The position numbers were made by a program, and so were the translations under genes. DNA of 64,000 nt from Sulfitobacter litoralis (GTDB taxonomy: Bacteria; Pseudomonadota; Alphaproteobacteria; Rhodobacterales; Rhodobacteraceae). Below the pieces are notes generated by a model that worked only from the letters and a program-made list of their open reading frames with translations, was not told the origin of the DNA and ran no database searches. Shown piece by piece: positions 1 through 64,000 of this stretch. Each line of letters opens with the position of its first letter. The first letter of the stretch is position 1. Location of the stretch: positions 62,001 to 126,000 of the forward strand of contig NZ_FNJD01000008.1 in the NCBI RefSeq assembly GCF_900103185.1, given 5' to 3'.

Positions 1-245
1 CCGTCACCGATGATTCTGTAACGTGTCTGTGTTGCGGCCGATCGTTCACCATGTTGAAGCGTCACCTACGAGCCGAGCATGGATTGAGCGAAGGTGATTA
101 CCGAATTAAATTCAATCTTGATGATGATCACCCCCTTGTCGCGCCAAACTATTCTTTGCGCAAAGCGGATTACGCAAAGAAAGCTGGTCTGGGCCGCTAT
201 GCTCGTGATGAAGCTGTGCAGGAAAATCTAGGGACCCAGCTCTAA
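1..245 (+). CDS. MucR/Ros-family zinc-finger transcriptional regulator (5' truncated)
   Basis: Only the C-terminal part is inside the window; the reading frame is open from base 3 to a TAA stop. The visible peptide carries a Ros/MucR-type C2H2 finger (C-x2-C-x9-H-x4-H, with the CLCCGRSF start of the finger) followed by the conserved HGLSEGDYR segment and the basic tail found in this family. MucR/Ros proteins are alphaproteobacterial DNA-binding repressors of exopolysaccharide and motility genes. The ATG at base 51 is internal to the finger and is not the true start. The next genes are flagellar motor genes, which fits the usual MucR regulatory context, but a direct link is inference. Confidence 0.85.
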   Translation, partial: VTDDSVTCLCCGRSFTMLKRHLRAEHGLSEGDYRIKFNLDDDHPLVAPNYSLRKADYAKKAGLGRYARDEAVQENLGTQL

Positions 246-382
246 CCTCAAATGCCTTGCTCCTGCCACTGTTTTGTCCAGCCGAGCACCTAATCGACTG
301 CGATACATGTCTCTGAGGCAGTGGGTGCAGAAGCGCGCCTGCCGAACCGGCCCAAGTGGTCGCGAGACAAGAGGCAGGTTAC

Positions 383-1552
383 ATGGCAGCGACAACACAG
401 CCGCGCATATTTAAGAAAATTGAAGTCATTGAAGGTGGCGGGCATCACGGCGGAGGCTGGAAGGTCGCCTATGCTGATTTCATGACCGCGATGATGGCAT
501 TCTTTCTGCTAATGTGGATTCTCTCGAGCGCCGACGAGCAAAAGCTGCGCGGGATCGCCGAGTATTTTACCAACGCGACACTGCCAGGCGGTAGCGGTGT
601 GCTTGACGGAGCCACCCTCGGCCCGCCTGGCACTTTGACTGCGTCCAATGGCGCGATTGTGGCCCAGGGCCGTGATCGCGGCAAAATTGACGACCCTGTA
701 TCAGCCAAATGGGAAATCCGGGACGAGACAGCGATGTCGGTGCCTGATGAAGAGCGGTTGGGGACAGAAGATGGCATTCACGAAAATCCTGCCGCGGCGG
801 ATATTGCACGAGCCTCTCGGACGTCGTCGGACGGGTCCGCGGAGGCCGGCGGCGCTGCGCTTGAAAACTTGCATGCGCTCGACAACGAGAAGTTTAAGAA
901 ACTTGAGCAGGAAATCTTGCAGGCCATGCAGGAAAACCCCGACCTCGACCCGCTGCAACAGAATTTGATTTTTGAACAAACACCCGAAGGTCTACAGATC
1001 CAGATTATCGATCAAGAGGGCCAGCCAATGTTCCACAGCGGGCGCGCAGAAATGGCGGGCGCGACGGATATGTTGCTGAAAAACCTAGGTAAATCTTTGT
1101 CGAGCTTGCCCAACAAAATTACCTTGTCTGGCCATACCGACGCAGTACGCTTTGCCGACAGTCGCAAATATGACAATTGGGATCTGTCCTCGGACCGCGC
1201 GAATGCAACGCGCCGCGTCTTCGAAGCGTCAGGCGTCGCACGTGACCGTATTATTGGTGTATCCGGATTGGCCGATACCGTGCCATTGGTGCCGGAAAAT
1301 CCCAAAGATGCGTCAAACCGCAGGATCACGGTTTCGGTTCAATATCAAAAGATTGATGCGCCGGTACCGGCCCGAACAGAGCCAACCTTGCCAGCCATGC
1401 AGGCGGACGAAAAGCTGTATAAGGCGTCAATTGATCCGCCAGCGACGTCAGCAGATGACGTAATCGTGCAGCGTGTCGCACAGAATATTGAACCTACGGC
1501 AGCGCCGCTGAAGGATGATGTATTTCTGAACCTGCGCAATGCGCTGCGCTAA
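383..1552 (+). CDS. motB: MotB flagellar motor stator protein
   Basis: About 389 residues. The N-terminus has the MotB arrangement GGGHHGGGWKVAYADFMTAMM, starting with a short cytoplasmic tail and one transmembrane helix. The proton-carrying aspartate falls at D32, the same number as in E. coli MotB. A long linker (about residues 60-215) leads to an OmpA/MotB peptidoglycan-binding domain with the motifs SGHTDAVRF and DLSSDRANATRRVF. I chose the ATG at 383 because AGAGGCAGG lies about 8 nt upstream; a GTG at 356 would add nine residues. The stop abuts the stop of a converging gene at 1553. MotA is encoded 700 bp downstream rather than directly next to it. Confidence 0.93.
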   Translation: MAATTQPRIFKKIEVIEGGGHHGGGWKVAYADFMTAMMAFFLLMWILSSADEQKLRGIAEYFTNATLPGGSGVLDGATLGPPGTLTASNGAIVAQGRDRGKIDDPVSAKWEIRDETAMSVPDEERLGTEDGIHENPAAADIARASRTSSDGSAEAGGAALENLHALDNEKFKKLEQEILQAMQENPDLDPLQQNLIFEQTPEGLQIQIIDQEGQPMFHSGRAEMAGATDMLLKNLGKSLSSLPNKITLSGHTDAVRFADSRKYDNWDLSSDRANATRRVFEASGVARDRIIGVSGLADTVPLVPENPKDASNRRITVSVQYQKIDAPVPARTEPTLPAMQADEKLYKASIDPPATSADDVIVQRVAQNIEPTAAPLKDDVFLNLRNALR

Positions 1553-2104
1553 TCAGGCTCTGATCAGCTCGCCCAAAGAAGGTACCCGTCGGCTGGAAAA
1601 AATCGGTCGGCGGGACCTCTCGACCGAGCGGCGCAGGAATTCTGGCAGCATGGCATGAGCTTCTTCATTCACCATCGTGTCGCGCTGCGTAGTAGGTGCG
1701 GGGTCGCTGGCGGGAAGGTCAAAGCCTAACATCGTGGCCGGATCCAGCCCTTCTTCTAGCGCGTAGTTATAATTTACAGCGTAATCTATGGCTTCTTCCA
1801 GAACGACAGAGTCGGACGCGACAAGCGCCATCAGCCGTCGTTCGTCGGAATACAGGAATTGTTTCGTTTGATAGCCATCTACCTTGGGCACAAAACAAGT
1901 GTTTTCGCGGCGCAGCTTAAGCATCTTGATAAGACGGTCAGGCATCAGATGCCGTTCGTCACGACGGAACACGATCATACTACAGGTGCCAAAGCTTGAA
2001 AGACATGCAGCGAGGCAAATGTGGTCGGGCCAACCCGAAAATGCAAATTTCACATCGTCCGCATCGATAAGGACAATCATTGTGGTTTCAACATCCGAGA
2101 TCAC
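1553..2104 (-). CDS. Hypothetical protein between motB and motA
   Basis: A 183-residue acidic soluble protein with no signal peptide, membrane segment or motif I recognise. It starts MISDVETTMIVLIDADDVKF, has a possible Rossmann-like beginning (strand-helix alternation), and ends in a basic segment SRRPIFSSRRVPSLGELIRA. Its stop touches the motB stop, so the two transcripts converge. It splits the motor pair motB/motA and is read on the opposite strand. The placement hints at a motility role but nothing in the sequence proves it. Codon use looks like the neighbours, so the ORF is probably real. Confidence 0.6.
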   Translation of the reverse strand: MISDVETTMIVLIDADDVKFAFSGWPDHICLAACLSSFGTCSMIVFRRDERHLMPDRLIKMLKLRRENTCFVPKVDGYQTKQFLYSDERRLMALVASDSVVLEEAIDYAVNYNYALEEGLDPATMLGFDLPASDPAPTTQRDTMVNEEAHAMLPEFLRRSVERSRRPIFSSRRVPSLGELIRA

Positions 2105-2263
2105 GGCACTCTCCAGCTTATTGTGACTTTTATCTTAGTCACCCCAAGAAAAGATAGCAATTGGTCTTGAGAAACAAATGATTAAACTTGCCGAAGCAGC
2201 AACTGTTCTTGAGATTCCGAAGAAAATGCCTAAAGTGCTTGAAAACTTGCAAGTGGAAAACAA

Positions 2264-3133
2264 ATGACGATTATTCTGGGCTTCGTGGTCGTGATGGGCA
2301 TGGTCTTCGGGGGATACATGCTCTCCGGCGGGGATATGGGCATTATTACCCATGCGCTGCCGTTCGAAGGCATGATGATCGGTGGTGCCGCGCTCGGTTC
2401 GTTTATCGCGGCCAATTCCTTTGCCAATATTGCCGGTGCAGGGCGGGCATTGGTCAAGGCCTTTAAAGGGCCCAAGTGGAATTCAAGCGACTATGTTGAT
2501 CTGCTTAACCTCATGTATACTCTGGCGCGTAAGTACCAGCAAAATGGCATGCTCGCGCTGGATGATCACATTGAAAATCCTCAGGAAAGTGCGATTTTTT
2601 CGCAGTACCCAAAGCTGCAGAAAGATCACTTTGCCATCGATCTGATCACGGACAGTTTCCGCATGTTGGCGATGCAATTTGATGATCCATATCAGGCCGA
2701 AGACGTCATCAACCGCAAGTTGAAAAAACATCACCATGAGGCACTTGTAGCACCGCATGGGCTGACCACCGTTTCCGACGCGCTGCCCGCGATCGGGATC
2801 GTTGCGGCGGTTCTGGGCGTGATCAAGACGATGTCCTCGATCGACAAGCCGCCGGCAGTTTTGGGCGCGATGATTGGCGGGGCTTTGGTCGGGACTTTCC
2901 TTGGGGTTTTCCTTGCCTATCTTTTCGTCTCGCCGGTGGCCAACCGTCTTCAAGCCATCGAAGATCAGGACGGTATTTACTATGCGGTGATCCGCGACAT
3001 CTTTATCGCCATCCTGCATGGCCACTCTCCGGCGATCTGTACCGAAATCGGACGTGGTAACATCCCGACAAGCCTGCAGCCCAGCTTTTACGAGATGGAA
3101 GAGGCCCGCAAACAGATGCCAGAGGCAGCTTGA
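2264..3133 (+). CDS. motA: MotA flagellar motor stator protein
   Basis: 289 residues, the normal MotA length. Four hydrophobic segments are visible (about 3-22, 34-52, 168-190 and 199-223). The TVSDALPAIGIVAAVLGVIKTM segment and the following GGALVGTFLGVFLAYLFVSP segment are the conserved pore-lining helices 3 and 4 of MotA. The large cytoplasmic loop lies between helices 2 and 3. MotA with MotB forms the proton-driven stator in the inner membrane. The ATG at 2264 is preceded by GTGGAAAAC. A coiled-coil gene follows after 3 bp and is likely cotranscribed. Confidence 0.96.
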   Translation: MTIILGFVVVMGMVFGGYMLSGGDMGIITHALPFEGMMIGGAALGSFIAANSFANIAGAGRALVKAFKGPKWNSSDYVDLLNLMYTLARKYQQNGMLALDDHIENPQESAIFSQYPKLQKDHFAIDLITDSFRMLAMQFDDPYQAEDVINRKLKKHHHEALVAPHGLTTVSDALPAIGIVAAVLGVIKTMSSIDKPPAVLGAMIGGALVGTFLGVFLAYLFVSPVANRLQAIEDQDGIYYAVIRDIFIAILHGHSPAICTEIGRGNIPTSLQPSFYEMEEARKQMPEAA

Positions 3134-3136
3134 CCT

Positions 3137-3571
3137 ATGGCTGGACGCCGCCAGATTGCAGCGCTTAGGCTGATCAACAGCATCAGGCAGCATGAGCTGG
3201 ACGCGATCGGAGCAGAGCTTGCGGGCCTGCGCGCCCAACAGTCTGCCCTAACAGATCAAAGCGCGGCGTTGACCCAGCGGGCGATTGACGAACAGGCGGG
3301 CAGCACACTGGAAACGCAGCCCTATTTGCCCGGATATCTGTCGTCGGTAGACAGGCAGCAACGCGGGCTGGCGGCCGAAGGCGACGCATTGAACGGTCAA
3401 ATCGGAACCTTGGAAGACGCGTTGTTTGAACAGTTCCGCGCCTTGAAAACCACACAGACAGTGCTGTCAAAGGCGCAAAGCGGTGCCAAGGCAGATGCCG
3501 ACCGCGCGGAACAGGCGGCGCTGGATGACGCGTCGCGCGCGCTTTTTGCGTTGCAGCGGCGGTCTCTGTGA
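3137..3571 (+). CDS. Coiled-coil protein, FliJ-like
   Basis: 144 residues, almost entirely predicted alpha-helical, rich in Ala, Gln, Glu and Leu, with an N-terminal RQIAALRLINSIRQHELDAI heptad-like stretch. Size, helicity and position 3 bp after motA suggest a FliJ-like flagellar export chaperone or another small flagellar coiled-coil protein. FliJ sequences are poorly conserved, so the family assignment is an inference from composition and context. The gene converges on a sensor kinase gene that ends 5 bp beyond its stop. Confidence 0.6.
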   Translation: MAGRRQIAALRLINSIRQHELDAIGAELAGLRAQQSALTDQSAALTQRAIDEQAGSTLETQPYLPGYLSSVDRQQRGLAAEGDALNGQIGTLEDALFEQFRALKTTQTVLSKAQSGAKADADRAEQAALDDASRALFALQRRSL

Positions 3572-3575
3572 CGTT

Positions 3576-6500
3576 TTAACGGCTGCCGCTACTGAACTTT
3601 GACACGACACCCAGCGAATTCTTTTTTTCGACATTGCGGATCACCAACACGCAAACCGGCCAGCCGGCAGGCATCAACCCCTGCGCCGTGGGCACTGCCA
3701 TGACGCTGGCCGACCCGTCGTTGATCGCAAAGGTCAGCACCACATCTGCCTGCGACGTGGCGACGGATTTAACCAGATCGACGGAATCGTCAAAGGTCAC
3801 GATGCTCTCCGTCTCGAGCCAGCTTGCTACGTCTGGATGATCCACTGCGGCGATGGTTAACGGCTGCGCCGGATTGCCGATGGGTTCAGCGCAAGCGCCG
3901 AACCAGGCGCGCAGCTGTACGACGGCGGTTGATGCGCTGCCCGACGCGCTGTTGTCGGTGTTTGACGCAGCTTCGATCACGCAGATGGCCGCATCCGCTA
4001 CCGCGCCCGCGCCGATCAGCTGCGAAAGCGTGTCGCGTTCGCTTTGTGTGATCCATTTATTCAACAGGGGGGCGCCGACGATTTCAACGCCTGCGGCGAG
4101 ACGACCAACATCTGCCTTGCCCAGTTCGAATTCTGGCCCATAACCAGCCTGTGTGATCTGCTGCACCAGATGTTCCGCGGCGTTCTTTCTGACGACCGAT
4201 GGAGTCCTGCGCGCCTGTTTTTCCAGCTCGGCGGAAAAGGCAGTTGGCGGCACGACCTGCACTGGGGTATCGGGCACCGGCGCGTCCTCTTGGGCCAAGC
4301 GGGGCAGGGTGATGATAATTTCTGTGCCCACGTCCTCGCGGCTAAAGAACGTGATTTTCCCCTTATGATGGTCAACGATGACCTTGGCGATTGTAAGCCC
4401 CAAACCCGTGCCGCCCTTGGACCGGCTGTCAGAACTGTCGCCTTGGGTAAATTTCTCGAACACCGACGCTTGCGCCGCCGTTTGGATACCTGTGCCGAAA
4501 TCCCGGATAGAGATGCGCAGCTGATCCCCGACGGCGTGCAGCGCGATCAGGATCTCTCCGCCGTGGTCTGAAAACTTAACAGCGTTTGACAGCAAGTTAT
4601 CCAACACCTGCACCAAACGTTTGGGGTCGCCATAGGTTAGCATGCCGTCAGCGTCGGATGTTTCCACCCGGCGTAGCGACACGCCGGCGCGTTCAGCATA
4701 AAGCTGGTTCGGTACCAAGGCCGTGTTCAGCGTGTCAGACAGGTTCATCGCTTTCATCCGGAAATCCAGCGTGCCGGTCTCGATCTTTTCCATGTCGAGA
4801 ATGCTGTTGATCAACAAGATCAGCCGGTCACAGCTAGAGGCGGCGATGGTGACCAGCCCTTTCATCTTGTCAGGCAGCTGTCCCGTCGCACCTGACAGCA
4901 CCAGCCCCAACGCCCCTTTGATAGAGGTCAGCGGCGTGCGCAATTCATGGCTGACCGTCGACAGGAATTCGGTCTTGGCCTTTTCAGCCACCTTGCGCTG
5001 CGAGACATCGCGGTAGATTGCGATAAAGCGCGGCTCATCCTGCGCGGGGCTGACGTACTCGAGGCTGATATCATAGGTAACACCCGACCTTGCTTCGACT
5101 TCCCACGAGACACGGCGTTCCGGGCCTTTGATCAAAGCCGCACAGCGCTCTCTGAGGCTGGCGTAATCGCGTTTGCCGATAAGGTCGGACAGGCTTCGGC
5201 CGCGCCAGTCGTTGCTGTCGTCGTGGCGCATCAGGTGTTTCGCAACGGATGCGTTGGCATACATCACAGCATAGGTTTGCGGTTGGAAGACGACCACGTG
5301 ATCCTGCAGCAGTTCCAATGTGTTGTTGAACCGCGCTTCTGACACGCCCTCGCGGGTCTTAGTCATATCAGAGGCGACAATCGCAATCTCGCGCAGCTGC
5401 TTATCGTCGTCGGTGATCGGGATAAAGCTACACTGAAGCCAGACCGCTTTTCCGTCGGTCTTGTGCAGCACCACTGTGCCTTTCCACGGGGTGCCCGCCG
5501 TCATGGCCGGCAACACCTCGGACCCAAGAACACCACGGTTGCCGGCATCCATAATATCAACGAGCGGCGTGCTGATCAGCCCCTCGCGGGACCGTCCGCA
5601 GGCTTGCACAAACTGGTCGTTCACATGGGTGATCGCACCATTCTGGTTCAACATGCAAAATACGGTGTGGGCCTCTACCGCGTTGCGATAGAACTGTTTC
5701 GACCGCAGTTCAGATTTCAGCACATCTTTGCGGGCGTGGGCAAGACGTGCATTTTCGCGCAGCTGAAAGATCAGGAACAACAGCGAAAACACGATCAGCA
5801 CTAGGACGCCCAACACCAGCCATTTATAGGTGGACGCAATGCGCAGCGCCGAACGCTGCAGGTAGTTCTCGTAGGGGCGGGCTCGAAGCGAGATCAGAAG
5901 TTCATGCACGGACTGGTAGTTTTGCGGCGGCAGCCAAACGGTTCCGCCAGAGGCGATCGCCTCGGGGCTGCCTGTGTCCTGACCCAGCAACGTGTCCACA
6001 AGAACTGTTAACGCCCCCTGAGGCACGCCGGGTATCGTGCCCAATACCCAATCGGGATACAGCATGGTGCTGGCCCAGAACGGGTAGCCCGGATGATCAA
6101 CGGGGGACACAGGGCGGAAATCGTCAAGATTGATGACACCGTCACGGGCCAGCCCTTCAAGTACACCGGCGCGCACGACACCCACGTCTACCAGTCCGGC
6201 TTGTACGGCATAGACGACCTCGCGCTGGTTCCCGCCCGAGAAAAGCGCGCGGGCCGCGATATCGTCAATATCCAGCCGGTATTTGCGAAACTCGTGCAAG
6301 GCCAGCTTCCAACCGGTCATTTCATCAGCGGACACCCCCATGATGCTGCGCCCTGCAATGTCGGGGATGCCGCGAATGTTGCTTTCGGCGGTGGTAAAGA
6401 CCAAGACGCTGGTTTTGTCATAGACCTGCCCCTCCCACATCTGGGCGACGGACAGCAGCGGGCGGGCATTGCTTTCGACCTCGGCCACAACAAAGGCCGC

Positions 6501-6845
6501 CGGGTCAACGAGGAAGAAATCCAGCGCGCCCTGCGCAATCTTGTTGATCATCGTGGCGTCGGTATAGGGCGCGATCTTGAACCGATAGTTCTGCCGCGCA
6601 TCCTGCGCTGCCGTATTCAGCGCTGCTGCCATGGGCAGCCAGCTGTCCAGCGCGCGTGTAATCCCTTCGGAGGCGAGGATGCCGATGGTGATGTCGCGGG
6701 GCGCGTTTGTATCTACGGTCTGTTGTGCGACGGCCGGTTGCATCGCAACGCCCGCAACCACAGCAGCGCCCCAAAGCGCCTGACGCAATCTGCCCCATAC
6801 CTGTTTCACAATTCTAGCGCCCGCCATATCTTCTTTCTGGGTCAT
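3576..6845 (-). CDS. Membrane sensor histidine kinase with PhnD-type periplasmic domain and two PAS domains
   Basis: 1089 residues. In order: signal sequence (about 1-40, ending AVAQ), a PhnD-type solute-binding fold (about 48-325), one transmembrane helix (about 340-361), two PAS domains (about 385-495 and 500-620), HisKA with H633 in SHELRTP, then a HATPase with an N-box (DNLLSNAVKF) and the G2 motif GGTGLGLTIA. The last 240 residues match no domain I know and lack an aspartate receiver pocket, so this is not a normal hybrid kinase. The layout resembles TtrS-like kinases, which sense a ligand with a PhnD domain. No response regulator adjoins it. A start at 6827 is also possible. Confidence 0.9.
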   Translation of the reverse strand: MTQKEDMAGARIVKQVWGRLRQALWGAAVVAGVAMQPAVAQQTVDTNAPRDITIGILASEGITRALDSWLPMAAALNTAAQDARQNYRFKIAPYTDATMINKIAQGALDFFLVDPAAFVVAEVESNARPLLSVAQMWEGQVYDKTSVLVFTTAESNIRGIPDIAGRSIMGVSADEMTGWKLALHEFRKYRLDIDDIAARALFSGGNQREVVYAVQAGLVDVGVVRAGVLEGLARDGVINLDDFRPVSPVDHPGYPFWASTMLYPDWVLGTIPGVPQGALTVLVDTLLGQDTGSPEAIASGGTVWLPPQNYQSVHELLISLRARPYENYLQRSALRIASTYKWLVLGVLVLIVFSLLFLIFQLRENARLAHARKDVLKSELRSKQFYRNAVEAHTVFCMLNQNGAITHVNDQFVQACGRSREGLISTPLVDIMDAGNRGVLGSEVLPAMTAGTPWKGTVVLHKTDGKAVWLQCSFIPITDDDKQLREIAIVASDMTKTREGVSEARFNNTLELLQDHVVVFQPQTYAVMYANASVAKHLMRHDDSNDWRGRSLSDLIGKRDYASLRERCAALIKGPERRVSWEVEARSGVTYDISLEYVSPAQDEPRFIAIYRDVSQRKVAEKAKTEFLSTVSHELRTPLTSIKGALGLVLSGATGQLPDKMKGLVTIAASSCDRLILLINSILDMEKIETGTLDFRMKAMNLSDTLNTALVPNQLYAERAGVSLRRVETSDADGMLTYGDPKRLVQVLDNLLSNAVKFSDHGGEILIALHAVGDQLRISIRDFGTGIQTAAQASVFEKFTQGDSSDSRSKGGTGLGLTIAKVIVDHHKGKITFFSREDVGTEIIITLPRLAQEDAPVPDTPVQVVPPTAFSAELEKQARRTPSVVRKNAAEHLVQQITQAGYGPEFELGKADVGRLAAGVEIVGAPLLNKWITQSERDTLSQLIGAGAVADAAICVIEAASNTDNSASGSASTAVVQLRAWFGACAEPIGNPAQPLTIAAVDHPDVASWLETESIVTFDDSVDLVKSVATSQADVVLTFAINDGSASVMAVPTAQGLMPAGWPVCVLVIRNVEKKNSLGVVSKFSSGSR

Positions 6846-6890
6846 CTCGTCGCTTTGCGGACACCGGAAAGCATAGTCAAAGCCAGCCTC

Positions 6891-6900
6891 TTGGTACCAA
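6891..6900. promoter_or_regulatory. Palindrome TTGGTACCAA upstream of the sensor kinase
   Basis: A perfect 10-bp inverted repeat 46 bp upstream of the kinase start codon. It could be an operator for an unidentified regulator. A 10-bp palindrome could occur by chance, so support is weak. Confidence 0.25.
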
Positions 6901-7246
6901 ACATCACGGCGTCAAACCACTTGTAAAAGCATCCAAATAGAACGATTCCCCCGCGTTCCCGCAGCATCTGATGCAGAACATGGCATCATCTGCCTCGCTT
7001 GAAACTTTTCCTTCACTACTGCTTTAACTGCATTTTTTGCTGTGCCTCGTTGATTGGGCGCTGTTTTGCAATTTCCAAAAGGCTAGGCGGGGCGGGCTGC
7101 GTTGGCAATGGTAAACTCCGGTGCCCTGTACAACGCAGGATGGATCTTGCGGTGCAAACGCCTGAACCTATCCCTTTGCATAGTGACATAACCGCAAGCG
7201 AGCTTGGTCTACCCACCTAGGCCCGCGACGCCCCTCACATTTAAAG

Positions 7247-7262
7247 TTAATTTGATCTTAAC
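7247..7262 (+). promoter_or_regulatory. Candidate CtrA-binding box
   Basis: TTAATTTGATCTTAAC matches the full CtrA consensus TTAA-N7-TTAAC without mismatch. It lies 40 bp upstream of the start codon of the unknown gene at 7303. In Rhodobacteraceae CtrA controls motility and related genes, so the downstream gene may be in that regulon. Occupancy is inferred. Confidence 0.55.
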
Positions 7263-7302
7263 GGCTACAACCGGTGGCTGAGGCAAACCCAAGGTGAAGA
7301 CG

Positions 7303-8283
7303 ATGGCAAATGCAACATTTCTAGAACGGGCTCCACGTGCCAACACGGCCTCCCTGCGCGATGCGGTACTGGGCACCTTACTTGGCATCCATGTTTCTGG
7401 AAACGCATCAGCCTCGGTTCTGGACATCACCGCCGATAACACCGCGCTTAAACTCGCGGCAGACCGGATGCGTTGCGCCCGTTATGTCATGCCAACGGAC
7501 GCAGATCCGACGCAGACAATCCAGATCAACTCCGGCTGCTCTCATGTGGGCGATATCTGGGCCAGGCCCCGTGCCGCACACCCCGAATTGACCCAGGAGG
7601 AAGTGACCGCCCCCGTGCCAGACTTTATCGTGATACCCTCCGACACGCATATCGTCGTCAGCGACCTTGACCTCGCGCGCGGGGATGCGATCACCTTCCT
7701 GGGTCAGTTTCCCTCCCGCGCCGATCTGCGCGCTGCCATGAGCCTCGCGGGGGCTTGTGGTCTGCGCGACGGGGATGTCATCATCACGATGGAGAACGGC
7801 GCCCGCGCAGTATTCGTCGGTGCCGCCGCCGTCTCGGAGCAGCTGATTGATGCGGTGTTCGATTTTTCTGCCCCAGGGCAGACGGCCTTCAAACTCGCCG
7901 ATGCGCTCAACAACGCGACTTCAGCCGAGATCGAGGCCTTCGTGACTGCGCTTGGCACCGATGAATTTGACCGCGCTTTTGGTGTCGGCAGCGCTGCGGT
8001 GTTGCTGGCCAACCTCAACACCCCCGCCGCGACGCGCTTGCTTAATGTGCTCGAACCCGAAGAACTGGACGAGGTGTTGTGCAATGTCGGTGCAGGTACC
8101 CTCAAGCTGCTGCTTGAGGAATTGACCCTGAACGAGCTTGTGACTTTTCTTGCTGGCGTAAGCTCTGGCGTCGTGAGCGCAATGGCGGAGCAGATGGGGC
8201 CCGCAACATTGGACGCGCTGCTATGGGGCGCGACCTCTAGCTCTGTGGTTCCCCATGGGGAATCCCGCCGCCGATACATCTAG
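7303..8283 (+). CDS. Unknown protein with helical repeats (MgtE-N/FliG-like)
   Basis: 326 residues. No signal peptide and no clear transmembrane segment. The first half (about 1-170) is mixed alpha/beta with a SGCSHVGDIWARPR stretch. The second half (about 185-315) is a run of amphipathic helices with repeated 'LL..LNTPAATRLLNVLEPEELDEVL' spacing, reminiscent of the MgtE N-terminal/FliG superhelix. I cannot assign a function. The ATG at 7303 is chosen because AAGGTGAAG lies 7 nt upstream; a GTG at 7294 would add three residues. A CtrA-type box in its promoter suggests cell-cycle or motility control. Confidence 0.6.
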   Translation: MANATFLERAPRANTASLRDAVLGTLLGIHVSGNASASVLDITADNTALKLAADRMRCARYVMPTDADPTQTIQINSGCSHVGDIWARPRAAHPELTQEEVTAPVPDFIVIPSDTHIVVSDLDLARGDAITFLGQFPSRADLRAAMSLAGACGLRDGDVIITMENGARAVFVGAAAVSEQLIDAVFDFSAPGQTAFKLADALNNATSAEIEAFVTALGTDEFDRAFGVGSAAVLLANLNTPAATRLLNVLEPEELDEVLCNVGAGTLKLLLEELTLNELVTFLAGVSSGVVSAMAEQMGPATLDALLWGATSSSVVPHGESRRRYI

Positions 8284-8293
8284 GACCCGTGGG

Positions 8294-9343
8294 CTAGAGC
8301 CGCACCAGATGATTGTCCCACATCAACGGTCGTTCCGGCGTCCGACGGCCCGACAGACGTTGCAAGATACCGGTGCCGCTGGTCACGATGAAATCATCAG
8401 AGGCCGCCGCCACGCCACATACATCGGTCAACGCAATGCTCCGGCCATAGGTCGCGCGGGTTGCATCAAACATCTGGACCAATCCCGCCCGCGGGGAGGT
8501 CACTGCGATTTCGGCGCCGTCGTCAGACAGCGCGATGCTGCCTATATAGCCGTGCATGTCCTCGGCCGCCTCCAGCAGCAGCGGTGCAGACCCTTGCCGG
8601 TGCAAAGCCACAAGCGCGGGCGCATCGCCGTCCCCCTGCCACTGCATGCCAAACGCGACCTGCCCATCGGATCCGACAGCCAGATGCCGGATCGAATTAC
8701 GGTGCATCTCTGGGGGCAGTTCGACCTGCTCTGATATGCGCCGGCCGTTGATATAGGTGAGGTTTGGCCGCATCGTGGGGATGTTCAGCTTGGCCCGACC
8801 TGAATCGGGGTGCGTATCAATCCCGCCGTTCGCTACGACCAGCGTGTCGCCCCCGGGCAGACGTTTAATGTCGTGGGGACCAACCCCGCCACTGGCGAAT
8901 TCATCCACCCGCACATAGTCAAGTGCGGCGTCCCAGACGCCAATGCGCCCAATGCCGTTGGCATAGTCGTTTTCTGTTGTGTACAGCAGGCTCCCGTCGG
9001 CAGAAAAGACACCGTGACCGTAGAAATGCCGGCCTTGCGGTGCGTGCAGTGTGGCCGTGACACGCCCCGTGATGCAGTCGATCACCAGCGCGAAATTCCC
9101 GGGGCGCCGTGCAAAGGCAACGGCTTGGGGTTTGGAAGGATGTGCCGCAGCCGCGTGGCCGCGACCAGGCAAGGGAAGCTGGAACAACACCTCAAGAGCG
9201 GCATCGATCCCACACAGCACAAAGCTGCCATCGCTCAGGCCTGCAGCCGCGAGATAGGCGGGTCCCCCCGCATCGGCCCAAGTGGGCGCGGGGACCAGCC
9301 CCGTTGCCAGCATCCCTGCGATAAAATGGCGGCGGTTGGTCAC
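8294..9343 (-). CDS. DUF1513 beta-propeller-like protein, Tat-exported
   Basis: 349 residues. The N-terminus TNRRHFIAGMLATG is a twin-arginine signal ending near TWADA. The rest has the WD/YVTN-like repeat pattern of DUF1513 proteins, with HPSKPQAVAFARRPG and GVFSADGSLLYTTEND segments. DUF1513 genes regularly sit at the end of imelysin/di-haem oxidoreductase iron operons, as here. The start is a GTG four bases after the stop of the upstream imelysin gene, with GGAG about 9 nt before it. It is probably periplasmic; the biochemical role is unknown. Confidence 0.85.
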   Translation of the reverse strand: MTNRRHFIAGMLATGLVPAPTWADAGGPAYLAAAGLSDGSFVLCGIDAALEVLFQLPLPGRGHAAAAHPSKPQAVAFARRPGNFALVIDCITGRVTATLHAPQGRHFYGHGVFSADGSLLYTTENDYANGIGRIGVWDAALDYVRVDEFASGGVGPHDIKRLPGGDTLVVANGGIDTHPDSGRAKLNIPTMRPNLTYINGRRISEQVELPPEMHRNSIRHLAVGSDGQVAFGMQWQGDGDAPALVALHRQGSAPLLLEAAEDMHGYIGSIALSDDGAEIAVTSPRAGLVQMFDATRATYGRSIALTDVCGVAAASDDFIVTSGTGILQRLSGRRTPERPLMWDNHLVRL

Positions 9344-9347
9344 GGTA

Positions 9348-10364
9348 TCAGTCTCCGTCCAATGCGTTAAAACCCGATGCGACCCCTAGTTGCGGGCCCA
9401 GATCGTCGCGTGCCACCTCGCGGATCGCCGCAACGGACTGTTGCAGCACCTCTACCCTAAGGCGCGATTGCGGTGTGGCGGTGCCCGCAAATACCGGGTC
9501 GTCCAAGTCGCCTGCAACTTTCAGCGCGTCGTCAAACCGATCGTCAAAGCTGGCAACAACGGCGTCGCTTCCGGCCGCCAACCGCCGCGCCAGATCCTGC
9601 AACGACACCAGCGCGACCTCGACATTGCGTAAGGACCGGCCTGACCGCCACGCCTCTGCGCGTTTTGGGCGGGGGCGGTCAAAGCTTCCCATCGGGCGCC
9701 CGATGCGCGTGTCTGCGGTAAACTCCAGCCCGAGGTTCAGCGCTTTATAAAGCTCTTGCGCGGCTTCTTCGGTGCTACGGTAGGGACCGCCCTCGGACGG
9801 GGCGGCGACGGCGTCGGCATAGCCTGTCGTCCATCCGTCCAGAATGGCATGGGACTGCGTGGCGATATCGGCGGTCACCGTTTGCACCAAGTCACAGCGA
9901 TAGGTCGCATCGCCCGAGGTGCTGATCTGTTCGTCAAAAAGTAGAAATTCGAGCGCATAGAACCCGCGCCCCGCAATGGAGACATCGGCATAGGCTTGCG
10001 GATTGGTGCCCACGGGATCGGCATCTGCGATCAAGGCGGCCAGTGTTTTCGGTGTCGCACCGCGGCTATCGGGCCAAAACGCCAGCGCAAAGGCGCGGTT
10101 GTCGACCTCGGAGGGACCAAAGCGCAGGTGGCTCACAGCAATCCACGCGTCAAAGGCGCTGTGGTAGGTATCGCGCAACGCCGCAGCATCGGGCGCGCAG
10201 TTCTGTTCGGCGGCGTCCGCCAGCGCATCTGCGCGTTCAGCCAAGGTGCTATAGCGCGGCAGGATGTGGTGATCGACCACATCGCGCAACATCGCGGTAG
10301 CTACATCGGCCGCAGCGCCCAATGGTGCGCAGATAAAACCAAGAGCGAGGACCAGATTTTTCAT
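9348..10364 (-). CDS. Imelysin-family periplasmic protein (variant motif)
   Basis: 338 residues, signal peptide about 1-19 (ends LGAAADV). The body matches the imelysin/M75 fold: an N-terminal helical half with HLRFGPSEVDNRAFALAFWPD, and a C-terminal half with SVLQDLARRL-type helices. Imelysins are periplasmic or outer-membrane iron-associated proteins. The family's G-x-H-x-x-E metal motif appears as GFYALE (His replaced by Tyr), whereas the paralogue at 12964-14223 keeps GYHAVE. The ATG comes one base after the stop of the di-haem oxidoreductase gene, so translation is likely coupled. Confidence 0.88.
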   Translation of the reverse strand: MKNLVLALGFICAPLGAAADVATAMLRDVVDHHILPRYSTLAERADALADAAEQNCAPDAAALRDTYHSAFDAWIAVSHLRFGPSEVDNRAFALAFWPDSRGATPKTLAALIADADPVGTNPQAYADVSIAGRGFYALEFLLFDEQISTSGDATYRCDLVQTVTADIATQSHAILDGWTTGYADAVAAPSEGGPYRSTEEAAQELYKALNLGLEFTADTRIGRPMGSFDRPRPKRAEAWRSGRSLRNVEVALVSLQDLARRLAAGSDAVVASFDDRFDDALKVAGDLDDPVFAGTATPQSRLRVEVLQQSVAAIREVARDDLGPQLGVASGFNALDGD

Positions 10365-10365
10365 T

Positions 10366-11901
10366 TTACAGACTTTCCAGATAGTGGATCAAAGCTTCTC
10401 GATCGGCGGGAGGCATGTCAATGACGCGATCCTTTGCGGGCTCTGCCTCTCCGCCATGCCAAAGCACAGCCTCAAGCAGCGACCGCGCGCGCCCGTCATG
10501 CAGAAATTGGGTATGGCCTGACACAGTTTCGGTCATGCCGATCCCCCAAAGCGGGGCGGTGCGCCATTCGGTGCCGGTGGCGCGAGCCTCTGGGCGGTGA
10601 TCGGCCAGACCTTCGCCCATGTCGTGCAGCAGCATGTCAGTATAGGGCCAGATCAGCTGAAAGCTTTGTTCCGGCTGGTCGTTCAGACGGTGGGTGACAA
10701 AACTGGGCTGGTGACACGCGGCGCACCCCGTCTCATAAAACACCTGTTTGCCGCGCAGCACCTCGGGGGCGTCCGCGTCGCGGCGGGCGGGCACGGCAAG
10801 GTTCCGGCTGTAGAAGGTGACCAGGTCCAGGCCTTTGGCATCAATCTCGAACCCGCGCACATCGCCAGCACCATGGGGTGCATTCACGCAGGCATCCTGA
10901 ATGGTCGAACAATCGCCGAACGGGTCGCCGAAGATCGGGTTAGAGATTCCGATATCGCCGGCAAAGGCGCCTGCCGATTGCTCGCGGATCGTGGGCATGC
11001 CCGCCTTTAAGCCAAAGCGACCCAACATTGGCATGTTGTATTCCTGCGACCAGACGATGTTGGCGCGGCCCGAAATTCCATCCCTATCCGCATCATTCGG
11101 GTCTGCCAGTGCTAAAATATCCGCCGCAGGGATCGCTTCCAGAAGGCCAAGCCCGATCATCTGCGGTGTCACGCGGGGCGACAGCATCGCGTCGGGATGC
11201 AGCGGCCCATAGCCCAGATCCGCCGCGGTATAGGTCGGGTGCCGCAGCGATACCGTCTGACCGCCCGACAGCGTCACGGGAAACTCGGTATACTCAACCT
11301 GCAAACGGTATTCGGCGTTGTGCCCCGATACGGCGAAATCCTGCATCTGGGTGCCGTAGGTCGGTTCGGCAAGGGTGGCCAGATAGCCTTCGATCTCTTT
11401 GATATTACCGGCGTCTTCGGTGCCCGGAATGGATACGCGCAGAAACATTGAAATGGCGCTGTCGTCGGGGCCTTCGGGCGGGTGGCCGCGCCCGTCCTTG
11501 ATGTGGCAGCTTTGGCAGGATCGCGCATTGAATAACGGCCCCAGCCCGTCAGAGGCCAGTGTCGACGATGGCGAAGATACCCAGAGCTTGCGAAACAGCC
11601 CGTTGCCCAGCTTGAAGGTCAGCTCGTCCTCGAACGACATATTCCCTGACGCTTGCGAGAACGCATCAGCGTTCATGCGCGGACGCACGGTGGCGGCACC
11701 GGCGCTGTTCACCTCGAACGGGCTGGGGGCGTCAAAACTGTCGGGAAGGGCGGTTACATCGGAGATACGTGCCGTTTCATCAGCGGTACGCGGGATGATA
11801 TCTAGATGGGGTTCATCAAGCGGCCCGGCGTAGACCGGACCGCTCAATAGGGGCAGGGACATAACCAAGGCCTGAGGGATAAAAGACCGGAGGAAATGCA
11901 T
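10366..11901 (-). CDS. Di-haem oxidoreductase (DHOR / DUF1111 family)
   Basis: 511 residues with a signal peptide (about 1-25, ending VYAG). Two c-type haem motifs are present: CQSCH near residue 130 and CAACH near residue 395. The 'GLGPLFNARSCQSCH' and 'HDMGEGLADHRPEA' segments are typical of DHOR proteins, which are distantly related to bacterial cytochrome c peroxidases. It probably carries out periplasmic redox chemistry linked to iron handling. It lies between the beta-barrel gene (20 bp away) and the variant imelysin in one operon. Confidence 0.9.
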   Translation of the reverse strand: MHFLRSFIPQALVMSLPLLSGPVYAGPLDEPHLDIIPRTADETARISDVTALPDSFDAPSPFEVNSAGAATVRPRMNADAFSQASGNMSFEDELTFKLGNGLFRKLWVSSPSSTLASDGLGPLFNARSCQSCHIKDGRGHPPEGPDDSAISMFLRVSIPGTEDAGNIKEIEGYLATLAEPTYGTQMQDFAVSGHNAEYRLQVEYTEFPVTLSGGQTVSLRHPTYTAADLGYGPLHPDAMLSPRVTPQMIGLGLLEAIPAADILALADPNDADRDGISGRANIVWSQEYNMPMLGRFGLKAGMPTIREQSAGAFAGDIGISNPIFGDPFGDCSTIQDACVNAPHGAGDVRGFEIDAKGLDLVTFYSRNLAVPARRDADAPEVLRGKQVFYETGCAACHQPSFVTHRLNDQPEQSFQLIWPYTDMLLHDMGEGLADHRPEARATGTEWRTAPLWGIGMTETVSGHTQFLHDGRARSLLEAVLWHGGEAEPAKDRVIDMPPADREALIHYLESL

Positions 11902-11920
11902 AATCTGCCCTATCTCTTAA

Positions 11921-12918
11921 TTAGAATGGGATCACCAAGGATGCACCGACAGTGGTAAAGTCATCGCCGCCTACATCGTAGAAACCGACGCCACCACCGA
12001 GCGACATATCATTCTCGAACGTATAGTCTACGCCCACCGTGATCAAATCGTCGTAACCGTTCGCGGTGTTGTCGATGCCGGTATAGCTGGCTGAATAGGC
12101 CCACGGCCCCTGAACGTAAGACCCGCCCAAAGTCGCATAGGTGGAATCCTCGCCCGTGCCGGCAAACCCGCCGAAATAGGCAACTTCGGCGATCAGGTCG
12201 AACCCGTTGCCAAAGTCATGCGCCATACCGATCACGGCCCCTTTTTCGTCGGACAGATCGCTTTCGCCTGCGGTCAGGAAGCGTGCGCCAACCCAATAGG
12301 TCGTGTCGCCCATCTCTTGCGTGTATTGCAGTGCGACGTTATTCAGCTTGCCGGTGTTGCCCGCGCCGCCGTCGGCGGTGGTGTTGCGGCCGCGTTTGGT
12401 CCCCAGCGAGTCGCTAAAGGCAGTGTCGTCAGCATAGAATAGGGCAAAGGACAAAAGCCCGCCCGATGCGGCGACAGGCATGTCAAAGGTCGCACCGATG
12501 ACTTCGGACAGTTCATAGTCTTCGGCCAGCGATGTGCCGTAGAACCCAGGGGCTGCATCCCATGCAGCGGCAAAGGTCGGGCTGACTTTACCGACGCTCA
12601 ATTCGCCTGCGGCCAGATCAAAGCGCAGCCCCAGTTCGTTCACATAGAGACCCAGATCGTCGAGATGGCGGGTGTCTGCGGCGTCTGTGACGCTTTCCAG
12701 GCTCACTTCACCAAACAGCGTGATGCTGTTTGCAACGCCCGCTTCGAACGCCAGCGAAAGGCTTGCGTAGTTATCGGTCAGTTCGGCTGCGGGATCATCG
12801 GATTTAACCGTGCTGTCGACGCCGATTTCGAATTCACCGCCCCAGACAAAAGCCTGTTCTTGTGCCAAAAGGGGAGTGGCACCGGTCAGCGCCAAAGCGC
12901 AACCGGTAGTTTCTTCAT
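11921..12918 (-). CDS. Outer-membrane beta-barrel (porin-like) protein with apparent signal-peptide frameshift
   Basis: The mature part alternates short polar and aromatic strands typical of a porin and ends in a terminal Phe (SLVIPF). The continuous frame begins only at a TTG at 12895, leaving an 11-residue, non-functional leader. An ATG AAG AAA at 12918 is in another frame and stops after ten codons. Restoring one A in the A-run at 12910-12912 gives MKKTTGCALALTGATPLLAQ, a textbook signal peptide running into the barrel. Either the gene is frameshifted or a base was lost in sequencing. It lies second in the imelysin operon, where an outer-membrane channel would be expected. Confidence 0.75.
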
Positions 12919-12963
12919 TGTCGTTTACTTTCAGTGGGAGGAGGAGCTCATGAAAATCGTGTA

Positions 12964-14223
12964 TTATTCGAAAACCGCACCGGGGCTGTCGAGGCTGTCG
13001 GAGCCTTCAATCGCCACGTCATCCACGCCCAGGGTGGCGACGACGCGTTCGATGGTCTTGGTCTGGGCGATCAGGGCGTTCACCCCACCCATAACCAAAG
13101 CTTCGCCGCCCTTGTTGCCGCGGGCCATCATCTGGTCATAGGACATGCCTGCTTCGGCGGCGGTCTTCATCTGGCCAAGCTTGCGCATGGTGGTCGACAG
13201 GTTCAGCTGCATTTCCGCATCAAGATCGGCGTTCTCGGCGGCGACCAGATCGGACAGTGACGGGCCGGTGACCAACGTGCCATCGGTGCGTGCATAGGCA
13301 CCAAGGTACACGTTTTGAATGCCCAAACCGTCGTAATAGTGGCTGTTGTGAGTGTTGTCCGAAAAGCAGTCTTGCTCTTCTTCGGGGTCGTTCAGCATCA
13401 GACCAAGGCGCATCCGTTCGCCCGCAAGTTCGCCGTAAGACAGCGACCCCATACCGGTCAGCATCGCCGAGATCGCGCCGTCTTCGTTTCCGGTCAGGGT
13501 GCTGCGTGCGGCACCGCCTTCGGCCCATTGTGCGACCATATACTCCAGATCTGACACGATCAGATCGGCTGCCGCCTTCAGGTATTGACCGCGGCGGTCG
13601 CAGTTGTCGTTGGTGCAATCATCGCCCGAGGCATAATCGGTCCAGTCCCGCGCACCGGCACCATGTTTCGTGCCGTTCAGATCCTGCCCCCACAGCAAGA
13701 ATTCAACCGCGTGATAGCCCGAAGCAACGTTAGCCTCGTTGCCGTCGGCTTCGTGCAATGTCTCAGCGAGGAATTCAGGTGTGATTGTGCTGGCGTCTAC
13801 CTCTGTTCCCGACAGCGTGAAGGTGGGGTTCGCGATGACGTTCAGCGCCGCGGCGGCGTTTTCGTCAGTGGCCCCGCCATAGGATGCGTCAACATAGTCG
13901 ATCAGACCTTCGTCCAGCGGCCAGGCGTTCAGCTTGCCTTCCCAATCGTCCACGATGGGGTTGCCGAAACGGTAGGCTTCGGTCTGCTGGTAGGGCACCC
14001 GCGCCGCCAGCCAAGCTGTGCGGGCGGCTTGCATTGTGTCGGCGGACGGCTCTGCAATCAGGGCATCCACGGCGTCGACCAGCGCTTGGGCGGTGATCAG
14101 ACTGTCGCCGTACGCGGCTTCGGCGATGTCGGCGTATGTGTCGATCACGTCGGCTTTCTCTACCGCGAGGGCGGGGGAGGCCAAGGTCAATGCAAGCACA
14201 GAGGTCATCAGACTGCGGGTCAT
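12964..14223 (-). CDS. Imelysin-family iron-regulated periplasmic protein
   Basis: 419 residues, signal peptide about 1-20 (ends SPALAVE). It holds the conserved imelysin core: RVPYQQTEAYRFGNPIVDDWEGKLNAWP, the metal motif GYHAVE in SGYHAVEFLLWGQDL, and the C-terminal helical half. Homologues such as IrpA are induced by iron limitation. It is the first gene of a five-gene minus-strand operon. AGGA lies 9 nt before the ATG. A 20-bp inverted repeat lies about 130 bp upstream and may be the iron-responsive operator. Confidence 0.93.
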   Translation of the reverse strand: MTRSLMTSVLALTLASPALAVEKADVIDTYADIAEAAYGDSLITAQALVDAVDALIAEPSADTMQAARTAWLAARVPYQQTEAYRFGNPIVDDWEGKLNAWPLDEGLIDYVDASYGGATDENAAAALNVIANPTFTLSGTEVDASTITPEFLAETLHEADGNEANVASGYHAVEFLLWGQDLNGTKHGAGARDWTDYASGDDCTNDNCDRRGQYLKAAADLIVSDLEYMVAQWAEGGAARSTLTGNEDGAISAMLTGMGSLSYGELAGERMRLGLMLNDPEEEQDCFSDNTHNSHYYDGLGIQNVYLGAYARTDGTLVTGPSLSDLVAAENADLDAEMQLNLSTTMRKLGQMKTAAEAGMSYDQMMARGNKGGEALVMGGVNALIAQTKTIERVVATLGVDDVAIEGSDSLDSPGAVFE

Positions 14224-14350
14224 ACGGTCGGTTCCTTTTGACGGATCGCGCCTGCGGATGCTGCCGACGAAAGCGGGTCGACGGGCACTGCCGGAGGCAT
14301 GGAAATCATGCGCAGCACCTGAAGAATATCGCGTGAAAGGTCAACCCGAC

Positions 14351-14370
14351 AATTTTAGTAAGTTAAAATT
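14351..14370. promoter_or_regulatory. Inverted repeat upstream of the imelysin operon (candidate iron-responsive operator)
   Basis: AATTTTAGTAAGTTAAAATT: perfect 7-bp arms with a 6-bp spacer in an A/T-rich promoter region 128 bp before the first gene. The symmetry resembles Irr/Fur-type sites of alphaproteobacteria, but the match to any one consensus is only partial. Confidence 0.4.
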
Positions 14371-14424
14371 TTTCCCGCTCACGTTTTCGGCATCGCACAA
14401 AAAATATGCGATGGTCCCAGAGCC

Positions 14425-15705
14425 TTAGACCACCAACCGTGCGCCTTGCGGCAGCGTCGGGTCAGCGGCGTTCAGGGCGTCAACTGCAAAGCCGGCAGCG
14501 GTTTTGTACTGTGCCATATACGCGGACCGCTCCGCGGCAGGTATGACATCGTCGATGCGGTCGAACGTCCCGCCGCAGCGGTCATTTACCATGTTCAACA
14601 ACCCGAACGGGCCCGCCCCCCTGTTGCGTAGGATGAGGTCGGAAATAGGCCCGCAATAGGTGTCATCAAAGCTGCGCAGCGCGGCGGGTGTGACGCCTTG
14701 CTTTACCATAAGTGCACATAGGTTTCGGGCGTCCATGATCGCTTGGCTCGCGCCGTTTGATCCTGTGGGATACATCGCATGAGCGGCGTCCCCGATCAGG
14801 GCGACCGGACCGTCAACCCAAGTCGACACGGGATCACGGTCGATCATCGGGTTCTCGTATATCTCGGATGCGCCGCGCAGCAGGGCAGGCACGTCAAGCC
14901 AATCGTAGGTCCAGCCGTCGAAATGATGCGCAAAATCGGACAGCTGCGCGGGCTTGTACCAACCGCTTTTGCGCGCCTCGGTTTCATCCAGCGTTACCTC
15001 GGCGATCCAGTTGATCGTGGCAAAGCCGTCAGCGTCGGGTGCTGAAATCGGATAGATCACCATGCGCTGACGGTGATCGCCAAGCCCGACAAACGAAGAC
15101 CCCGTACGCACCGGTTTCGCCCGCGACGTGCCGCGCCACATCAACGCGCCGCCCCAGTGGATCGGCGGCTGGTGCGGATGCATCTGCGCGCGCACGGCAG
15201 AGTGGATTCCGTCCGCGCCAATCAGCAACGTGCCCTCGGCAATGGAGTGTGATCCGTCGGTATGGTCGATGGTCGCGGTCACGCCGCCCTCTGGCAGGAT
15301 GCTGTATCCGCTGATCTTGGCTCCCAGTTGCACCGCCTCTGGGCCGGCGCGGTCCACCAGCGTTTGATACAGCAGCATATGCAGCTGGCCCCGATGTGCG
15401 GCATATTGCGGCCAGCGGTACCCCGCGTCAGTGCCGCGCGGTTCGGCGTAAATCTCTTGCCCCTTTTGTCCGACCAGCGCCCATTCGCGTGCCGGCACAC
15501 CGATCTTGTCCAGCTGGGCGGGGGTGAGCCCTAGATCAAAAAGTTCGCGCACGGCATTGGGTTGGATGTTGATCCCCACACCCAGAGGTTTCAGGGCGCG
15601 GACCTGTTCATATACCGTGCAGCGCACGCCAAGTTGATGCAGCGAGAGGGCCAGTGCAAGGCCGCCGATTCCGCCGCCTGCGATCAGGATATGGGGTTGG
15701 GTCAT
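14425..15705 (-). CDS. FAD-dependent aromatic monooxygenase (PhzS/salicylate-hydroxylase-like)
   Basis: 426 residues of the class A flavoprotein monooxygenase family. The three signatures are present: GGGIGGLALALSL at residues 10-22, GADGIHSAVR near 163-172, and GDAAHAMYPTGSNGASQA near 300. The last form (P-T-G-S-N-G) is typical of the PhzS-like 'flavin-dependent oxidoreductase' subgroup. It would use NAD(P)H, FAD and O2 to hydroxylate a ring compound in the cytoplasm. The substrate cannot be told from sequence. It stands alone, not in an obvious pathway operon. Confidence 0.85.
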   Translation of the reverse strand: MTQPHILIAGGGIGGLALALSLHQLGVRCTVYEQVRALKPLGVGINIQPNAVRELFDLGLTPAQLDKIGVPAREWALVGQKGQEIYAEPRGTDAGYRWPQYAAHRGQLHMLLYQTLVDRAGPEAVQLGAKISGYSILPEGGVTATIDHTDGSHSIAEGTLLIGADGIHSAVRAQMHPHQPPIHWGGALMWRGTSRAKPVRTGSSFVGLGDHRQRMVIYPISAPDADGFATINWIAEVTLDETEARKSGWYKPAQLSDFAHHFDGWTYDWLDVPALLRGASEIYENPMIDRDPVSTWVDGPVALIGDAAHAMYPTGSNGASQAIMDARNLCALMVKQGVTPAALRSFDDTYCGPISDLILRNRGAGPFGLLNMVNDRCGGTFDRIDDVIPAAERSAYMAQYKTAAGFAVDALNAADPTLPQGARLVV

Positions 15706-15876
15706 AGGACAGGTCCACTTTCGACTGAGGGGCGTTTCGTACTGCGACGAACGTCCTTTATCGACTGCTGAAAATCAATGGAATGTCGCAAGAAACTGAG
15801 GGCTGACCCCCGTCAGGCCGGAGTGCGAGACACTGCAACGGCGCATGGCCCTAGGCGTCGGTGGCCAAAGACCGCG

Positions 15877-16248
15877 CTAGGCGGATTCGAGCGTGGCCTG
15901 TTCAGCAATCAACGCTTCCGAGCTTTTGAGGAAATCATCCAGCCCAAAGATAATCTCGGTCGGGCAGCTGGCGATCTTGCCGCTGGGGCCATCAAGATGC
16001 GTGTCAATCGCGACCTCGTTGTCGCGCGCGATGGTGCCCAGATCGTCGAACCCCAAAGAACCGGCGGTGCCGGCGATCTGGTGCAGGATTCGGCGGGCTT
16101 CGGTCAGGTTGTCATTGATATCCTGCAAGGAGGTCCCCTCCCATGCGGCCAGCGCGTGTTCGGCCAGTGCACGTTGCCGCTGCTCTAGCATTTCGAGGAA
16201 CCGCGCGCGGATACGCTCGATTCCCGGTAGCTCCAATTTCTGGTGCAT
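15877..16248 (-). CDS. Hpt (histidine phosphotransfer) domain protein
   Basis: 123 residues, a single four-helix Hpt domain. The phosphoacceptor is H56 in LHQIAGTAGSLGF; the usual Lys/Arg two residues after the His is Ala here, but the G-x-A-G-x-LG surface is kept. The ATG overlaps the stop of the receiver gene by one base (TGATG), with GAGGACG upstream, so the two are translationally coupled. It should pass phosphate between a hybrid kinase and a receiver; the partners are not proven. Confidence 0.8.
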   Translation of the reverse strand: MHQKLELPGIERIRARFLEMLEQRQRALAEHALAAWEGTSLQDINDNLTEARRILHQIAGTAGSLGFDDLGTIARDNEVAIDTHLDGPSGKIASCPTEIIFGLDDFLKSSEALIAEQATLESA

Positions 16249-17231
16249 CACGCCGTCCTCCCTACATTCCAAAAGTCGTTCTGGACCTTTTGGTAGTTGG
16301 CTGTGGCTTCTTCTGCAGAGACATGTGCCTCTGACAGCGCATCCATAACCGACGAATTCGTCTTCCACATCAAACGCACAGCCTTACCGGCACAGATACG
16401 CGGGTTGATATGCTCTCCACGGTTATCGAACAATTCGGTTTTTGCCAGCGAAATGTTGATATCATTTGCCAAAAGTCTGGGATCGGGGCGCCATCCGCTT
16501 TCGGTGATGCACACAAAAGTGCCACCGCCGGCATAGGACATCAGGAACTGGCACCCGTCGAGCGTGTCGGAAATAATCTCTCCGACATCGCTGAGCATGC
16601 TACAGAATTCGAAGTTCGACATGCTGCCGTGGAAATGTTCGACATCGCGGATATTAAAGGCAAAGCAGATCGACCCGAACAGATCGCTGCGCGACAGCTG
16701 CTGCACGTAGTTTTCAAGCGCCATGAATTCGATGAGGTTATTCACATCGTGGATCGCCATCGGTTCGTGCAGCTGCACCGCACGCTCAGGCTTGCCGTTG
16801 TGATGGGTGACCGCTTTGGCGGCGAAAATCTTGCTGGTGCGCGTGGCCAATCCTTCGACCGCACGTTCAACCAGTGACAGGCGCGCCTTAAGCTCGGTCA
16901 TCTCGAATGGTTTGGTCACATAGTCCGTTGCACCCGCAGAGAAGGCAGCGTCGATGTAAGACTTTTCGGACATCGCGGTCAGCATCAAGATCGGCGCTTC
17001 GATGTATTGCTTCATTGAACGGATCTGGCTGGCCAGCTCGATGCCGTCGGTGACAGGCATCTGGATATCAAGTAGGAAGCTGTCAAACGGCGCGCGGGCG
17101 TTATCCTTGATCACCTGCAGGGCATCGGCTGCGCATTCGGCCGTGACCAGCGTGTGATCGGTCATGCCTTCAATGAAATGCGACAAAAGCTCTAGGATGA
17201 TTGGGTCGTCATCTACCGCCAGAATTTTCAT
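16248..17231 (-). CDS. Response regulator with degenerate GGDEF-like output domain
   Basis: 327 residues. Receiver domain at 1-120 with the acidic pocket DDD (7-9), phosphoacceptor D55 in LLDIQMP and K107 in VTKPFE. The second half (about 170-320) follows the order of a GGDEF domain, but the active loop reads YAGGGTFV (about 233-240) instead of GGDEF, and the substrate-binding Asp/Asn positions are not recognisable. It is therefore unlikely to make c-di-GMP and may bind a ligand or partner. It is coupled to the Hpt gene downstream. Confidence 0.82.
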   Translation of the reverse strand: MKILAVDDDPIILELLSHFIEGMTDHTLVTAECAADALQVIKDNARAPFDSFLLDIQMPVTDGIELASQIRSMKQYIEAPILMLTAMSEKSYIDAAFSAGATDYVTKPFEMTELKARLSLVERAVEGLATRTSKIFAAKAVTHHNGKPERAVQLHEPMAIHDVNNLIEFMALENYVQQLSRSDLFGSICFAFNIRDVEHFHGSMSNFEFCSMLSDVGEIISDTLDGCQFLMSYAGGGTFVCITESGWRPDPRLLANDINISLAKTELFDNRGEHINPRICAGKAVRLMWKTNSSVMDALSEAHVSAEEATANYQKVQNDFWNVGRTA

Positions 17232-17642
17232 TTGTTTGCCTAACTACTTTTCCGCAACAGCTCGGTATGGCTGTTTCTGTTGCATTCAATCTGATGGCGA
17301 AACTTGTCATAATTGGGGCGATCTCGGTTTAATACTTAGGCATTTAATCCAATTCAAATTTCCTTTTACCTATTTAATAAGGGCGATGCAGCATTGGACG
17401 GAAACGCAGATGCGCGTGGAAGTCACATAGATGGCCAAGCGCCGGCCTGGGTTAAAAGGGGAATCGGCAACACGGAATCGCGCACGTAAAGCGTGCATCA
17501 TTATCATCGACAACTCTGCCGGAAAGACGGGCATCAGGCTGGCGGGCTCACGTTTTTTTGTAGAGATAGTCGAATTGACACTTGGAGCGATATGCATCAG
17601 TGCGCTATATAATAAGGTAAACATATTATAAGCGGACACAAC
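17232..17642. other. Divergent intergenic region, receiver gene / MarR gene
   Basis: 411 bp, A/T-rich near 17330-17400 where the leftward promoter probably lies. The right end carries the palindromic MarR operator candidate at 17608-17630. A 66-codon ORF at 17431-17631 has no ribosome site or homologue I recognise and runs into the operator, so I do not call it a gene. Confidence 0.5.
17608..17630 (+). promoter_or_regulatory. Palindromic operator overlapping a -10 element, MarR promoter
   Basis: TATAATA, 9-bp spacer, TATTATA: perfect 7-bp arms 12 bp before the MarR start codon. The left arm contains TATAAT and may itself be the -10 box. The layout fits autoregulation by the MarR protein, which is inferred. 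Confidence 0.5.
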
Positions 17643-18116
17643 ATGCGTACCACCATCAACCCCGATAGCTTTGGTTTCCTTATCAGCGACCTTGGTCGTC
17701 TTACCAGGGGTGTGTTCGAGCGCGAGATTGACGCAGCTGAACTGGCGGTTACGGCGGCAGAGGCCCGTGTGCTGGCGCATATGGCGCGGTGTGGTGCTAC
17801 GCGACAGCATATGCTGGCAGAAAGTCTGGGGATGACCCCGATGAGCCTCACAGGGTTTCTGGATCGCCTCGAGGCAGCAGAGCTGATTGCCCGCACCGCT
17901 GATCCAAACGACCGCCGTGCCAAGATCGCGTCGCTCACCCCGCAGGCCAATGACGTTCTGTCGCAAATCGCACAGATTGGCGAGCGCGTAGAGGCCATCA
18001 TCTCGGACGGGCTGACCCAAGAGCAATGGCAGACCTTTCATCAAACCGCGCTGACCCTGCGGCAAAATCTGGCCGCCTTGCGCGGGGTTTCTTGCAAGAC
18101 CGAGGGCGCAAAATGA
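17643..18116 (+). CDS. MarR-family transcriptional regulator
   Basis: 157 residues with the MarR winged helix at about 35-100 (MAESLGMTPMSLTGFLDRLEAAELI then the wing DPNDRRAKIASLTPQ). Dimerisation helices lie at both ends. MarR proteins usually repress exporters and are released by small phenolic or toxic ligands. The stop overlaps the start of an MFS exporter gene (ATGA), so this is a regulator-transporter operon; the RND genes that follow are in the same direction. Confidence 0.93.
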   Translation: MRTTINPDSFGFLISDLGRLTRGVFEREIDAAELAVTAAEARVLAHMARCGATRQHMLAESLGMTPMSLTGFLDRLEAAELIARTADPNDRRAKIASLTPQANDVLSQIAQIGERVEAIISDGLTQEQWQTFHQTALTLRQNLAALRGVSCKTEGAK

Positions 18117-19381
18117 CATCCCCTATTATGTCGGAACGACGGGTCAGCATGATTGGCGCCTTGCTGGTGGCAATCGGGCCTGTGTCGATGGCGCTATATA
18201 CGCCAGCGATGACAGAGCTGGTGCGCGTGTTCGAGACGACGGAATCCGCAATCAAGCTGACGTTGACCCTGTATTTCGGTGGTTTCGCCTGTGCGCAATT
18301 GATTGCAGGGCCGCTGTCAGATGCGCTTGGTCGACGCCCAATTACGATTGCATTTATGGCACTATATTGTGTGGCCAGTGTCGCGGCGACCCTGTCGCCC
18401 ACGGTCGAAGTCCTGATGGGCGCGCGCTTCTTGCAAGGGATAGGAGCCTCGGCGGGGATCGCGATTTCACGAGCATTGGTGCGTGATCTATTCACCGACG
18501 ACCAATCCTCGCGGATCATGAACCTGATCGGCATTATTCTAGCGCTCGGGCCGGCGCTGGCACCTACGATCGGTGGTCTGATGTTGCCCCTCTTCGGGTG
18601 GCAGTCGATTTTCCTGCTTATGACCCTGATCGGTTTTCTTGTGATTTGGGTGGCGTTGTTCTCGATGAAGGAGACCGTGACCGCTGACCCGTCACGGTTG
18701 AATTTCAAAGCGCTCGGACGGACCTACAAGTCCTTGCTTGGCAATCCCCAGTTTATGACGGCCGCCTTAGTCATGGGCGGGGCCCTTGGCGCGCTGTATG
18801 CGCAGGCGACATTCCTGCCGTTCATCCTGATGGACGAGGTCGGGCTGACACCGGCGCAGTTCGGCGCCTCTATGCTGGCGCAATCGGGCAGCTTTTTTGC
18901 GGCGTCGCTTTTGGTGCGCCAGTTGATGGGCCGTTTTTCGGCAAACCGGCTTGTCGGGCCGGGGCTTGTGTTCGTGGCCTTGGGCAGTCTTGGGACTTTG
19001 ACGCTGCTGCTATGGCCGCCCAGTTTCTTGCATGTGATGGTGCCCGTGGCGACCTATTCTTTTGGGATCGCCTTTGTGATGCCGGCGATGTCCACCGCAG
19101 CGCTGGCCCCGTTTGGGCGGTCGGCGGGGGCAGCTGCGTCGATGCTGGGCTTTATCCAGATGGGCTCGGGCCTGCTTGTTGGGTCAATCGGGGCGATGAT
19201 GGGCAATGCCCTTTTGGCGATGGCGATACTAATCCCGATGATGGGGGCTATGGCCTGCATATCCTTTCTGATGTATCGCAAGCTACAGCCGCCGGCGTCA
19301 CCGACGGGACCAGCGGCGACACGCGCGACCTGCGGGCCCAAGGTCGCCGCCCAAGCGCCGGTAACTGCGCCAGAAAAATAG
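18113..19381 (+). CDS. Bcr/CflA-family MFS drug exporter
   Basis: 422 residues with about 12 hydrophobic helices. Typical Bcr/CflA features: IGPVSMALYTPAMTEL in helix 1, the DALGRRP loop after helix 2 and the RFLQGIGASAGIAISRALVRD segment in helices 4-5. An inner-membrane proton antiporter for drugs or metabolites. The start at 18113 overlaps the MarR stop (ATGA); a longer frame upstream lies inside the MarR gene and is rejected. Likely controlled by the MarR protein. Confidence 0.9.
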   Translation: MTSPIMSERRVSMIGALLVAIGPVSMALYTPAMTELVRVFETTESAIKLTLTLYFGGFACAQLIAGPLSDALGRRPITIAFMALYCVASVAATLSPTVEVLMGARFLQGIGASAGIAISRALVRDLFTDDQSSRIMNLIGIILALGPALAPTIGGLMLPLFGWQSIFLLMTLIGFLVIWVALFSMKETVTADPSRLNFKALGRTYKSLLGNPQFMTAALVMGGALGALYAQATFLPFILMDEVGLTPAQFGASMLAQSGSFFAASLLVRQLMGRFSANRLVGPGLVFVALGSLGTLTLLLWPPSFLHVMVPVATYSFGIAFVMPAMSTAALAPFGRSAGAAASMLGFIQMGSGLLVGSIGAMMGNALLAMAILIPMMGAMACISFLMYRKLQPPASPTGPAATRATCGPKVAAQAPVTAPEK

Positions 19382-19454
19382 GGCACGTCGCCTCCCAGAG
19401 ACCGGCACCTCTGGTGCGATTTAAGATATGAATTGAAAAGACAGGATCGTCAGA

Positions 19455-20621
19455 ATGAATTCCTTGATTTCCGGGCTGCGCCACGCAGTTCTTGCAACGG
19501 CTATTTGTGCGGTGTCTGTCCCCGCAGTGGCACAGCAGGCAGAGCGTCCACCCGCCGCTGTCACCGTTATGACCATGCAACCGCAGGACGTGCAGCTGGC
19601 CACCACTTTACCGGGACGCGTTGTGGCCTCTGCCGAGGCCGAGGTGCGGCCGCAAGTGGCTGGGATCGTCACCAAACGTCTATTTACCGAAGGCGAGCCT
19701 GTGGCAGAAGGCGATGTCCTTTTCACCATTGACCCAATCGCTTATGAGGCAGCGGTGGCACAGGCGCAGGCCTCGGTCGCGCAGGCTCAGGCGCAAGCCC
19801 GGTCAGCAGATCGAGAGGCCAAGCGCTTCGAGGAACTGTCGTCGCGCAATGTGGCCAGCGATCAGGCGCTTGATGCGGCGGTCGCAGCACGGGACGGCGC
19901 GGCGGCGTCGCTGCAGGCGGCGCAAGCTGGGTTGCAATCGGCCCAGATCGAACTGGACCACACGCAGGTCCGTGCCCGCCTGTCAGGCGAGATCGGGCGG
20001 TCGCTGACCAGCCCCGGTGCGCTGGTGACCAACAGCCAAGCCAGCCCTCTCGCTATCATTCGCAACATTGACCCCGTTTATGTCGATGTGACGCAATCGG
20101 CTGCAGAACTGCTTGATTGGCGGCGCGGCAATGCGGAAAAACGGCTGGGCGACACCCCGCGCGAGGTCAAGCTAACGCTGGCGGATGGCAGTATCTACGA
20201 CCAGACCGGCACGTTGAACGCGGCCGAGCCGGACGTCGACCAGCAAACCGGCGTGGTCGTTCTACGAATGGGGTTTGCCAACCCTGACCGCCTGCTGCTG
20301 CCCGGGATGTATGTTCGCGTTGAAATGCCGACAGGGATCGCCAAGGGTGCGTTTCTTGTCCCGCAAGAGGCCGTGAGCCGCGACCGTCGTGGGCAGCCGC
20401 TGGCGATGGTGGTCAACGCCGACAATGTGGTCGAACAGCGCCTGCTGACGGTGCTACAGGACCGTGGATCGGACTGGATCGTGAGCGAGGGCCTATCGGC
20501 GGGGGACCGTGTAATCGTGATGGGCCTGCAAAAGGCTGCCCCTGGTGCCACTGTCACGCCCCAAGAACAAACCGCCCCCGACACCACGTCCAGGGACACC
20601 GCACCGGCACCCGCCGAATAA
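19455..20621 (+). CDS. RND efflux periplasmic adaptor (AcrA/MexA type)
   Basis: 388 residues. Signal peptide about 1-26 (ends VPAVAQQ) without a lipobox cysteine. Then a biotinyl-lipoyl half-domain (PQVAGIVTKRLFTEGEPVAEGDVLF), a helical hairpin rich in Ala/Gln (about 95-165), the second lipoyl half, a beta-barrel domain and a membrane-proximal domain. It links the inner-membrane pump encoded 21 bp downstream to an outer-membrane channel. No TolC-like gene is present here, so a shared channel must be used. Confidence 0.94.
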   Translation: MNSLISGLRHAVLATAICAVSVPAVAQQAERPPAAVTVMTMQPQDVQLATTLPGRVVASAEAEVRPQVAGIVTKRLFTEGEPVAEGDVLFTIDPIAYEAAVAQAQASVAQAQAQARSADREAKRFEELSSRNVASDQALDAAVAARDGAAASLQAAQAGLQSAQIELDHTQVRARLSGEIGRSLTSPGALVTNSQASPLAIIRNIDPVYVDVTQSAAELLDWRRGNAEKRLGDTPREVKLTLADGSIYDQTGTLNAAEPDVDQQTGVVVLRMGFANPDRLLLPGMYVRVEMPTGIAKGAFLVPQEAVSRDRRGQPLAMVVNADNVVEQRLLTVLQDRGSDWIVSEGLSAGDRVIVMGLQKAAPGATVTPQEQTAPDTTSRDTAPAPAE

Positions 20622-20642
20622 CCAAAAGCCGGAGCGTTTTGC

Positions 20643-23600
20643 ATGGCCCGTTTCTTTATTGACCGCCCTATCTTTGCGTGGGTCATTTCAATTTTCATCA
20701 TGGGTATCGGCGTTTTGTCGATCCTCACCCTCCCCGTGGCGCAATATCCGCAGATCGCGCCGCCCTCCGTGGCCGTGCGTGCGTCCTATCCCGGGGCCTC
20801 GGCGCAGACGGTGGCCAATACGGTGACGCAGGTGATTGAACAGCAGATGACCGGTCTGGACGGGCTGCGCTATATCTCGTCGTCATCCACCAGCGCCGGC
20901 GGTGCCAGCATCACGCTGACCTTCGAGACCGGCACCGATGTCGATATCGCGCAGGTACAGGTGCAAAACAAACTGTCGCAAGCCTCTGCGTTGTTGCCAG
21001 AACCGGTGCAGCGTCAGGGCATCACGGTGCAAAAATCCTCTGCCGGATTCTTGATGGTGATCGGGCTGATTGGCGAGAACGGCCAATATGATGCCACCGA
21101 TCTTGGCGACTACATGCAATCCAATCTGGTGAACGAGATCAGCCGCGTCGAAGGCGTGGGCAGCGTGCAGGTGTTCGGGGCGCAATACGCCATGCGCATC
21201 TGGCTTGACCCTGTAAAGCTCGCCGCGTTCGAGCTGACCCCATCCGACATCGTCGCCGCCGTTTCGGCCGAGAACGCGCAGATTTCGGCGGGGTCTTTTG
21301 GCAGCCGCCCCGCGGTCGAAGGGCAGGCGCTGAACGCGACGATCACGGCACAATCCCTGCTGACCAGTCCCGAGGATTTCCGCCAAATCGTGCTGCGTGC
21401 GGAAACCGACGGCGGGCTGGTGCTGCTGAATGATGTTGCGCGGGTAGAGATCGGTGCGGAAAGCTATGCCACAATCTCGCGCTATAACCGCAATGCCGCG
21501 ACCGGCATGGCGGTCAGCCTCGCCCCCGGTGCCAACGCACTGGATACGGCTGCTGCCGTCGAACAGCGGATCGAGGAACTGTCGGCGTTCTTCCCCGACG
21601 GGGTCAGCTATGTTGTTCCCTTCGATACAACGCCTTTCGTCAAAATCTCTATCGAAGAGGTGATCAAGACCCTGATCGAGGCGATCGTGTTGGTGTTCAT
21701 CGTTATGTATCTGTTCTTGCAGAACATTCGCGCCACGCTGATTCCGACGCTTGCTGTGCCGGTCGTGTTGCTGGGGACATTCGGCGTGCTGGCGGCCTTT
21801 GGGTTTTCGATCAACACGCTGACGATGTTGGGCATGGTGCTGGCGATTGGTCTGTTGGTGGATGACGCGATTGTTGTCGTCGAAAATGTCGAACGCATCA
21901 TGGAACAGGAACACATCGGTCCGCTGGAAGCGACGCGCAAATCGATGGACCAGATCACCGGTGCCTTGATCGGCATCGCTGTGGTTTTGTCTGCGGTTTT
22001 CGTGCCGATGGCGTTTTTCCCCGGCTCGACGGGGGTGATCTACAAGCAGTTCTCGATCACCATCATCTCGGCCATGACATTGTCGGTGGTGGTGGCCCTG
22101 ACGCTAACGCCGGCGCTCTGTGCGTCACTGCTTAGGCAGGGCAGCCACGAGAAGCGGCGCGGGTTCTTCGGCCTGTTCAACCGCGGTTTTGACAAGACGC
22201 TTGGTGGGTACACTGGCACGGTGGGCTGGCTGGTGCGCCGTCCGCTGCGGGTCGGGCTGGTCTATCTGGCGATCATCGCGGCGATGGTGTTCTTGTTCAT
22301 GCGCACGCCCGCAGGGTTTCTGCCCGCCGAGGATCAGGGCACGCTGTTCACGCTGGTGCAGGCGCCCACGGGGGCGACGGCGGAACGCACGCTCGAGGTC
22401 ATCAAGCAGGTCGAAAACTACTATCTGGAAAACGAGAGTGACGTCGTTGAATCCGTGTTCGGCGTGGTTGGCTTCAGCTTTGCGGGCCAAGGGCAAAACC
22501 TTGGTCTGGTCTTTGTACGGCTAAAAGACTGGGAGGAACGCACCGCAGCCGCGCAAAGCGTGCAGGCGGTGGCCGGTCGGGCGTTTGGTGCATTCAGCCA
22601 AATTCAGGACGCAATGGTGTTTCCCATTGTGCCACCCTCGGTCAGCCAGCTTGGCAATGTATCCGGCTTTGATTTCTATCTGCAAGGGCGCGGCGGGCAA
22701 AGCCACGAGCAATTGCTAGAGGCGCGTAACCAGCTGTTGGGAATGGCGGCGCAAAGCCCGCTCATCGCCTCCGCCCGCCCCAGCGGGCTAGAGGATGCGG
22801 CGCAGTTCAATCTGGATATCGACTGGCGCCGTGCCGGGGCGATGGGGGTCAGCGCCACGGATGTGGGCACGCTACTGACCATCGCTTGGGCGGGTCGCTA
22901 TGTGAATGACTTTGTCGATGAAGGGCGGATCAAGCGGGTCTATGTGCAGGGCGAGGCCGCGGCGCGGGCGGTGCCTTCGGATCTTGAGAAATGGCGCGTG
23001 CGCAATGACAGCGGCGGGTTGGTGCCCTTCTCGAACTTTGCCGAAGGAAGCTGGGCTTACGGGCCGCAGGGGGTGAACCGCTATAACGGCATCCCCGCGA
23101 TGCAAATTCAGGGGTCCCCCGCGCCGGGGGTCAGCACGGGCGAAGCCATCGCAGAGCTGGAACGTCTGGTGACGCAGTTGCCCCCAGGTTTCCAGATCGC
23201 GTGGACGGGTCTGTCGTTGGAAGAACAAGAAAGCGGCAATCAGGCACCGCTGCTGTATGGTCTGTCGCTGGCAGCGATTTTCCTTGCGCTGGCCGCGCTA
23301 TATGAAAGCTGGTCGATCCCCTTTGCGGTGATGCTCGCGATGCCGATCGGTATCCTTGGGACGTTGACCGGTGCGTATCTGGGCGGGTTCGAAAATGGCG
23401 TCTTCTTTCAGGTGGGGCTGTTGACCGTCGTGGGTCTGACGGGCAAAAACGCGATCCTGATCGTCGAGTTTGCCCGTGACAGACGCCGAGAAGGCGAGAG
23501 CGTTTTTGACGCCGCCATTGATGCAGCACGGCAGCGGTTCCGCCCGATCATCATGACCTCTATGGCGTTTTCATTGGGGGTCTTGCCGCTGGTTCTTAGC

Positions 23601-23756
23601 ACGGGTGCCGGGTCTGGCGGGCGTACGGCGATTGGGGCCGGTGTGCTGGCCGGTACGATTGCCGCGACCGTTCTGGGTGTGCTGTTCGTGCCCTATTTCT
23701 TTGCCATGGTGGCGCGTTTCACCGGCAAGGATCCGGCCAAGACCACCAACGATTAA
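20643..23756 (+). CDS. RND efflux pump inner-membrane subunit (AcrB/HAE1 type)
   Basis: 1037 residues, the usual HAE1 length, with 12 transmembrane helices and two large periplasmic loops. The proton-relay pair is in GLLVDDAIVVVENV (helix 4) and the partner lysine in GLTGKNAILIVEFARD (helix 10). N-terminus ARFFIDRPIFAWVISI is the family signature. It works as a trimer driven by the proton gradient and exports hydrophobic compounds. It is cotranscribed with the adaptor. A hairpin follows 26 bp after the stop. Confidence 0.96.
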   Translation: MARFFIDRPIFAWVISIFIMGIGVLSILTLPVAQYPQIAPPSVAVRASYPGASAQTVANTVTQVIEQQMTGLDGLRYISSSSTSAGGASITLTFETGTDVDIAQVQVQNKLSQASALLPEPVQRQGITVQKSSAGFLMVIGLIGENGQYDATDLGDYMQSNLVNEISRVEGVGSVQVFGAQYAMRIWLDPVKLAAFELTPSDIVAAVSAENAQISAGSFGSRPAVEGQALNATITAQSLLTSPEDFRQIVLRAETDGGLVLLNDVARVEIGAESYATISRYNRNAATGMAVSLAPGANALDTAAAVEQRIEELSAFFPDGVSYVVPFDTTPFVKISIEEVIKTLIEAIVLVFIVMYLFLQNIRATLIPTLAVPVVLLGTFGVLAAFGFSINTLTMLGMVLAIGLLVDDAIVVVENVERIMEQEHIGPLEATRKSMDQITGALIGIAVVLSAVFVPMAFFPGSTGVIYKQFSITIISAMTLSVVVALTLTPALCASLLRQGSHEKRRGFFGLFNRGFDKTLGGYTGTVGWLVRRPLRVGLVYLAIIAAMVFLFMRTPAGFLPAEDQGTLFTLVQAPTGATAERTLEVIKQVENYYLENESDVVESVFGVVGFSFAGQGQNLGLVFVRLKDWEERTAAAQSVQAVAGRAFGAFSQIQDAMVFPIVPPSVSQLGNVSGFDFYLQGRGGQSHEQLLEARNQLLGMAAQSPLIASARPSGLEDAAQFNLDIDWRRAGAMGVSATDVGTLLTIAWAGRYVNDFVDEGRIKRVYVQGEAAARAVPSDLEKWRVRNDSGGLVPFSNFAEGSWAYGPQGVNRYNGIPAMQIQGSPAPGVSTGEAIAELERLVTQLPPGFQIAWTGLSLEEQESGNQAPLLYGLSLAAIFLALAALYESWSIPFAVMLAMPIGILGTLTGAYLGGFENGVFFQVGLLTVVGLTGKNAILIVEFARDRRREGESVFDAAIDAARQRFRPIIMTSMAFSLGVLPLVLSTGAGSGGRTAIGAGVLAGTIAATVLGVLFVPYFFAMVARFTGKDPAKTTND

Positions 23757-23782
23757 GCCCGCATCACCAGTGATGAAAATCT

Positions 23783-23814
23783 GGCGGAGGTAGCTTTACA
23801 TTATCTCCGCCTTT
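23783..23814 (+). terminator. Terminator hairpin after the RND operon
   Basis: GGCGGAGGTA and TATCTCCGCC pair over 10 bp (one G-T wobble) around a 9-nt loop and are followed by TTT. A second hairpin, CCCGCG-GTTT-CGCGGG, lies at 23834-23849. Confidence 0.6.
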
Positions 23815-23833
23815 GGCATGTCGGGTCATTGAC

Positions 23834-23849
23834 CCCGCGGTTTCGCGGG
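23834..23849 (+). terminator. Second GC-rich hairpin downstream of the RND operon
   Basis: Perfect 6-bp stem CCCGCG/CGCGGG with loop GTTT, 23 bp after the end of the first hairpin. There is no T-run, so its role as a terminator is uncertain. Confidence 0.35.
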
Positions 23850-23919
23850 CTAGCTCGCCTCTCCAAGGGAAGCATCAGAATTCCACGCCATTCGCCAACA
23901 GTTTGAAGGAATAGCCAGC

Positions 23920-24378
23920 ATGATCAACTTTACCCTGAACGGCAAAGAGGTAAGCGTTGACGCGCCCGACGACACGCCCCTTTTGTGGGTGCTGCGCGAT
24001 GAGATGCGGCTGACTGGGACGAAATTTGGCTGTGGCATCGCCCAATGCGGTGCCTGCACCGTCGAGCTGAACGGTATGACACGTCGCAGCTGTGTCACCC
24101 CAATCTCGATGGTCGAGGGGTCTTATGTGACCACCATCGAAGCGGTCGAAGGTCGCGAAGCGCGCGCCGTACAGGCCGCATGGGAAGCGATTGACGTACC
24201 CCAGTGCGGTTGGTGTCAATCCGGACAGGTCATGAGCGCCACGGCCCTGCTGCGCGAGATCCCCAACCCCACGGACGAGGAGATCGACAATGCGATGGCC
24301 GGCAATATCTGCCGCTGCGCCACCTATGTCCGTATCCGCGCCGCGATCAAGAACGCCGCCAAAGAGCTGGAGGGTTAA
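23920..24378 (+). CDS. 2Fe-2S subunit of molybdenum hydroxylase (IorA-like)
   Basis: 152 residues. Plant-type 2Fe-2S cluster near the N-terminus (CGIAQCGACTVELNG plus a following Cys) and the second cluster domain with CGWCQSGQVMSA and CRCATYVRI. This is the small subunit of isoquinoline 1-oxidoreductase-type enzymes, which carry electrons from a molybdopterin subunit to a cytochrome. AAGGA lies before the ATG. The large subunit follows after 3 bp. Confidence 0.94.
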   Translation: MINFTLNGKEVSVDAPDDTPLLWVLRDEMRLTGTKFGCGIAQCGACTVELNGMTRRSCVTPISMVEGSYVTTIEAVEGREARAVQAAWEAIDVPQCGWCQSGQVMSATALLREIPNPTDEEIDNAMAGNICRCATYVRIRAAIKNAAKELEG

Positions 24379-24381
24379 GCC

Positions 24382-26559
24382 ATGAACACTTCAAAGCTTT
24401 CCCGTCGCGGCTTTCTGTCAACCGCTTCTGCCGGTCTGGTGATCGGTGTTGTTCTGCCGGAAAAATCACGCGCCCAATCCGGTGCCGCGACCGCTTTTGA
24501 TCCGTCGGCTGATCCGGCTACCTTCGCACCAAACGCATTTGTCCGCGTCGCGCCGGATGACACGGTGACGGTGCTGATCAAGCATATCGAATTCGGTCAG
24601 GGGCCAAACACCGGTCTCGCGACCTTGGTGGCCGAAGAGTTGGACGCCGACTGGTCGCAGATGCGCGCCGAAAGTGCACCGGCCAATGATGAACTTTATG
24701 CCAATTCCTTGTTCGGATTGCAGGGGACAGGCGGATCCACCGCGATGGCGAACAGCTATATGCAGATGCGCAAAGCCGGCGCGGCTGCGCGCGCGATGCT
24801 GGTGGATGCTGCCGCCGCCGAATGGGGCGTGCCCGCGTCTGAAATTACTGTGTCAAAGGGGCGCATTTCTCACGCCAAGGGCACCGAAGCGGGCTTTGGT
24901 GCCTTCGCTGAGAAAGCCGCGACTATGACGGCACCTGCGGAGCCCAAGTTGAAGCAGGCCAAGGATTTTATCCTGATCGGGACCGATGTGCCCAAGCTGG
25001 ATACCCACGCCAAGACGACCGGCAAAGCGGAATACACGATGGATGTGTACCGCGACGGAATGGAGACCGTCGTCGTCGCCCACCCCGACAAGATGGGCGC
25101 TGTCGTGGCCAGCTTTGACGATACCGACGCACTGAAGGTCGCGGGCGTGATCGCGGTGCGTGAAATCCCGCATGGGGTCGCGGTCTATGCCAAGAACACC
25201 GGTGCCGCGCTCAAGGGGCGCGAGGCGTTGCGCGTGACGTGGGATGACAGCAAGGCCGAAACGCGGTCGAGCGAGCAAATCTATGCGGATTTCTCGCGTG
25301 CCGCTGCCGAAGGCGGCCGTGCCGCGGAAGAGGTTGGCGATGCTATGGCGGGGATCGACGGGGCCGTGCAGGTGATCGAGGCAGAATTCCACTTCCCCTA
25401 TCTTGCCCATGCCGCGCTCGAGCCGCTGGATGCTGTTCTTGAAATGACCGATGGCAAGGCCGAACTCTGGATGGGCTCGCAGTTCCCGTCGCTCGATAAG
25501 CCGACGCTGGCAGCCACCTTGGGGATCAATCCGTCAGATGTGCAGATCAACGTAATGTTCGCGGGCGGCAGCTTTGGTCGCCGTGCGCAGCCTACGGCCC
25601 ATGTCGCCGCTGAAGTCGCCGAGATCGCGAAAGCCGCAGGCGGCAACGGCGCGTGGAAGCTACTTTGGACGCGCGAAGATGACATGACCGGCGGCTATTA
25701 TCGTCCGCTGACCGTGCACAAGATGAAGGGCGGCTTGGACGCAGACGGCAATATCGTCGGGTGGCATGACGTGGTGGTGAACCAGTCCATCATGGCCGGT
25801 GGTCCGATGGAAGCGATGATGAAAGACGGCATGGACCCGACCTCTTATGAGGGCGCGACGAAAATGCCATATGATCTGCCTGCGCTCAAGGTGGATTGGG
25901 TCCGGCAAGACAGCCCCGTGTCGGTGCTTTGGTGGCGTTCTGTCGGGCATTCGCACACCGGCTATGCGACCGAAGTTTTCCTCGATCAACTGCTTGAAGC
26001 AGGGGGCAAAGACCCCGTTCAGGGGCGTCTGGACCTGATGAAAGGCGACGCCGGTCGCGACCGTGGCGTATTGGAAAAAGTGGCCGAGCTTGCGGGCTGG
26101 GACGGTACCAAGGTCAAGGGGGATCGTGCCTACGGCGTCGCCGTGCACGAAAGCTTTAATACCTATGTGGCCCAGATCGTCGAAGTGTCGGATCAAGGCG
26201 GTTTCCCCAAGGTGCATAAGATCTGGTGCGCCGTCGACTGTGGTGTCGCCGTGAACCCCAATGTCATCCGTGCGCAGATCGAAGGTGGGGCCGGCTATGG
26301 TCTGGGCTCGGTGCTGTTCGACGAGGTCACCCTTGGCGAGGGCGGCACCATCGTTGAACGCAACTTTGACACCTACCGCATGCTGCGCATCAACGAGATG
26401 CCCGAGGTAGAAGTCGCCATCATCCAAAGCGACAATGACCCCACCGGCATCGGCGAACCCGGTCTGCCGCCCGTAGGACCAGCCGTCGCAAATGCATGGC
26501 GCGCCCTGACGGGGCAGGCTGTCACCAAACTGCCCTTTAGCAAATCCGTAGGAGTGTAA
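24382..26559 (+). CDS. Molybdopterin-binding subunit of periplasmic hydroxylase (IorB-like)
   Basis: 725 residues. A twin-arginine signal (SRRGFLSTASAGLV, ending KSRAQ) shows that the folded cofactor-loaded enzyme is exported. The Mo-binding body includes HIEFGQGPNTGLATL, GGSFGRRAQ and the C-terminal GIGEPGLPP, which carries the active-site Glu. No FAD subunit is encoded, as expected for the Ior/NicAB-type group that passes electrons to cytochrome c. Possible substrates are N-heterocycles or aldehydes; the exact one cannot be read. Confidence 0.93.
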   Translation: MNTSKLSRRGFLSTASAGLVIGVVLPEKSRAQSGAATAFDPSADPATFAPNAFVRVAPDDTVTVLIKHIEFGQGPNTGLATLVAEELDADWSQMRAESAPANDELYANSLFGLQGTGGSTAMANSYMQMRKAGAAARAMLVDAAAAEWGVPASEITVSKGRISHAKGTEAGFGAFAEKAATMTAPAEPKLKQAKDFILIGTDVPKLDTHAKTTGKAEYTMDVYRDGMETVVVAHPDKMGAVVASFDDTDALKVAGVIAVREIPHGVAVYAKNTGAALKGREALRVTWDDSKAETRSSEQIYADFSRAAAEGGRAAEEVGDAMAGIDGAVQVIEAEFHFPYLAHAALEPLDAVLEMTDGKAELWMGSQFPSLDKPTLAATLGINPSDVQINVMFAGGSFGRRAQPTAHVAAEVAEIAKAAGGNGAWKLLWTREDDMTGGYYRPLTVHKMKGGLDADGNIVGWHDVVVNQSIMAGGPMEAMMKDGMDPTSYEGATKMPYDLPALKVDWVRQDSPVSVLWWRSVGHSHTGYATEVFLDQLLEAGGKDPVQGRLDLMKGDAGRDRGVLEKVAELAGWDGTKVKGDRAYGVAVHESFNTYVAQIVEVSDQGGFPKVHKIWCAVDCGVAVNPNVIRAQIEGGAGYGLGSVLFDEVTLGEGGTIVERNFDTYRMLRINEMPEVEVAIIQSDNDPTGIGEPGLPPVGPAVANAWRALTGQAVTKLPFSKSVGV

Positions 26560-26562
26560 GTC

Positions 26563-27168
26563 ATGAAAAATACGCTGAACATCATGGCCATCACTGCGCT
26601 GATGGCGGGCCCTGTTATGGCGGAAACCGTCAACGGTTTGCGCACCGTCAACGAGTTTGATGCCATCGAAGGGGAGGCCGAACGCTCCACCGCGCTGTTC
26701 GAGGAAATGATGGTGGTGATCGGACATCCGCGCTGCCTGAACTGTCACCCCGTCGATAACTCCCCCCGCCAAGGGATGGATATGCAGATGCACGAGCCCC
26801 CCGTTGTGCGCGGAGAGGCGGACTTTGGTGCGCCGGGCATGCGCTGCACCACCTGCCACGGTGAACAAAACTTTACCTTTGCCGCAGGGGGCGGGTCTAT
26901 TCCCGGCCATACGCCTTGGCAGTTAGCGCCTATCGAAATGGGTTGGGTTGGTAAATCCGCCGCCGAGATTTGTGCCCAGATCAAGGACGAGGAACGCAAT
27001 GGTGGCAAGACGCTGGAAGAGCTGCACGAGCATAACGCCGAAGACGGTCTGGTCGGTTGGGGATGGCATCCGGGCGAGGGACGCGAGCCCGCACCGGGCA
27101 GTCAGGAGATATTTGGCGAGCTGACCAAAGCCTGGATCGAGACGGGTGCAGCCTGCCCCGCGGGGTAA
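26563..27168 (+). CDS. Di-haem cytochrome c partner of the IorAB-type enzyme
   Basis: 201 residues with a signal peptide (about 1-21, ends PVMAE). Two haem c motifs, CLNCH near residue 65 and CTTCH near residue 97, and an ending WIETGAACPAG. In the NicAB nicotinate hydroxylase of Pseudomonas cytochrome domains are fused to the large subunit; here the electron acceptor is a separate gene 3 bp downstream of it. It would pass electrons from the molybdenum enzyme to the respiratory chain. Confidence 0.88.
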   Translation: MKNTLNIMAITALMAGPVMAETVNGLRTVNEFDAIEGEAERSTALFEEMMVVIGHPRCLNCHPVDNSPRQGMDMQMHEPPVVRGEADFGAPGMRCTTCHGEQNFTFAAGGGSIPGHTPWQLAPIEMGWVGKSAAEICAQIKDEERNGGKTLEELHEHNAEDGLVGWGWHPGEGREPAPGSQEIFGELTKAWIETGAACPAG

Positions 27169-27186
27169 TCCGCGCTCCACGAAAGC

Positions 27187-27216
27187 AAAGGGCCGCGCAG
27201 GGATGCGCGGCCCTTT
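27187..27216. terminator. Bidirectional terminator hairpin
   Basis: Perfect 13-bp stem AAAGGGCCGCGCA / TGCGCGGCCCTTT with a GGGA loop, between two converging operons. The A/T-ending arms give a short T-run in both directions. Confidence 0.85.
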
Positions 27217-27236
27217 GTCGTTCTGGTTGTGAACAA

Positions 27237-27707
27237 TTAGTCTTTAAAAACAGCCAGCCCAAGCCATTCGGCCACCATCGCGGGTGTCTCAACGCCTTCG
27301 ATCTCGATCGTTAGCAGGTTCTCGCGCAGCATATCGGTGGCGTTGCGCGCCGTGACCTTTTGCAGCGTAAACCGCCCCCGCAGGCGAGAGCCCGCTTTGA
27401 CCGGTGTCAGAAACCGCAGCTTGTTCATGCCATAGTTGATGCCCATCACCTGTCCGGGCATCATATTAAAGCAATCATAGGCAAAGCGGCTGGCGAGCGA
27501 CAGGGTCAGGAACCCGTGCGCGATGGTCCCGCCAAAGGGTGTTTCCGCCGCCGCGCGTTCAGGGTCGATGTGGATCCACTGCATATCATGGGTGGTTTTG
27601 GCGAATTGGTCGATCATCTCTTGATCCACCGTGATCCAATCAGAGACACCGACCTCGGTCCCGATCAGCGTTTCACTATGGGCAAACGCCTCTTTCAGTG
27701 CAGACAT
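27237..27707 (-). CDS. MaoC-family (R)-specific enoyl-CoA hydratase / dehydratase
   Basis: 156 residues, single hot-dog fold. The hydratase motif is visible in FAKTTHDMQWIHIDPERA, followed by GGTIAHGFLTLSL. MaoC proteins hydrate 2-enoyl-CoA to (R)-3-hydroxyacyl-CoA. The start at 27707 is set by AAGGAG 8 nt upstream; a longer frame to 27770 runs into the upstream reductase gene. It lies at the end of a three-gene minus operon with two reductases. Confidence 0.92.
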   Translation of the reverse strand: MSALKEAFAHSETLIGTEVGVSDWITVDQEMIDQFAKTTHDMQWIHIDPERAAAETPFGGTIAHGFLTLSLASRFAYDCFNMMPGQVMGINYGMNKLRFLTPVKAGSRLRGRFTLQKVTARNATDMLRENLLTIEIEGVETPAMVAEWLGLAVFKD

Positions 27708-27720
27708 TGGTAATGCTCCT

Positions 27721-28725
27721 TCAGGATGGGTCAGCGGCAACACGCACCATGCGCTTACCTTTGTTTTCACCGGCCAGCAGACCGATCAACGCCTGTGGCG
27801 CGTTTTCCAGTCCGTCGATGATATCTTCGGTTACCTTGATCTGCCCCGCATCGACCCAGGTCTGCAACGCGCGCAGCGCCTTGGCGTCGTTCTGGGTCCA
27901 GTCCATCACGATGAACCCCTCCATCCGCAGACGTTTGACCACGACCAAACCGGGCAGGTTGCGCGGGCCGGTGGGGGTTTCCGTGTCATACTGGCTGACA
28001 GCACCACAGCAGACGATGCGGCCCTTTTCGTTCATCGCAAACAACGCCGCCTCGAGCACGGTGCCACCGACGTTGTCGAAATAGACATCCACGCCGTCGG
28101 GGCAGGCAGCGCGCAGGGCTTTGGACATGCCGGGGGCACGGTAGTCGATGCAGGCGTCAAAGCCCAATTCTTCCGTCACCCATTTGCATTTTTCCGCCCC
28201 ACCGGCGATGCCCACGACCCGACAGCCAAGCGCCTTGGCGATCTGGCCGACATAGCCACCGACCGACCCTGCGGCTGCCGACACCAGCACGGTTTCACCC
28301 GCGACCGGTTGCCCGACCGAGATCAGCCCGTGATAGGCGGTTTTGCCCGCGATGCCGTAGACGGACATCAGGTTCGACAACTGCGGCACCTTTGGCAGCT
28401 TCTCGCATTTGCGCGCATCGGCGACGACAAAGTTCGACCAAGTCGCCTCGGACGCGACGATATCGCCCACGGCCAGACGGTCGCTGTTGCTTTCGACGAC
28501 TTCGCAGATGGCATAGGTCGGCATGGCGTCGCCCGCATTTACAGCGGCGCGGTAGGTGGCCCCCTTCATCCACGACCGGTTGGCCGCGTCGATGGACATC
28601 AGGATCACCTTGAGCAGCACCTGACCGTCGCCCGCTACGGGCATATCAGCTGTGGTCTGCCTGAAGTGCTCAGCTGTCAGCGAATCGCTGGGCAGCTCTG
28701 CGATAACAATTTGTGTGTTGGTCAT
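27721..28725 (-). CDS. MDR-family NADP-dependent oxidoreductase (PTGR/CurA-like)
   Basis: 334 residues, zinc-free medium-chain reductase. The cofactor motif SAAAGSVGGYVGQIAKALG is near residue 150, and the DVYFDNVGG motif near 220 is typical of the leukotriene-B4-dehydrogenase/prostaglandin reductase subgroup. Such enzymes reduce the double bond of enones or 2-enoyl compounds with NADPH. It is 13 bp upstream of the MaoC gene, in the same operon. Confidence 0.92.
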   Translation of the reverse strand: MTNTQIVIAELPSDSLTAEHFRQTTADMPVAGDGQVLLKVILMSIDAANRSWMKGATYRAAVNAGDAMPTYAICEVVESNSDRLAVGDIVASEATWSNFVVADARKCEKLPKVPQLSNLMSVYGIAGKTAYHGLISVGQPVAGETVLVSAAAGSVGGYVGQIAKALGCRVVGIAGGAEKCKWVTEELGFDACIDYRAPGMSKALRAACPDGVDVYFDNVGGTVLEAALFAMNEKGRIVCCGAVSQYDTETPTGPRNLPGLVVVKRLRMEGFIVMDWTQNDAKALRALQTWVDAGQIKVTEDIIDGLENAPQALIGLLAGENKGKRMVRVAADPS

Positions 28726-28743
28726 TTTGGTTGTCCTTCCTGA

Positions 28744-29742
28744 TTATTGAACATCCAAAACGACTTTGCCCTGCACCTTGCGGTCTTGCATCAGGTTCAG
28801 CGCGTCGGCGGCTTTCTCCAGCGGGAAGCGGGCCGAGATGCGCGGTTTGATCTGACCGTCAGCATACATGCGGAACAGATCGGCCATGTTTTCGGCATGT
28901 ACCTTGGGTTCACGTGCCGTATGCGCGCCCCAGAAAACACCCATGATCTGCGAGCCTTTCAGCAACGTCAGGTTCAGTGGGATTTTGGGGATGCCAGCGG
29001 GGAAGCCTACGACCAGATAGCGGCCTTTCCAGGCCAGCGCGCGCACAGCGGGTTCTGCATAGGCACCGCCGACGGCGTCATAGACCACATCGACGCCTTC
29101 GCCGCCCGACAGCTTCTTGATCTCGTCCGAGAAGGCTTTTTGCGTGGCGCGGTCATCCATGTCGCGGCTATAGATGATCGTTTCATCGGCGCCTAAATCA
29201 CGACAGAACTGCGCTTTTTCTTCCGACGATACCGCGGCGATGACCCGCACGCCCGAAGCTTTGGCCAGTTCGATCGCGGCGGCACCGACACCACCCGCAG
29301 CGCCCATGATCAGCAAAGATTCGCCGGGCTGGATTTCGGCCCGGTTTTTTAGGGCGTGATGTGAGGTCCCATAGGTCAGAACCAGACATGACGCTTCGTC
29401 ATATGGCATCGCGTCGGGGATCTTCATGACCCTTTCCGCGTCAACAATGATGTCTGTCGCAAAGCCGCCAAAGCCGGTCATTGCCAGCACGCGGTCGCCG
29501 ACTGTAACGTTGGAAACGCCCTCTCCCACGGCGTCCACATCGCCGGCAACTTCACCACCTGGGGCAAAGGGGCGTTGCGGCTTCATCTGGTAAAGATCCT
29601 TGATAATCAAGGTGTCAGGGAAGTTCAGCCCCGCCGCACGCACACGGATTCGGACCTGACCTTTCTTGGGTTCGGGCTGTGGTAGCTCGGTCAGTTCCAG
29701 TGTTTCGGGGCCGCCGGGGGCAGTGCTAAGCATGGCTTTCAT
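28744..29742 (-). CDS. NADPH:quinone reductase-like MDR oxidoreductase
   Basis: 332 residues. Nucleotide motif MGAAGGVGAAAIELAKASG near residue 145 and the GVDVVYDAVGG motif near 215. No structural or catalytic zinc ligands are seen, so it is a QOR-type enzyme, often acting on enoyl-CoA or enones. First gene of a minus-strand operon that diverges from the acyl-CoA dehydrogenase operon; the shared promoter region is 125 bp. Confidence 0.9.
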   Translation of the reverse strand: MKAMLSTAPGGPETLELTELPQPEPKKGQVRIRVRAAGLNFPDTLIIKDLYQMKPQRPFAPGGEVAGDVDAVGEGVSNVTVGDRVLAMTGFGGFATDIIVDAERVMKIPDAMPYDEASCLVLTYGTSHHALKNRAEIQPGESLLIMGAAGGVGAAAIELAKASGVRVIAAVSSEEKAQFCRDLGADETIIYSRDMDDRATQKAFSDEIKKLSGGEGVDVVYDAVGGAYAEPAVRALAWKGRYLVVGFPAGIPKIPLNLTLLKGSQIMGVFWGAHTAREPKVHAENMADLFRMYADGQIKPRISARFPLEKAADALNLMQDRKVQGKVVLDVQ

Positions 29743-29803
29743 CGGGTCTTTCCTCCTCTAGAATTTGCAAAGCAATAGGCGCGTTCAGAAACTGTCTTGT
29801 CAA

Positions 29804-29814
29804 TCGAATTTCGA
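29804..29814. promoter_or_regulatory. Palindrome in the divergent promoter of the catabolic operons
   Basis: TCGAA-T-TTCGA, a perfect 5-bp-arm inverted repeat between the QOR gene and the acyl-CoA dehydrogenase genes. TTTTGC and GCAAAA flank it on the right as a second, looser repeat (29822-29850 region). An operator is possible, perhaps for the IclR protein of the same island. Confidence 0.3.
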
Positions 29815-29867
29815 AATGCAATTTTGCAGTGCGGAATTGGAGTTCGCAAAACGAGGGGGGAGATAAG

Positions 29868-31043
29868 ATGCAGTCCGAACAGGAACTGGAGGGTTTCCGC
29901 GCGGAGTTGCGCGATTGGCTTGAGGCAAACTGCCCAGCCGAAATGCGCGGCGGTGAGCCGAGTGAAGCATCGATATGCTGGGGTGGCAAGAATTTTGAGT
30001 TCGAATCCGACGCGCAACGCGTCTGGTTAGAGCGCGCCGCGTCCAAGGGCTATACCGTGCCCACATGGCCCGTCGAATACGGCGGGGCAGGGATGAACCG
30101 CGCGCAAGAAAAGATTTTCAAAGAAGAGATGGACCGGATCGAGGCGCGCAACCCGTTGCAAAGCTTTGGTATCTGGATGCTTGGGCCCGCCTTGCTGCAC
30201 TTTGGCACGCATGAGCAGAAACTGCATTATTTGCCCCCGATCGCACGTGGTGAAGTCCGCTGGTGTCAGGGCTATTCCGAGCCAGGGGCAGGGTCGGATC
30301 TGGCCAGTGTCCAGACCAAGGGCGAAGACAAGGGCGACCATTGGCTGGTGAACGGCCAGAAAATATGGACCTCTTATGCCGACAAAGCCGACTGGATTTT
30401 TGCGCTGATCCGCACGGATCGTGATGCATCCAAGCATAACGGCATTTCCTTTCTGCTGATCGACATGGAAGACGACGGCGTCGAAACCCGCCCGATCAAA
30501 CTGATTTCCGGTGCGTCCGTGTTCTGCGAAACGTTCTTTACCAATGTGAAGGTGCCCAAGGACCGCATCGTTGGCGAAGAGAACCGCGGTTGGGATGTTG
30601 CAAAATATCTGCTGACCCACGAGCGCGAGATGATCTCGGGCGGGGGGCAGGGCCTTTCGGGCGGTCGCGCACTTGGTGCGGTGCTGAACGAATCTTTGGC
30701 CGAAGGGCAAGAGATGGACACCGTGCTGCGCGCTGACGCGATGCGCTGCGAGGTTGACGCGCTTGCCATTGGGCTCACGCTTGAACGCTACAAAGACCAA
30801 GCCGAAGCAGGCACTGGCGCAGGCAATGCGTCCGCGATGCTGAAATACATGGGCACAGAGCTGAACATGCAGCGCCATGAATTGCTGATGGCCGCTGGCG
30901 GCAGCGATGCGCTGGAATGGGACGGGCCGTTGGGCAACCGCCCGGCGGACTGGCTGCGCACTAAGGCCAATTCAATCGAAGGCGGCACAAGCGAGGTGAT
31001 GCTGAGCATTATCTCCCGCCGCGTGCTTGGGCTTCCGGGGTAA
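29868..31043 (+). CDS. Acyl-CoA dehydrogenase, catalytic subunit of a paired enzyme (PimC-like)
   Basis: 391 residues. FAD/substrate signature YSEPGAGSDLASVQTKG and the C-terminal SIEGGTSEVMLSIISRRVLGLP, which holds the usual catalytic Glu in E-G-G-T. It resembles the large subunit of pimeloyl-CoA or steroid side-chain dehydrogenases, which work as alpha2-beta2 with a second, diverged subunit. That partner is encoded 4 bp downstream. The start at 29868 follows a strong GAGGGGGGAGATAAG site. Confidence 0.93.
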   Translation: MQSEQELEGFRAELRDWLEANCPAEMRGGEPSEASICWGGKNFEFESDAQRVWLERAASKGYTVPTWPVEYGGAGMNRAQEKIFKEEMDRIEARNPLQSFGIWMLGPALLHFGTHEQKLHYLPPIARGEVRWCQGYSEPGAGSDLASVQTKGEDKGDHWLVNGQKIWTSYADKADWIFALIRTDRDASKHNGISFLLIDMEDDGVETRPIKLISGASVFCETFFTNVKVPKDRIVGEENRGWDVAKYLLTHEREMISGGGQGLSGGRALGAVLNESLAEGQEMDTVLRADAMRCEVDALAIGLTLERYKDQAEAGTGAGNASAMLKYMGTELNMQRHELLMAAGGSDALEWDGPLGNRPADWLRTKANSIEGGTSEVMLSIISRRVLGLPG

Positions 31044-31047
31044 GATC

Positions 31048-32163
31048 ATGGTAAAATTAGTATTGACAGAAGACGAAACCATGCTGGTCGACGCAGCGCG
31101 CGGTTTCCTTGATAAATCCGCCCCCGTCAAAGCATTCCGCGACCTGCGCGATGCGGGCAAAACGTATGACGCCAAGATGTGGAAAGAGATGGCCGCGATG
31201 GGATGGGCCGGTGTGCTGGTTCCTGAAAGCGCAGGTGGTGTCGATATGGGCCATGCTGCTGCGGGAATTCTGGCGCAAGAAATGGGCAAGACGCTGGCCG
31301 TGAGCCCCTTTCTTTCGACAGCGGTGATCGCCGCAACAGCCCTGCGCAACGTCAGCGACGCGCGCGCCGAAGCTGCACTCGCCAAGATTGCCAGCGGTGA
31401 CGCGACTTATGCGCTGGCGGTGGATGAGACATCGAAGTTTGACCCAAACGCCACCGCGATGGTTGCCACATCCGAAGGCAACGGTTTCCGCCTGACGGGC
31501 AAGAAGACCTTTGTCGTCGATGGTGCCTTGGCAGACCGGTTGCTGGTGCTGGCCAAGACCGACAATGGGTTGACCCTGTTCGACATTCCCGCAGACCGTG
31601 CAGGCATCACGCGCAATGCGCAGAACATGATCGACGCACGCGATTCTGCGCGGATCGACTTCGACAATGTCGAAGCGACGGGCGATGATGTGCTGGGTCA
31701 GGTCGATGACGCCATGACCGTGCTCAAACCCGCGATAGAGGCAGGACAGGCCGCACTGGCCGCTGAAATGGCCGGCGTCGCTGCGGGGGCGTTCGGGATG
31801 ACCGTTGGGTATCTGAAAGAGCGCAAACAATTCGGCACGTTGATCGGCACTTTCCAAGCCTTGCAACACCGCGCCGCCCACTTGTGGTGCGAGATCGAAG
31901 TCACCGCCTCTGCCGTGTTGCACGCGGGGCGCAAGCTCGACGAAGATCCCGATAATGTCACCATGGCTGTATCGCTCGCCAAGGCCCGCGCGACATCGAC
32001 GGCCAAGCTGGCGGTGATCGAAGGGGTACAGATGCACGGCGGGATCGGCATGACCGATGCTTTCGACATCGGATTTTACATGAAGCGCGCCCGCGTTGGC
32101 GCCGAATGGCTGGGGGACTACGGCTATCACGCCGCCCAAGTTGCCAAGCACAGAGGATTCTAA
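31048..32163 (+). CDS. Acyl-CoA dehydrogenase, second subunit lacking the catalytic Glu motif
   Basis: 371 residues with the acyl-CoA dehydrogenase fold (AALRNVSDARAEAALAKIASG, YLKERKQFGTLIGTFQALQHR, MHGGIGMTDAFDIGFYMKRA). The C-terminus reads RARVGAEWLGDYGYHAAQVA where active homologues have the E-G-T loop, so it probably cannot act alone. This matches the small/beta subunit of heterotetrameric dehydrogenases such as the PimD or ChsE types. It is 4 bp after the first subunit. Confidence 0.9.
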   Translation: MVKLVLTEDETMLVDAARGFLDKSAPVKAFRDLRDAGKTYDAKMWKEMAAMGWAGVLVPESAGGVDMGHAAAGILAQEMGKTLAVSPFLSTAVIAATALRNVSDARAEAALAKIASGDATYALAVDETSKFDPNATAMVATSEGNGFRLTGKKTFVVDGALADRLLVLAKTDNGLTLFDIPADRAGITRNAQNMIDARDSARIDFDNVEATGDDVLGQVDDAMTVLKPAIEAGQAALAAEMAGVAAGAFGMTVGYLKERKQFGTLIGTFQALQHRAAHLWCEIEVTASAVLHAGRKLDEDPDNVTMAVSLAKARATSTAKLAVIEGVQMHGGIGMTDAFDIGFYMKRARVGAEWLGDYGYHAAQVAKHRGF

Positions 32164-32166
32164 GTC

Positions 32167-32988
32167 ATGGATATTCAGACACTTTTCGGGCTCGAGGGCA
32201 AAACCGCGCTGGTCACAGGCGGGGCGACCGGGATTGGCCGGATGGCGGCCGAGGCGCTGGTGCGCGCCGGTGCCCGCGTGTTGATCGCCAGCCGTAAGGG
32301 CGAGGCCTGCGAAGCCGTAGCGAAAGAGCTGAACGCGCTCGGGGCCTCTGGCTCAGCCGAGGGGTTCGCGGGCGATGTAGGCACCGAAGAAGGTGTCGAC
32401 GCGATGGTTGCAGCCGTGAAGGAACGCACCCAGAGCCTCGATATTTTGATGAACAACGCGGGTATCACTTGGGGCGCACCTTTGGGTGACTTTCCGTTCA
32501 AGGCCTGGGGCAAGGTCATGGACGTGAATGTCGCGGGTCTGTTCGATCTGACGCAAAAGCTGCTGCCGCTGCTTAAGGTAAACGCGACGATCGAAGATCC
32601 GGCGCGGGTGGTGAATGTCGGGTCGGTGATGGGTGAACGCGAGATGGGCGACGGTGCCTACAGCTATTCTGCCTCGAAGGCCGCGGTGATCCACCTGAGC
32701 AAGATCCTTGCCAAGGAACTGGCGGGCGATGCAATCACGGTGAATGCATTGGCCCCCGGACCTTTCGTATCGCGCATGACCGCTTTTGCGACCCATGACG
32801 AAGGCATGCGCAGCAAGGTGGGCGACGACGTGCCCTTGCGCCGCGTCGGGACCGATACGGATATCGCGGGCTGCATGCTGTTTCTATGCGGCAAGGGCGG
32901 GGCCTATATCACAGGTGCCGTGGTGCCTGTCAGCGGCGGTATCAATGTGATGAGCGGGCCTAACATCTTTGAACAAGCACTGCACTAA
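32167..32988 (+). CDS. SDR-family oxidoreductase
   Basis: 273 residues. NAD(P)-binding TGGATGIGRMAAEALV at the N-terminus, NNAGITWG, and the catalytic S-Y-K set with YSASK in GDGAYSYSASKAAV. A short-chain dehydrogenase, likely a 3-hydroxyacyl-CoA or other alcohol dehydrogenase of the island. It starts 3 bp after the acyl-CoA dehydrogenase stop. Confidence 0.9.
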   Translation: MDIQTLFGLEGKTALVTGGATGIGRMAAEALVRAGARVLIASRKGEACEAVAKELNALGASGSAEGFAGDVGTEEGVDAMVAAVKERTQSLDILMNNAGITWGAPLGDFPFKAWGKVMDVNVAGLFDLTQKLLPLLKVNATIEDPARVVNVGSVMGEREMGDGAYSYSASKAAVIHLSKILAKELAGDAITVNALAPGPFVSRMTAFATHDEGMRSKVGDDVPLRRVGTDTDIAGCMLFLCGKGGAYITGAVVPVSGGINVMSGPNIFEQALH

Positions 32989-32997
32989 GGGGCGATG

Positions 32998-33924
32998 ATG
33001 GAAATTCGTTTTGACAATCGCGTGGCCATTGTTACCGGCGCAGGCACGGGACTGGGGCGCAGCCATGCGCTTGGTCTCGCGGCACGCGGTGCCAAGGTTA
33101 TGGTCAATGATCTAGGGGTGACAACCGACGGGCAGGGGGCATCCTCGGCTGCTGCCGAAGCGGTCGCGCAAGAAATCCGCGACGCGGGCGGCGAGGCGAT
33201 GGCGCATGGCTGCGATGTGTCGGACGAGGCAGGCGTCAAGGATATGGTCGCACAGGTCATGGACGCCTGGGGCCGCATCGACATTGTGGTGAACAACGCA
33301 GGCATCTTACGGGACAAAACGTTCTCGAAAATGGAGATGTCGGATTTCCGCAAGGTCGTCGACGTGCATCTGATCGGGTCTGCGAATGTGACCCATGCCT
33401 GCTGGCCGATCATGCGCCAACAAAAATACGGGCGCATTGTGCTGACATCCTCGGCGTCGGGGCTGTATGGCAACTTTGGCCAGTCCAACTATGGCGCGGC
33501 CAAAGCGGCGATGATGGGGCTGATGAACGTGCTGCATCTGGAAGGCGCGCGCGACAATATCCGCGTCAACACGCTTGCCCCCACAGCGGCCACACGGATG
33601 ACCGCCGACCTGCTGCCCGAACAGGCGCAGGCGTTGCTGGCGCCTGAAACCATCACCCCCGGCCTGCTGTACCTCGTCAGCGAGGACGGCCCCAGCCGCG
33701 TGATCCTTGGGGCAGGGGCAGGCGGGTTCGCTCAAACCCGTATTTACGAAACGGAAGGCGTGACCTTGACCGGCGACGAGAATACCCCTGAAGGTGTCGC
33801 ATCCGCTTTCGACAAAATCACCGACGAGACAGGCCAGCAAGAGCTGACCGATGCCTTTAGTCAAACGAAGAAATACGCTCTCAATTCAGCCAAGGCCCAA
33901 GGTCTTGATCTGGATTGGGGCTAA
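32998..33924 (+). CDS. SDR-family dehydrogenase, (3R)-hydroxyacyl-CoA dehydrogenase (MFE-2-like)
   Basis: 308 residues. TGAGTGLGRSHALGLAARGAKVMVNDLG is the cofactor site typical of the dehydrogenase domain of peroxisomal multifunctional enzyme 2, including the extra loop before AEAVAQEI. Catalytic YGAAK in GQSNYGAAKAA. Together with the MaoC hydratase it could give an (R)-specific beta-oxidation round. Tandem ATGs exist at 32995 and 32998; the second has better spacing from AAGGGG. Confidence 0.9.
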   Translation: MEIRFDNRVAIVTGAGTGLGRSHALGLAARGAKVMVNDLGVTTDGQGASSAAAEAVAQEIRDAGGEAMAHGCDVSDEAGVKDMVAQVMDAWGRIDIVVNNAGILRDKTFSKMEMSDFRKVVDVHLIGSANVTHACWPIMRQQKYGRIVLTSSASGLYGNFGQSNYGAAKAAMMGLMNVLHLEGARDNIRVNTLAPTAATRMTADLLPEQAQALLAPETITPGLLYLVSEDGPSRVILGAGAGGFAQTRIYETEGVTLTGDENTPEGVASAFDKITDETGQQELTDAFSQTKKYALNSAKAQGLDLDWG

Positions 33925-33951
33925 CAGACGAAATTTCAAAGGGAGATCACC

Positions 33952-35148
33952 ATGCGTGACGCAGTAATCGTATCCACAGCCCGTACCCCGATCGGCAAAG
34001 CCTATCGCGGTGCGTTCAACGCAACCACACCACAAGCGCTTGCCGCGCACGCCATCGAGCACGCCGTGAAGCGCGCCGGGCTTGACGGGTCGGAAATCTC
34101 TGACTGCGTTATCGGGTCGGCATTGCAACAGGGCCATCAGGCGGGCAACATTGCACGTCAAGCCGCCATTCGCGCGGGTCTGCCGGTGACCGTTGCAGGC
34201 ATGTCGCTGGACCGTCAGTGTGCCTCGGGCATGATGGCAATTGCCACCGCGGCCAAGCAGGTTATCACCGACGGCATGGATATTGTCATCGGCGGCGGCG
34301 TCGACAGCATTTCCATGGTGCAAACACCAGAGATGCGCGTCAGCGCCGACCCTTGGCTCAAGCAGAACAAGCCCGAAATCTATATGACCATGCTGGAAAC
34401 AGCTGAAAACGTGGCCGAGCGCTATAACGTCAGCCGCGAAGCGCAAGACGAATACGCAGCACGCAGCCAAGAGCTGACGCACCAAGCGCAGCAGGCGGGC
34501 CGTTTTGACGACGAGATCGTCGGAATGACCACCACAATGATGGTTCAGGACAAAGCCACCAAAGAGATTTCCAAGCACGAAGTTACGTTGGAAAAAGATG
34601 AGGGCAACCGTCCTGGCACCACGGCCGAAAGCCTTGCAGGTCTGAAGCCTGTGTTCAAAGACGGTATCCACCTGCCCGAAGGCAAGTTCATCACCGCGGG
34701 TAACGCCTCGCAGCTCTCCGATGGCGCATCTGCCGCCGTGGTCATGGAAGCCAAGGAAGCCGAACGCCGCGGTCTTCAGCCACTGGGCCGCTACGTTGGT
34801 GTGATGGCCGCAGGCTGCGAGCCTGACGAGATGGGTATCGGTCCGATCTATGCCGTGCCAAAGCTGCTGGAAGCGCATGGGCTGAAGATCGAGGACATCG
34901 GTCTGTGGGAATTGAACGAAGCCTTCGCCTGCCAGGTTATCGCCTCGCGCGACAAGCTGGGCATCCCGGACGAGCTGTTGAACGTGGACGGCGGCGCGAT
35001 TTCGATCGGTCACCCCTACGGCATGTCGGGCGCGCGCATGGTTGGCCACGCGCTGATCGAAGGCAAGCGTCGCGGTGCCAAATATGTTGTCTGCACCATG
35101 TGTGTCGGTGGCGGCATGGGCGCTGCTGGCCTCTTCGAGGTTCTGTAA
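33952..35148 (+). CDS. Acetyl-CoA acyltransferase (thiolase)
   Basis: 398 residues, normal thiolase length. Nucleophile C90 in [11 protein letters not shown], the His in [13 protein letters not shown] and the second Cys in [13 protein letters not shown]. It catalyses the last, thiolytic step of beta-oxidation in the cytoplasm. GGGAGATCACC precedes the ATG. Part of the rightward operon running from 29868. Confidence 0.96.
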
Positions 35149-35154
35149 ACCGCT

Positions 35155-35802
35155 ATGGGAGAGCTACTGGTCATACGTCACGGTCAGGCGTCCTTTGGGG
35201 CTGACAACTACGACAAGCTGTCGGACCTTGGGCACCGGCAATCCGAGGCCGTTGGCCAGTTGCTTCGCGATACAGGTTGGGTGCCGGACCGTACGATCAC
35301 CGGCACCCTGACCCGCCAGAAAGAAACGCTTGCCTCGATGGGATTCGAGGCAGGCGATACACACCCCGGGCTGAATGAATATGATTTCCAGGACTTGCTG
35401 AACGCGCGCTATAAAGGGGCCGTTCCGGATCTGGTAAAAGGCGACCGCAAGGTACATTTTCGTACCCTGCGCGAGACCGTTTTTCAGTGGCAGGCCGACG
35501 AAATCGAAGGCCCAGCCGAAACTTGGGGCAGTTTTACCAACCGCGTAGAAGCCGCCCGCCTGATCGCCTGTGCCGAAGGGGCCGAGCGTGTGCTGGCCGT
35601 GAGCTCGGGCGGCGTGATCGGACAGCTTACAGCTGCATCCCTCGGGGCACCGCACAAAATGATGATGACCTTGAACCTGCAAATCAAGAACACATCAATT
35701 ACCAAATTCGTCTTCACCAAGTCCGCGTTTTTCTTGCATGAATTCAACGCGACCCCGCATCTGATGTCAGCCCAGACCGCTGGCATGCTGACCTATAGTT
35801 AA
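35155..35802 (+). CDS. Histidine phosphatase family protein
   Basis: 215 residues. The phosphohistidine motif is LVIRHGQASFG at residues 4-14, and a second catalytic His/Glu region follows later (LNEYDFQDLL). Members remove phosphate from sugars, lipids or other small molecules. Its place between the thiolase and an ACAD10/11-type kinase is notable, since that pathway works through phosphorylated acyl-CoA intermediates. A direct role is inference. Confidence 0.88.
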   Translation: MGELLVIRHGQASFGADNYDKLSDLGHRQSEAVGQLLRDTGWVPDRTITGTLTRQKETLASMGFEAGDTHPGLNEYDFQDLLNARYKGAVPDLVKGDRKVHFRTLRETVFQWQADEIEGPAETWGSFTNRVEAARLIACAEGAERVLAVSSGGVIGQLTAASLGAPHKMMMTLNLQIKNTSITKFVFTKSAFFLHEFNATPHLMSAQTAGMLTYS

Positions 35803-35814
35803 GGAACGGTAGCC

Positions 35815-36846
35815 ATGAGCACAGACACCCAGACACTCGATATTCCAAAGGTCAGCGCCTATCTGGAAAAACACCTTGAGGGCTTTGAAGGCCCGCTTGA
35901 GGTCTCTAAGTTTCAGGCGGGGCAATCGAACCCGACCTTCTTGTTGAAAACCCCGTCGCGCAACTATGTGCTACGCCGCAAGCCGCCGGGGGTTCTGTTG
36001 AAATCCGCCCATGCGGTTGATCGTGAGTTCCGCGTGCAAAAAGCGTTGCAGGATACCGATGTGCCGGTGTCGAAAATGCACCTGCTGTGCGAAGATGACG
36101 ATGTCATCGGGTCGGCCTTCTATATCATGGACCACATCGACGGGCGCAACTTTATGGACCCGCGCATGCCCGAGATGGACAAGGCAGGCCGCGCCGGTGT
36201 CATCGACGAGATGAACCGCGTGTTGGCGGCTTTGCACGATGTGGATATCGATGCAGTTGGCCTGTCGGACTATGGCCCTCCCGGCAACTACTATGAACGT
36301 CAGGTCGCGCGCTGGACCAAACAGTACCGCGCCTCCGAGACCGAAGACCTGCCGGCGATGAATCAGCTGATCGAAAAGCTGACCGCGAGCATCCCAGAAG
36401 ACGACGGGCAGCGCACGCTGGTGCATGGCGACTATCGCATCGACAATATGATGTTCGAAAAAGACGGCACCAATTGCTTGGCCATTCTGGACTGGGAACT
36501 GTCGACCATTGGCCATCCTTACGCCGACCTTGCCGCCGTAATCATGCAATGGCAGATGCCCGCGGGCACCGAAGGGCGCGGCTTTGGCGGAGAGGACCGC
36601 GCAGCGCTTGGCGTGCCGACCGATGCTGAATTCATCGCGAAATACTGCGAACGCCGCGGGTTGGAAGGGATCGACAACTTTGGCTTCTACCTTGCGTTCT
36701 GCTTCTTCCGCATGGCGGGGATCATTCAGGGCGTGCTGAAACGTGCGCTGGACGGCAATGCCTCCAACCCCGAACGCGCGATGAAGGTCGGTGCCTATGT
36801 GCCGGTATTTGCGGAAAACGGGCTTAAAGCGTTGGAAGGCAAATAA
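35815..36846 (+). CDS. APH-type phosphotransferase, homologue of the ACAD10/ACAD11 kinase domain
   Basis: 343 residues. Very close in pattern to the N-terminal half of animal ACAD11: FQAGQSNPTFLL, YVLRRKPPGVLL, VDREFRVQKAL, then the kinase motifs LVHGDYRIDN and LDWELSTIGHP. In that family, and in the related LvaA of the Pseudomonas levulinate pathway, the kinase phosphorylates the 4-hydroxyl of a 4-hydroxyacyl-CoA. The matching dehydrogenase half is a separate gene at 50338-51651. AAGGA lies 8-9 nt before the ATG. Confidence 0.92.
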   Translation: MSTDTQTLDIPKVSAYLEKHLEGFEGPLEVSKFQAGQSNPTFLLKTPSRNYVLRRKPPGVLLKSAHAVDREFRVQKALQDTDVPVSKMHLLCEDDDVIGSAFYIMDHIDGRNFMDPRMPEMDKAGRAGVIDEMNRVLAALHDVDIDAVGLSDYGPPGNYYERQVARWTKQYRASETEDLPAMNQLIEKLTASIPEDDGQRTLVHGDYRIDNMMFEKDGTNCLAILDWELSTIGHPYADLAAVIMQWQMPAGTEGRGFGGEDRAALGVPTDAEFIAKYCERRGLEGIDNFGFYLAFCFFRMAGIIQGVLKRALDGNASNPERAMKVGAYVPVFAENGLKALEGK

Positions 36847-36847
36847 G

Positions 36848-37645
36848 ATGGCCCCCAACGAGTTCGCAACAGATCCGGCAGAGACGAAGGACAGAAACTT
36901 TGTCACGGCGCTTGCCCGCGGGCTGGATGTGTTGCGCTGCTTTCGGGAAAATGAAACGGCCCTGACCAACACGGATTTCTCCGAACGGACAGGGCTGCCC
37001 AAGGCGACAGTATCGCGTCTGACCCATACGCTGGTCGAGCTGGACTACCTCGTCGCCGAAGCCCGCACAGGCACATATCGGCTGGGTGCCGGTGTGCTCC
37101 AGCTTGGCTTTGGTGTGCTGTCCAGCATGGAGATCGGCGACCGTGCGCAGGATGAGATGCGCAAGCTGCGCGACGGGCCCAATTCCTATGTCACGATCGC
37201 CATTGGCGAAGTGCACCGGCTGGATGTCGTCTATATCGCGACCAAACGCTCGCGCGAGGATGTGGCGCTGCAAATTCGCGTCGGGTCGCGTCTGCCGTTG
37301 TTTGATTCAGCCATCGGTCGGGCGATTCTTATGGGCATGAAAGACGACTCCCGCGACCGCGCCTTTCGCTGGGCTGCCGCGGAAGGTCCAGAATTCGAGG
37401 CCCGCGCGCGTGACAGCTATGACAACGCAGTAGCAGAGTTTGCGGACAAAGGGTTCTGCTCCAGCTATGGTGACTGGCGCCCCGATGTGAACGGCATAGC
37501 GGTGCCTGTGTTTTCGCCGAACGGTTCGCAGGTTTACGGGCTGAACGTCGGCGGTCCGGCATTTCACGTCAAAAAGCGACAGCTAGAGACGACCTATGCA
37601 CAGCTTTTGGCGGATGCCGCACAGGCAATCAGCATCCGGTTCTAG
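36848..37645 (+). CDS. IclR-family transcriptional regulator
   Basis: 265 residues. Winged helix at about 17-80 (FSERTGLPKATVSRLTHTLVELDYL) and the IclR effector domain in the C-terminal two thirds (AIGRAILMGM, GLNVGGPAF). IclR proteins control catabolic operons in response to a pathway metabolite. The start at 36848 is one base after the kinase stop, ruling out the longer upstream frame. It sits between the kinase operon and the Liv importer, so it is the best candidate local regulator of the island. Confidence 0.92.
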   Translation: MAPNEFATDPAETKDRNFVTALARGLDVLRCFRENETALTNTDFSERTGLPKATVSRLTHTLVELDYLVAEARTGTYRLGAGVLQLGFGVLSSMEIGDRAQDEMRKLRDGPNSYVTIAIGEVHRLDVVYIATKRSREDVALQIRVGSRLPLFDSAIGRAILMGMKDDSRDRAFRWAAAEGPEFEARARDSYDNAVAEFADKGFCSSYGDWRPDVNGIAVPVFSPNGSQVYGLNVGGPAFHVKKRQLETTYAQLLADAAQAISIRF

Positions 37646-37650
37646 GCCAC

Positions 37651-37666
37651 CCCCCGTACGCGGGGG
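37651..37666 (+). terminator. GC hairpin after the IclR gene
   Basis: CCCCCG-TACG-CGGGGG, a perfect 6-bp stem with a UACG tetraloop, 6 bp after the stop codon. No T-run follows, so it may act as a transcript-stabilising or Rho-assisted end. Confidence 0.45.
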
Positions 37667-38105
37667 AATCAACTTGTCCAAACGTATAGATTGCGGTGTG
37701 AGCTAATTTACCCGCATGCCGTCCGCTGCATTTTTACAGCGTGCGCAGGCCATGACATTTGTCAGGATTAGATCGTTTTGTCGAAAAAAAGTTGCGCGAG
37801 CTTTTGGCGGACACTTGTCAGGCAGCCTTACAATTCGGCGTGTGCTGCCAAGAAATGCACGATTAATTTATCTATTTAGTATCAACACGTTATTTGCACG
37901 CCTGTTGAGAAAATTCCCGTCGCAACCTCAGCTGCGTTGGACTTCAAACGCCTTCTGTCACGCAAGATATGGCATGAAGAACGGTATCGCCTCGCAACTT
38001 ATGAATAGAGGCGCTTGACAATAAACCGCATTATGCAAGGCTCTTTCCAAGGTCTGGCATTCTAAAAAACGCAAAAAGCGCCGGGCCGTCCTTGGGAGGA
38101 TTGAA
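37667..38105. other. Intergenic region before the Liv-type importer
   Basis: 439 bp, more A/T-rich than its surroundings. It should contain the promoter and operators of the importer operon. A 100-codon ORF at 37716-38018 has no ribosome site and a basic, low-complexity product and is not called. GGGAGGATTGAA just before 38106 is the ribosome site of the binding-protein gene. Confidence 0.5.
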
Positions 38106-39353
38106 ATGAAAAATATCGCTAAGTACGGCGCGGTTTCCGCGCTTTCTTTGGTCATTGGCGCGAGCGCAGCCTTTGCCGAAAATATCAAAATCGCGTTCAT
38201 TGATCCGCTGTCCGGTCCATTCGCAAGCACCGGTACAAACGGTTTGCATCAGTTCGAATTCGCGGCTGACTACATGGTGAACGACAAAGGTGGTTTGCTG
38301 GATGGCCAGCAAATGGAAGTGCTGGCCTTCGATAACAAGATCAGCCCCAAAGAATCCCTTATTCAGCTGCAGGTCGCGATTGACCAAGGCGCTCGTTATG
38401 TCGTTCAGGGCAACTCCTCTGGCGTTGCGAACGCCTTGACCGAAGCCATCGACAAGCACAACCGCCGCAACCCCGACAGCCGTGTTCTGTTCCTGAACTA
38501 CGCCGCTGTTGACCCTGCGCTGACCAATGACAAATGCAACTTCTGGCATTTCCGTTTCGACGCCAATTCCGACATCAAGATGGATGCGTTGACGGATGTG
38601 ATCGTTCAGGACGACAGCATCAAGAAGGTCTACATCATCGGGCAGGACTATTCCTTTGGTAAAGCTGTGTCTGCAGCCGCCAATGAAATGCTGGGCGCGA
38701 AAGGTGACGGCATCGAAGTCGTCGGTGACGAACTGCACCCCATTGGCAAGGTAAAAGACTTTACGCCTTATGCGCGCAAAGTCGTTTCCTCTGGCGCGGA
38801 TGCTGTGATCACCGGTAACTGGGGCGCAGACATGCTGGGCATTGGTAAGGCGATCATCGACAACGGTTTCGAAGGTCCGATCTATACCTACTACGCTGCG
38901 GGTTCCGGCATCACCGCCGCCTTTGGTGAAAGCGGTAAAGACAAGATCCGCCTGATCTCTCAGGGCAGCATCAACCCGATCGCCACGGAAGAAGCACGCG
39001 AAACCTACAACGCGTTCCTCGAGAAATATCCGGACGGCAACATTGACCAAAGCCGTATCTTCAATACCATCGGCATGCTGGCCCAAGCCATCACCGAAGC
39101 GGGCTCCGCCACAGATGTGGTCGCCGTGGCAAGCAAGCTGGAAGGCATGGAATACGACAGCATGTGGGGTGGCAAACTGTTCATGCGTCCCCAAGATCAC
39201 CAGATCATTCAGGACATGCATGTCGGCGTCCACACGAACGACAATCTGGACTTTGACTATGATCAGTCCGGGTTTGGTGTCGTGACTGAATCGACCGTCG
39301 AAATGGCGTCGATGGACAGCCCGACAACCTGCGAGATGAAACGCCCCGAATAA
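38106..39353 (+). CDS. Branched-chain amino acid-type ABC transporter substrate-binding protein
   Basis: 415 residues with a signal peptide (about 1-23, ends AAFAE) and the LivJ/type-I periplasmic binding fold (IKIAFIDPLSGPFASTG, SSGVANALTEAI, YIIGQDYSFGK). It delivers its ligand to the permeases encoded downstream. The Liv family also carries aromatic, amide and short acid ligands, so the substrate may be the starting compound of the island. A strong hairpin after this gene separates it from the membrane components. Confidence 0.94.
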   Translation: MKNIAKYGAVSALSLVIGASAAFAENIKIAFIDPLSGPFASTGTNGLHQFEFAADYMVNDKGGLLDGQQMEVLAFDNKISPKESLIQLQVAIDQGARYVVQGNSSGVANALTEAIDKHNRRNPDSRVLFLNYAAVDPALTNDKCNFWHFRFDANSDIKMDALTDVIVQDDSIKKVYIIGQDYSFGKAVSAAANEMLGAKGDGIEVVGDELHPIGKVKDFTPYARKVVSSGADAVITGNWGADMLGIGKAIIDNGFEGPIYTYYAAGSGITAAFGESGKDKIRLISQGSINPIATEEARETYNAFLEKYPDGNIDQSRIFNTIGMLAQAITEAGSATDVVAVASKLEGMEYDSMWGGKLFMRPQDHQIIQDMHVGVHTNDNLDFDYDQSGFGVVTESTVEMASMDSPTTCEMKRPE

Positions 39354-39366
39354 GGCGATTTTTCTC

Positions 39367-39399
39367 GGGTCCGTCTGCGTGTGCAGGCGGACCCCTTTT
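39367..39399 (+). terminator. Intra-operon attenuator between binding-protein and permease genes
   Basis: GGGTCCGTCTGC and GCAGGCGGACCC form a 12-bp stem (one G-T wobble) with a GTGT loop, followed by CTTTT. It begins 13 bp after the binding-protein stop and 65 bp before the first permease gene, as expected for partial termination that makes more binding protein than permease. Confidence 0.75.
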
Positions 39400-39431
39400 G
39401 CACCTTGCCACCACACTACTGGAGGGGCCTC

Positions 39432-40388
39432 ATGGACCTCATTCTCGTCAACCTCATCGACGGGCTGGTTACTGGATTGCTGTTGTTCATGCTTTCCGCC
39501 GGTCTGACCCTTATCTTTTCGATGATGGGCGTTTTGAACTTCGCTCACGCCAGCTTTTATATGCTAGGCGCCTATTTCGCTTACCAGATCAGCATCGCGC
39601 TTGGGTTCTGGATGGGGCTTCTGATCGCGCCGCTTGTTGTAGGGGTGCTGGGGGCCGGTGTTGAACGCTACGGCCTGCGCCGCGTTCACCAATACGGGCA
39701 CGTGCCCGAGCTAATCTTTACCTTTGGTCTGGCGCTGTTGATCGAAGAACTGGTGCAATTTATCTGGGGCAAGAACCAACTGCCCTATTCTGTTCCTGAC
39801 GCGTTGAACTTTACCGCGTTTGCGATCTCGGGGAACTCTATCCCCGCTTATAAAATTTTCATGATCTTCATCTCGATCAGCATCTTCATCGGGCTGCTTT
39901 ACGTGCTGACCAAAACCCGCGTCGGCATGATTATTCAGGCGGCACTGAGCTATCCGCGCACGGTCGAAGCCTTGGGCCACAATGTGCCTCTGATCTTTAT
40001 GGGCGTGTTCGGGGTTGGCACAGCGCTGGCCGGTGTGGCCGGTGTAATTGCTGGACCCGTGCTTGGGACCTTCCCAGGGATGGCGTTTGTGCTTGGGTCG
40101 ATCGTGTTTGTGACCATCGTGATCGGCGGCCTCGGGTCGCTGTGGGGGGCGTTGATCGCGTCGCTGTTGATCGGCTGGATCACCACTTTCGCCAAATCCT
40201 ACAACATCGAGATGGAGAATATCCTGACCGGCCTTGGCATCTCTAAACCCGAGAGCCTGGATGACAGCATATTCCGCGACTTCTGGAGCCTCACCAGCCC
40301 GCAGATCGCCGACATCTTGCCCTATATCCTGATGGTGCTGATCCTCATCTTCCGCCCGGCAGGTCTTTTCGGAAAGCGCAGCTCATGA
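39432..40388 (+). CDS. livH: ABC transporter permease, LivH type
   Basis: 318 residues, about eight to nine hydrophobic helices, with the LivH features GLTLIFSMMGVLNFAHASFYMLGAY at residues 27-51 and VIGGLGSLWGALIASLLIGW near 240. Inner-membrane half of the channel. The ATG at 39432 follows GGAGGGG; upstream codons belong to the attenuator region. Overlaps livM by ATGA. Confidence 0.94.
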   Translation: MDLILVNLIDGLVTGLLLFMLSAGLTLIFSMMGVLNFAHASFYMLGAYFAYQISIALGFWMGLLIAPLVVGVLGAGVERYGLRRVHQYGHVPELIFTFGLALLIEELVQFIWGKNQLPYSVPDALNFTAFAISGNSIPAYKIFMIFISISIFIGLLYVLTKTRVGMIIQAALSYPRTVEALGHNVPLIFMGVFGVGTALAGVAGVIAGPVLGTFPGMAFVLGSIVFVTIVIGGLGSLWGALIASLLIGWITTFAKSYNIEMENILTGLGISKPESLDDSIFRDFWSLTSPQIADILPYILMVLILIFRPAGLFGKRSS

Positions 40389-41725
40389 CAGTTTCAGATC
40401 CAAGAACCGATATTCCCAAAGGCGCCCGCCCCGAAGAGCAGATCACCACGGACCCGTCCAAACCCGCGCAGCGTATGCGGTCAGGTTCGCTGGTGCTGAC
40501 ACTGGCCCCTTGGGTCATCGCCTCTGTTGTGCTGGCCATTTTGCCGATGGTGTTTACCAACAATTCGGCACTGACGATCATGAACCAGATGTCGATCACA
40601 ATCGTCTTTGCGCTGGCCTATAACATGCTGCTCGGGCAGGGGGGCATGCTGTCCTTCGGTCATGCGGTCTATGCTGGTGTGGGAGGCTTTGCCTGTATGC
40701 ACATCATGAACATGTCTGATTTCTTCTCGACCATCCCGCTGGTGATCCTGCCGGTGTTTGGCGGGTTGTTCGGCATGGGGCTGGCAATGATTGTCGGTGC
40801 GTTTTCGACCCGCAACGCGGGCACAGTATTCGCCATGATCTCGCTGGGTGTGGGCGAATTGATCGCCGCCTGTTCCGTCATCATCGTCGCGTTCTTTGGT
40901 GGCGAAGAGGGCGTCAGCGGCGACCGTACCTATGCGCAACCCTTCTTTGGCGTCGAATTCCTGCAGCAGATCGAGGTTTACTACCTGACTGCGGGATGGG
41001 TCGTGGTCTCTGCCGCGCTGATGTACCTCTGGAGCCGCACACCCGTGGGTCGCATGGCAAACGCAGTGCGTGACAACCCCGAACGGGCAGAGTTTCTGGG
41101 CTATTCCTCTCGGTGGGTCCGGTTCTATAGCTTTGTCGCTTCGGGCTTCTTTGCTGGCGTGTCGGGTGGTCTGTTTGCCATCAACTACGAAATCCTGACC
41201 GAGGAGAACCTGAACACGGCCTCTTCGGGGATTATCCTGCTGGTGACCTTCCTGGGCGGCGTCGGGTTCTTCTTCGGCCCGATCATCGGAGCCATCGCCT
41301 TTACCCTGCTGCAAACCGTTCTCAGCCTGTCGACCGAGCTGTGGGCCTTTTACGCAGGCATTCTGTTCCTATCCACGGTGATGTTCTTCCCCGGTGGTCT
41401 GGCAGGTCTTCTGATGATGCATGTGCCTGTGTTCAAGCTGGGCAAGGCATCATCGTTGATTAAACCTTATCTCATGACGCTACTTCCCGCTGCGATTGGT
41501 TTGATGGGGCTAGCCGCCTTGGTCGAGATGACGTTCCACTATCGTCATGGCGCTACGGGTGACAACGAAATGACCGTCTTCTGGACCACCTTCGACAGCC
41601 ACACCCTGATGCCGTGGCTGGTGGCGGGTGCGATAACGCTGATCGGGCTTGGCATCGCCAAAGTCACAGCACCCGCACTGAGAGAAGCATGGAGTGAAGC
41701 AACCACAGCAGGAGGCGCGTCATGA
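40385..41725 (+). CDS. livM: ABC transporter permease, LivM type
   Basis: 446 residues, longer than usual because of a hydrophilic N-terminal tail of about 35 residues and a C-terminal extension with two extra hydrophobic segments (about 357-380 and 405-425). The core carries the LivM signature FALAYNMLLGQGGMLSFGHAVYAGVGGF and FVASGFFAGVSGGLFA. Second half of the inner-membrane channel. ATGA overlaps at both ends. Confidence 0.93.
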   Translation: MTVSDPRTDIPKGARPEEQITTDPSKPAQRMRSGSLVLTLAPWVIASVVLAILPMVFTNNSALTIMNQMSITIVFALAYNMLLGQGGMLSFGHAVYAGVGGFACMHIMNMSDFFSTIPLVILPVFGGLFGMGLAMIVGAFSTRNAGTVFAMISLGVGELIAACSVIIVAFFGGEEGVSGDRTYAQPFFGVEFLQQIEVYYLTAGWVVVSAALMYLWSRTPVGRMANAVRDNPERAEFLGYSSRWVRFYSFVASGFFAGVSGGLFAINYEILTEENLNTASSGIILLVTFLGGVGFFFGPIIGAIAFTLLQTVLSLSTELWAFYAGILFLSTVMFFPGGLAGLLMMHVPVFKLGKASSLIKPYLMTLLPAAIGLMGLAALVEMTFHYRHGATGDNEMTVFWTTFDSHTLMPWLVAGAITLIGLGIAKVTAPALREAWSEATTAGGAS

Positions 41726-42483
41726 GCACACCCGCACTTGAACTGACTGGCCTCAAGAAAAGCTTTGGCAAGGCCGAGATCATCCGAGGCATCGATCTAA
41801 GCATCGGCAAGGCAGAACGCCACGCCGTGATCGGGCCGAACGGCGCGGGTAAATCGACGCTGTTCAACCTGATCACCGCACGGTTTGCGCCCTCGGCTGG
41901 AACGGTAAAGCTGCACGGCGAGGATCTGGCCGGGCTCGAACCCTTCCAGATCAACCGCAAGGGGCTAAGCCGCTCGTTCCAGATCACCAACATCTTTCCG
42001 GCAATGACCGTGTTTGAAAACGTGCGCTGCGCGCTCTTGTGGTCGCAGGGCTATAAATACAGCTTCTGGAATCTGGTGAACCGGTCCCGCGAACTGACCG
42101 AGGGCGCGGACCGCATCCTTGACCAGATCAACCTGCTGGAACGGCGCAACCTGCCCGCGGGCACCCTGTCTTACGCCGAACAGCGTGCGCTTGAGATCGG
42201 GATCACCATCGCGGGCGGGGCTGATGTCATCATGCTGGATGAACCAACAGCGGGGATGAGCAACACGGAAACCGACTATATTACCGACCTGATCCTCAAG
42301 GTCACCGCAGGCAAGACGCTGATCATGGTGGAACATGACATGAGCGTGGTCTTTGGTCTGGCCGACCGGATTTCGGTGCTGGTCTATGGCGAAATCATCG
42401 CCACCGGAAAACCCGCAGACGTGCGTGCAGACGCCCGCGTACAAGAAGCCTATCTGGGCGCCGCATTGGAGGCAGAACACTAA
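41722..42483 (+). CDS. livG: ABC transporter ATPase, LivG type
   Basis: 253 residues. Canonical Walker A GPNGAGKSTLFNL, signature LSYAEQRALEIG (where many ABC proteins have LSGGQ) and Walker B VIMLDEPTAGM. Cytoplasmic ATPase paired with the LivF-type subunit. Its stop overlaps the next start (TAATG). Confidence 0.95.
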   Translation: MSTPALELTGLKKSFGKAEIIRGIDLSIGKAERHAVIGPNGAGKSTLFNLITARFAPSAGTVKLHGEDLAGLEPFQINRKGLSRSFQITNIFPAMTVFENVRCALLWSQGYKYSFWNLVNRSRELTEGADRILDQINLLERRNLPAGTLSYAEQRALEIGITIAGGADVIMLDEPTAGMSNTETDYITDLILKVTAGKTLIMVEHDMSVVFGLADRISVLVYGEIIATGKPADVRADARVQEAYLGAALEAEH

Positions 42484-43187
42484 TGATGCTCGAAGTCACG
42501 GATATGCACGCCTTCTACGGCAAATCTCACATCCTTCAGGGGGTGAACCTGAAGGTAAACGAGGGCGAGATCGTCGCGCTTTTGGGGCGCAACGGGGTCG
42601 GCAGATCGACCACCTGCAAGGCCATCATGGGCGAGGTCGAACCAAAAGGATCGGTCAAGTTTCAGGGGCAGGAAATCAGCGGCAAGAAAGCGTTCCAGAT
42701 CGCTAATATGGGGATCGGCTATGTGCCCGAAAACCGCGACATCTTCCCCGGCCTCACCACGCGACAAAACCTGACGCTGGGTCTGAAGCCCGGTCAAAAG
42801 GATGGTGCGGGGCGTTGGTCCATGCAGGCGATGTTCGACATGTTCGAAAACCTTGATCGCCGCGCCGACGTCGAAGCGTCGGTGCTGTCGGGCGGGGAGC
42901 AGCAGATGTTGACCATGTGCCGGACATTGATGGGCGACCCCGATCTTGTCATGATCGACGAACCCACCGAAGGCCTGTCACCGCAGATGGTGCAGAAGGT
43001 CGCCGAGGTGCTCAAAGAGATCGCCAACCGCGGGATCTCTACCCTGCTGGTGGAACAGAAACTGTCGATCGCGATGGACATCGCGGATCGGGTCTATGTC
43101 ATGGGGCATGGTCAGGTGGTCTATGAGGGCACGCCGGCTGAATTGCGCCAGCGTGATGACGTGCGCAAGGAATGGCTTGAGGTCTGA
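42483..43187 (+). CDS. livF: ABC transporter ATPase, LivF type, with Arg in Walker A
   Basis: 234 residues. Signature LSGGEQQML and Walker B LVMIDEPTEGLS are canonical. The Walker A reads GRNGVGRST, with Arg at position 41 where the conserved Lys contacts ATP phosphates (codon AGA). The partner LivG subunit has a normal Lys. The change could be tolerated in an asymmetric ATPase pair and may be a subfamily feature. An alternative ATG lies one codon downstream. Confidence 0.94.
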   Translation: MMLEVTDMHAFYGKSHILQGVNLKVNEGEIVALLGRNGVGRSTTCKAIMGEVEPKGSVKFQGQEISGKKAFQIANMGIGYVPENRDIFPGLTTRQNLTLGLKPGQKDGAGRWSMQAMFDMFENLDRRADVEASVLSGGEQQMLTMCRTLMGDPDLVMIDEPTEGLSPQMVQKVAEVLKEIANRGISTLLVEQKLSIAMDIADRVYVMGHGQVVYEGTPAELRQRDDVRKEWLEV

Positions 43188-43243
43188 TCACGTACGTCAG
43201 ACCCTAACCTATACATCATCTATTGAAATCGTCGCGGGCCGCG

Positions 43244-43261
43244 GCCTCATCCTCCTGAGGC
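43244..43261 (+). terminator. Possible hairpin after the Liv operon
   Basis: GCCTCA-TCCTCC-TGAGGC, a perfect 6-bp stem in the 101-bp gap before the serine hydrolase gene. No T-run; could be a weak terminator or processing hairpin. Confidence 0.3.
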
Positions 43262-43288
43262 GCGGTCGCGGCTTGGGAGGAAAGTTTT

Positions 43289-44491
43289 TTGGCGTTCGAC
43301 ACAAATAAGTTGGGCCGCATCGGGGACTGGATGCAGACCTATGTGGACCGCAAACGGTTTGCCGGTTGTTCGGTGCTGGTGGCGCAGGGCGGGCAAGAGG
43401 TTTATTTTGATGCCAAAGGCACACGTGACATAGAGACAGGGCAGCCGTTTACCCGCGACACCATCGCCCGCATCTATTCGATGACCAAACCCGTCACCTC
43501 GGTCGGCATCATGATGTTGGCGGAACGCGGGCTGTTCCACCTTGATGCGCCGGTGTCGGATTTTATCCCTGCCTTTGCCAATATGCGCTGCCTGATCGAC
43601 GGCGCGACCGCGGCGGACCAAACCGAACCCTGCCAGACGCCGACGCTGCACCAGCTGCTGACCCATACCTCGGGGCTGAGCTATCCGTTCAACCCCGGCA
43701 TCACCGCCAAAGCCATGGACGAAGCCGATATCCTGTTCCGCGCCGATCAGGGCTCGCTGGCAGAGATGACAGACCGCGTGGCCGCATTGCCGCTGGCGTT
43801 TCACCCCGGCACACGCTGGGAATATTCCGTGGGCATCGACGTGCTTGGCCGCGTGATAGAGGTCGTCTCGGGCAAGTCGCTAGAGGCGTTTCTAGTCGAT
43901 GAAATCCTCGGCCCCCTTGGCATGGATGAGACGCGGTTTTCTGTGCCCACCGGCGGACAGGACCGTTTCGCCTCGCTTTACACTCCGCTGGCAGGCAGCG
44001 CCTACGGGATGAACGCGGCCAAGCCAGATACCCCCGTTCTGCGCTGTGTCGACAAGCCTGAAAACTCCCCCTTTCTGAACGCCGAAATGCACTCTGGCGG
44101 CGGCGGGCTGGTGGGCACCATCGATGATTACCTCAAGTTCACAGAAATGCTGCGCACAGGCGGGGCGGGACTGCTGTCGCCCAAGACGCTCGACTTTATG
44201 ATGCGCAACCATCTGCCCGGCGACATCGCGTCGATGGGTCCCGCCAGCTTCGCCGAACAACCGATGGAGGGCATGGGCTTTGGCCTCGGCGGTGCCGTCG
44301 TGCTGAACCCCGGCCGCGTGCGCGTTCCCAGCAGCCAAGGCGATTTCAGCTGGGGCGGCATGGCCTCTACCTTCTTCTGGATTGATCCGGTGCTGGATCT
44401 GTCTGTCGTGTTCTTCACGCAGCTTGCACCCTCCAGCTCGTACCCCGCGCGTCCCCAACTCAAGGCCCTCATCCACGGAGCGATGACATGA
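43289..44491 (+). CDS. Beta-lactamase-fold serine hydrolase (family VIII esterase-like)
   Basis: 400 residues. Catalytic S64-x-x-K67 in RIYSMTKPV, the second motif tyrosine in WEYSVG (Y179-S-V), a conserved LLTHTSGLSY and the C-terminal SGGGGL loop. No signal peptide, so it is cytoplasmic, unlike true beta-lactamases. Relatives hydrolyse esters and lactones. It begins with TTG, supported by GGGAGG 8 nt upstream. Overlaps the acetoacetyl-CoA synthetase gene by ATGA, so it is part of the catabolic operon. Confidence 0.88.
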   Translation: MAFDTNKLGRIGDWMQTYVDRKRFAGCSVLVAQGGQEVYFDAKGTRDIETGQPFTRDTIARIYSMTKPVTSVGIMMLAERGLFHLDAPVSDFIPAFANMRCLIDGATAADQTEPCQTPTLHQLLTHTSGLSYPFNPGITAKAMDEADILFRADQGSLAEMTDRVAALPLAFHPGTRWEYSVGIDVLGRVIEVVSGKSLEAFLVDEILGPLGMDETRFSVPTGGQDRFASLYTPLAGSAYGMNAAKPDTPVLRCVDKPENSPFLNAEMHSGGGGLVGTIDDYLKFTEMLRTGGAGLLSPKTLDFMMRNHLPGDIASMGPASFAEQPMEGMGFGLGGAVVLNPGRVRVPSSQGDFSWGGMASTFFWIDPVLDLSVVFFTQLAPSSSYPARPQLKALIHGAMT

Positions 44492-46446
44492 ACGATATCC
44501 TTTGGACCCCGACAAAAGAGCGCGCCGATGCCTCAACCATGGCGGAATTTGAACGGTTCCTGAACGAAAAACGCGGCCTGACGTTCGACGACTATAACGC
44601 CATGTGGGATTGGAGCGTGACCGACCTGGACGGGTTCTGGTCCGCGATCTGGGAATATTTCGACGTAAAAGCCAGCGCGCCTTACACAAGTGTGATGGCG
44701 AAGCGTCAGATGCCCGGTGCCGAATGGTGCCCGGGAGCGATGCTGAACTTTACCGATCAGATCATGAAGCACGTGGACAGCCAGCCCGAGGGTGATGCGC
44801 TGATCGTGCAGTCCGAAACCTTTAGCCGCAAACGGCTGTCGTGGACCGAACTGCGCGACCAGGTGGCAAGTGTTGCGGCGCATCTGCGCGATATGGGCGT
44901 AACCAAAGGCGACCGCGTTGTCGCGGTACTGCCCAATACCGAAACCGCGATGATCGCCTTTTTCGCCACCGCCAGCATCGGCGCGATCTGGTCGCTCTGC
45001 GCACCCGACATGGGGCATGTCGCCATTCTGGACCGCTTCAAGCAGATCGAACCCAAGGTGCTGATCGCGCAAGATGGCTACGTGCACGCAGGCAAAACCG
45101 TGGACCGTCGCGAGATACTTGCGGGACTAGAGGCTGCTTTGCCTAGTTTGGTGCAATGCGTCACGGTGCCGTTCGTGGGCGATCTGCCCGATGGGCATAC
45201 GGCGTGGGACAGCCTGCTGGACCGCGACGCGCCCTATGAAAGCACCCAAGTCCCCTTCGATCATCCGCTGTGGATCGTCTATTCGTCCGGTACCACCGGC
45301 AATCCCAAGCCGATTGTGCACGGGCATGGCGGGATCATTCTGGAATCCGCGAAACAATCCCTGCACCATGATTTCCGGCGCGGCGGGCGGTATTGCTGGC
45401 TGACGTCTTCCGGCTGGATCATGTGGAACTCGCAATTCACAGCACTGGGTCAGGGCACCACAGTTGCGATGTTCGACGGGGCACCGAATTACCCTGACAT
45501 GGGCGTGATCTGGCGCTTTGTCGCGGATGAAAAGCTTGATTTCTTCGGCGCAGGGGCGGCCTTCTTTAGCGGCTGCATGAAGGCGGGGCTGACGCCGCGC
45601 GACGAGGTCGACCTATCGGCGCTGCGCTCGCTCGGCTCCACCGGATCACCGCTCAGCTCGGACGCCTATGACTGGATATATTCCAATGTGAAAGAGGACG
45701 TCTGGCTTGCGCCGATCTCGGGCGGGACCGATCTGGCAGGGGCCTTTGTGTTGGGCCACCCCGGCATGCCGGTGCGCGCAGGCGAAATGCAGTGTCGCGC
45801 GCTTGGCAACGCGGTGCGCGCCTTTGATGAGGACGGCAACGATCTGACCGGCGTAGTGGGCGAATTGGTCTGCACCGAACCGCTCCCGTCGATGCCGCTG
45901 TACTTTTGGGGCGACGACGATGGCAGCCGTCTGCACGACAGCTATTTCGACACCTATGCCGGCATCTGGCGCCACGGCGACTGGATCGAGATCAACGCAC
46001 ACGGCGGGTCGGTGATCTATGGCCGCTCTGACGCCACGATCAACCGCAAGGGTCTGCGTCTTGGCAGTGCCGAGATTTATCAGGCGGTCGAAGGGCTGGA
46101 CGAGGTGATGGACAGCCTTGTTGTCGACCTCGAATTTCTGGGGCGCGAAAGCTTTATGCCGCTGTTTGTGGTGCCGGCCCAAGGCGTCGCCTTTGACGAC
46201 GCGTTCAAGGACAAGATCAACGCCGCGATCCGCAAAAATGTATCAGCGCGGTTCATCCCGAACGAGATCATCGAGGTGGCCGAAGTCCCGCGCACATTGT
46301 CCGGCAAAAAGCTTGAGGTTCCTGTGAAAAAGCTGTTGCTTGGGCAGGATCCGGAAAAGGTGGTGAACAAAGATTCAATGGCCAATCCGGACAGCTTTGA
46401 TTTTTATGTCGCCTACGCCAAGACCCGTGCGACCCAGAAGGACTAA
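44488..46446 (+). CDS. Acetoacetate-CoA ligase (acetoacetyl-CoA synthetase)
   Basis: 652 residues, the usual length for this group and longer than ordinary acyl-CoA ligases. AMP-forming motifs: YSSGTTGNPKPIVHGHGG, the STGSPLSSDAYDW segment, and the C-terminal YGRSDATINRKGLRLGSAE hinge. The N-terminal FNRYLWSVTDLDGFWSAIWEYF-like segment is typical of acetoacetyl-CoA and acetyl-CoA synthetases. It activates acetoacetate, or a related short 3-oxo or hydroxy acid, using ATP and CoA. Confidence 0.9.
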   Translation: MNDILWTPTKERADASTMAEFERFLNEKRGLTFDDYNAMWDWSVTDLDGFWSAIWEYFDVKASAPYTSVMAKRQMPGAEWCPGAMLNFTDQIMKHVDSQPEGDALIVQSETFSRKRLSWTELRDQVASVAAHLRDMGVTKGDRVVAVLPNTETAMIAFFATASIGAIWSLCAPDMGHVAILDRFKQIEPKVLIAQDGYVHAGKTVDRREILAGLEAALPSLVQCVTVPFVGDLPDGHTAWDSLLDRDAPYESTQVPFDHPLWIVYSSGTTGNPKPIVHGHGGIILESAKQSLHHDFRRGGRYCWLTSSGWIMWNSQFTALGQGTTVAMFDGAPNYPDMGVIWRFVADEKLDFFGAGAAFFSGCMKAGLTPRDEVDLSALRSLGSTGSPLSSDAYDWIYSNVKEDVWLAPISGGTDLAGAFVLGHPGMPVRAGEMQCRALGNAVRAFDEDGNDLTGVVGELVCTEPLPSMPLYFWGDDDGSRLHDSYFDTYAGIWRHGDWIEINAHGGSVIYGRSDATINRKGLRLGSAEIYQAVEGLDEVMDSLVVDLEFLGRESFMPLFVVPAQGVAFDDAFKDKINAAIRKNVSARFIPNEIIEVAEVPRTLSGKKLEVPVKKLLLGQDPEKVVNKDSMANPDSFDFYVAYAKTRATQKD

Positions 46447-46452
46447 ACCCAG

Positions 46453-47331
46453 ATGACTGACGTGGCCCGCCAACTCCTTGAATTGCTGGATATAGAACAG
46501 CTTGAGGTCGATTTGTTCCGGGGGATCGGATCGGGCGGGGAAACCACCACGCGCATCTTTGGCGGCCATGTTATCGCGCAGGCTTTGATGGCCGCCTATC
46601 GCACGGTGCCGGACCGGATGTGCCATTCGCTGCATGCCTATTTCATCCGTCCGGGCGATCCGTCGATCCCGGTGATCTATCAGGTGGACCGCGCCCGTGA
46701 CGGGGGCAGCTTTACCACACGGCGAGTCGTTGCGATCCAGCACGGCAAACAGATTTTTAACCTTTCGGCATCGTTCCACGTGCAGGAAGAGGGCTGGGAT
46801 TACCAACACAAGATGCCCGACGTCAAAGGGCCTGAACACTGGCTTGACCGCCCGGACCTGCGCGAACCCTATATCGAAAAAATCCCGCCCAAACACCGCG
46901 ACGATTTCCTGCGCGAACGCCCTATTGAGATCCGCGAGGTTGATCCACGCGATCTGTTCGAACCTGAAAAGACTTCGGACAAGAACTATCTTTGGTTCCG
47001 GATGGAGGCCGCCAAGGGGCAGTCGCCGATCATGCAGCACTGCTTGCTGGCCTATGCGTCGGATATGAACCTGCTCGGATCGTCGCTGCGGCCGCACGGG
47101 CTGACGTGGTTTCAGGGCGAGGTCATGACCGCAAGTCTGGATCACGCCATGTGGTTTCACGCGCCGATCGATTTCTCGGACTGGCATTTATACGAGCTCG
47201 ACGCGCCCTTTACTGGCGGCGCGCGCGGGTTCAATCGCGGGCTGATCTATAACCAAAACGGACAACTGGCCGCCACCACTGCCCAAGAAGGGTTGATGCG
47301 GCCCTACAAAAAGAAAGAAGTTGCTTCATGA
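46453..47331 (+). CDS. tesB: Acyl-CoA thioesterase II (TesB)
   Basis: 292 residues with two hot-dog domains. TRIFGGHVIAQALMAAYRTVP near residue 30, HSLHAYFIRPGDPSIPVIYQV, and the catalytic Asp in MTASLDHAMWFH in the second domain. It releases CoA from acyl-CoA intermediates and may protect free CoA pools during catabolism. Six bases after the ligase stop and overlapping the amidohydrolase start by ATGA. Confidence 0.94.
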   Translation: MTDVARQLLELLDIEQLEVDLFRGIGSGGETTTRIFGGHVIAQALMAAYRTVPDRMCHSLHAYFIRPGDPSIPVIYQVDRARDGGSFTTRRVVAIQHGKQIFNLSASFHVQEEGWDYQHKMPDVKGPEHWLDRPDLREPYIEKIPPKHRDDFLRERPIEIREVDPRDLFEPEKTSDKNYLWFRMEAAKGQSPIMQHCLLAYASDMNLLGSSLRPHGLTWFQGEVMTASLDHAMWFHAPIDFSDWHLYELDAPFTGGARGFNRGLIYNQNGQLAATTAQEGLMRPYKKKEVAS

Positions 47332-48383
47332 CAGAGACAGGGGGCCGCTATCCGGGCTGGCGACCGGGCATTGAACTGCGTGACGACTGGCTCGGGCTGG
47401 TCCCCGAGACGGCAATCGACCCGCAGCGCGAGATCGTGGACCCCCACCATCACCTTTGGCGTCACGGCACGCCCGAGGCCCCCGCCGTCTACGAGATGGA
47501 CGCGCTGTGGCGCGACACAGGGGCGGGGCACAACGTGGTGCAGACTGTCTATATCGAATGCCGCTCTTACTGGGATCGAGACGCGCCCGCGCATCTGCAA
47601 TCCGTAGGCGAAACCCGTACCGTGGCGCAGATGGCGGTACAGACTCCGCGCGGTCAGGCGCAAATCGCTGGGATTATCGCGCAGACCGAACTGGTGCTGC
47701 CCCCCGACCAGCTGCATGCCGCGCTCGACGCGCATGAGGCCGCAGGAAACGGGCTGTTCAAAGGTATCCGCAATTCTGGCGCGCGCGACGCCGAACCGCA
47801 GCATCTCGCCATTCCCGGACGTGGCGTTGAAAATCAGTATGGCGACCCCGAGTTTGTGCGCGGTGTCACGATTTTGGGCGATCGCGGACTGACGCTGGAC
47901 AGCTGGCATTATCATCACCAGCACCAAGAGTTTCTCGATCTTGCCTGCGCTGCCCCACAGACGACGCTCGTCCTTGATCACTTTGGCACGCCTTTGGGTG
48001 TTGGCCGGTTCGAGGGCAAACGGGACGACATCTTTGCCGCGTGGAAGGACCATATGTCAGAGCTCGCAGAGTGCCCCAATGTGATGGCCAAACTGGGCGG
48101 GCTTTGTATGCCCGACAACGGCTACGGCTATATGCACCGTGACCTGCCACCATCCTCGGATGAAATCATCGAGACGCAAGGCAAATGGTACGCGCATATG
48201 CTGGACGTTTTCGGCCCCGAGCGTTGCATGTTCGAAAGCAACTTTCCCGTGGACCGTACGGCGGTCAGCTATGTGGTGATCTGGAATGCATTTAAAAAGA
48301 TGTCAGCGCATCTAGATGACGCAGCGCGACAGGCGCTGTTTTCCGGCACAGCGCGGCGTGTCTATGGGTTGCCGCCCGCGTGA
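47328..48383 (+). CDS. Amidohydrolase family 2 protein (PF04909-type)
   Basis: 351 residues. The metal-binding start of the TIM barrel is EIVDPHHHLWRHG, with a further ligand set in LVLDHFGTPLG and the final SNFPVDRT. This group includes lactonases such as 2-pyrone-4,6-dicarboxylate lactonase and decarboxylases of the ACMSD type. In this operon a lactonase would make sense, supplying a hydroxy acid for CoA activation, but that is inference. Last gene of the rightward operon; converges on a VOC gene. Confidence 0.88.
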   Translation: MTETGGRYPGWRPGIELRDDWLGLVPETAIDPQREIVDPHHHLWRHGTPEAPAVYEMDALWRDTGAGHNVVQTVYIECRSYWDRDAPAHLQSVGETRTVAQMAVQTPRGQAQIAGIIAQTELVLPPDQLHAALDAHEAAGNGLFKGIRNSGARDAEPQHLAIPGRGVENQYGDPEFVRGVTILGDRGLTLDSWHYHHQHQEFLDLACAAPQTTLVLDHFGTPLGVGRFEGKRDDIFAAWKDHMSELAECPNVMAKLGGLCMPDNGYGYMHRDLPPSSDEIIETQGKWYAHMLDVFGPERCMFESNFPVDRTAVSYVVIWNAFKKMSAHLDDAARQALFSGTARRVYGLPPA

Positions 48384-48404
48384 TGCGGACGGCAGGTTTT
48401 CAGG

Positions 48405-48776
48405 TTAACCGAATTTGAAAAAGCACAGTTTGTTGCCATCAAAGTCCCGGACATAGGCCCCGTAAAAACGGTCCGGGATCCGTTGCCCCGGCGCGCCTTC
48501 GTCCGCCGCGCCAAGCTCAATCGCCTTGGCGTAGAACGCGTCGACTTCTTCTTTGCTGTCCGCCGTAAACGCCACCATCACCCCGTTGCCGGGGGTAGGG
48601 GCCTCTTTGTTATAGGGCTCGCAGACCGAAATCATGGGTGTGCCGCCGCCGGTGCCAATCATGGCAATCCGGCCGCTGTCGATCAGTAGCTTGGCTCCCT
48701 TGCTTTCGAACAGGTCGCAATAGAACTGTTTTGCGCGTGCGATGTCGCTGGTGCCGACGGTGGTATAGCCGATCAT
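48405..48776 (-). CDS. VOC-family (glyoxalase-like) protein
   Basis: 123 residues with two beta-alpha-beta-beta-beta units (MIGYTTVGTSDIARAKQFYCDLF and the ending FYGAYVRDFDGNKLCFF). VOC proteins are metal enzymes or binding proteins; the specific reaction is not clear. The start at 48776 overlaps the SDR stop (ATGA) and has AAGGA 9 nt upstream. Longer upstream frames run through the SDR gene. Confidence 0.85.
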   Translation of the reverse strand: MIGYTTVGTSDIARAKQFYCDLFESKGAKLLIDSGRIAMIGTGGGTPMISVCEPYNKEAPTPGNGVMVAFTADSKEEVDAFYAKAIELGAADEGAPGQRIPDRFYGAYVRDFDGNKLCFFKFG

Positions 48777-49564
48777 GATGCATTTCCTTGCGGGTTTCTG
48801 CGGTCGCCATACATCCGGTGCAGCTTGCGCATGCCCCCGATCCAGCGGTCGTAGTTTTCGGTCTTCTTGCGCATGTATTCCAACACCTGAGGGTGGGGCA
48901 GCACAAGGAATGTCTCGTTGCGGATGGTCTCCAGACAGGCTTCGGCCACCGGTTCGGCTTCCAGCAGCCCGTCGAGCGCGGCCACAGAATCCTCGTGACC
49001 GCGGGTCATCTCGCTGCGAACCGCTTGTGGACACAACACCGATACCTTGATCCCATCATCACCATGAGACATCGCCAGCCATTCAGCCACGGCAACAGCC
49101 GCATGCTTTGTCACGCCATAAGGCGCGCAGCCGACCTGGTTCAGCAAACCCGCCGCCGAGGCAGTGTTCAACAAATAGCCGCCCCCACGTTCGGTCATGC
49201 GCGGCACCAGATGACGGGCCGCCCAGATGTGGGCCATCACGTTGATGTCCCAGATGCGCTGCCAGTCCTCGTTCGGCACTTCCATGCCGCCCGCGATCAG
49301 GATGCCCGCGTTCGAGCAGAACAGATCAATCGGACCGATGTCGTTTTCAACAGCATTGATCATATCCGCGATCTCTTGCTCTACGCCAACATTCACACCG
49401 AATGCGACGCCACCGATTTCATCGGCAACCGCCTGCGCGCCTTCTCTGTTGAGATCGACACAGACGACTTTCTTGGCCCCTTCCGCCGCAAAGCGGACGG
49501 CCATCGCCTTGCCGATGCCGCTGGCGGCACCGGTGATGACGATGATTTTATCCTTAAGTTCCAT
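48773..49564 (-). CDS. SDR-family oxidoreductase
   Basis: 263 residues. TGAASGIGKAMAVRFA cofactor site, SNAGILIAGG, and the catalytic tyrosine/lysine in YGVTKHAAV. The C-terminal tail (HPQVLEYMRKKTENYDRWIGGMRKLH) is longer than in simple SDRs and is typical of a group found with acyl-CoA degradation genes. Fifth gene-level step of a minus-strand operon running from 53750. Confidence 0.9.
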   Translation of the reverse strand: MELKDKIIVITGAASGIGKAMAVRFAAEGAKKVVCVDLNREGAQAVADEIGGVAFGVNVGVEQEIADMINAVENDIGPIDLFCSNAGILIAGGMEVPNEDWQRIWDINVMAHIWAARHLVPRMTERGGGYLLNTASAAGLLNQVGCAPYGVTKHAAVAVAEWLAMSHGDDGIKVSVLCPQAVRSEMTRGHEDSVAALDGLLEAEPVAEACLETIRNETFLVLPHPQVLEYMRKKTENYDRWIGGMRKLHRMYGDRRNPQGNAS

Positions 49565-49573
49565 AGCTGCCCC

Positions 49574-50341
49574 TCACGTCCACATGTTCGACCCGCCACA
49601 AACGGTCAGCGCCTGACCGGTCATGTAGCGGCTTGCATCGGAAGCAAGGAACACGGCGAGCCCCGCGAAATCCTCTGCCTCGCCAAGACGGCGCAGGGGG
49701 ATTTCATTCTTGATGCGGTTCTCGACTTCGGGATTGTCCCACAGCTCGCGCGCGAATTCGGTTTTCACCAGACCCGGACAGATCGCATTAAACCGCAGAC
49801 CTTTGGGCCCGAATTCAGCCGCAAGGTTGCGTACAAGGCCGATCAGCGCCAGCTTGGACATGCCATAGGTGCCCAGCATGACGGACGGTTTGAACGCCCC
49901 GATGGACGAGGTGAACGCCATCGAGCCAGACCCTTTTTCGATCATGTCGGGTGCCACCATCTGTGCCAGCCAAAGATTGGACAGCACATTGGCGTTCATC
50001 GTCTTTTCATAGGCATCATCGGGGATCTCGGACGTGGGCCCATAATAGGGGTTCACGCCGGCATTGCCGATCACGATGTCGATTTTGCCCGCCAGCTTGT
50101 GGGTCTCGTCCACCAGCGCCTGCAACTGCTCTTTGTAGCCGACATTACACGCGACGCCGAACGCCTTGCCCTTGCCAAGCGCGTTGATCTCGGCGGCGGC
50201 GGCATCCAGTTGGTCTTGCTTGCGCGCCGAGATGACGACCGTCGCGCCATGCTCGGCCAGGGCCTTGGCCATCGCCAGCCCCATGCCCTTGGAGGCGCCG
50301 GTTAACAGCGCCACCTTTCCGGTCAGATCGAATAGGGTCAT
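49574..50341 (-). CDS. SDR-family oxidoreductase (FabG-like)
   Basis: 255 residues. LTGASKGMGLAMAKALAEHG, VIGNAGVNPYYGP, catalytic YGMSKLALIG and the C-terminal SRYMTGQALTVCGGSNMW. Resembles 3-oxoacyl or secondary-alcohol dehydrogenases. Its start overlaps the ACAD11-type dehydrogenase stop by ATGA, so the two are coupled. Confidence 0.91.
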   Translation of the reverse strand: MTLFDLTGKVALLTGASKGMGLAMAKALAEHGATVVISARKQDQLDAAAAEINALGKGKAFGVACNVGYKEQLQALVDETHKLAGKIDIVIGNAGVNPYYGPTSEIPDDAYEKTMNANVLSNLWLAQMVAPDMIEKGSGSMAFTSSIGAFKPSVMLGTYGMSKLALIGLVRNLAAEFGPKGLRFNAICPGLVKTEFARELWDNPEVENRIKNEIPLRRLGEAEDFAGLAVFLASDASRYMTGQALTVCGGSNMWT

Positions 50342-51651
50342 ACGCCACCCCGCGTGCGACCTGTCGCGATCTCGTCGCGGGCGCGCGACGTGCGCAGGTT
50401 CGATTCCTGATAATCCTTGACCTCGGCGCGGGCGATCACGTGATGGTGGACTTCATCAGGGCCATCCGCAAAGCGCAGCGTACGCTGGGACGTGTACATG
50501 CCCGACAGCGGCGACCACTGCGAGATACCCGTGGCACCATGCACCTGCATCGCTTGGTCGATGATGTTACAGACTTTTTCTGGCACCATCGCCTTGATCA
50601 TGCTGACCCAGATGCGCGCTTCTTTGTTGCCCAGCACATCCATCGCCTTGGCGGCTTTCAGAACCATCAGGCGCATCGCCTCGATCTCGATCTTGGCACG
50701 AGAGATGGTTTCCATGTTCTTGCCCAGATCAATGATCTTCTTCCCAAAGGCTTCACGGCTCAGCCCGCGTTCGATCATCAGGTCCAACGCTTTTTCCGCC
50801 GACCCGATAGAGCGCATGCAGTGGTGGATACGGCCTGGCCCAAGACGAACCTGGGAAATTTCAAAGCCGCGGCCTTCGCCCCACAGAATGTTTTCCTCGG
50901 GCACGCGGACGTTGGTGAACTTGATGTGCATGTGACCGTGTGGCGCGTCGTCGTGACCAAAGACATGCATCGGGCCGACAATTTCGACACCGGGGGTGTC
51001 GATCGGCACAAGGATCTGGGACTGCTGGCGGAAGGGGTCGGCGTCGGGGGACGTTTTGACCATCGTGATCATGATCTTACAGCGTGGATCACCTGCGCCC
51101 GAAATGTAGTATTTCTCGCCGTTGATCACCCACTCGCCGTTTTCTAGCACAGCAGAAGTAGAGATGTTCTTGGCATCCGAGGACGCCATATCAGGTTCGG
51201 TCATCGCAAAGGCTGACCGGATTTCACCGGCAAGCAGGGGCTTGAGCCACTGTTCTTTTTGCTCGGGCGTGCCGATGCGTTCCAACACTTCCATGTTGCC
51301 AGTGTCAGGTGCGTTACAGTTCAGTGTTTCAGGGGCCAGCGGGCTCTTGCCCAACTCGGCTGCGATATAAGCGTAGTCGAGGTTGCTAAGGCCTTCGCCG
51401 GTTTCGGCGTTAGGCAGAAAGAAGTTCCACAGACCGGCATCACGCGCCTTTTGCTTGGCTTCTTCCAGCAGTTCCAATTGGCCCGGTGCATAGGACCAGC
51501 GGTCGGCGCGGCCTTCGCCAAGACGGAAGAATTCGTCGGTCATCGGGTCGACGTTTTCGCGGATGTGCTTGATCACGGCGGCCAATAGGGGCTTGGCTTT
51601 TTCCGACATATCAAGGTTGTTCATTCCGGCCATAGCTTCGTTATGTGACAT
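50338..51651 (-). CDS. Acyl-CoA dehydrogenase, ACAD10/ACAD11 type
   Basis: 437 residues. Strikingly like the C-terminal half of animal ACAD11: FAMTEPDMASSDAKNI, GPMHVFGHDDAPHGH, GEGRGFEISQVRLGPGRIHHCMR and LRFADGPDEVHHHVIARAE. In that family this domain converts a 4-phosphoacyl-CoA to an enoyl-CoA that enters beta-oxidation. The kinase partner is the separate gene at 35815-36846. AGGAGGC lies upstream of the start, within a run of tandem candidate ATGs. Confidence 0.93.
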   Translation of the reverse strand: MSHNEAMAGMNNLDMSEKAKPLLAAVIKHIRENVDPMTDEFFRLGEGRADRWSYAPGQLELLEEAKQKARDAGLWNFFLPNAETGEGLSNLDYAYIAAELGKSPLAPETLNCNAPDTGNMEVLERIGTPEQKEQWLKPLLAGEIRSAFAMTEPDMASSDAKNISTSAVLENGEWVINGEKYYISGAGDPRCKIMITMVKTSPDADPFRQQSQILVPIDTPGVEIVGPMHVFGHDDAPHGHMHIKFTNVRVPEENILWGEGRGFEISQVRLGPGRIHHCMRSIGSAEKALDLMIERGLSREAFGKKIIDLGKNMETISRAKIEIEAMRLMVLKAAKAMDVLGNKEARIWVSMIKAMVPEKVCNIIDQAMQVHGATGISQWSPLSGMYTSQRTLRFADGPDEVHHHVIARAEVKDYQESNLRTSRARDEIATGRTRGGV

Positions 51652-51681
51652 AGAGTGCCTCCTGGCAGTTAATTTCGGATA

Positions 51682-52461
51682 TTATTTGTTGACCCAGTTG
51701 GGTTTGCGTTTTTCGACAAAGGCGTTCACGCCTTCCTTGAAGTCTTCGGTTTTGCTAAGATCCGCGATCACTTCGCGTGAATAGGCAATGCTGTCTTGCA
51801 TCCCGTCACGGGCGTACATGTCGTTCAGCACGCGTTTCGTGGCCTTGACCGCCGACGGCGATACGCCGCACAGCTCTTCGGCCTTTTCCATCGCTTTCGC
51901 CATCAGCTGTTCCGCAGGGTAAACTGCGTTGACACAACCCATCGCCAGCGCTTCGTCGGCCATGATGGTGCGCCCTGTGAACATCAGCTCTTGCGCGGCA
52001 AGGCGCCCGATATAGCGCGACAGACGCTGTACGCCCGATGCCGCGGCAAAGAAGCCGACCTTGACTTCGGGCAGGGCGAATTTCGCCTGCTCTGACGCCA
52101 GAATAATGTCGCAGGACAATGCTGTTTCAAAACCACCGCCCATGGCGAAACCGTTGACGGCTGCGACGATGGGCTTTTCCAGATCAAAACGCGAGGACAG
52201 ACCGGCGAAGCCGCTGGCGGGCATTGTCGCCTTGGACCCGCCCGCCGCGGTAGCTTTCAGGTCGTTCCCCGCGGAGAACGCTTTGTCGCCCGCCCCTGTG
52301 AGAACGGCGACCCACAGATCCTGATCCGCTGCAAACGCGTCCCAGCAGGCGGCCATTTCATTGTGCATGTCCACATGTACGGCGTTGTACACTTCGGGGC
52401 GGTTCATGGTCACGACCAGAATGTGACCCTTTTTTTCGGTGGTGATATATTGATAGCTCAT
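51682..52461 (-). CDS. Enoyl-CoA hydratase/isomerase family protein
   Basis: 259 residues. Oxyanion-hole segment FSAGNDLK, then GFAMGGGFETALSCDII and FALPEVKVGFFAAASGVQRL, with Glu residues at both positions used for catalysis in crotonases. The pattern resembles CaiD/carnitinyl-CoA dehydratase-like members. The start overlaps the 3-hydroxyacyl-CoA dehydrogenase stop by ATGA; together they do the two steps that fused FadB/FadJ proteins do. Confidence 0.92.
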   Translation of the reverse strand: MSYQYITTEKKGHILVVTMNRPEVYNAVHVDMHNEMAACWDAFAADQDLWVAVLTGAGDKAFSAGNDLKATAAGGSKATMPASGFAGLSSRFDLEKPIVAAVNGFAMGGGFETALSCDIILASEQAKFALPEVKVGFFAAASGVQRLSRYIGRLAAQELMFTGRTIMADEALAMGCVNAVYPAEQLMAKAMEKAEELCGVSPSAVKATKRVLNDMYARDGMQDSIAYSREVIADLSKTEDFKEGVNAFVEKRKPNWVNK

Positions 52462-53750
52462 ACCTTCAGCCCTCCGGTGTCGATTTCTGTGAACTTGCCG
52501 CCATTTGCGGCCAAATCGCGTAGCAGCTCAGCGGGCGCGAATTCGGGGTCTTGGGCGCCTAGCTTTTCCATCACGTCCAGCACGGCTTGCGCACCGACCA
52601 TGTCGCCATGGAACATCGGGCCGCCCTTATCGGCAGGCCAGCCATAGCCGTTCAGCCAGACCACATCGATGTCAGACGGGCGCTGCGCCTTGTTCTCTTC
52701 GAGGATTTTGACAGCCTCGTTGATCATCGGATAAATGCAGATTTCGATGATCTCGTCTTGCGACATCTGGCTTGTCTCGGCACCTGTGATGTCCTTAATC
52801 ACTTTCGCCACAACATCGGACGGGATCGGGCGACGCGATTCGTCATAGTCGTAGAAGCCCGCTTGGGTCTTTTGGCCACGGCGGTCCATTTCACACAGCG
52901 CATCGCGGATCGGGTTTTCGGTATTGGCCCCTTTGGACCAGCCGATATCCAGACCGGCCAGATCGGACATCTGGAACGGCCCCATCTTGAAGCCAAAGGC
53001 GTTCAGCGCGGCATCCACATCCCACGGCATCAAGCCCTGTTGCAGCAGCTTGTTCGCCTGTTTCTGGCGTGCGAACAAAATGCGGTTGCCGACAAAACCG
53101 GGGCAAACGCCAACCAGCACGGCAATCTTGTTGATCTTGGCCGCCAAATCCATCGAGGTCGCGACCACGTCATCGGCAGTATGTTTCGCGCGCACAATTT
53201 CGAGCAATTTCATTACGTTGGCAGGCGAGAAAAAGTGCAGTCCGATGACGTCTTCGGGGCGGCTGGTCATCGCTGCGATTTCGTCGATGTTCAACGCCGA
53301 GGTGTTCGTCGCAAGGATCGCGCCGGGTTTCATCACGCGGTCCAGCTCGGTGAAGATCTTGCGCTTCAGCTCCATGTCTTCGAACACGGCTTCGATCACC
53401 AGATCACAATCGGCCAAGGCAGCAAGTTCCAGCTTGCCGTCGAAACGGTCCATCCGGGCTTCGACTTCGTCTTGCGGGAAACGGCCCTTGTCACTGCTGC
53501 GCTGGTAGTTGCCGCGCACAACCTTCAACCCGCGATCCAGTGCTACTTGCGTGGTCTCGACGATGGTGACGGGGATGCCCGCGGTGGCAAAGTTCATCGC
53601 AATGCCACCGCCCATCGTGCCCGCGCCGATGATGCCTACGGATTTGATCTCGCGCTGTTTGGTGTTGGCGGGCAGGTCCGGGACCTCCCACGCGGCTTTG
53701 CCGGCAGCACCGATATAGGCACCAATTTCTGCGTCGGTTGGGGTGTTCAT
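52458..53750 (-). CDS. 3-hydroxyacyl-CoA dehydrogenase
   Basis: 430 residues. NAD-binding [17 protein letters not shown] near residue 40, catalytic His in [13 protein letters not shown], and two C-terminal 3HCDH domains ([41 protein letters not shown]). The N-terminal 35 residues look like a remnant linker of multifunctional FadJ-type proteins. It oxidises (S)-3-hydroxyacyl-CoA. It is the second gene of the operon after the acyl-CoA ligase. Confidence 0.94.
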
Positions 53751-53783
53751 AGTCTTCCTTTCTTCCGGCCCGGTTGGTGGGCC

Positions 53784-55475
53784 TTATGTGTCCAGACAGG
53801 CCGCGCGGATCGCACGGCGGTCAATCTTGTCGGTGGCACCACGGGTCAAAGGACCGTCCTGGCACCACAGTTTTTCGGGTATCTTGAATTTGGCCAGCCG
53901 CCCGTCGAGGTGCGCCGCCATATCCGCCTGCGTTAACGGCTTGCCATCGCGGGTCTGGACAGAGGCCCCGACGACTTCGCCCAAACGCGGATCAGGGACA
54001 GAGAACGCGCAGGCCTCGATCACATCGGGATGCGTGTGCAACGCGCCCTCGACATCCAGACACGCGATGTTTTCGCCGCCCCGGATGATGATGTTCTTCT
54101 TGCGATCAAGGATGGTGATATAGCCTTCGGCGTCGATCACACCCAGATCGCCGGTGCGCAGCCAGCCGTCTTGCATCGTCTCTTCGGTGGCTTCCGGCTT
54201 GTTCAGATAGCAGCGCATGTTGGCGGGGCTTTTGACGGTAATCTCGCCCAATTCGCCCTGTAGCACATCGTTGCCCTTGTCATCCAGAAACCGGATATCT
54301 TGCAGCGGCGGGTGCAGCTTGCCTGCGGCGTCGGGGCGTTTGTTGTATTCTTCGCCGACCATCCCGATACCAAGGGCGTTGGTCTCGGTCATGCCCCAGC
54401 CGGTCGCGATATCAGCGGCGGGGAATTGTCCCTTAAGCTGCGCCACCTGGGCCGCAGGGCGTTTCGCCCCGCCAGCCCCAAGCCAGCTGAGCGTCGGCAG
54501 CGTCTCGCCCATGCGTTTCGCGGCCTCAAGCAGGTCAGCAGATTGCGTCGGCACACCTAGAAAACGGGTCACGCCTTCGCGGTTGATCACACGCACCGCT
54601 TCTTCGGCATCCCATTTGTGCAGCAGCGAAATCTTGGCACCGGCTGGCAGGCTCAGCAAAAACAGCGGATGCGTCGCAGTGACGTGGAATAGCGGCGTGA
54701 CGATTAACCCCGACGGGCGCGGCGCGGGCGGCGCACCGGGTTCAGGGGGCGTGACCAGCGGGGCGGCGACCGCCTGCAACAGCCAGCTGAACACCGCGCT
54801 GAGCGCACCACGGTGGGTCTGCACCACACCTTTCGGCTTGCCCGTCGTGCCAGAGGAATACATCACCGCAAAATCATCGTCAGTGTCCAGGTCGACACCC
54901 TCGGGCGCAGTATCGGCCATACCTTGCATCACCGCCGATAGCTTGTGCGGGCCCATGTCTTCGCCATCACGCACGCCGATCAGACGCAGCCCTAGGTCGT
55001 CGACCAGCGGCATCATCCGTTCAAAGCGGGGACCATCAGCAAACACCGTCTTGGCACCGCTGTCTTGCAGCGCATAGTCGAGCTCTTCGGTCGTCCACCA
55101 CGCGTTCACGAACACCACCACCGCACCAGCCGAGGCAACGGCAAGGGTTAACATCAACAGTTCGGGATAGTTGCGCATCGCGATGCCGACACGGTCGCCG
55201 GTCTTGATCCCAAGCGTGTCGCGCAGCCCGTTGGCAATACGATTCACGTCGGCGACAAATTCATCATAGGTCCAGCGTTCGTCCTGATAGACCAGAAACT
55301 CCGCCGCCCCGTTATCATGAATCTCGCGGCTCGCCTGAACGAGGCCTCCAAGGGTTTTGGGAATGTTTTTGAATGTCTTATAGGTGACGCCACGAATGTT
55401 GCTCTCGGCTACCTCGAACGTCGGGTTTGTCGAAACCACGTGGCGAATGGCTTCCTCGGGGGTCATTGCGGTCAT
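53784..55475 (-). CDS. Acyl-CoA ligase (AMP-binding family)
   Basis: 563 residues. AMP-forming motifs: YSSGTTGKPKGVVQTH, TGWGMTET near residue 365, GDLGVIDAEGY, and the C-terminal hinge DRKKNIIIRGGENI with the catalytic lysine near the end (TRGATDKIDRR). It would activate the free acid substrate at the start of the leftward operon. I place the start at 55475 because its ATG overlaps the stop of a 15-codon ORF that has a strong ribosome site; a GTG at 55553 would add 26 residues. Substrate unknown. Confidence 0.92.
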   Translation of the reverse strand: MTAMTPEEAIRHVVSTNPTFEVAESNIRGVTYKTFKNIPKTLGGLVQASREIHDNGAAEFLVYQDERWTYDEFVADVNRIANGLRDTLGIKTGDRVGIAMRNYPELLMLTLAVASAGAVVVFVNAWWTTEELDYALQDSGAKTVFADGPRFERMMPLVDDLGLRLIGVRDGEDMGPHKLSAVMQGMADTAPEGVDLDTDDDFAVMYSSGTTGKPKGVVQTHRGALSAVFSWLLQAVAAPLVTPPEPGAPPAPRPSGLIVTPLFHVTATHPLFLLSLPAGAKISLLHKWDAEEAVRVINREGVTRFLGVPTQSADLLEAAKRMGETLPTLSWLGAGGAKRPAAQVAQLKGQFPAADIATGWGMTETNALGIGMVGEEYNKRPDAAGKLHPPLQDIRFLDDKGNDVLQGELGEITVKSPANMRCYLNKPEATEETMQDGWLRTGDLGVIDAEGYITILDRKKNIIIRGGENIACLDVEGALHTHPDVIEACAFSVPDPRLGEVVGASVQTRDGKPLTQADMAAHLDGRLAKFKIPEKLWCQDGPLTRGATDKIDRRAIRAACLDT

Positions 55476-55519
55476 ATGCACCGGCCCGCAGACAGCATAG
55501 ATACAGATAGTGTGGCCAT
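55472..55519 (-). CDS. Possible 15-residue leader peptide coupled to the acyl-CoA ligase gene
   Basis: ATG at 55519 after AAGGGAGGACGAA, the best ribosome site in this region, reading MATLSVSMLSAGRCI and ending TGA inside ATGA of the ligase start. A translated leader could raise or regulate ligase expression through coupling. Product function is unknown; it may be no more than a ribosome-loading device. Confidence 0.35.
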   Translation of the reverse strand: MATLSVSMLSAGRCI

Positions 55520-55625
55520 TTCGTCCTCCCTTATCGAGCCTGTTGCCGGACACTCCTCCACGATTGTCCGCGACTCTGATGTCTGCAGCCTAATCGTTAA
55601 AATCCAAACTGCAATACCGCATGAT

Positions 55626-55638
55626 GGAACAATGTTCC
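55626..55638. promoter_or_regulatory. Palindromic operator upstream of the acyl-CoA ligase operon
   Basis: GGAACAATGTTCC: perfect 6-bp arms around one central base, about 110 bp upstream of the leader ORF. The form fits a TetR-type operator. No TetR gene is in the window, so the regulator would be encoded elsewhere. Confidence 0.45.
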
Positions 55639-55810
55639 GCAAACTGACGTTTGACAGGTTTTTACGCGCACCAAGGCCCCCCGCTGACGCGGCTCTATAT
55701 CTTGGCGAAAACTGACCATGAATGCACAGGTAAGAAAAGCCTTTCTTTTGGCGAAACCGAAAGAAGGGCGCCAGGGCACCTGCGATGTCGTTGAAACATG
55801 GCGTCACTTG

Positions 55811-55835
55811 GGCGCAGCGGTGCGGGTGCTGCGCC
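55811..55835 (-). terminator. Hairpin after the enamidase gene
   Basis: GGCGCAGC and GCTGCGCC form a perfect 8-bp stem with a 9-nt loop, 15 bp beyond the enamidase stop on the minus strand. No T-run directly follows. Confidence 0.5.
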
Positions 55836-55850
55836 TGATATCGCGCGTGG

Positions 55851-57041
55851 TTACGTCCCAACGCTGCCGCTGATCAGCTCCGGCAGGCGGGTCGCAGGCG
55901 GGGTGTTGCGGCTGCGCAAGCTGCGGACCACGCCATCAATCACCGTCATACCCACACCCGGCAAATTGCCAAGTTGGACGGATTCGAGCATGTTCTTACC
56001 GGGCGCATGCTGTGCCTGATCCATCAAGACGAAATCCGCACATTTGCCGACCTCGATCAATCCGGTATCGAGCTTGCGCTGCCGCGCGGTGTTGCCATTG
56101 GCAAAGCAGAACGCGATCTCGGCCGGGACATTCCCCAGCGACGACAGCATCGCGACCATCCGCATGATCCCCAAAGGTTGCACGCCGGACCCTGCCGGAC
56201 CGTCGGTGCCAAGGATCAACTGGTCCAATTTGCCAAGCTCGCGCGCGGTATTCAGCGTCAGCAACGCGGCGCGCTCATTTCCGTTGTGCACAATCTCGAG
56301 CGCGGCTTGGCAGCCTTCGCACAGGCAGATGATCTGGTCGTCGGGCAGGGCGGAGTGTCCGCCATTGATGTGCCCGACCACATCTGTCCCCGTCTCGAGC
56401 ACCATATCGGCGTCGATCAACCCCGATCCGGGGATCGAAGGGCCGCCGGTGTGGATCGTGCTTTGCATCCCGTATTTGCGCGCCCATCCCACCATTTGTG
56501 CCGCCGTTTTGCCGTCCTTGACGGTGCCCAGACCGACCTCCCCCAGCAAGGTCACGCCGGCCTTTGCCATCTCGGCAAAGTCTTCTTCCACCATGCCGTG
56601 CTCAATAACGGGGGCTCCTGCGTGCACCTTGACGCCAGAGGGGCGGAAATTTTCGTACCAGCGCTGCGACGCAATCGCCATCGCCTTGAGGCCGACGATA
56701 TCCTTGGGGCGGCCCGGCATATGGACCTCGCCGGCTGAAATGAGCGTCGTGACACCGCCGTGTAGCGTTGAATCGATCCATCCCAACTGCTGCTGACGCG
56801 GCGTATAATCTCCCACCACCGGATGCACATGGCTGTCGATCAGGCCGGGGGCCAGTGCCGCGCCATGGGCGTCGACCTCTGTCGTAGCCCCCTCGCAATC
56901 CATATCCGTGGCATAGCCCCACTGCGTGATCTTGCCGTCGATCGCGATCAGACAATCCCCGTCGGCTATGGGCTCTTCCATCTTGCCGGTCAGGATCATC
57001 CCGATGTTACGGATCACGAGTTTTGCAGAGGTGTCTGACAT
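55851..57041 (-). CDS. Enamidase-like amidohydrolase (nicotinate pathway type)
   Basis: 396 residues. Close in pattern to the enamidase of Eubacterium barkeri: GLIDSHVHPVVGDYTPRQ (H71-x-H73), HGGVTTLISAGEVHMPGRPKD, GVKVHAGAPVIEHGM, GEVGLGTVKDG, HTGGPSIPGSG and VVGHINGG. That enzyme opens the ring of 6-oxo-tetrahydronicotinate, hydrolysing the enamide to ammonium and 2-formylglutarate. The start at 57041 has AAAGG about 9 nt upstream; an ATG at 57056 lacks one. It is divergent from the reductase and hydroxylase genes and shares their regulatory region. Confidence 0.88.
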   Translation of the reverse strand: MSDTSAKLVIRNIGMILTGKMEEPIADGDCLIAIDGKITQWGYATDMDCEGATTEVDAHGAALAPGLIDSHVHPVVGDYTPRQQQLGWIDSTLHGGVTTLISAGEVHMPGRPKDIVGLKAMAIASQRWYENFRPSGVKVHAGAPVIEHGMVEEDFAEMAKAGVTLLGEVGLGTVKDGKTAAQMVGWARKYGMQSTIHTGGPSIPGSGLIDADMVLETGTDVVGHINGGHSALPDDQIICLCEGCQAALEIVHNGNERAALLTLNTARELGKLDQLILGTDGPAGSGVQPLGIMRMVAMLSSLGNVPAEIAFCFANGNTARQRKLDTGLIEVGKCADFVLMDQAQHAPGKNMLESVQLGNLPGVGMTVIDGVVRSLRSRNTPPATRLPELISGSVGT

Positions 57042-57114
57042 GAGATCGCCTTTCAAGCCGCATCAGTTTCATTTGAACGCTAACAGAAAAAATCAACCGA
57101 TCAAGATGAAACGC

Positions 57115-57143
57115 TTGACAGAATATCATTCGTGTACAAACAA
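57115..57143 (+). promoter_or_regulatory. Promoter element and operator copy 1 of the N-heterocycle cluster
   Basis: TTGACA at 57115-57120, followed 7 bp later by ATTCGTGTACAAACAA (57128-57143). The 16-bp site recurs before the FAD-subunit gene with two differences. Its core TTCGTGTACAAA is a near-palindrome of the kind bound by GntR/FCD regulators (T-N-GT-N2-AC-N-A). Located between the divergent enamidase and ferredoxin reductase genes. Confidence 0.5.
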
Positions 57144-57173
57144 TAATGAAGATCTAGCCGATAAGGACAGCCC

Positions 57174-57980
57174 ATGGACACCGCAGCTGCTATACCCCAA
57201 GCCTTTCCGATCCCCGCCGGTGTCTTTGCCGAAACGGTGACGCAAGTGCAGCACTATACCGACAGCCTGTTCCGCTTTCGCATCACCCGCGATCCATCCT
57301 TTCGGTTCCGGTCCGGCGAGTTTGTGATGATCGGATTACCAAATGCCGAAAAACCAGTGTTCAGAGCCTATTCTATCGCGTCGCCGTCTTGGGACGAGGG
57401 GGTGGAATTCTACTCTATCAAAGTACCTGACGGGCCGCTGACCCAGCATCTGCAAAAGCTCAAGGTCGGCGACACCGTGTTAATGCGGCGCAAGCCGACG
57501 GGGACGCTGGTGAATGACGCCCTGCTGCCCGGAAAACGGCTGTGGATGTTTGCGACAGGCACCGGCATCGCCCCGTTCGCCTCTGTCATCCGCGACCCCG
57601 AGACATATAAAAAGTTCGACGATCTGATCCTGTGTCACACCTGCCGCACCGCCGGAGAGTTGACCTATGGCCGAGAACTGGTTGCCAGCCTCAAGGCCGA
57701 TCCGCTGGTCGGCGAATTGGCGCAGCGATTGACCTTGTATGACACGCTGACCCGCGAGCCGTGGCCGCGCGAGGGGCGGCAAACCGATCTGATGACGTCG
57801 GGCAAGATGTTCCGCGACCTTGGCCTGCCTCCGATCCACCCGGACATCGACCGCGGGATGATCTGCGGGTCGATGGCGATGCTGAACGACACCAAGGTCG
57901 CGCTTGAATCCTTTGGCCTGGTCGAGGGGGCCAACAACCGCCCTGCCAGTTTTGTGGTCGAAAAAGCCTTTGTCGGCTGA
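57174..57980 (+). CDS. Ferredoxin--NADP reductase
   Basis: 268 residues, bacterial FNR type. FAD-binding RAYSIASP at 64-71, NADP-binding GTGIAPFASVIRDP and the C-terminal ICGSMAMLNDTK, ending in VEKAFVG. It moves electrons between NADPH and ferredoxin or flavodoxin. In this cluster it could supply reduced ferredoxin to the 6-hydroxynicotinate-reductase-like enzyme. AAGGA lies 7 nt before the ATG. Confidence 0.93.
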   Translation: MDTAAAIPQAFPIPAGVFAETVTQVQHYTDSLFRFRITRDPSFRFRSGEFVMIGLPNAEKPVFRAYSIASPSWDEGVEFYSIKVPDGPLTQHLQKLKVGDTVLMRRKPTGTLVNDALLPGKRLWMFATGTGIAPFASVIRDPETYKKFDDLILCHTCRTAGELTYGRELVASLKADPLVGELAQRLTLYDTLTREPWPREGRQTDLMTSGKMFRDLGLPPIHPDIDRGMICGSMAMLNDTKVALESFGLVEGANNRPASFVVEKAFVG

Positions 57981-57996
57981 TGGCATGCGAAATGAT

Positions 57997-58040
57997 TTGA
58001 CAGATGGGGCTTAGCCGAACTTCTATTCGTATACCAACAA
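57997..58040 (+). promoter_or_regulatory. Promoter element and operator copy 2 of the N-heterocycle cluster
   Basis: TTGACA at 57997-58002 and ATTCGTATACCAACAA at 58025-58040. The latter matches the site at 57128 in 14 of 16 bases, in the same orientation. Its core TTCGTATACCAA is nearly symmetric. It overlaps the expected -10 position, so the bound protein would repress the hydroxylase operon. Confidence 0.5.
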
Positions 58041-58066
58041 GTTTCCCCGAAGCAAAAGGTGACCAA

Positions 58067-58903
58067 ATGAGCTACCTGACCGCGACGACGCTCGATCAAG
58101 CACTTAGCGCGCTGGCCGCAGGGCCGGTGTCGATCATCGCGGGGGGCACCGATTGGTTCCCGACGCACGGCGACCGTCCGGTGACCGGTGACCTGCTGGA
58201 CATTACCCGCCTGCCAGAACTGCGCGGGGTCAGCCAAACCGCCAAGGGCTGGCGCATCGGCGCTGCGACGACATGGACGGACATCATCCGCGCCGACCTG
58301 CCCGCCGCCTTTGACGGGCTGAAACTGGCGGCACGCGACGTCGGGTCGATCCAGATCCAGAACGCAGGCACCATTGCCGGCAACCTGTGCAACGCTTCGC
58401 CCGCCGCCGACGGCGTGCCGCCCCTCTTGACGCTGGAGGCCACGGTTGAACTGCGCAGCGCGAACGGCACACGGGTGTTGCCTTTGTCGCAGTTCCTGCA
58501 GGGCGTGCGCCAGACCGAGCGCGCCCAGAACGAGCTGTTGTCGGCGGTGCATATCCCGACCCCGCCCGTCAACAGCCACAGCAGTTTCGTCAAGCTAGGG
58601 GCGCGGAAATATCTGGTGATTTCTATCTGCATGGTCGCGGTTCTGGCAGAGGTCAACGACGATACGCTGACCGATATCCGCATCGCCATCGGCGCGGCCT
58701 CGCCCGTCGCACAGCGGCTGACCACGCTCGAAGATCATTTGCGGGGCTGCGCGCTTGGCGACGTGCAAAACCGGATGACGGCTGATCTGATACAATCGCT
58801 CACGCCAATCACGGATGTGCGCGCCAGTGCCGACTACCGCCTTGCCGCCAGCGCCACATTGATCCGCCGCGCTGTCACGCTTGCTTTGAAAGGGGTCATC
58901 TGA
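58067..58903 (+). CDS. FAD subunit of xanthine-dehydrogenase-type hydroxylase
   Basis: 278 residues. FAD-binding motifs IIAGGTDWFP near residue 24 and NAGTIAGNLCNASPAADGVPPLL near residue 102, then the CO-dehydrogenase flavoprotein C-terminal domain. The medium subunit of a cytoplasmic molybdenum hydroxylase. The start at 58067 follows AAAGGTGA; upstream codons overlap the operator. Its stop overlaps the next gene by one base (TGATG). Confidence 0.93.
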   Translation: MSYLTATTLDQALSALAAGPVSIIAGGTDWFPTHGDRPVTGDLLDITRLPELRGVSQTAKGWRIGAATTWTDIIRADLPAAFDGLKLAARDVGSIQIQNAGTIAGNLCNASPAADGVPPLLTLEATVELRSANGTRVLPLSQFLQGVRQTERAQNELLSAVHIPTPPVNSHSSFVKLGARKYLVISICMVAVLAEVNDDTLTDIRIAIGAASPVAQRLTTLEDHLRGCALGDVQNRMTADLIQSLTPITDVRASADYRLAASATLIRRAVTLALKGVI

Positions 58904-61650
58904 TGGACAAACCGACCATGACCGAGGTGACGTCGTTTACCCTGAACGGTGACATTGCGCAGGTCGAACCCCTGCCGGGGGAGCGGCTTTCTTACGCTTT
59001 GCGCGAACGACTGGACCGCAAGGATGTCAAGATCGGCTGCAACGCCGGCGACTGCGGGGCCTGCACTGTGCTGGTCGACGGGGCCCCTGTCTGCGCCTGT
59101 TTGATGCCCGTGCAACAGGCCGTGGGGCGACACGTCGAGACGCTGGCAGGGCTGGTAAAAACTGACCGTGACGCGCAGGCGTTGATGCAAAGCTTTCAAC
59201 ATCACCAAGCGGCGCAATGCGGTATTTGCACGCCGGGGATGATGGTCTCTGCCGTGGCACTATTGCGCGCGACCCCGCAACCGGATGCCGCGCAGGTGCA
59301 AGACGCGCTTGGCGGGGTGCTGTGTCGCTGCACCGGATATCGCAAGATTATCGACGCAGTGGTGGATGCCCACGCCGCCGCCACGCTGACTGTCGCATCA
59401 TCCGACCTTGGCCAGGCCGCACGGCGGCTGGACGGGTTGGCCAAGGTCGATGGATCAGAGACGTTCGGCGATGACGTTGCCCCGGCAGGTGCGCTGGTTG
59501 CGCGAGCCGTCCGGTCGCCGCATCCCTCGGCAACATTTACCTTTGATGACCTCGAGGCTTGGCGCGTGTCCCACCCCGGCCTCCATTACGTCCTGACCGC
59601 AAGTGATGTGCCCGGTCTGAATGCCTTTGGTGTGATCCCCGGTTTCATCGACCAGCCCGTTTTTGCCGTGGACCACGTGCGGTTTCGGGGCGAGGCGGTC
59701 GCCTGCATCGTGGGCGAGGCAGAGACGGTGAACCCCCTTGATCTGGCCACCTTCCCGATCAACTGGACCCCGCAGACAGCGCTTTCGGACACGACGGAGG
59801 CAACCGGCCCCGACGCGCCGCAACTGTTCGAGGATCGCAAACGCAATATAATGTGCGGCGGTTTCGTGCAGTGCGGCGATGTGGATGCCGCCCTTGATGC
59901 TGCCGATGCCACGGTCGAGGCGCAGTACACCACCAGTTTTGTCGAACACGGGTATATCGAACCGGAAGCCGGCTTTGCCGAAGTGGTGGGCGGGCGCATC
60001 CATGTTCACGCCTGCACCCAAGCCCCCGGTATGGACCGCGAGGCGCTGGCCGCGATCCTTGACCGTCCGATGGCTGATATTCGCATCGTACCGACGGCAG
60101 TGGGTGGGGGCTTCGGGTCGAAGATTGATCTGTCATTGCAGCCCTTCATCGCCATTGCTGCACTGAAAACGGGTCGCCCCGTACGTATGACCTATAGCCG
60201 CGTCGAGACGATGCAATCGACCACCAAACGCCACCCCGCGCAGATCACAATCAAGGTCGGGGCCAAGGCCGATGGGGCGCTTTCGGGGCTACGCTTTGAC
60301 GGGGATTTCAACACAGGTGCTTATGCCAGTTGGGGTCCCACTGTGGCCAACCGCGTGCCGGTCCATGCCTCTGGCCCTTATTATATCCCCGACTACCGCG
60401 CCCGCAGCAGGGCGGTGCACACCCATTGCCCACCCGCAGGCGCCTTTCGCGGGTTTGGCGTGCCGCAATCAGCCATCGCTCAGGAAACCGCCTTTGATCT
60501 GCTGGCAGAAAAGCTGGGGCTCGATCCGCTCGATTTTCGCCTGAAGAACGCATTGGCGGATGGGGTGCCCACGGTCTGCGGTCAGGTCTTTGATCAAGGG
60601 GTCGGCATCGCCCCCTGTCTTGAAGCGCTGCGCCCTGCGTGGGAGGATGCAAAAGCCGAATGCGCGCAGTTCAACGCGCAGAATGATACGGTGAAACGCG
60701 GCGTTGGGATCGCGGGGGCATGGTACGGCTGCGGCAATACCTCACTGCCGAACCCGTCGACGATTCTGGCGGGCGTGCGGGCCGATGGTACAGTCGTTTT
60801 ACACCAAGGCGCGATGGACATCGGGCAGGGGTCGAACACGGTCATCCCGCAAATCTTTGCCAAAGCACTTGGCCTGTCGGTTGAAGGCATCGAAATCCTC
60901 GGCGGCGATACGGATATCACGCCGGACGCAGGCAAGACTTCTGCCTCGCGGCAGACCTTTGTGTCGGGCAATGCCGCGCTAAAAACAGGCGAGGCGCTGC
61001 GGGCCGAGATTCTGCGCCAGGTCAACGCGGGTCCCACAGCACAGATTACGGCGCAAGGCGGGCGGGTGACGGTCACCGACGCGGGCCATGTGCAACAGCT
61101 TGATCTGTCACGGCTGCCTGCGGACGACGATGGCTATGTGCTGCGCGCCGAAGAAAGCTATGATCCGCCGGTGAAGCCGTTAGATGAAAACGGGCAAGGC
61201 GTGCCCTATGCGCAATTCGGTTACGCCGCGCATCTGGTGGTGGTCGAGGTGGATATCGCCCTTGGTCTGTGCCGCCCGCTGCGCTTTGTCGCCGCCCATG
61301 ACGTGGGCCGTGCGATCAACCCGTTGCTGGTCGAGGGACAGGTGCAGGGTGGCATCGCCCAAGGGCTTGGTATGGCGCTGATGGAAGAGTATATCCCCGG
61401 CCGCACCGAAAACCTGCATGACTATCTGATGCCGACCATCGGCGATGTCCCCCCGATCGAAACGCTGATCCTGGAGGTGGCAGATGCCCACGGGCCCTAC
61501 GGCGCGAAAGGTCTGGGGGAACATGTGCTGATCCCCACCGCCCCCGCGATCCTGAATGCCATATACCATGCCACCGGTGCGCGCGTGACGCAAACGCCGG
61601 CCACGCCCACGCGCCTGCGCGCCGCCCTAAAGGAGGCCGGACATGCCTGA
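58903..61650 (+). CDS. Fused 2Fe-2S/molybdopterin subunit of xanthine-dehydrogenase-type hydroxylase
   Basis: 915 residues in one chain. Residues 1-160 carry both 2Fe-2S clusters (C46, C51, C54 and a later Cys; C106, C109, C141, C143). From about 170 it is the molybdopterin large subunit, with VGGGFGSKIDL, PAGAFRGFGVPQ and the active-site Glu in GAKGLGEHV. No export signal, so it is cytoplasmic, unlike the IorAB-type enzyme at 24 kb. The context suggests hydroxylation of nicotinate or a related N-heterocycle, equivalent to nicotinate dehydrogenase; the substrate is inferred. Confidence 0.93.
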   Translation: MDKPTMTEVTSFTLNGDIAQVEPLPGERLSYALRERLDRKDVKIGCNAGDCGACTVLVDGAPVCACLMPVQQAVGRHVETLAGLVKTDRDAQALMQSFQHHQAAQCGICTPGMMVSAVALLRATPQPDAAQVQDALGGVLCRCTGYRKIIDAVVDAHAAATLTVASSDLGQAARRLDGLAKVDGSETFGDDVAPAGALVARAVRSPHPSATFTFDDLEAWRVSHPGLHYVLTASDVPGLNAFGVIPGFIDQPVFAVDHVRFRGEAVACIVGEAETVNPLDLATFPINWTPQTALSDTTEATGPDAPQLFEDRKRNIMCGGFVQCGDVDAALDAADATVEAQYTTSFVEHGYIEPEAGFAEVVGGRIHVHACTQAPGMDREALAAILDRPMADIRIVPTAVGGGFGSKIDLSLQPFIAIAALKTGRPVRMTYSRVETMQSTTKRHPAQITIKVGAKADGALSGLRFDGDFNTGAYASWGPTVANRVPVHASGPYYIPDYRARSRAVHTHCPPAGAFRGFGVPQSAIAQETAFDLLAEKLGLDPLDFRLKNALADGVPTVCGQVFDQGVGIAPCLEALRPAWEDAKAECAQFNAQNDTVKRGVGIAGAWYGCGNTSLPNPSTILAGVRADGTVVLHQGAMDIGQGSNTVIPQIFAKALGLSVEGIEILGGDTDITPDAGKTSASRQTFVSGNAALKTGEALRAEILRQVNAGPTAQITAQGGRVTVTDAGHVQQLDLSRLPADDDGYVLRAEESYDPPVKPLDENGQGVPYAQFGYAAHLVVVEVDIALGLCRPLRFVAAHDVGRAINPLLVEGQVQGGIAQGLGMALMEEYIPGRTENLHDYLMPTIGDVPPIETLILEVADAHGPYGAKGLGEHVLIPTAPAILNAIYHATGARVTQTPATPTRLRAALKEAGHA

Positions 61651-63130
61651 TGACCTGCGCGACCCCAAGCCCGAAAAAATCCGCTGCGATGCCTGTCCGG
61701 TGATGTGTTTCATCGCCGACGGCAAATCCGGTGCCTGCGACCGCTACGCCAATCACGCGGGCGAGCTGGTGCGGCTTGACCCGCTGACCGTAATCCAGTC
61801 AGGGGCCAAGGCCGTGGCCTTTCTGGATCAGGGCGACAATGCGCAGGATTGGGACGGCGACGTGATTCAGGGCGGGCGCGATTTCGTGACGGCCGTGGGG
61901 GCGGGGACCACCTACCCTGACTATAAACCCGCGCCCTTCATCGTCAGCCAAGAGGTCGAGGGCGTGGACATGATCACTGTCGTGACCGAAGGCATTTTTT
62001 CGTACTGCGGGGTCAAGGTGAAGATCGACACCGACCGCCACATCGGCGACGAACGCGCCGTGGTGCGGGCAGGCGGAGAAGCGATCGGCCACGTCATGAC
62101 CTCGGAATACGGGTCCAAGATGCTTTCTTTGGGCGGGGTCGAACACCTGACCGGCGGCTCCAAGAAAGAAGGCCGCGTCACCTGTGACGCGCTGCTGCGC
62201 CTGTGCAACCGTGAACCCGTCGAGGTCACAATCGACGGCGGCGTCACCATGGTGGTTGAGGCGGGCAAAGCGCCAATTATCAACGGCACGCCAGAAAAGC
62301 TGATGCGGGTCGGGTGCGGGTCGGCGACCATCGGGATGTTTGCCAAACAATGGTACGGGCATGTGGACGAGGTGGTGGTCGTCGATGATCACATCACAGG
62401 CGTGCTGACCGAACACGAGGCCGGCAAGGGGCTGGATATGACCCCCTCTGGCATCCGCGTGAACGGGCGGCGGTCGACGCCGGGGCGGTATTTTCAAGTC
62501 GCGGACCCCGGTACCGGGTGGGGTGGCACCGACGTCGAAGACCCGTTGACCATCCTGCGCGACGCCGATCCGAAACGCGCTTGGCCCGGGTTGCGTCTGC
62601 TGATGATCTCTACTACGGGCGAGCAATGGGCGTATTTCACGTTGGATGATGAACTTGTCCCTCAACCCGCCGAGATCACGCCTGAGCTGTTGGTCGTCGC
62701 CGACCGCATCGCCGAGAATTGCGAACCCTCGCTCTGTTCGGTGCTGTTCATGGGGGGGGCCGGCGGCAGCCTGCGCGCGGGCGTAACGGAAAACCCCGTG
62801 CGTCTGACGCGGTCGGTCAAGGAATCCCTGACCCATGTGTCCTGCGGCGGCGCCGAGGCCTATGTCTGGCCGGGAGGCGGCATAACCGTCATGGTGGATG
62901 TCATGGATATGCCCACAAACTCCTTTGGCTATGTGCCCACGCCTGCGCTGGTCGCCCCCATCGAATTCACCCTGCGCCGCGAGGATTACGGCACGCTTGG
63001 CGGGCATATGGAGCATATCCAGCCCGTGCGTGATGTGGTCACCGATGACGTACGGCGGGTGGCACAACAGCTGTTACAACCAGATCCGAACGCGCGGGAA
63101 AACTATGGCTGGTCGAAGGACGAGACATGA
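61643..63130 (+). CDS. 6-hydroxynicotinate reductase-like iron-sulfur protein
   Basis: 495 residues, about 54 kDa. A four-cysteine motif C15-x2-C18-x3-C22-x9-C32 at the N-terminus fits a 4Fe-4S cluster. Conserved Gly-rich loops follow (GCGSATIGMF, MGGAGGSLRAG). Size, motif and neighbours match Hnr, the ferredoxin-dependent enzyme that reduces 6-hydroxynicotinate to the 6-oxo-tetrahydro form, which enamidase then opens. Strong AAGGAGG site; the start overlaps the hydroxylase gene by 8 bp. The identification rests on recalled family pattern plus context. Confidence 0.8.
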   Translation: MPDDLRDPKPEKIRCDACPVMCFIADGKSGACDRYANHAGELVRLDPLTVIQSGAKAVAFLDQGDNAQDWDGDVIQGGRDFVTAVGAGTTYPDYKPAPFIVSQEVEGVDMITVVTEGIFSYCGVKVKIDTDRHIGDERAVVRAGGEAIGHVMTSEYGSKMLSLGGVEHLTGGSKKEGRVTCDALLRLCNREPVEVTIDGGVTMVVEAGKAPIINGTPEKLMRVGCGSATIGMFAKQWYGHVDEVVVVDDHITGVLTEHEAGKGLDMTPSGIRVNGRRSTPGRYFQVADPGTGWGGTDVEDPLTILRDADPKRAWPGLRLLMISTTGEQWAYFTLDDELVPQPAEITPELLVVADRIAENCEPSLCSVLFMGGAGGSLRAGVTENPVRLTRSVKESLTHVSCGGAEAYVWPGGGITVMVDVMDMPTNSFGYVPTPALVAPIEFTLRREDYGTLGGHMEHIQPVRDVVTDDVRRVAQQLLQPDPNARENYGWSKDET

Positions 63131-63975
63131 CGGCACAGGCGGCGTATCTATCCGGCGGCAGGCTGCATCTGTCCCACGGCCCGATTGACCTGATCATCGG
63201 GGCAGATGGCGCGCGCGATGTGGCGTTTCAGGCGGCGTTTGATCGCTTTAGCACTGTTCTATCTGAGCTAACCGCAGAGCTGCCCCTGCTGCGCCGCCCT
63301 GTCGACAGCAAACCAAAAGGCAAGATCGCCCGCGCGATGTACCGCGCCGCCTTGCCCTATGCCGACGGGCTGACCACGCCGATGATCTGCGTCGCCGGTG
63401 CCGTCGCGGCAGAGGTATTGTCGGCCATGGTGGATGCCTCCAATCTGACCCGCGCCTATGTGAACAACGGTGGCGATATCGCGCTGCATCTGACCGAGGG
63501 CGCGCGCTTTGACGTGGGTATTGCGGGGCTGGACGGGCGGTCGCTTGGCAGCGTCACGATCCGCAGCAGTGACCCCATTCGCGGCATCGCCACCAGCGGG
63601 CAGGGCGGGCGTAGCCAGTCCTTGGGCATCGCCGACAGTGTGACCGTGCTGGCCCGATCCGCCGCGATGGCCGATGCGGCGGCGACGAGGCTGGGAAATG
63701 CCGTTGATCTGCCCGCCCATCCCGCGATCCGGCGTAGCCCCGCCAACCAGTTGCACGAAGACAGCGACCTTGGTGCGGCCCCAGTGGTTACCCATGTCGG
63801 GCCGCTCTCCCCTGCCGATGCTAACCACGCCCTCAATGCAGGCGCGACAGCGGCGCAGGGTTTGCGCGACCGTGGCCTCATCTCTGCCGCTGCACTGTTC
63901 CTGCGCGACCAACATACTGTCATCGGCCTGCCCGAAACTCTGAAATCCCTAACGAAAGCCCCCGAACATGCCTGA
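63127..63975 (+). CDS. UPF0280 family protein (ApbE-like fold)
   Basis: 282 residues. The AGAVAAEVLSAM, YVNNGGDIALHL and GIATSGQGGRSQSLGIADSVTV segments are the UPF0280 pattern, which belongs to the ApbE-like superfamily of flavin transferases. It overlaps the reductase-like gene by ATGA, so the two are produced together. A role in flavin handling or maturation of that enzyme is a reasonable guess but unproven. Confidence 0.85.
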   Translation: MTAQAAYLSGGRLHLSHGPIDLIIGADGARDVAFQAAFDRFSTVLSELTAELPLLRRPVDSKPKGKIARAMYRAALPYADGLTTPMICVAGAVAAEVLSAMVDASNLTRAYVNNGGDIALHLTEGARFDVGIAGLDGRSLGSVTIRSSDPIRGIATSGQGGRSQSLGIADSVTVLARSAAMADAAATRLGNAVDLPAHPAIRRSPANQLHEDSDLGAAPVVTHVGPLSPADANHALNAGATAAQGLRDRGLISAAALFLRDQHTVIGLPETLKSLTKAPEHA

Positions 63976-64000
63976 GGTTATGACCCGCAAAATCGTCACC
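63968..64000 (+). CDS. Start of a downstream gene, possibly AA_synth (PF06684) family (truncated)
   Basis: Eleven codons, MPEVMTRKIVT, at the window edge, overlapping the UPF0280 gene by 8 bp. The R-K-I-V start resembles AA_synth/DUF1185 proteins. Too short to be sure. Confidence 0.35.
   Translation, partial: MPEVMTRKIVT

Follow-up and report, generated by a model that had tools for sequence, protein, structure and literature searches.

Organization of the gene cluster

The window, a 64,000-nucleotide stretch of DNA from Sulfitobacter litoralis, carries at 55851-63975 a cluster of six genes, each of which is a long open reading frame (ORF):

55851-57056, minus strand: enamidase (Ena)-like amidohydrolase, 401 aa from a TTG start; assigned from its match to 2vun and its metal-ligand motifs
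57174-57980, plus strand: ferredoxin/flavodoxin-NADP reductase-type protein (Fpr), with FAD_binding_6 and NAD_binding_1 domains
58004-58903, plus strand: molybdenum hydroxylase FAD subunit (CoxM/XdhB type); domain matches
58903-61650, plus strand: fused [2Fe-2S]x2 and molybdopterin subunit (CoxS-CoxL, here CoxSL), putative nicotinate 6-hydroxylase; domain and structure matches
61643-63130, plus strand: 6-hydroxynicotinate reductase (Hnr), 495 aa; names of orthologues and an N-terminal CxxCxxxCx9C motif
63127-63975, plus strand: UPF0280/COG2122 protein; ApbE-like fold and genomic partnership with Hnr

The clustering of Ena, Hnr, molybdenum hydroxylase and ferredoxin reductase genes described in an earlier sequence-only reading was thus borne out, as were the families it named, the latter by domain and structure matches. 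The UPF0280 gene, missing from that reading's gene list, is part of the Hnr gene run, in which adjacent ORFs overlap by 1-8 bases. Comparison with S. pontiacus, whose Ena is annotated as 396 aa, suggests that Ena more likely starts from an in-frame ATG at 57041 than from the TTG, and that the FAD subunit probably starts at 58067. A 19 kb match to S. pontiacus plasmids at 89% DNA identity was also found, and the cluster is probably located on a plasmid. Beyond the window lie two DUF1185 genes, a MarR gene on the opposite strand, a Rieske oxygenase gene, and a branched-chain-amino-acid-type ABC transporter. The grouping is not due to chance, because it recurs across 64 Hnr loci; these loci, each with 8 kb on both sides, are the fully flanked loci counted below.

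Predicted enzymes of ring hydroxylation, reduction, and opening

The best solved-structure match of Ena was the E. barkeri enamidase 2vun (E = 5e-105; runner-up 1.4e-6), with full-length similarity and 170 of 383 residues identical (44.4%). In the alignment with 2vun, Ena retains the HxH pair, the Glu in GEVGLGT, two more His residues, and the Asp in G(T/N)DxPxG, which we take to be the binuclear metal ligands of enamidase.

The molybdenum hydroxylase has the complete xanthine-oxidase-family set of an FAD subunit, two 2Fe-2S domains, MoCoBD_1, and MoCoBD_2. Unlike the E. barkeri enzyme (3hrd), in which the large (A), medium (B), and small (D) chains are separate, the host molybdenum protein is not split in two subunits and is fused with the Fe-S domain, and the single CoxSL protein aligns successively with 3hrd chains A, B, and D. 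The top solved matches of CoxSL were aldehyde oxidoreductases and 4-hydroxybenzoyl-CoA reductase, with nicotinate dehydrogenase ranking below them; the substrate is therefore not fixed by sequence alone. Comparison with characterized enzymes, which had been proposed as a check, supported Ena and did not single out nicotinate dehydrogenase for the hydroxylase. NicAB-type genes replace CoxSL in other Hnr clusters.

Hnr had no Pfam or NCBIfam match. Its orthologues in 26 plasmid records were named 6-hydroxynicotinate reductase in 17 cases and hypothetical in three, and were unannotated there in six; in one scan of the genome collection, Hnr relatives made up 590 of the 595 pattern matches. The N-terminal CxxCxxxCx9C motif, of iron-sulfur type, is present in all 89 Hnr sequences. 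The expected cofactors of Hnr are Fe-S clusters and a covalent flavin, the E. barkeri enzyme having reportedly been found by Alhapel in 2006 to carry covalently bound flavin; one Hnr motif may resemble DUF39. A Bradyrhizobiaceae Hnr is reported to be 42% identical to that of E. barkeri (PMC3511419). The Hnr model, with a mean pLDDT of 74.6, matched no solved structure better than E = 0.13, no sequence match was credible, and no fold was adopted; a weak glycine-cleavage T-protein C-terminal signal, seen in 34 of 48 members with a best E of 0.00088, was not relied on.

Proposed pathway and its precedents

We consider it highly probable that this catabolic cluster, probably plasmid-borne, encodes the reductive nicotinate route already known from aerobes, with a glutarate exit and a UPF0280 helper. 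The CoxM/CoxSL hydroxylase would convert nicotinate to 6-hydroxynicotinate, which Hnr, presumably fed with electrons by the Fpr reductase, would reduce to 1,4,5,6-tetrahydro-6-oxonicotinate (THON); Ena would then open the THON lactam to give 2-formylglutarate and ammonia. The 2-formylglutarate would go via glutarate and glutaryl-CoA to central metabolism, as reported for Azorhizobium. UPF0280 would be a dedicated Hnr helper, probably in cofactor maturation. We infer both the substrate and the steps from 2-formylglutarate to glutarate.

Sulfitobacter is an aerobic genus, and the sequence-only reading had held a reductive route to be unexpected in an aerobe. Such a route has already been published: found in E. 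barkeri, the THON route was later found in aerobic Azorhizobium caulinodans, and a conserved cluster is described for A. caulinodans and Bradyrhizobiaceae (PMC3511419, which cites Kitts 1989 and 1992). As far as the accessible text of PMC3511419 goes, that cluster resembles ours in uniting a nicotinate hydroxylase, Hnr, the third step, and a putative ABC transporter, in encoding conserved proteins of unknown function (two of them, left unassigned in that text), and in combining a reductive route in an aerobe with a glutarate exit; the host cluster and its flank likewise hold hydroxylase, Hnr, Ena, and transporter together. A. caulinodans catabolizes nicotinate in aerobic cultures, with microaerobic catabolism not measurable (PMC3357923); another source groups the organism with E. 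barkeri and labels the route anaerobic (PMC9304392). The route thus being known, the cluster chiefly documents reductive nicotinate catabolism in marine roseobacters.

The first three proposed reactions are identical to those of E. barkeri, and this shared chemistry is what a full fermentative route, with later genes such as those for hydroxymethylglutarate dehydrogenase and the B12 mutase located elsewhere in the genome, has in its favor. We regard such a route as very improbable: the genus is aerobic, a glutaryl-CoA dehydrogenase-like protein is present, and no later gene was recognized in the ten window proteins scanned, among the ORFs at 48000-64000 of the window, or in the 10 kb downstream, in agreement with the earlier observation that the later E. 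barkeri steps are not seen. The new downstream branch that had been suggested is not required, because the host genome encodes a glutaryl-CoA dehydrogenase-like protein, the kind of enzyme that the exit through glutarate described in PMC3511419 calls for. This call rests on host protein L096, which matches glutaryl-CoA dehydrogenases (3gnc, 1.3e-185; 1siq, 2.8e-167) after a first solved match, 4w9u, named only as acyl-CoA dehydrogenase. On the NCBIfam GlutCoADH_Des model L096 reached 214 of 470 bits and three other host proteins scored higher, the solved-structure comparison having covered L096 alone. A divergent LysR-type ORF lies beside L096. No gene for conversion of 2-formylglutarate to glutarate was identified.

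Another N-heterocycle might be the substrate, for instance an acid of the picolinate or isonicotinate type or a methylated betaine like trigonelline (N-methylated); the VanA-type Rieske oxygenase encoded downstream would then remove a methyl group ahead of hydroxylation, reduction, and ring opening by the chemistry described above. The product of the Rieske gene (L006:11735-12802) does contain VanA_C and resembles dicamba O-demethylase (7.8e-37), 16 of the 64 fully flanked loci have a comparable gene close to Hnr, and the top CoxSL matches do not single out nicotinate. Against this, the Rieske gene is missing from the other 48 loci, Hnr orthologues (63-72% identity) lie beside NicAB-type hydroxylase genes in nine loci, and strain SG-6C, one of the Bradyrhizobiaceae that carry an Hnr cluster, is reported to grow on nicotinate (PMC3511419). 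Another heterocycle, which the sequence-only reading had also raised, is compatible with the sequence; we judge it unlikely because related Hnr proteins are paired with this molybdenum hydroxylase or a NicAB-type one. A search for literature on homarine or trigonelline and Rieske enzymes, or on roseobacters and nicotinate degradation, found no title on this cluster.

The UPF0280 protein

The chief value of the cluster is as a clear-cut test case for an unassigned protein family, one with a flavin-transferase fold that lacks a conserved catalytic His. Hnr and UPF0280 genes occur together and adjacent to each other: of 192 Alphaproteobacteria, 32 have Hnr and the same 32 have UPF0280; among 299 Pseudomonadota genomes there were 26 with Hnr and 26 strong UPF0280 matches, again in the same genomes, and outside Hnr genomes the sampled Pseudomonadota gave only two marginal matches to this UPF0280 type. 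UPF0280 was found in 63 of the 64 fully flanked Hnr loci, and seems to be obligately associated with Hnr, the ring-reducing enzyme.

The UPF0280 model (pLDDT 92.3) had as its top fold match 2o34 (1.9e-10; sequence match 1.8e-7), DVU1097, which is probably a COG2122 protein. An ApbE-like fold was evident from matches to FmnB (1.2e-5) and ApbE (8.3e-5), and the 27 fold matches at E ≤ 0.001 were, two 2o34 chains aside, all ApbE, FmnB, or Ftp; the fold is common to these flavin transferases, but with modest TM-scores of 0.32-0.51. A weak profile alignment (E = 0.068) brings the TSG motif and the AD-AAT Asp into register with ApbE; on the ApbE side it uses two proteins (L145 and L146), obtained by inspecting eight of ten ApbE-family loci. 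ApbE has a Ser-His-Asp triad with His257 (PMC12052999). The ApbE-type catalytic His, as placed by this weak alignment, is not conserved in UPF0280: a His follows TSG in 28 of the 71 (of 87) sequences read there, at two positions only, directly before GRS (18) and directly after GRS (18). The ApbE target motif Dxx[ST]GA[ST] is absent from Hnr, with [ST]GA[ST] in none of 89 Hnr sequences.

In Desulfovibrio and methanogens, COG2122 is reported to act with DUF39 in homocysteine synthesis, and the COG2122 protein is required for this synthesis in Desulfovibrio (PMC5764234). The UPF0280 protein of the host cluster, in contrast, pairs with Hnr, and DUF39 had no match in the host's own genome or in the 299 Pseudomonadota genomes; a role in homocysteine synthesis in this host was therefore rejected.

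We tentatively propose that UPF0280/COG2122 matures Hnr, attaching or activating its flavin (or Fe-S) by non-ApbE chemistry. This forms part of a joint reading, tentative as a whole, in which COG2122 proteins generally help to mature reductive enzymes that otherwise lack a classification (Hnr here, and the DUF39 system in anaerobes) and the pathway is modular at ring opening, as set out below. UPF0280 could instead be an accessory protein for sulfur or Fe-S, the role suggested for COG2122 with DUF39 in homocysteine synthesis, rather than a flavin-attaching enzyme, an alternative that deserves serious if guarded consideration. The lack of a conserved catalytic His, the missing target motif in Hnr, and the invariant cysteine motif of Hnr all favor it, while the lack of DUF39 matches, the flavin-transferase fold matches, and the covalent flavin reportedly present in E. 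barkeri Hnr speak against it. Testing one COG2122 protein on one Hnr could help explain the Hnr and DUF39/homocysteine systems alike.

Variation among Hnr neighborhoods

The fully flanked Hnr loci contain a molybdenum hydroxylase (CoxSL or NicB type) in 60 of 64 cases, Ena in 42, HyuA in 12, and an Fpr-type reductase in 23. Ena and the caprolactamase-like HyuAB are mutually exclusive, sharing no locus among 128, and the ring opener would be one or the other. The third part of the joint reading, accordingly no less tentative, is that Ena can be exchanged for ATP-dependent HyuAB, which suggests that one ring-opening step is feasible with or without ATP. A DUF1185 gene is near Hnr in 63 of the 64 loci and one DUF1185 paralogue is in all 60 enamidase clusters. 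DUF1185 was rejected as an Hnr-specific partner, as DUF1185a matches 386 plasmid records versus 26 with Hnr. The literature searched yielded no description of the Hnr/UPF0280 pairing, the Ena/HyuAB exchange, or the constancy of the DUF1185 paralogue.

Fatty-acyl-type genes at 47.3-55.5 kb were considered as downstream pathway steps and rejected as part of the cluster. The seven proteins tested from this block (AMP ligase to amidohydrolase) were found at ≥50% identity only in L002 and L006, the latter being the window's own genome, and in S. mediterraneus a block of this type is on different records from those with Hnr.

The gene cluster and its enzymes

ORF reading placed six genes within window positions 55851-63975, bearing out the sequence-only reading that enamidase, 6-hydroxynicotinate reductase (Hnr), molybdenum-hydroxylase and ferredoxin reductase genes are clustered there:

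within 55851-63975, minus strand: enamidase-like amidohydrolase (Ena)
within 55851-63975, plus strand: ferredoxin-NADP-type reductase (Fpr)
within 55851-63975, plus strand: molybdenum-hydroxylase FAD subunit (CoxM)
within 55851-63975, plus strand: fused [2Fe-2S]/molybdopterin subunit (CoxSL)
within 55851-63975, plus strand: Hnr, named from orthologues in plasmid records
within 55851-63975, plus strand: UPF0280 (COG2122) protein

Starting with the FAD subunit gene, each ORF runs 1 to 8 bases into the next, an operon-like arrangement. The next 10 kb of the contig carry two DUF1185/PF06684 genes, a MarR regulator on the opposite strand, a Rieske oxygenase, and an ABC transporter. The contig is probably a plasmid, because window 45000-64000 matched six plasmid records from Sulfitobacter pontiacus and close Sulfitobacter strains at 89% identity over 100% of its length.

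The closest solved structure to the enamidase is 2vun, the enamidase of E. barkeri (5e-105, 170/383 residues identical; the runner-up reached 1.4e-6); the HxH, GEVGLGT, and G(T/N)DxPxG motifs and two further histidines of 2vun, which supply the metal ligands, are retained. The molybdenum hydroxylase has the full domain set of its family. Among solved structures, aldehyde oxidoreductases and 4-hydroxybenzoyl-CoA reductase come out ahead of nicotinate dehydrogenase chains as its matches, so similarity leaves its substrate unfixed. Hnr gave no Pfam or NCBIfam family match and no credible solved-structure match. Its orthologues in 26 plasmid records are named 6-hydroxynicotinate reductase (17), hypothetical (3), or are unannotated there (6); its assignment as a putative 6-hydroxynicotinate reductase rests on this annotation and on the 42% identity to the E. 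barkeri enzyme given for a Bradyrhizobiaceae orthologue in PMC3511419. In one alphaproteobacterial locus (L176, genome G023), Hnr lies in two adjacent pieces in different frames, with the junction near residue 242, reflecting either a frameshift or a sequencing error.

Pairing of Hnr with UPF0280

Among 192 Alphaproteobacteria, Hnr and UPF0280 each occurred in 32 genomes, and the two sets were identical; by listed coordinates the genes adjoin on one contig in all 32 (UPF0280 of G072 is split at a contig end). Among 299 Pseudomonadota, Hnr was found in 26 and UPF0280 in 28, of which 26 were the Hnr genomes and two were marginal matches (E 1.7e-4 and 6.4e-4, 19-21 bits). All 26 pairs share contig and strand; the intergenic distance is -3 to 116 bases in all but L175, where it is 552 and a MarR gene intervenes. 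The two samples have four Hnr-positive genomes in common, including the window's own, and the UPF0280 queries were the window's protein and a 9-row alignment of close kin, so that more distant COG2122 proteins could escape.

Plasmid records gave a similar picture, with UPF0280 in 27 and Hnr in 26, unlike one of the DUF1185 paralogues (DUF1185a), which had matches in 386. The 27th UPF0280 record is from Hydrogenophaga sp. BPS33. Here IS1071 lies upstream, and the stretch just before UPF0280 resembles Hnr residues 434-459, near the C-terminal end (E 0.05, weak alone), pointing to an Hnr gene that the element has disrupted. This plasmid has repeated blocks with IS1071 copies and UPF0280 at four places in the record; in the two blocks examined (L007:4987-6040 and 15796-16849) each UPF0280 is preceded by a short Hnr-end-like stretch.

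Our main survey covered 88 Hnr loci, namely the best 80 of at least 590 genome-collection matches plus 8 plasmid loci (from 8/26 Hnr records); neighborhood counts omit the window's own locus and the Hydrogenophaga locus. In 79 of the 85 loci with 900 bases or more of sequence to the right, UPF0280 begins no more than 600 bases past Hnr on the same strand, a MarR gene intervening in L009. In four of the other six (L068, L078, L086, and L089) UPF0280 lies upstream of Hnr, at a distance of 5 to 10 kb, and L057 and L074 showed none. It was not found in 4/88 loci overall: L048 and L065 end right after Hnr, the L074 contig begins 3.3 kb before Hnr, and the stretch examined for L057 begins inside a gene order that in the related L068 includes UPF0280. 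In a second set (40 of the 53 other Hnr genomes from the Alphaproteobacteria and Pseudomonadota samples) UPF0280 was inside the cluster in 40/40; as both genes had already been detected in these genomes, this adds no independent evidence of co-occurrence. The pairing was not found stated in the literature searched, a body that excludes most subscription papers.

Possible role of UPF0280

The predicted UPF0280 model (pLDDT 92.3) gave 29 fold matches at E up to 0.001: two chains of 2o34, a protein from Desulfovibrio (1.9e-10), and 27 ApbE, FmnB, or Ftp entries whose TM-scores are modest (0.32-0.51) and whose rmsd is large. E. barkeri Hnr reportedly contains covalently bound flavin (work of Alhapel in 2006), and this, together with the ApbE-like fold matches, makes flavin attachment by UPF0280 attractive. 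ApbE uses a Ser-His-Asp triad in which His257 acts as the general base; activity drops when His257 is replaced (PMC12052999). A weak profile alignment (E 0.068) of UPF0280 against two ApbE proteins brings the TSG motif into register, along with the Asp of AD-AAT, and places the ApbE histidine in a short stretch just past the UPF0280 GRS motif. That stretch holds a histidine, at either of two positions, in 28 of the 71 sequences readable by pattern (87 in total). UPF0280 thus appears to have no conserved histidine at this place, as positioned by the weak alignment (E 0.068), and the ApbE target motif was present in 0/89 Hnr sequences; both points disfavor ordinary ApbE chemistry.

PMC5764234 indicates that Desulfovibrio homocysteine synthesis requires COG2122 with DUF39 and that COG2122-ApbE homology seems to stop short of the flavin-binding region; it also cites a persulfide proposal. 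In contrast to that system, DUF39 was found neither in the host genome nor in the 299 Pseudomonadota genomes. We therefore consider with good confidence that UPF0280 is a dedicated helper of Hnr, and offer a role in Hnr flavin maturation as a hypothesis only.

Possible alternative ring openers and hydroxylases

Within 8 kb on both sides of Hnr in 64 fully flanked loci we found UPF0280 (63), a DUF1185 (63), CoxSL (52), MarR (50), Ena (42), a transporter protein (38), Fpr (23), Rieske (16), the caprolactamase-like HyuA (12), and the NicB type of hydroxylase (10); two of the NicB matches (L028, L032) have only 27-28% identity and sit beside CoxSL.

Ena and HyuA never occurred together in one locus across the 88 plus 40 loci; HyuB was seen in 8/12 HyuA loci of the second set. 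The best curated match of the L011 HyuA, the sole one tested, is caprolactamase alpha (474 bits vs a cut-off of 1000), so HyuA would fit ATP-dependent opening of the same lactam as Ena. An Ena orthologue was absent from 7/8 genome-collection genomes with HyuAB loci, two of the seven having partial matches only (E 3.6e-4 and 8.9e-4); the eighth (L076) matches at 58%, with a TGA inside the matching stretch. Ten fully flanked loci have a hydroxylase and neither opener nearby; in the five tested, 5/5 genomes have Ena elsewhere (67-82% identity). DUF1185b accompanied Ena in 48/48 clusters of the 88-locus set and 12/12 of the 40-locus set, and HyuA in 8/12 and 0/12, respectively; the DUF1185 paralogues were separated solely on best BLAST score, and some genomes may be in both sets.

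The hydroxylase is CoxM/CoxSL in most loci and of NicAB type in 9/88 and 7/40, and mainly because of this replacement we think that both types act on nicotinate. A 457-487 aa protein (L003:6737-8200, L011:14897-16270) lies near 15/64 fully flanked clusters and in several of these is next to a branched-chain-type transporter; the L003 copy, the sole one searched, had no Pfam match.

Relation to the published route

The reductive pathway via 1,4,5,6-tetrahydro-6-oxonicotinate was described first in E. barkeri and later in aerobic Azorhizobium caulinodans, which with other proteobacteria keeps a cluster encoding the first three steps, two conserved proteins of unknown function, and a putative transporter (PMC3511419). 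The same source records growth of strain SG-6C on nicotinate and, in Azorhizobium, flow of carbon through glutarate to TCA intermediates. PMC9304392 groups E. barkeri with A. caulinodans and terms the route anaerobic, and PMC3357923 reports A. caulinodans nicotinate catabolism in aerobic cultures and none measurable in microaerobic ones. Hnr is widespread, at least 590 of 595 pattern matches in a genome-collection scan being confirmed with an Hnr alignment. The sequence-only reading of a reductive nicotinate-type pathway was therefore right in outline but not in its claim to novelty, the cluster being common and the route already published for an aerobe (PMC3511419). The cluster belongs to a known kind; what merits experimental work is the Hnr/UPF0280 pairing.

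That later E. barkeri genes were not seen in the window does not call for the suggested new downstream branch, since the published aerobic exit is glutarate and the host genome has a glutaryl-CoA dehydrogenase-like gene (L096:1366-2637), divergent from a LysR-type ORF. Its protein matched the glutaryl-CoA dehydrogenases 3gnc (1.3e-185) and 1siq (2.8e-167), the latter being the human enzyme. Against this assignment, its top solved match, 4w9u, is labelled only acyl-CoA dehydrogenase, its score with the NCBIfam GlutCoADH_Des model is 214 of 470 bits, and three of that model's 11 matches in the host genome score higher; the L096 protein, picked by reading sequences, was the sole one compared with solved structures.

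Flanking genes

Just past the window end is a VanA-type Rieske oxygenase (L006:11735-12802), a relative of which lies near 16/64 fully flanked Hnr loci; it is a candidate N-demethylase that could supply the cluster, e.g., by acting on trigonelline. On the other side, window 47328-55553 holds genes for an amidohydrolase, a VOC protein, two SDRs, an acyl-CoA dehydrogenase, an enoyl-CoA hydratase, a 3-hydroxyacyl-CoA dehydrogenase, and an AMP ligase. This block looks like a separate catabolic module, because in S. mediterraneus it is on different records from those with Hnr.
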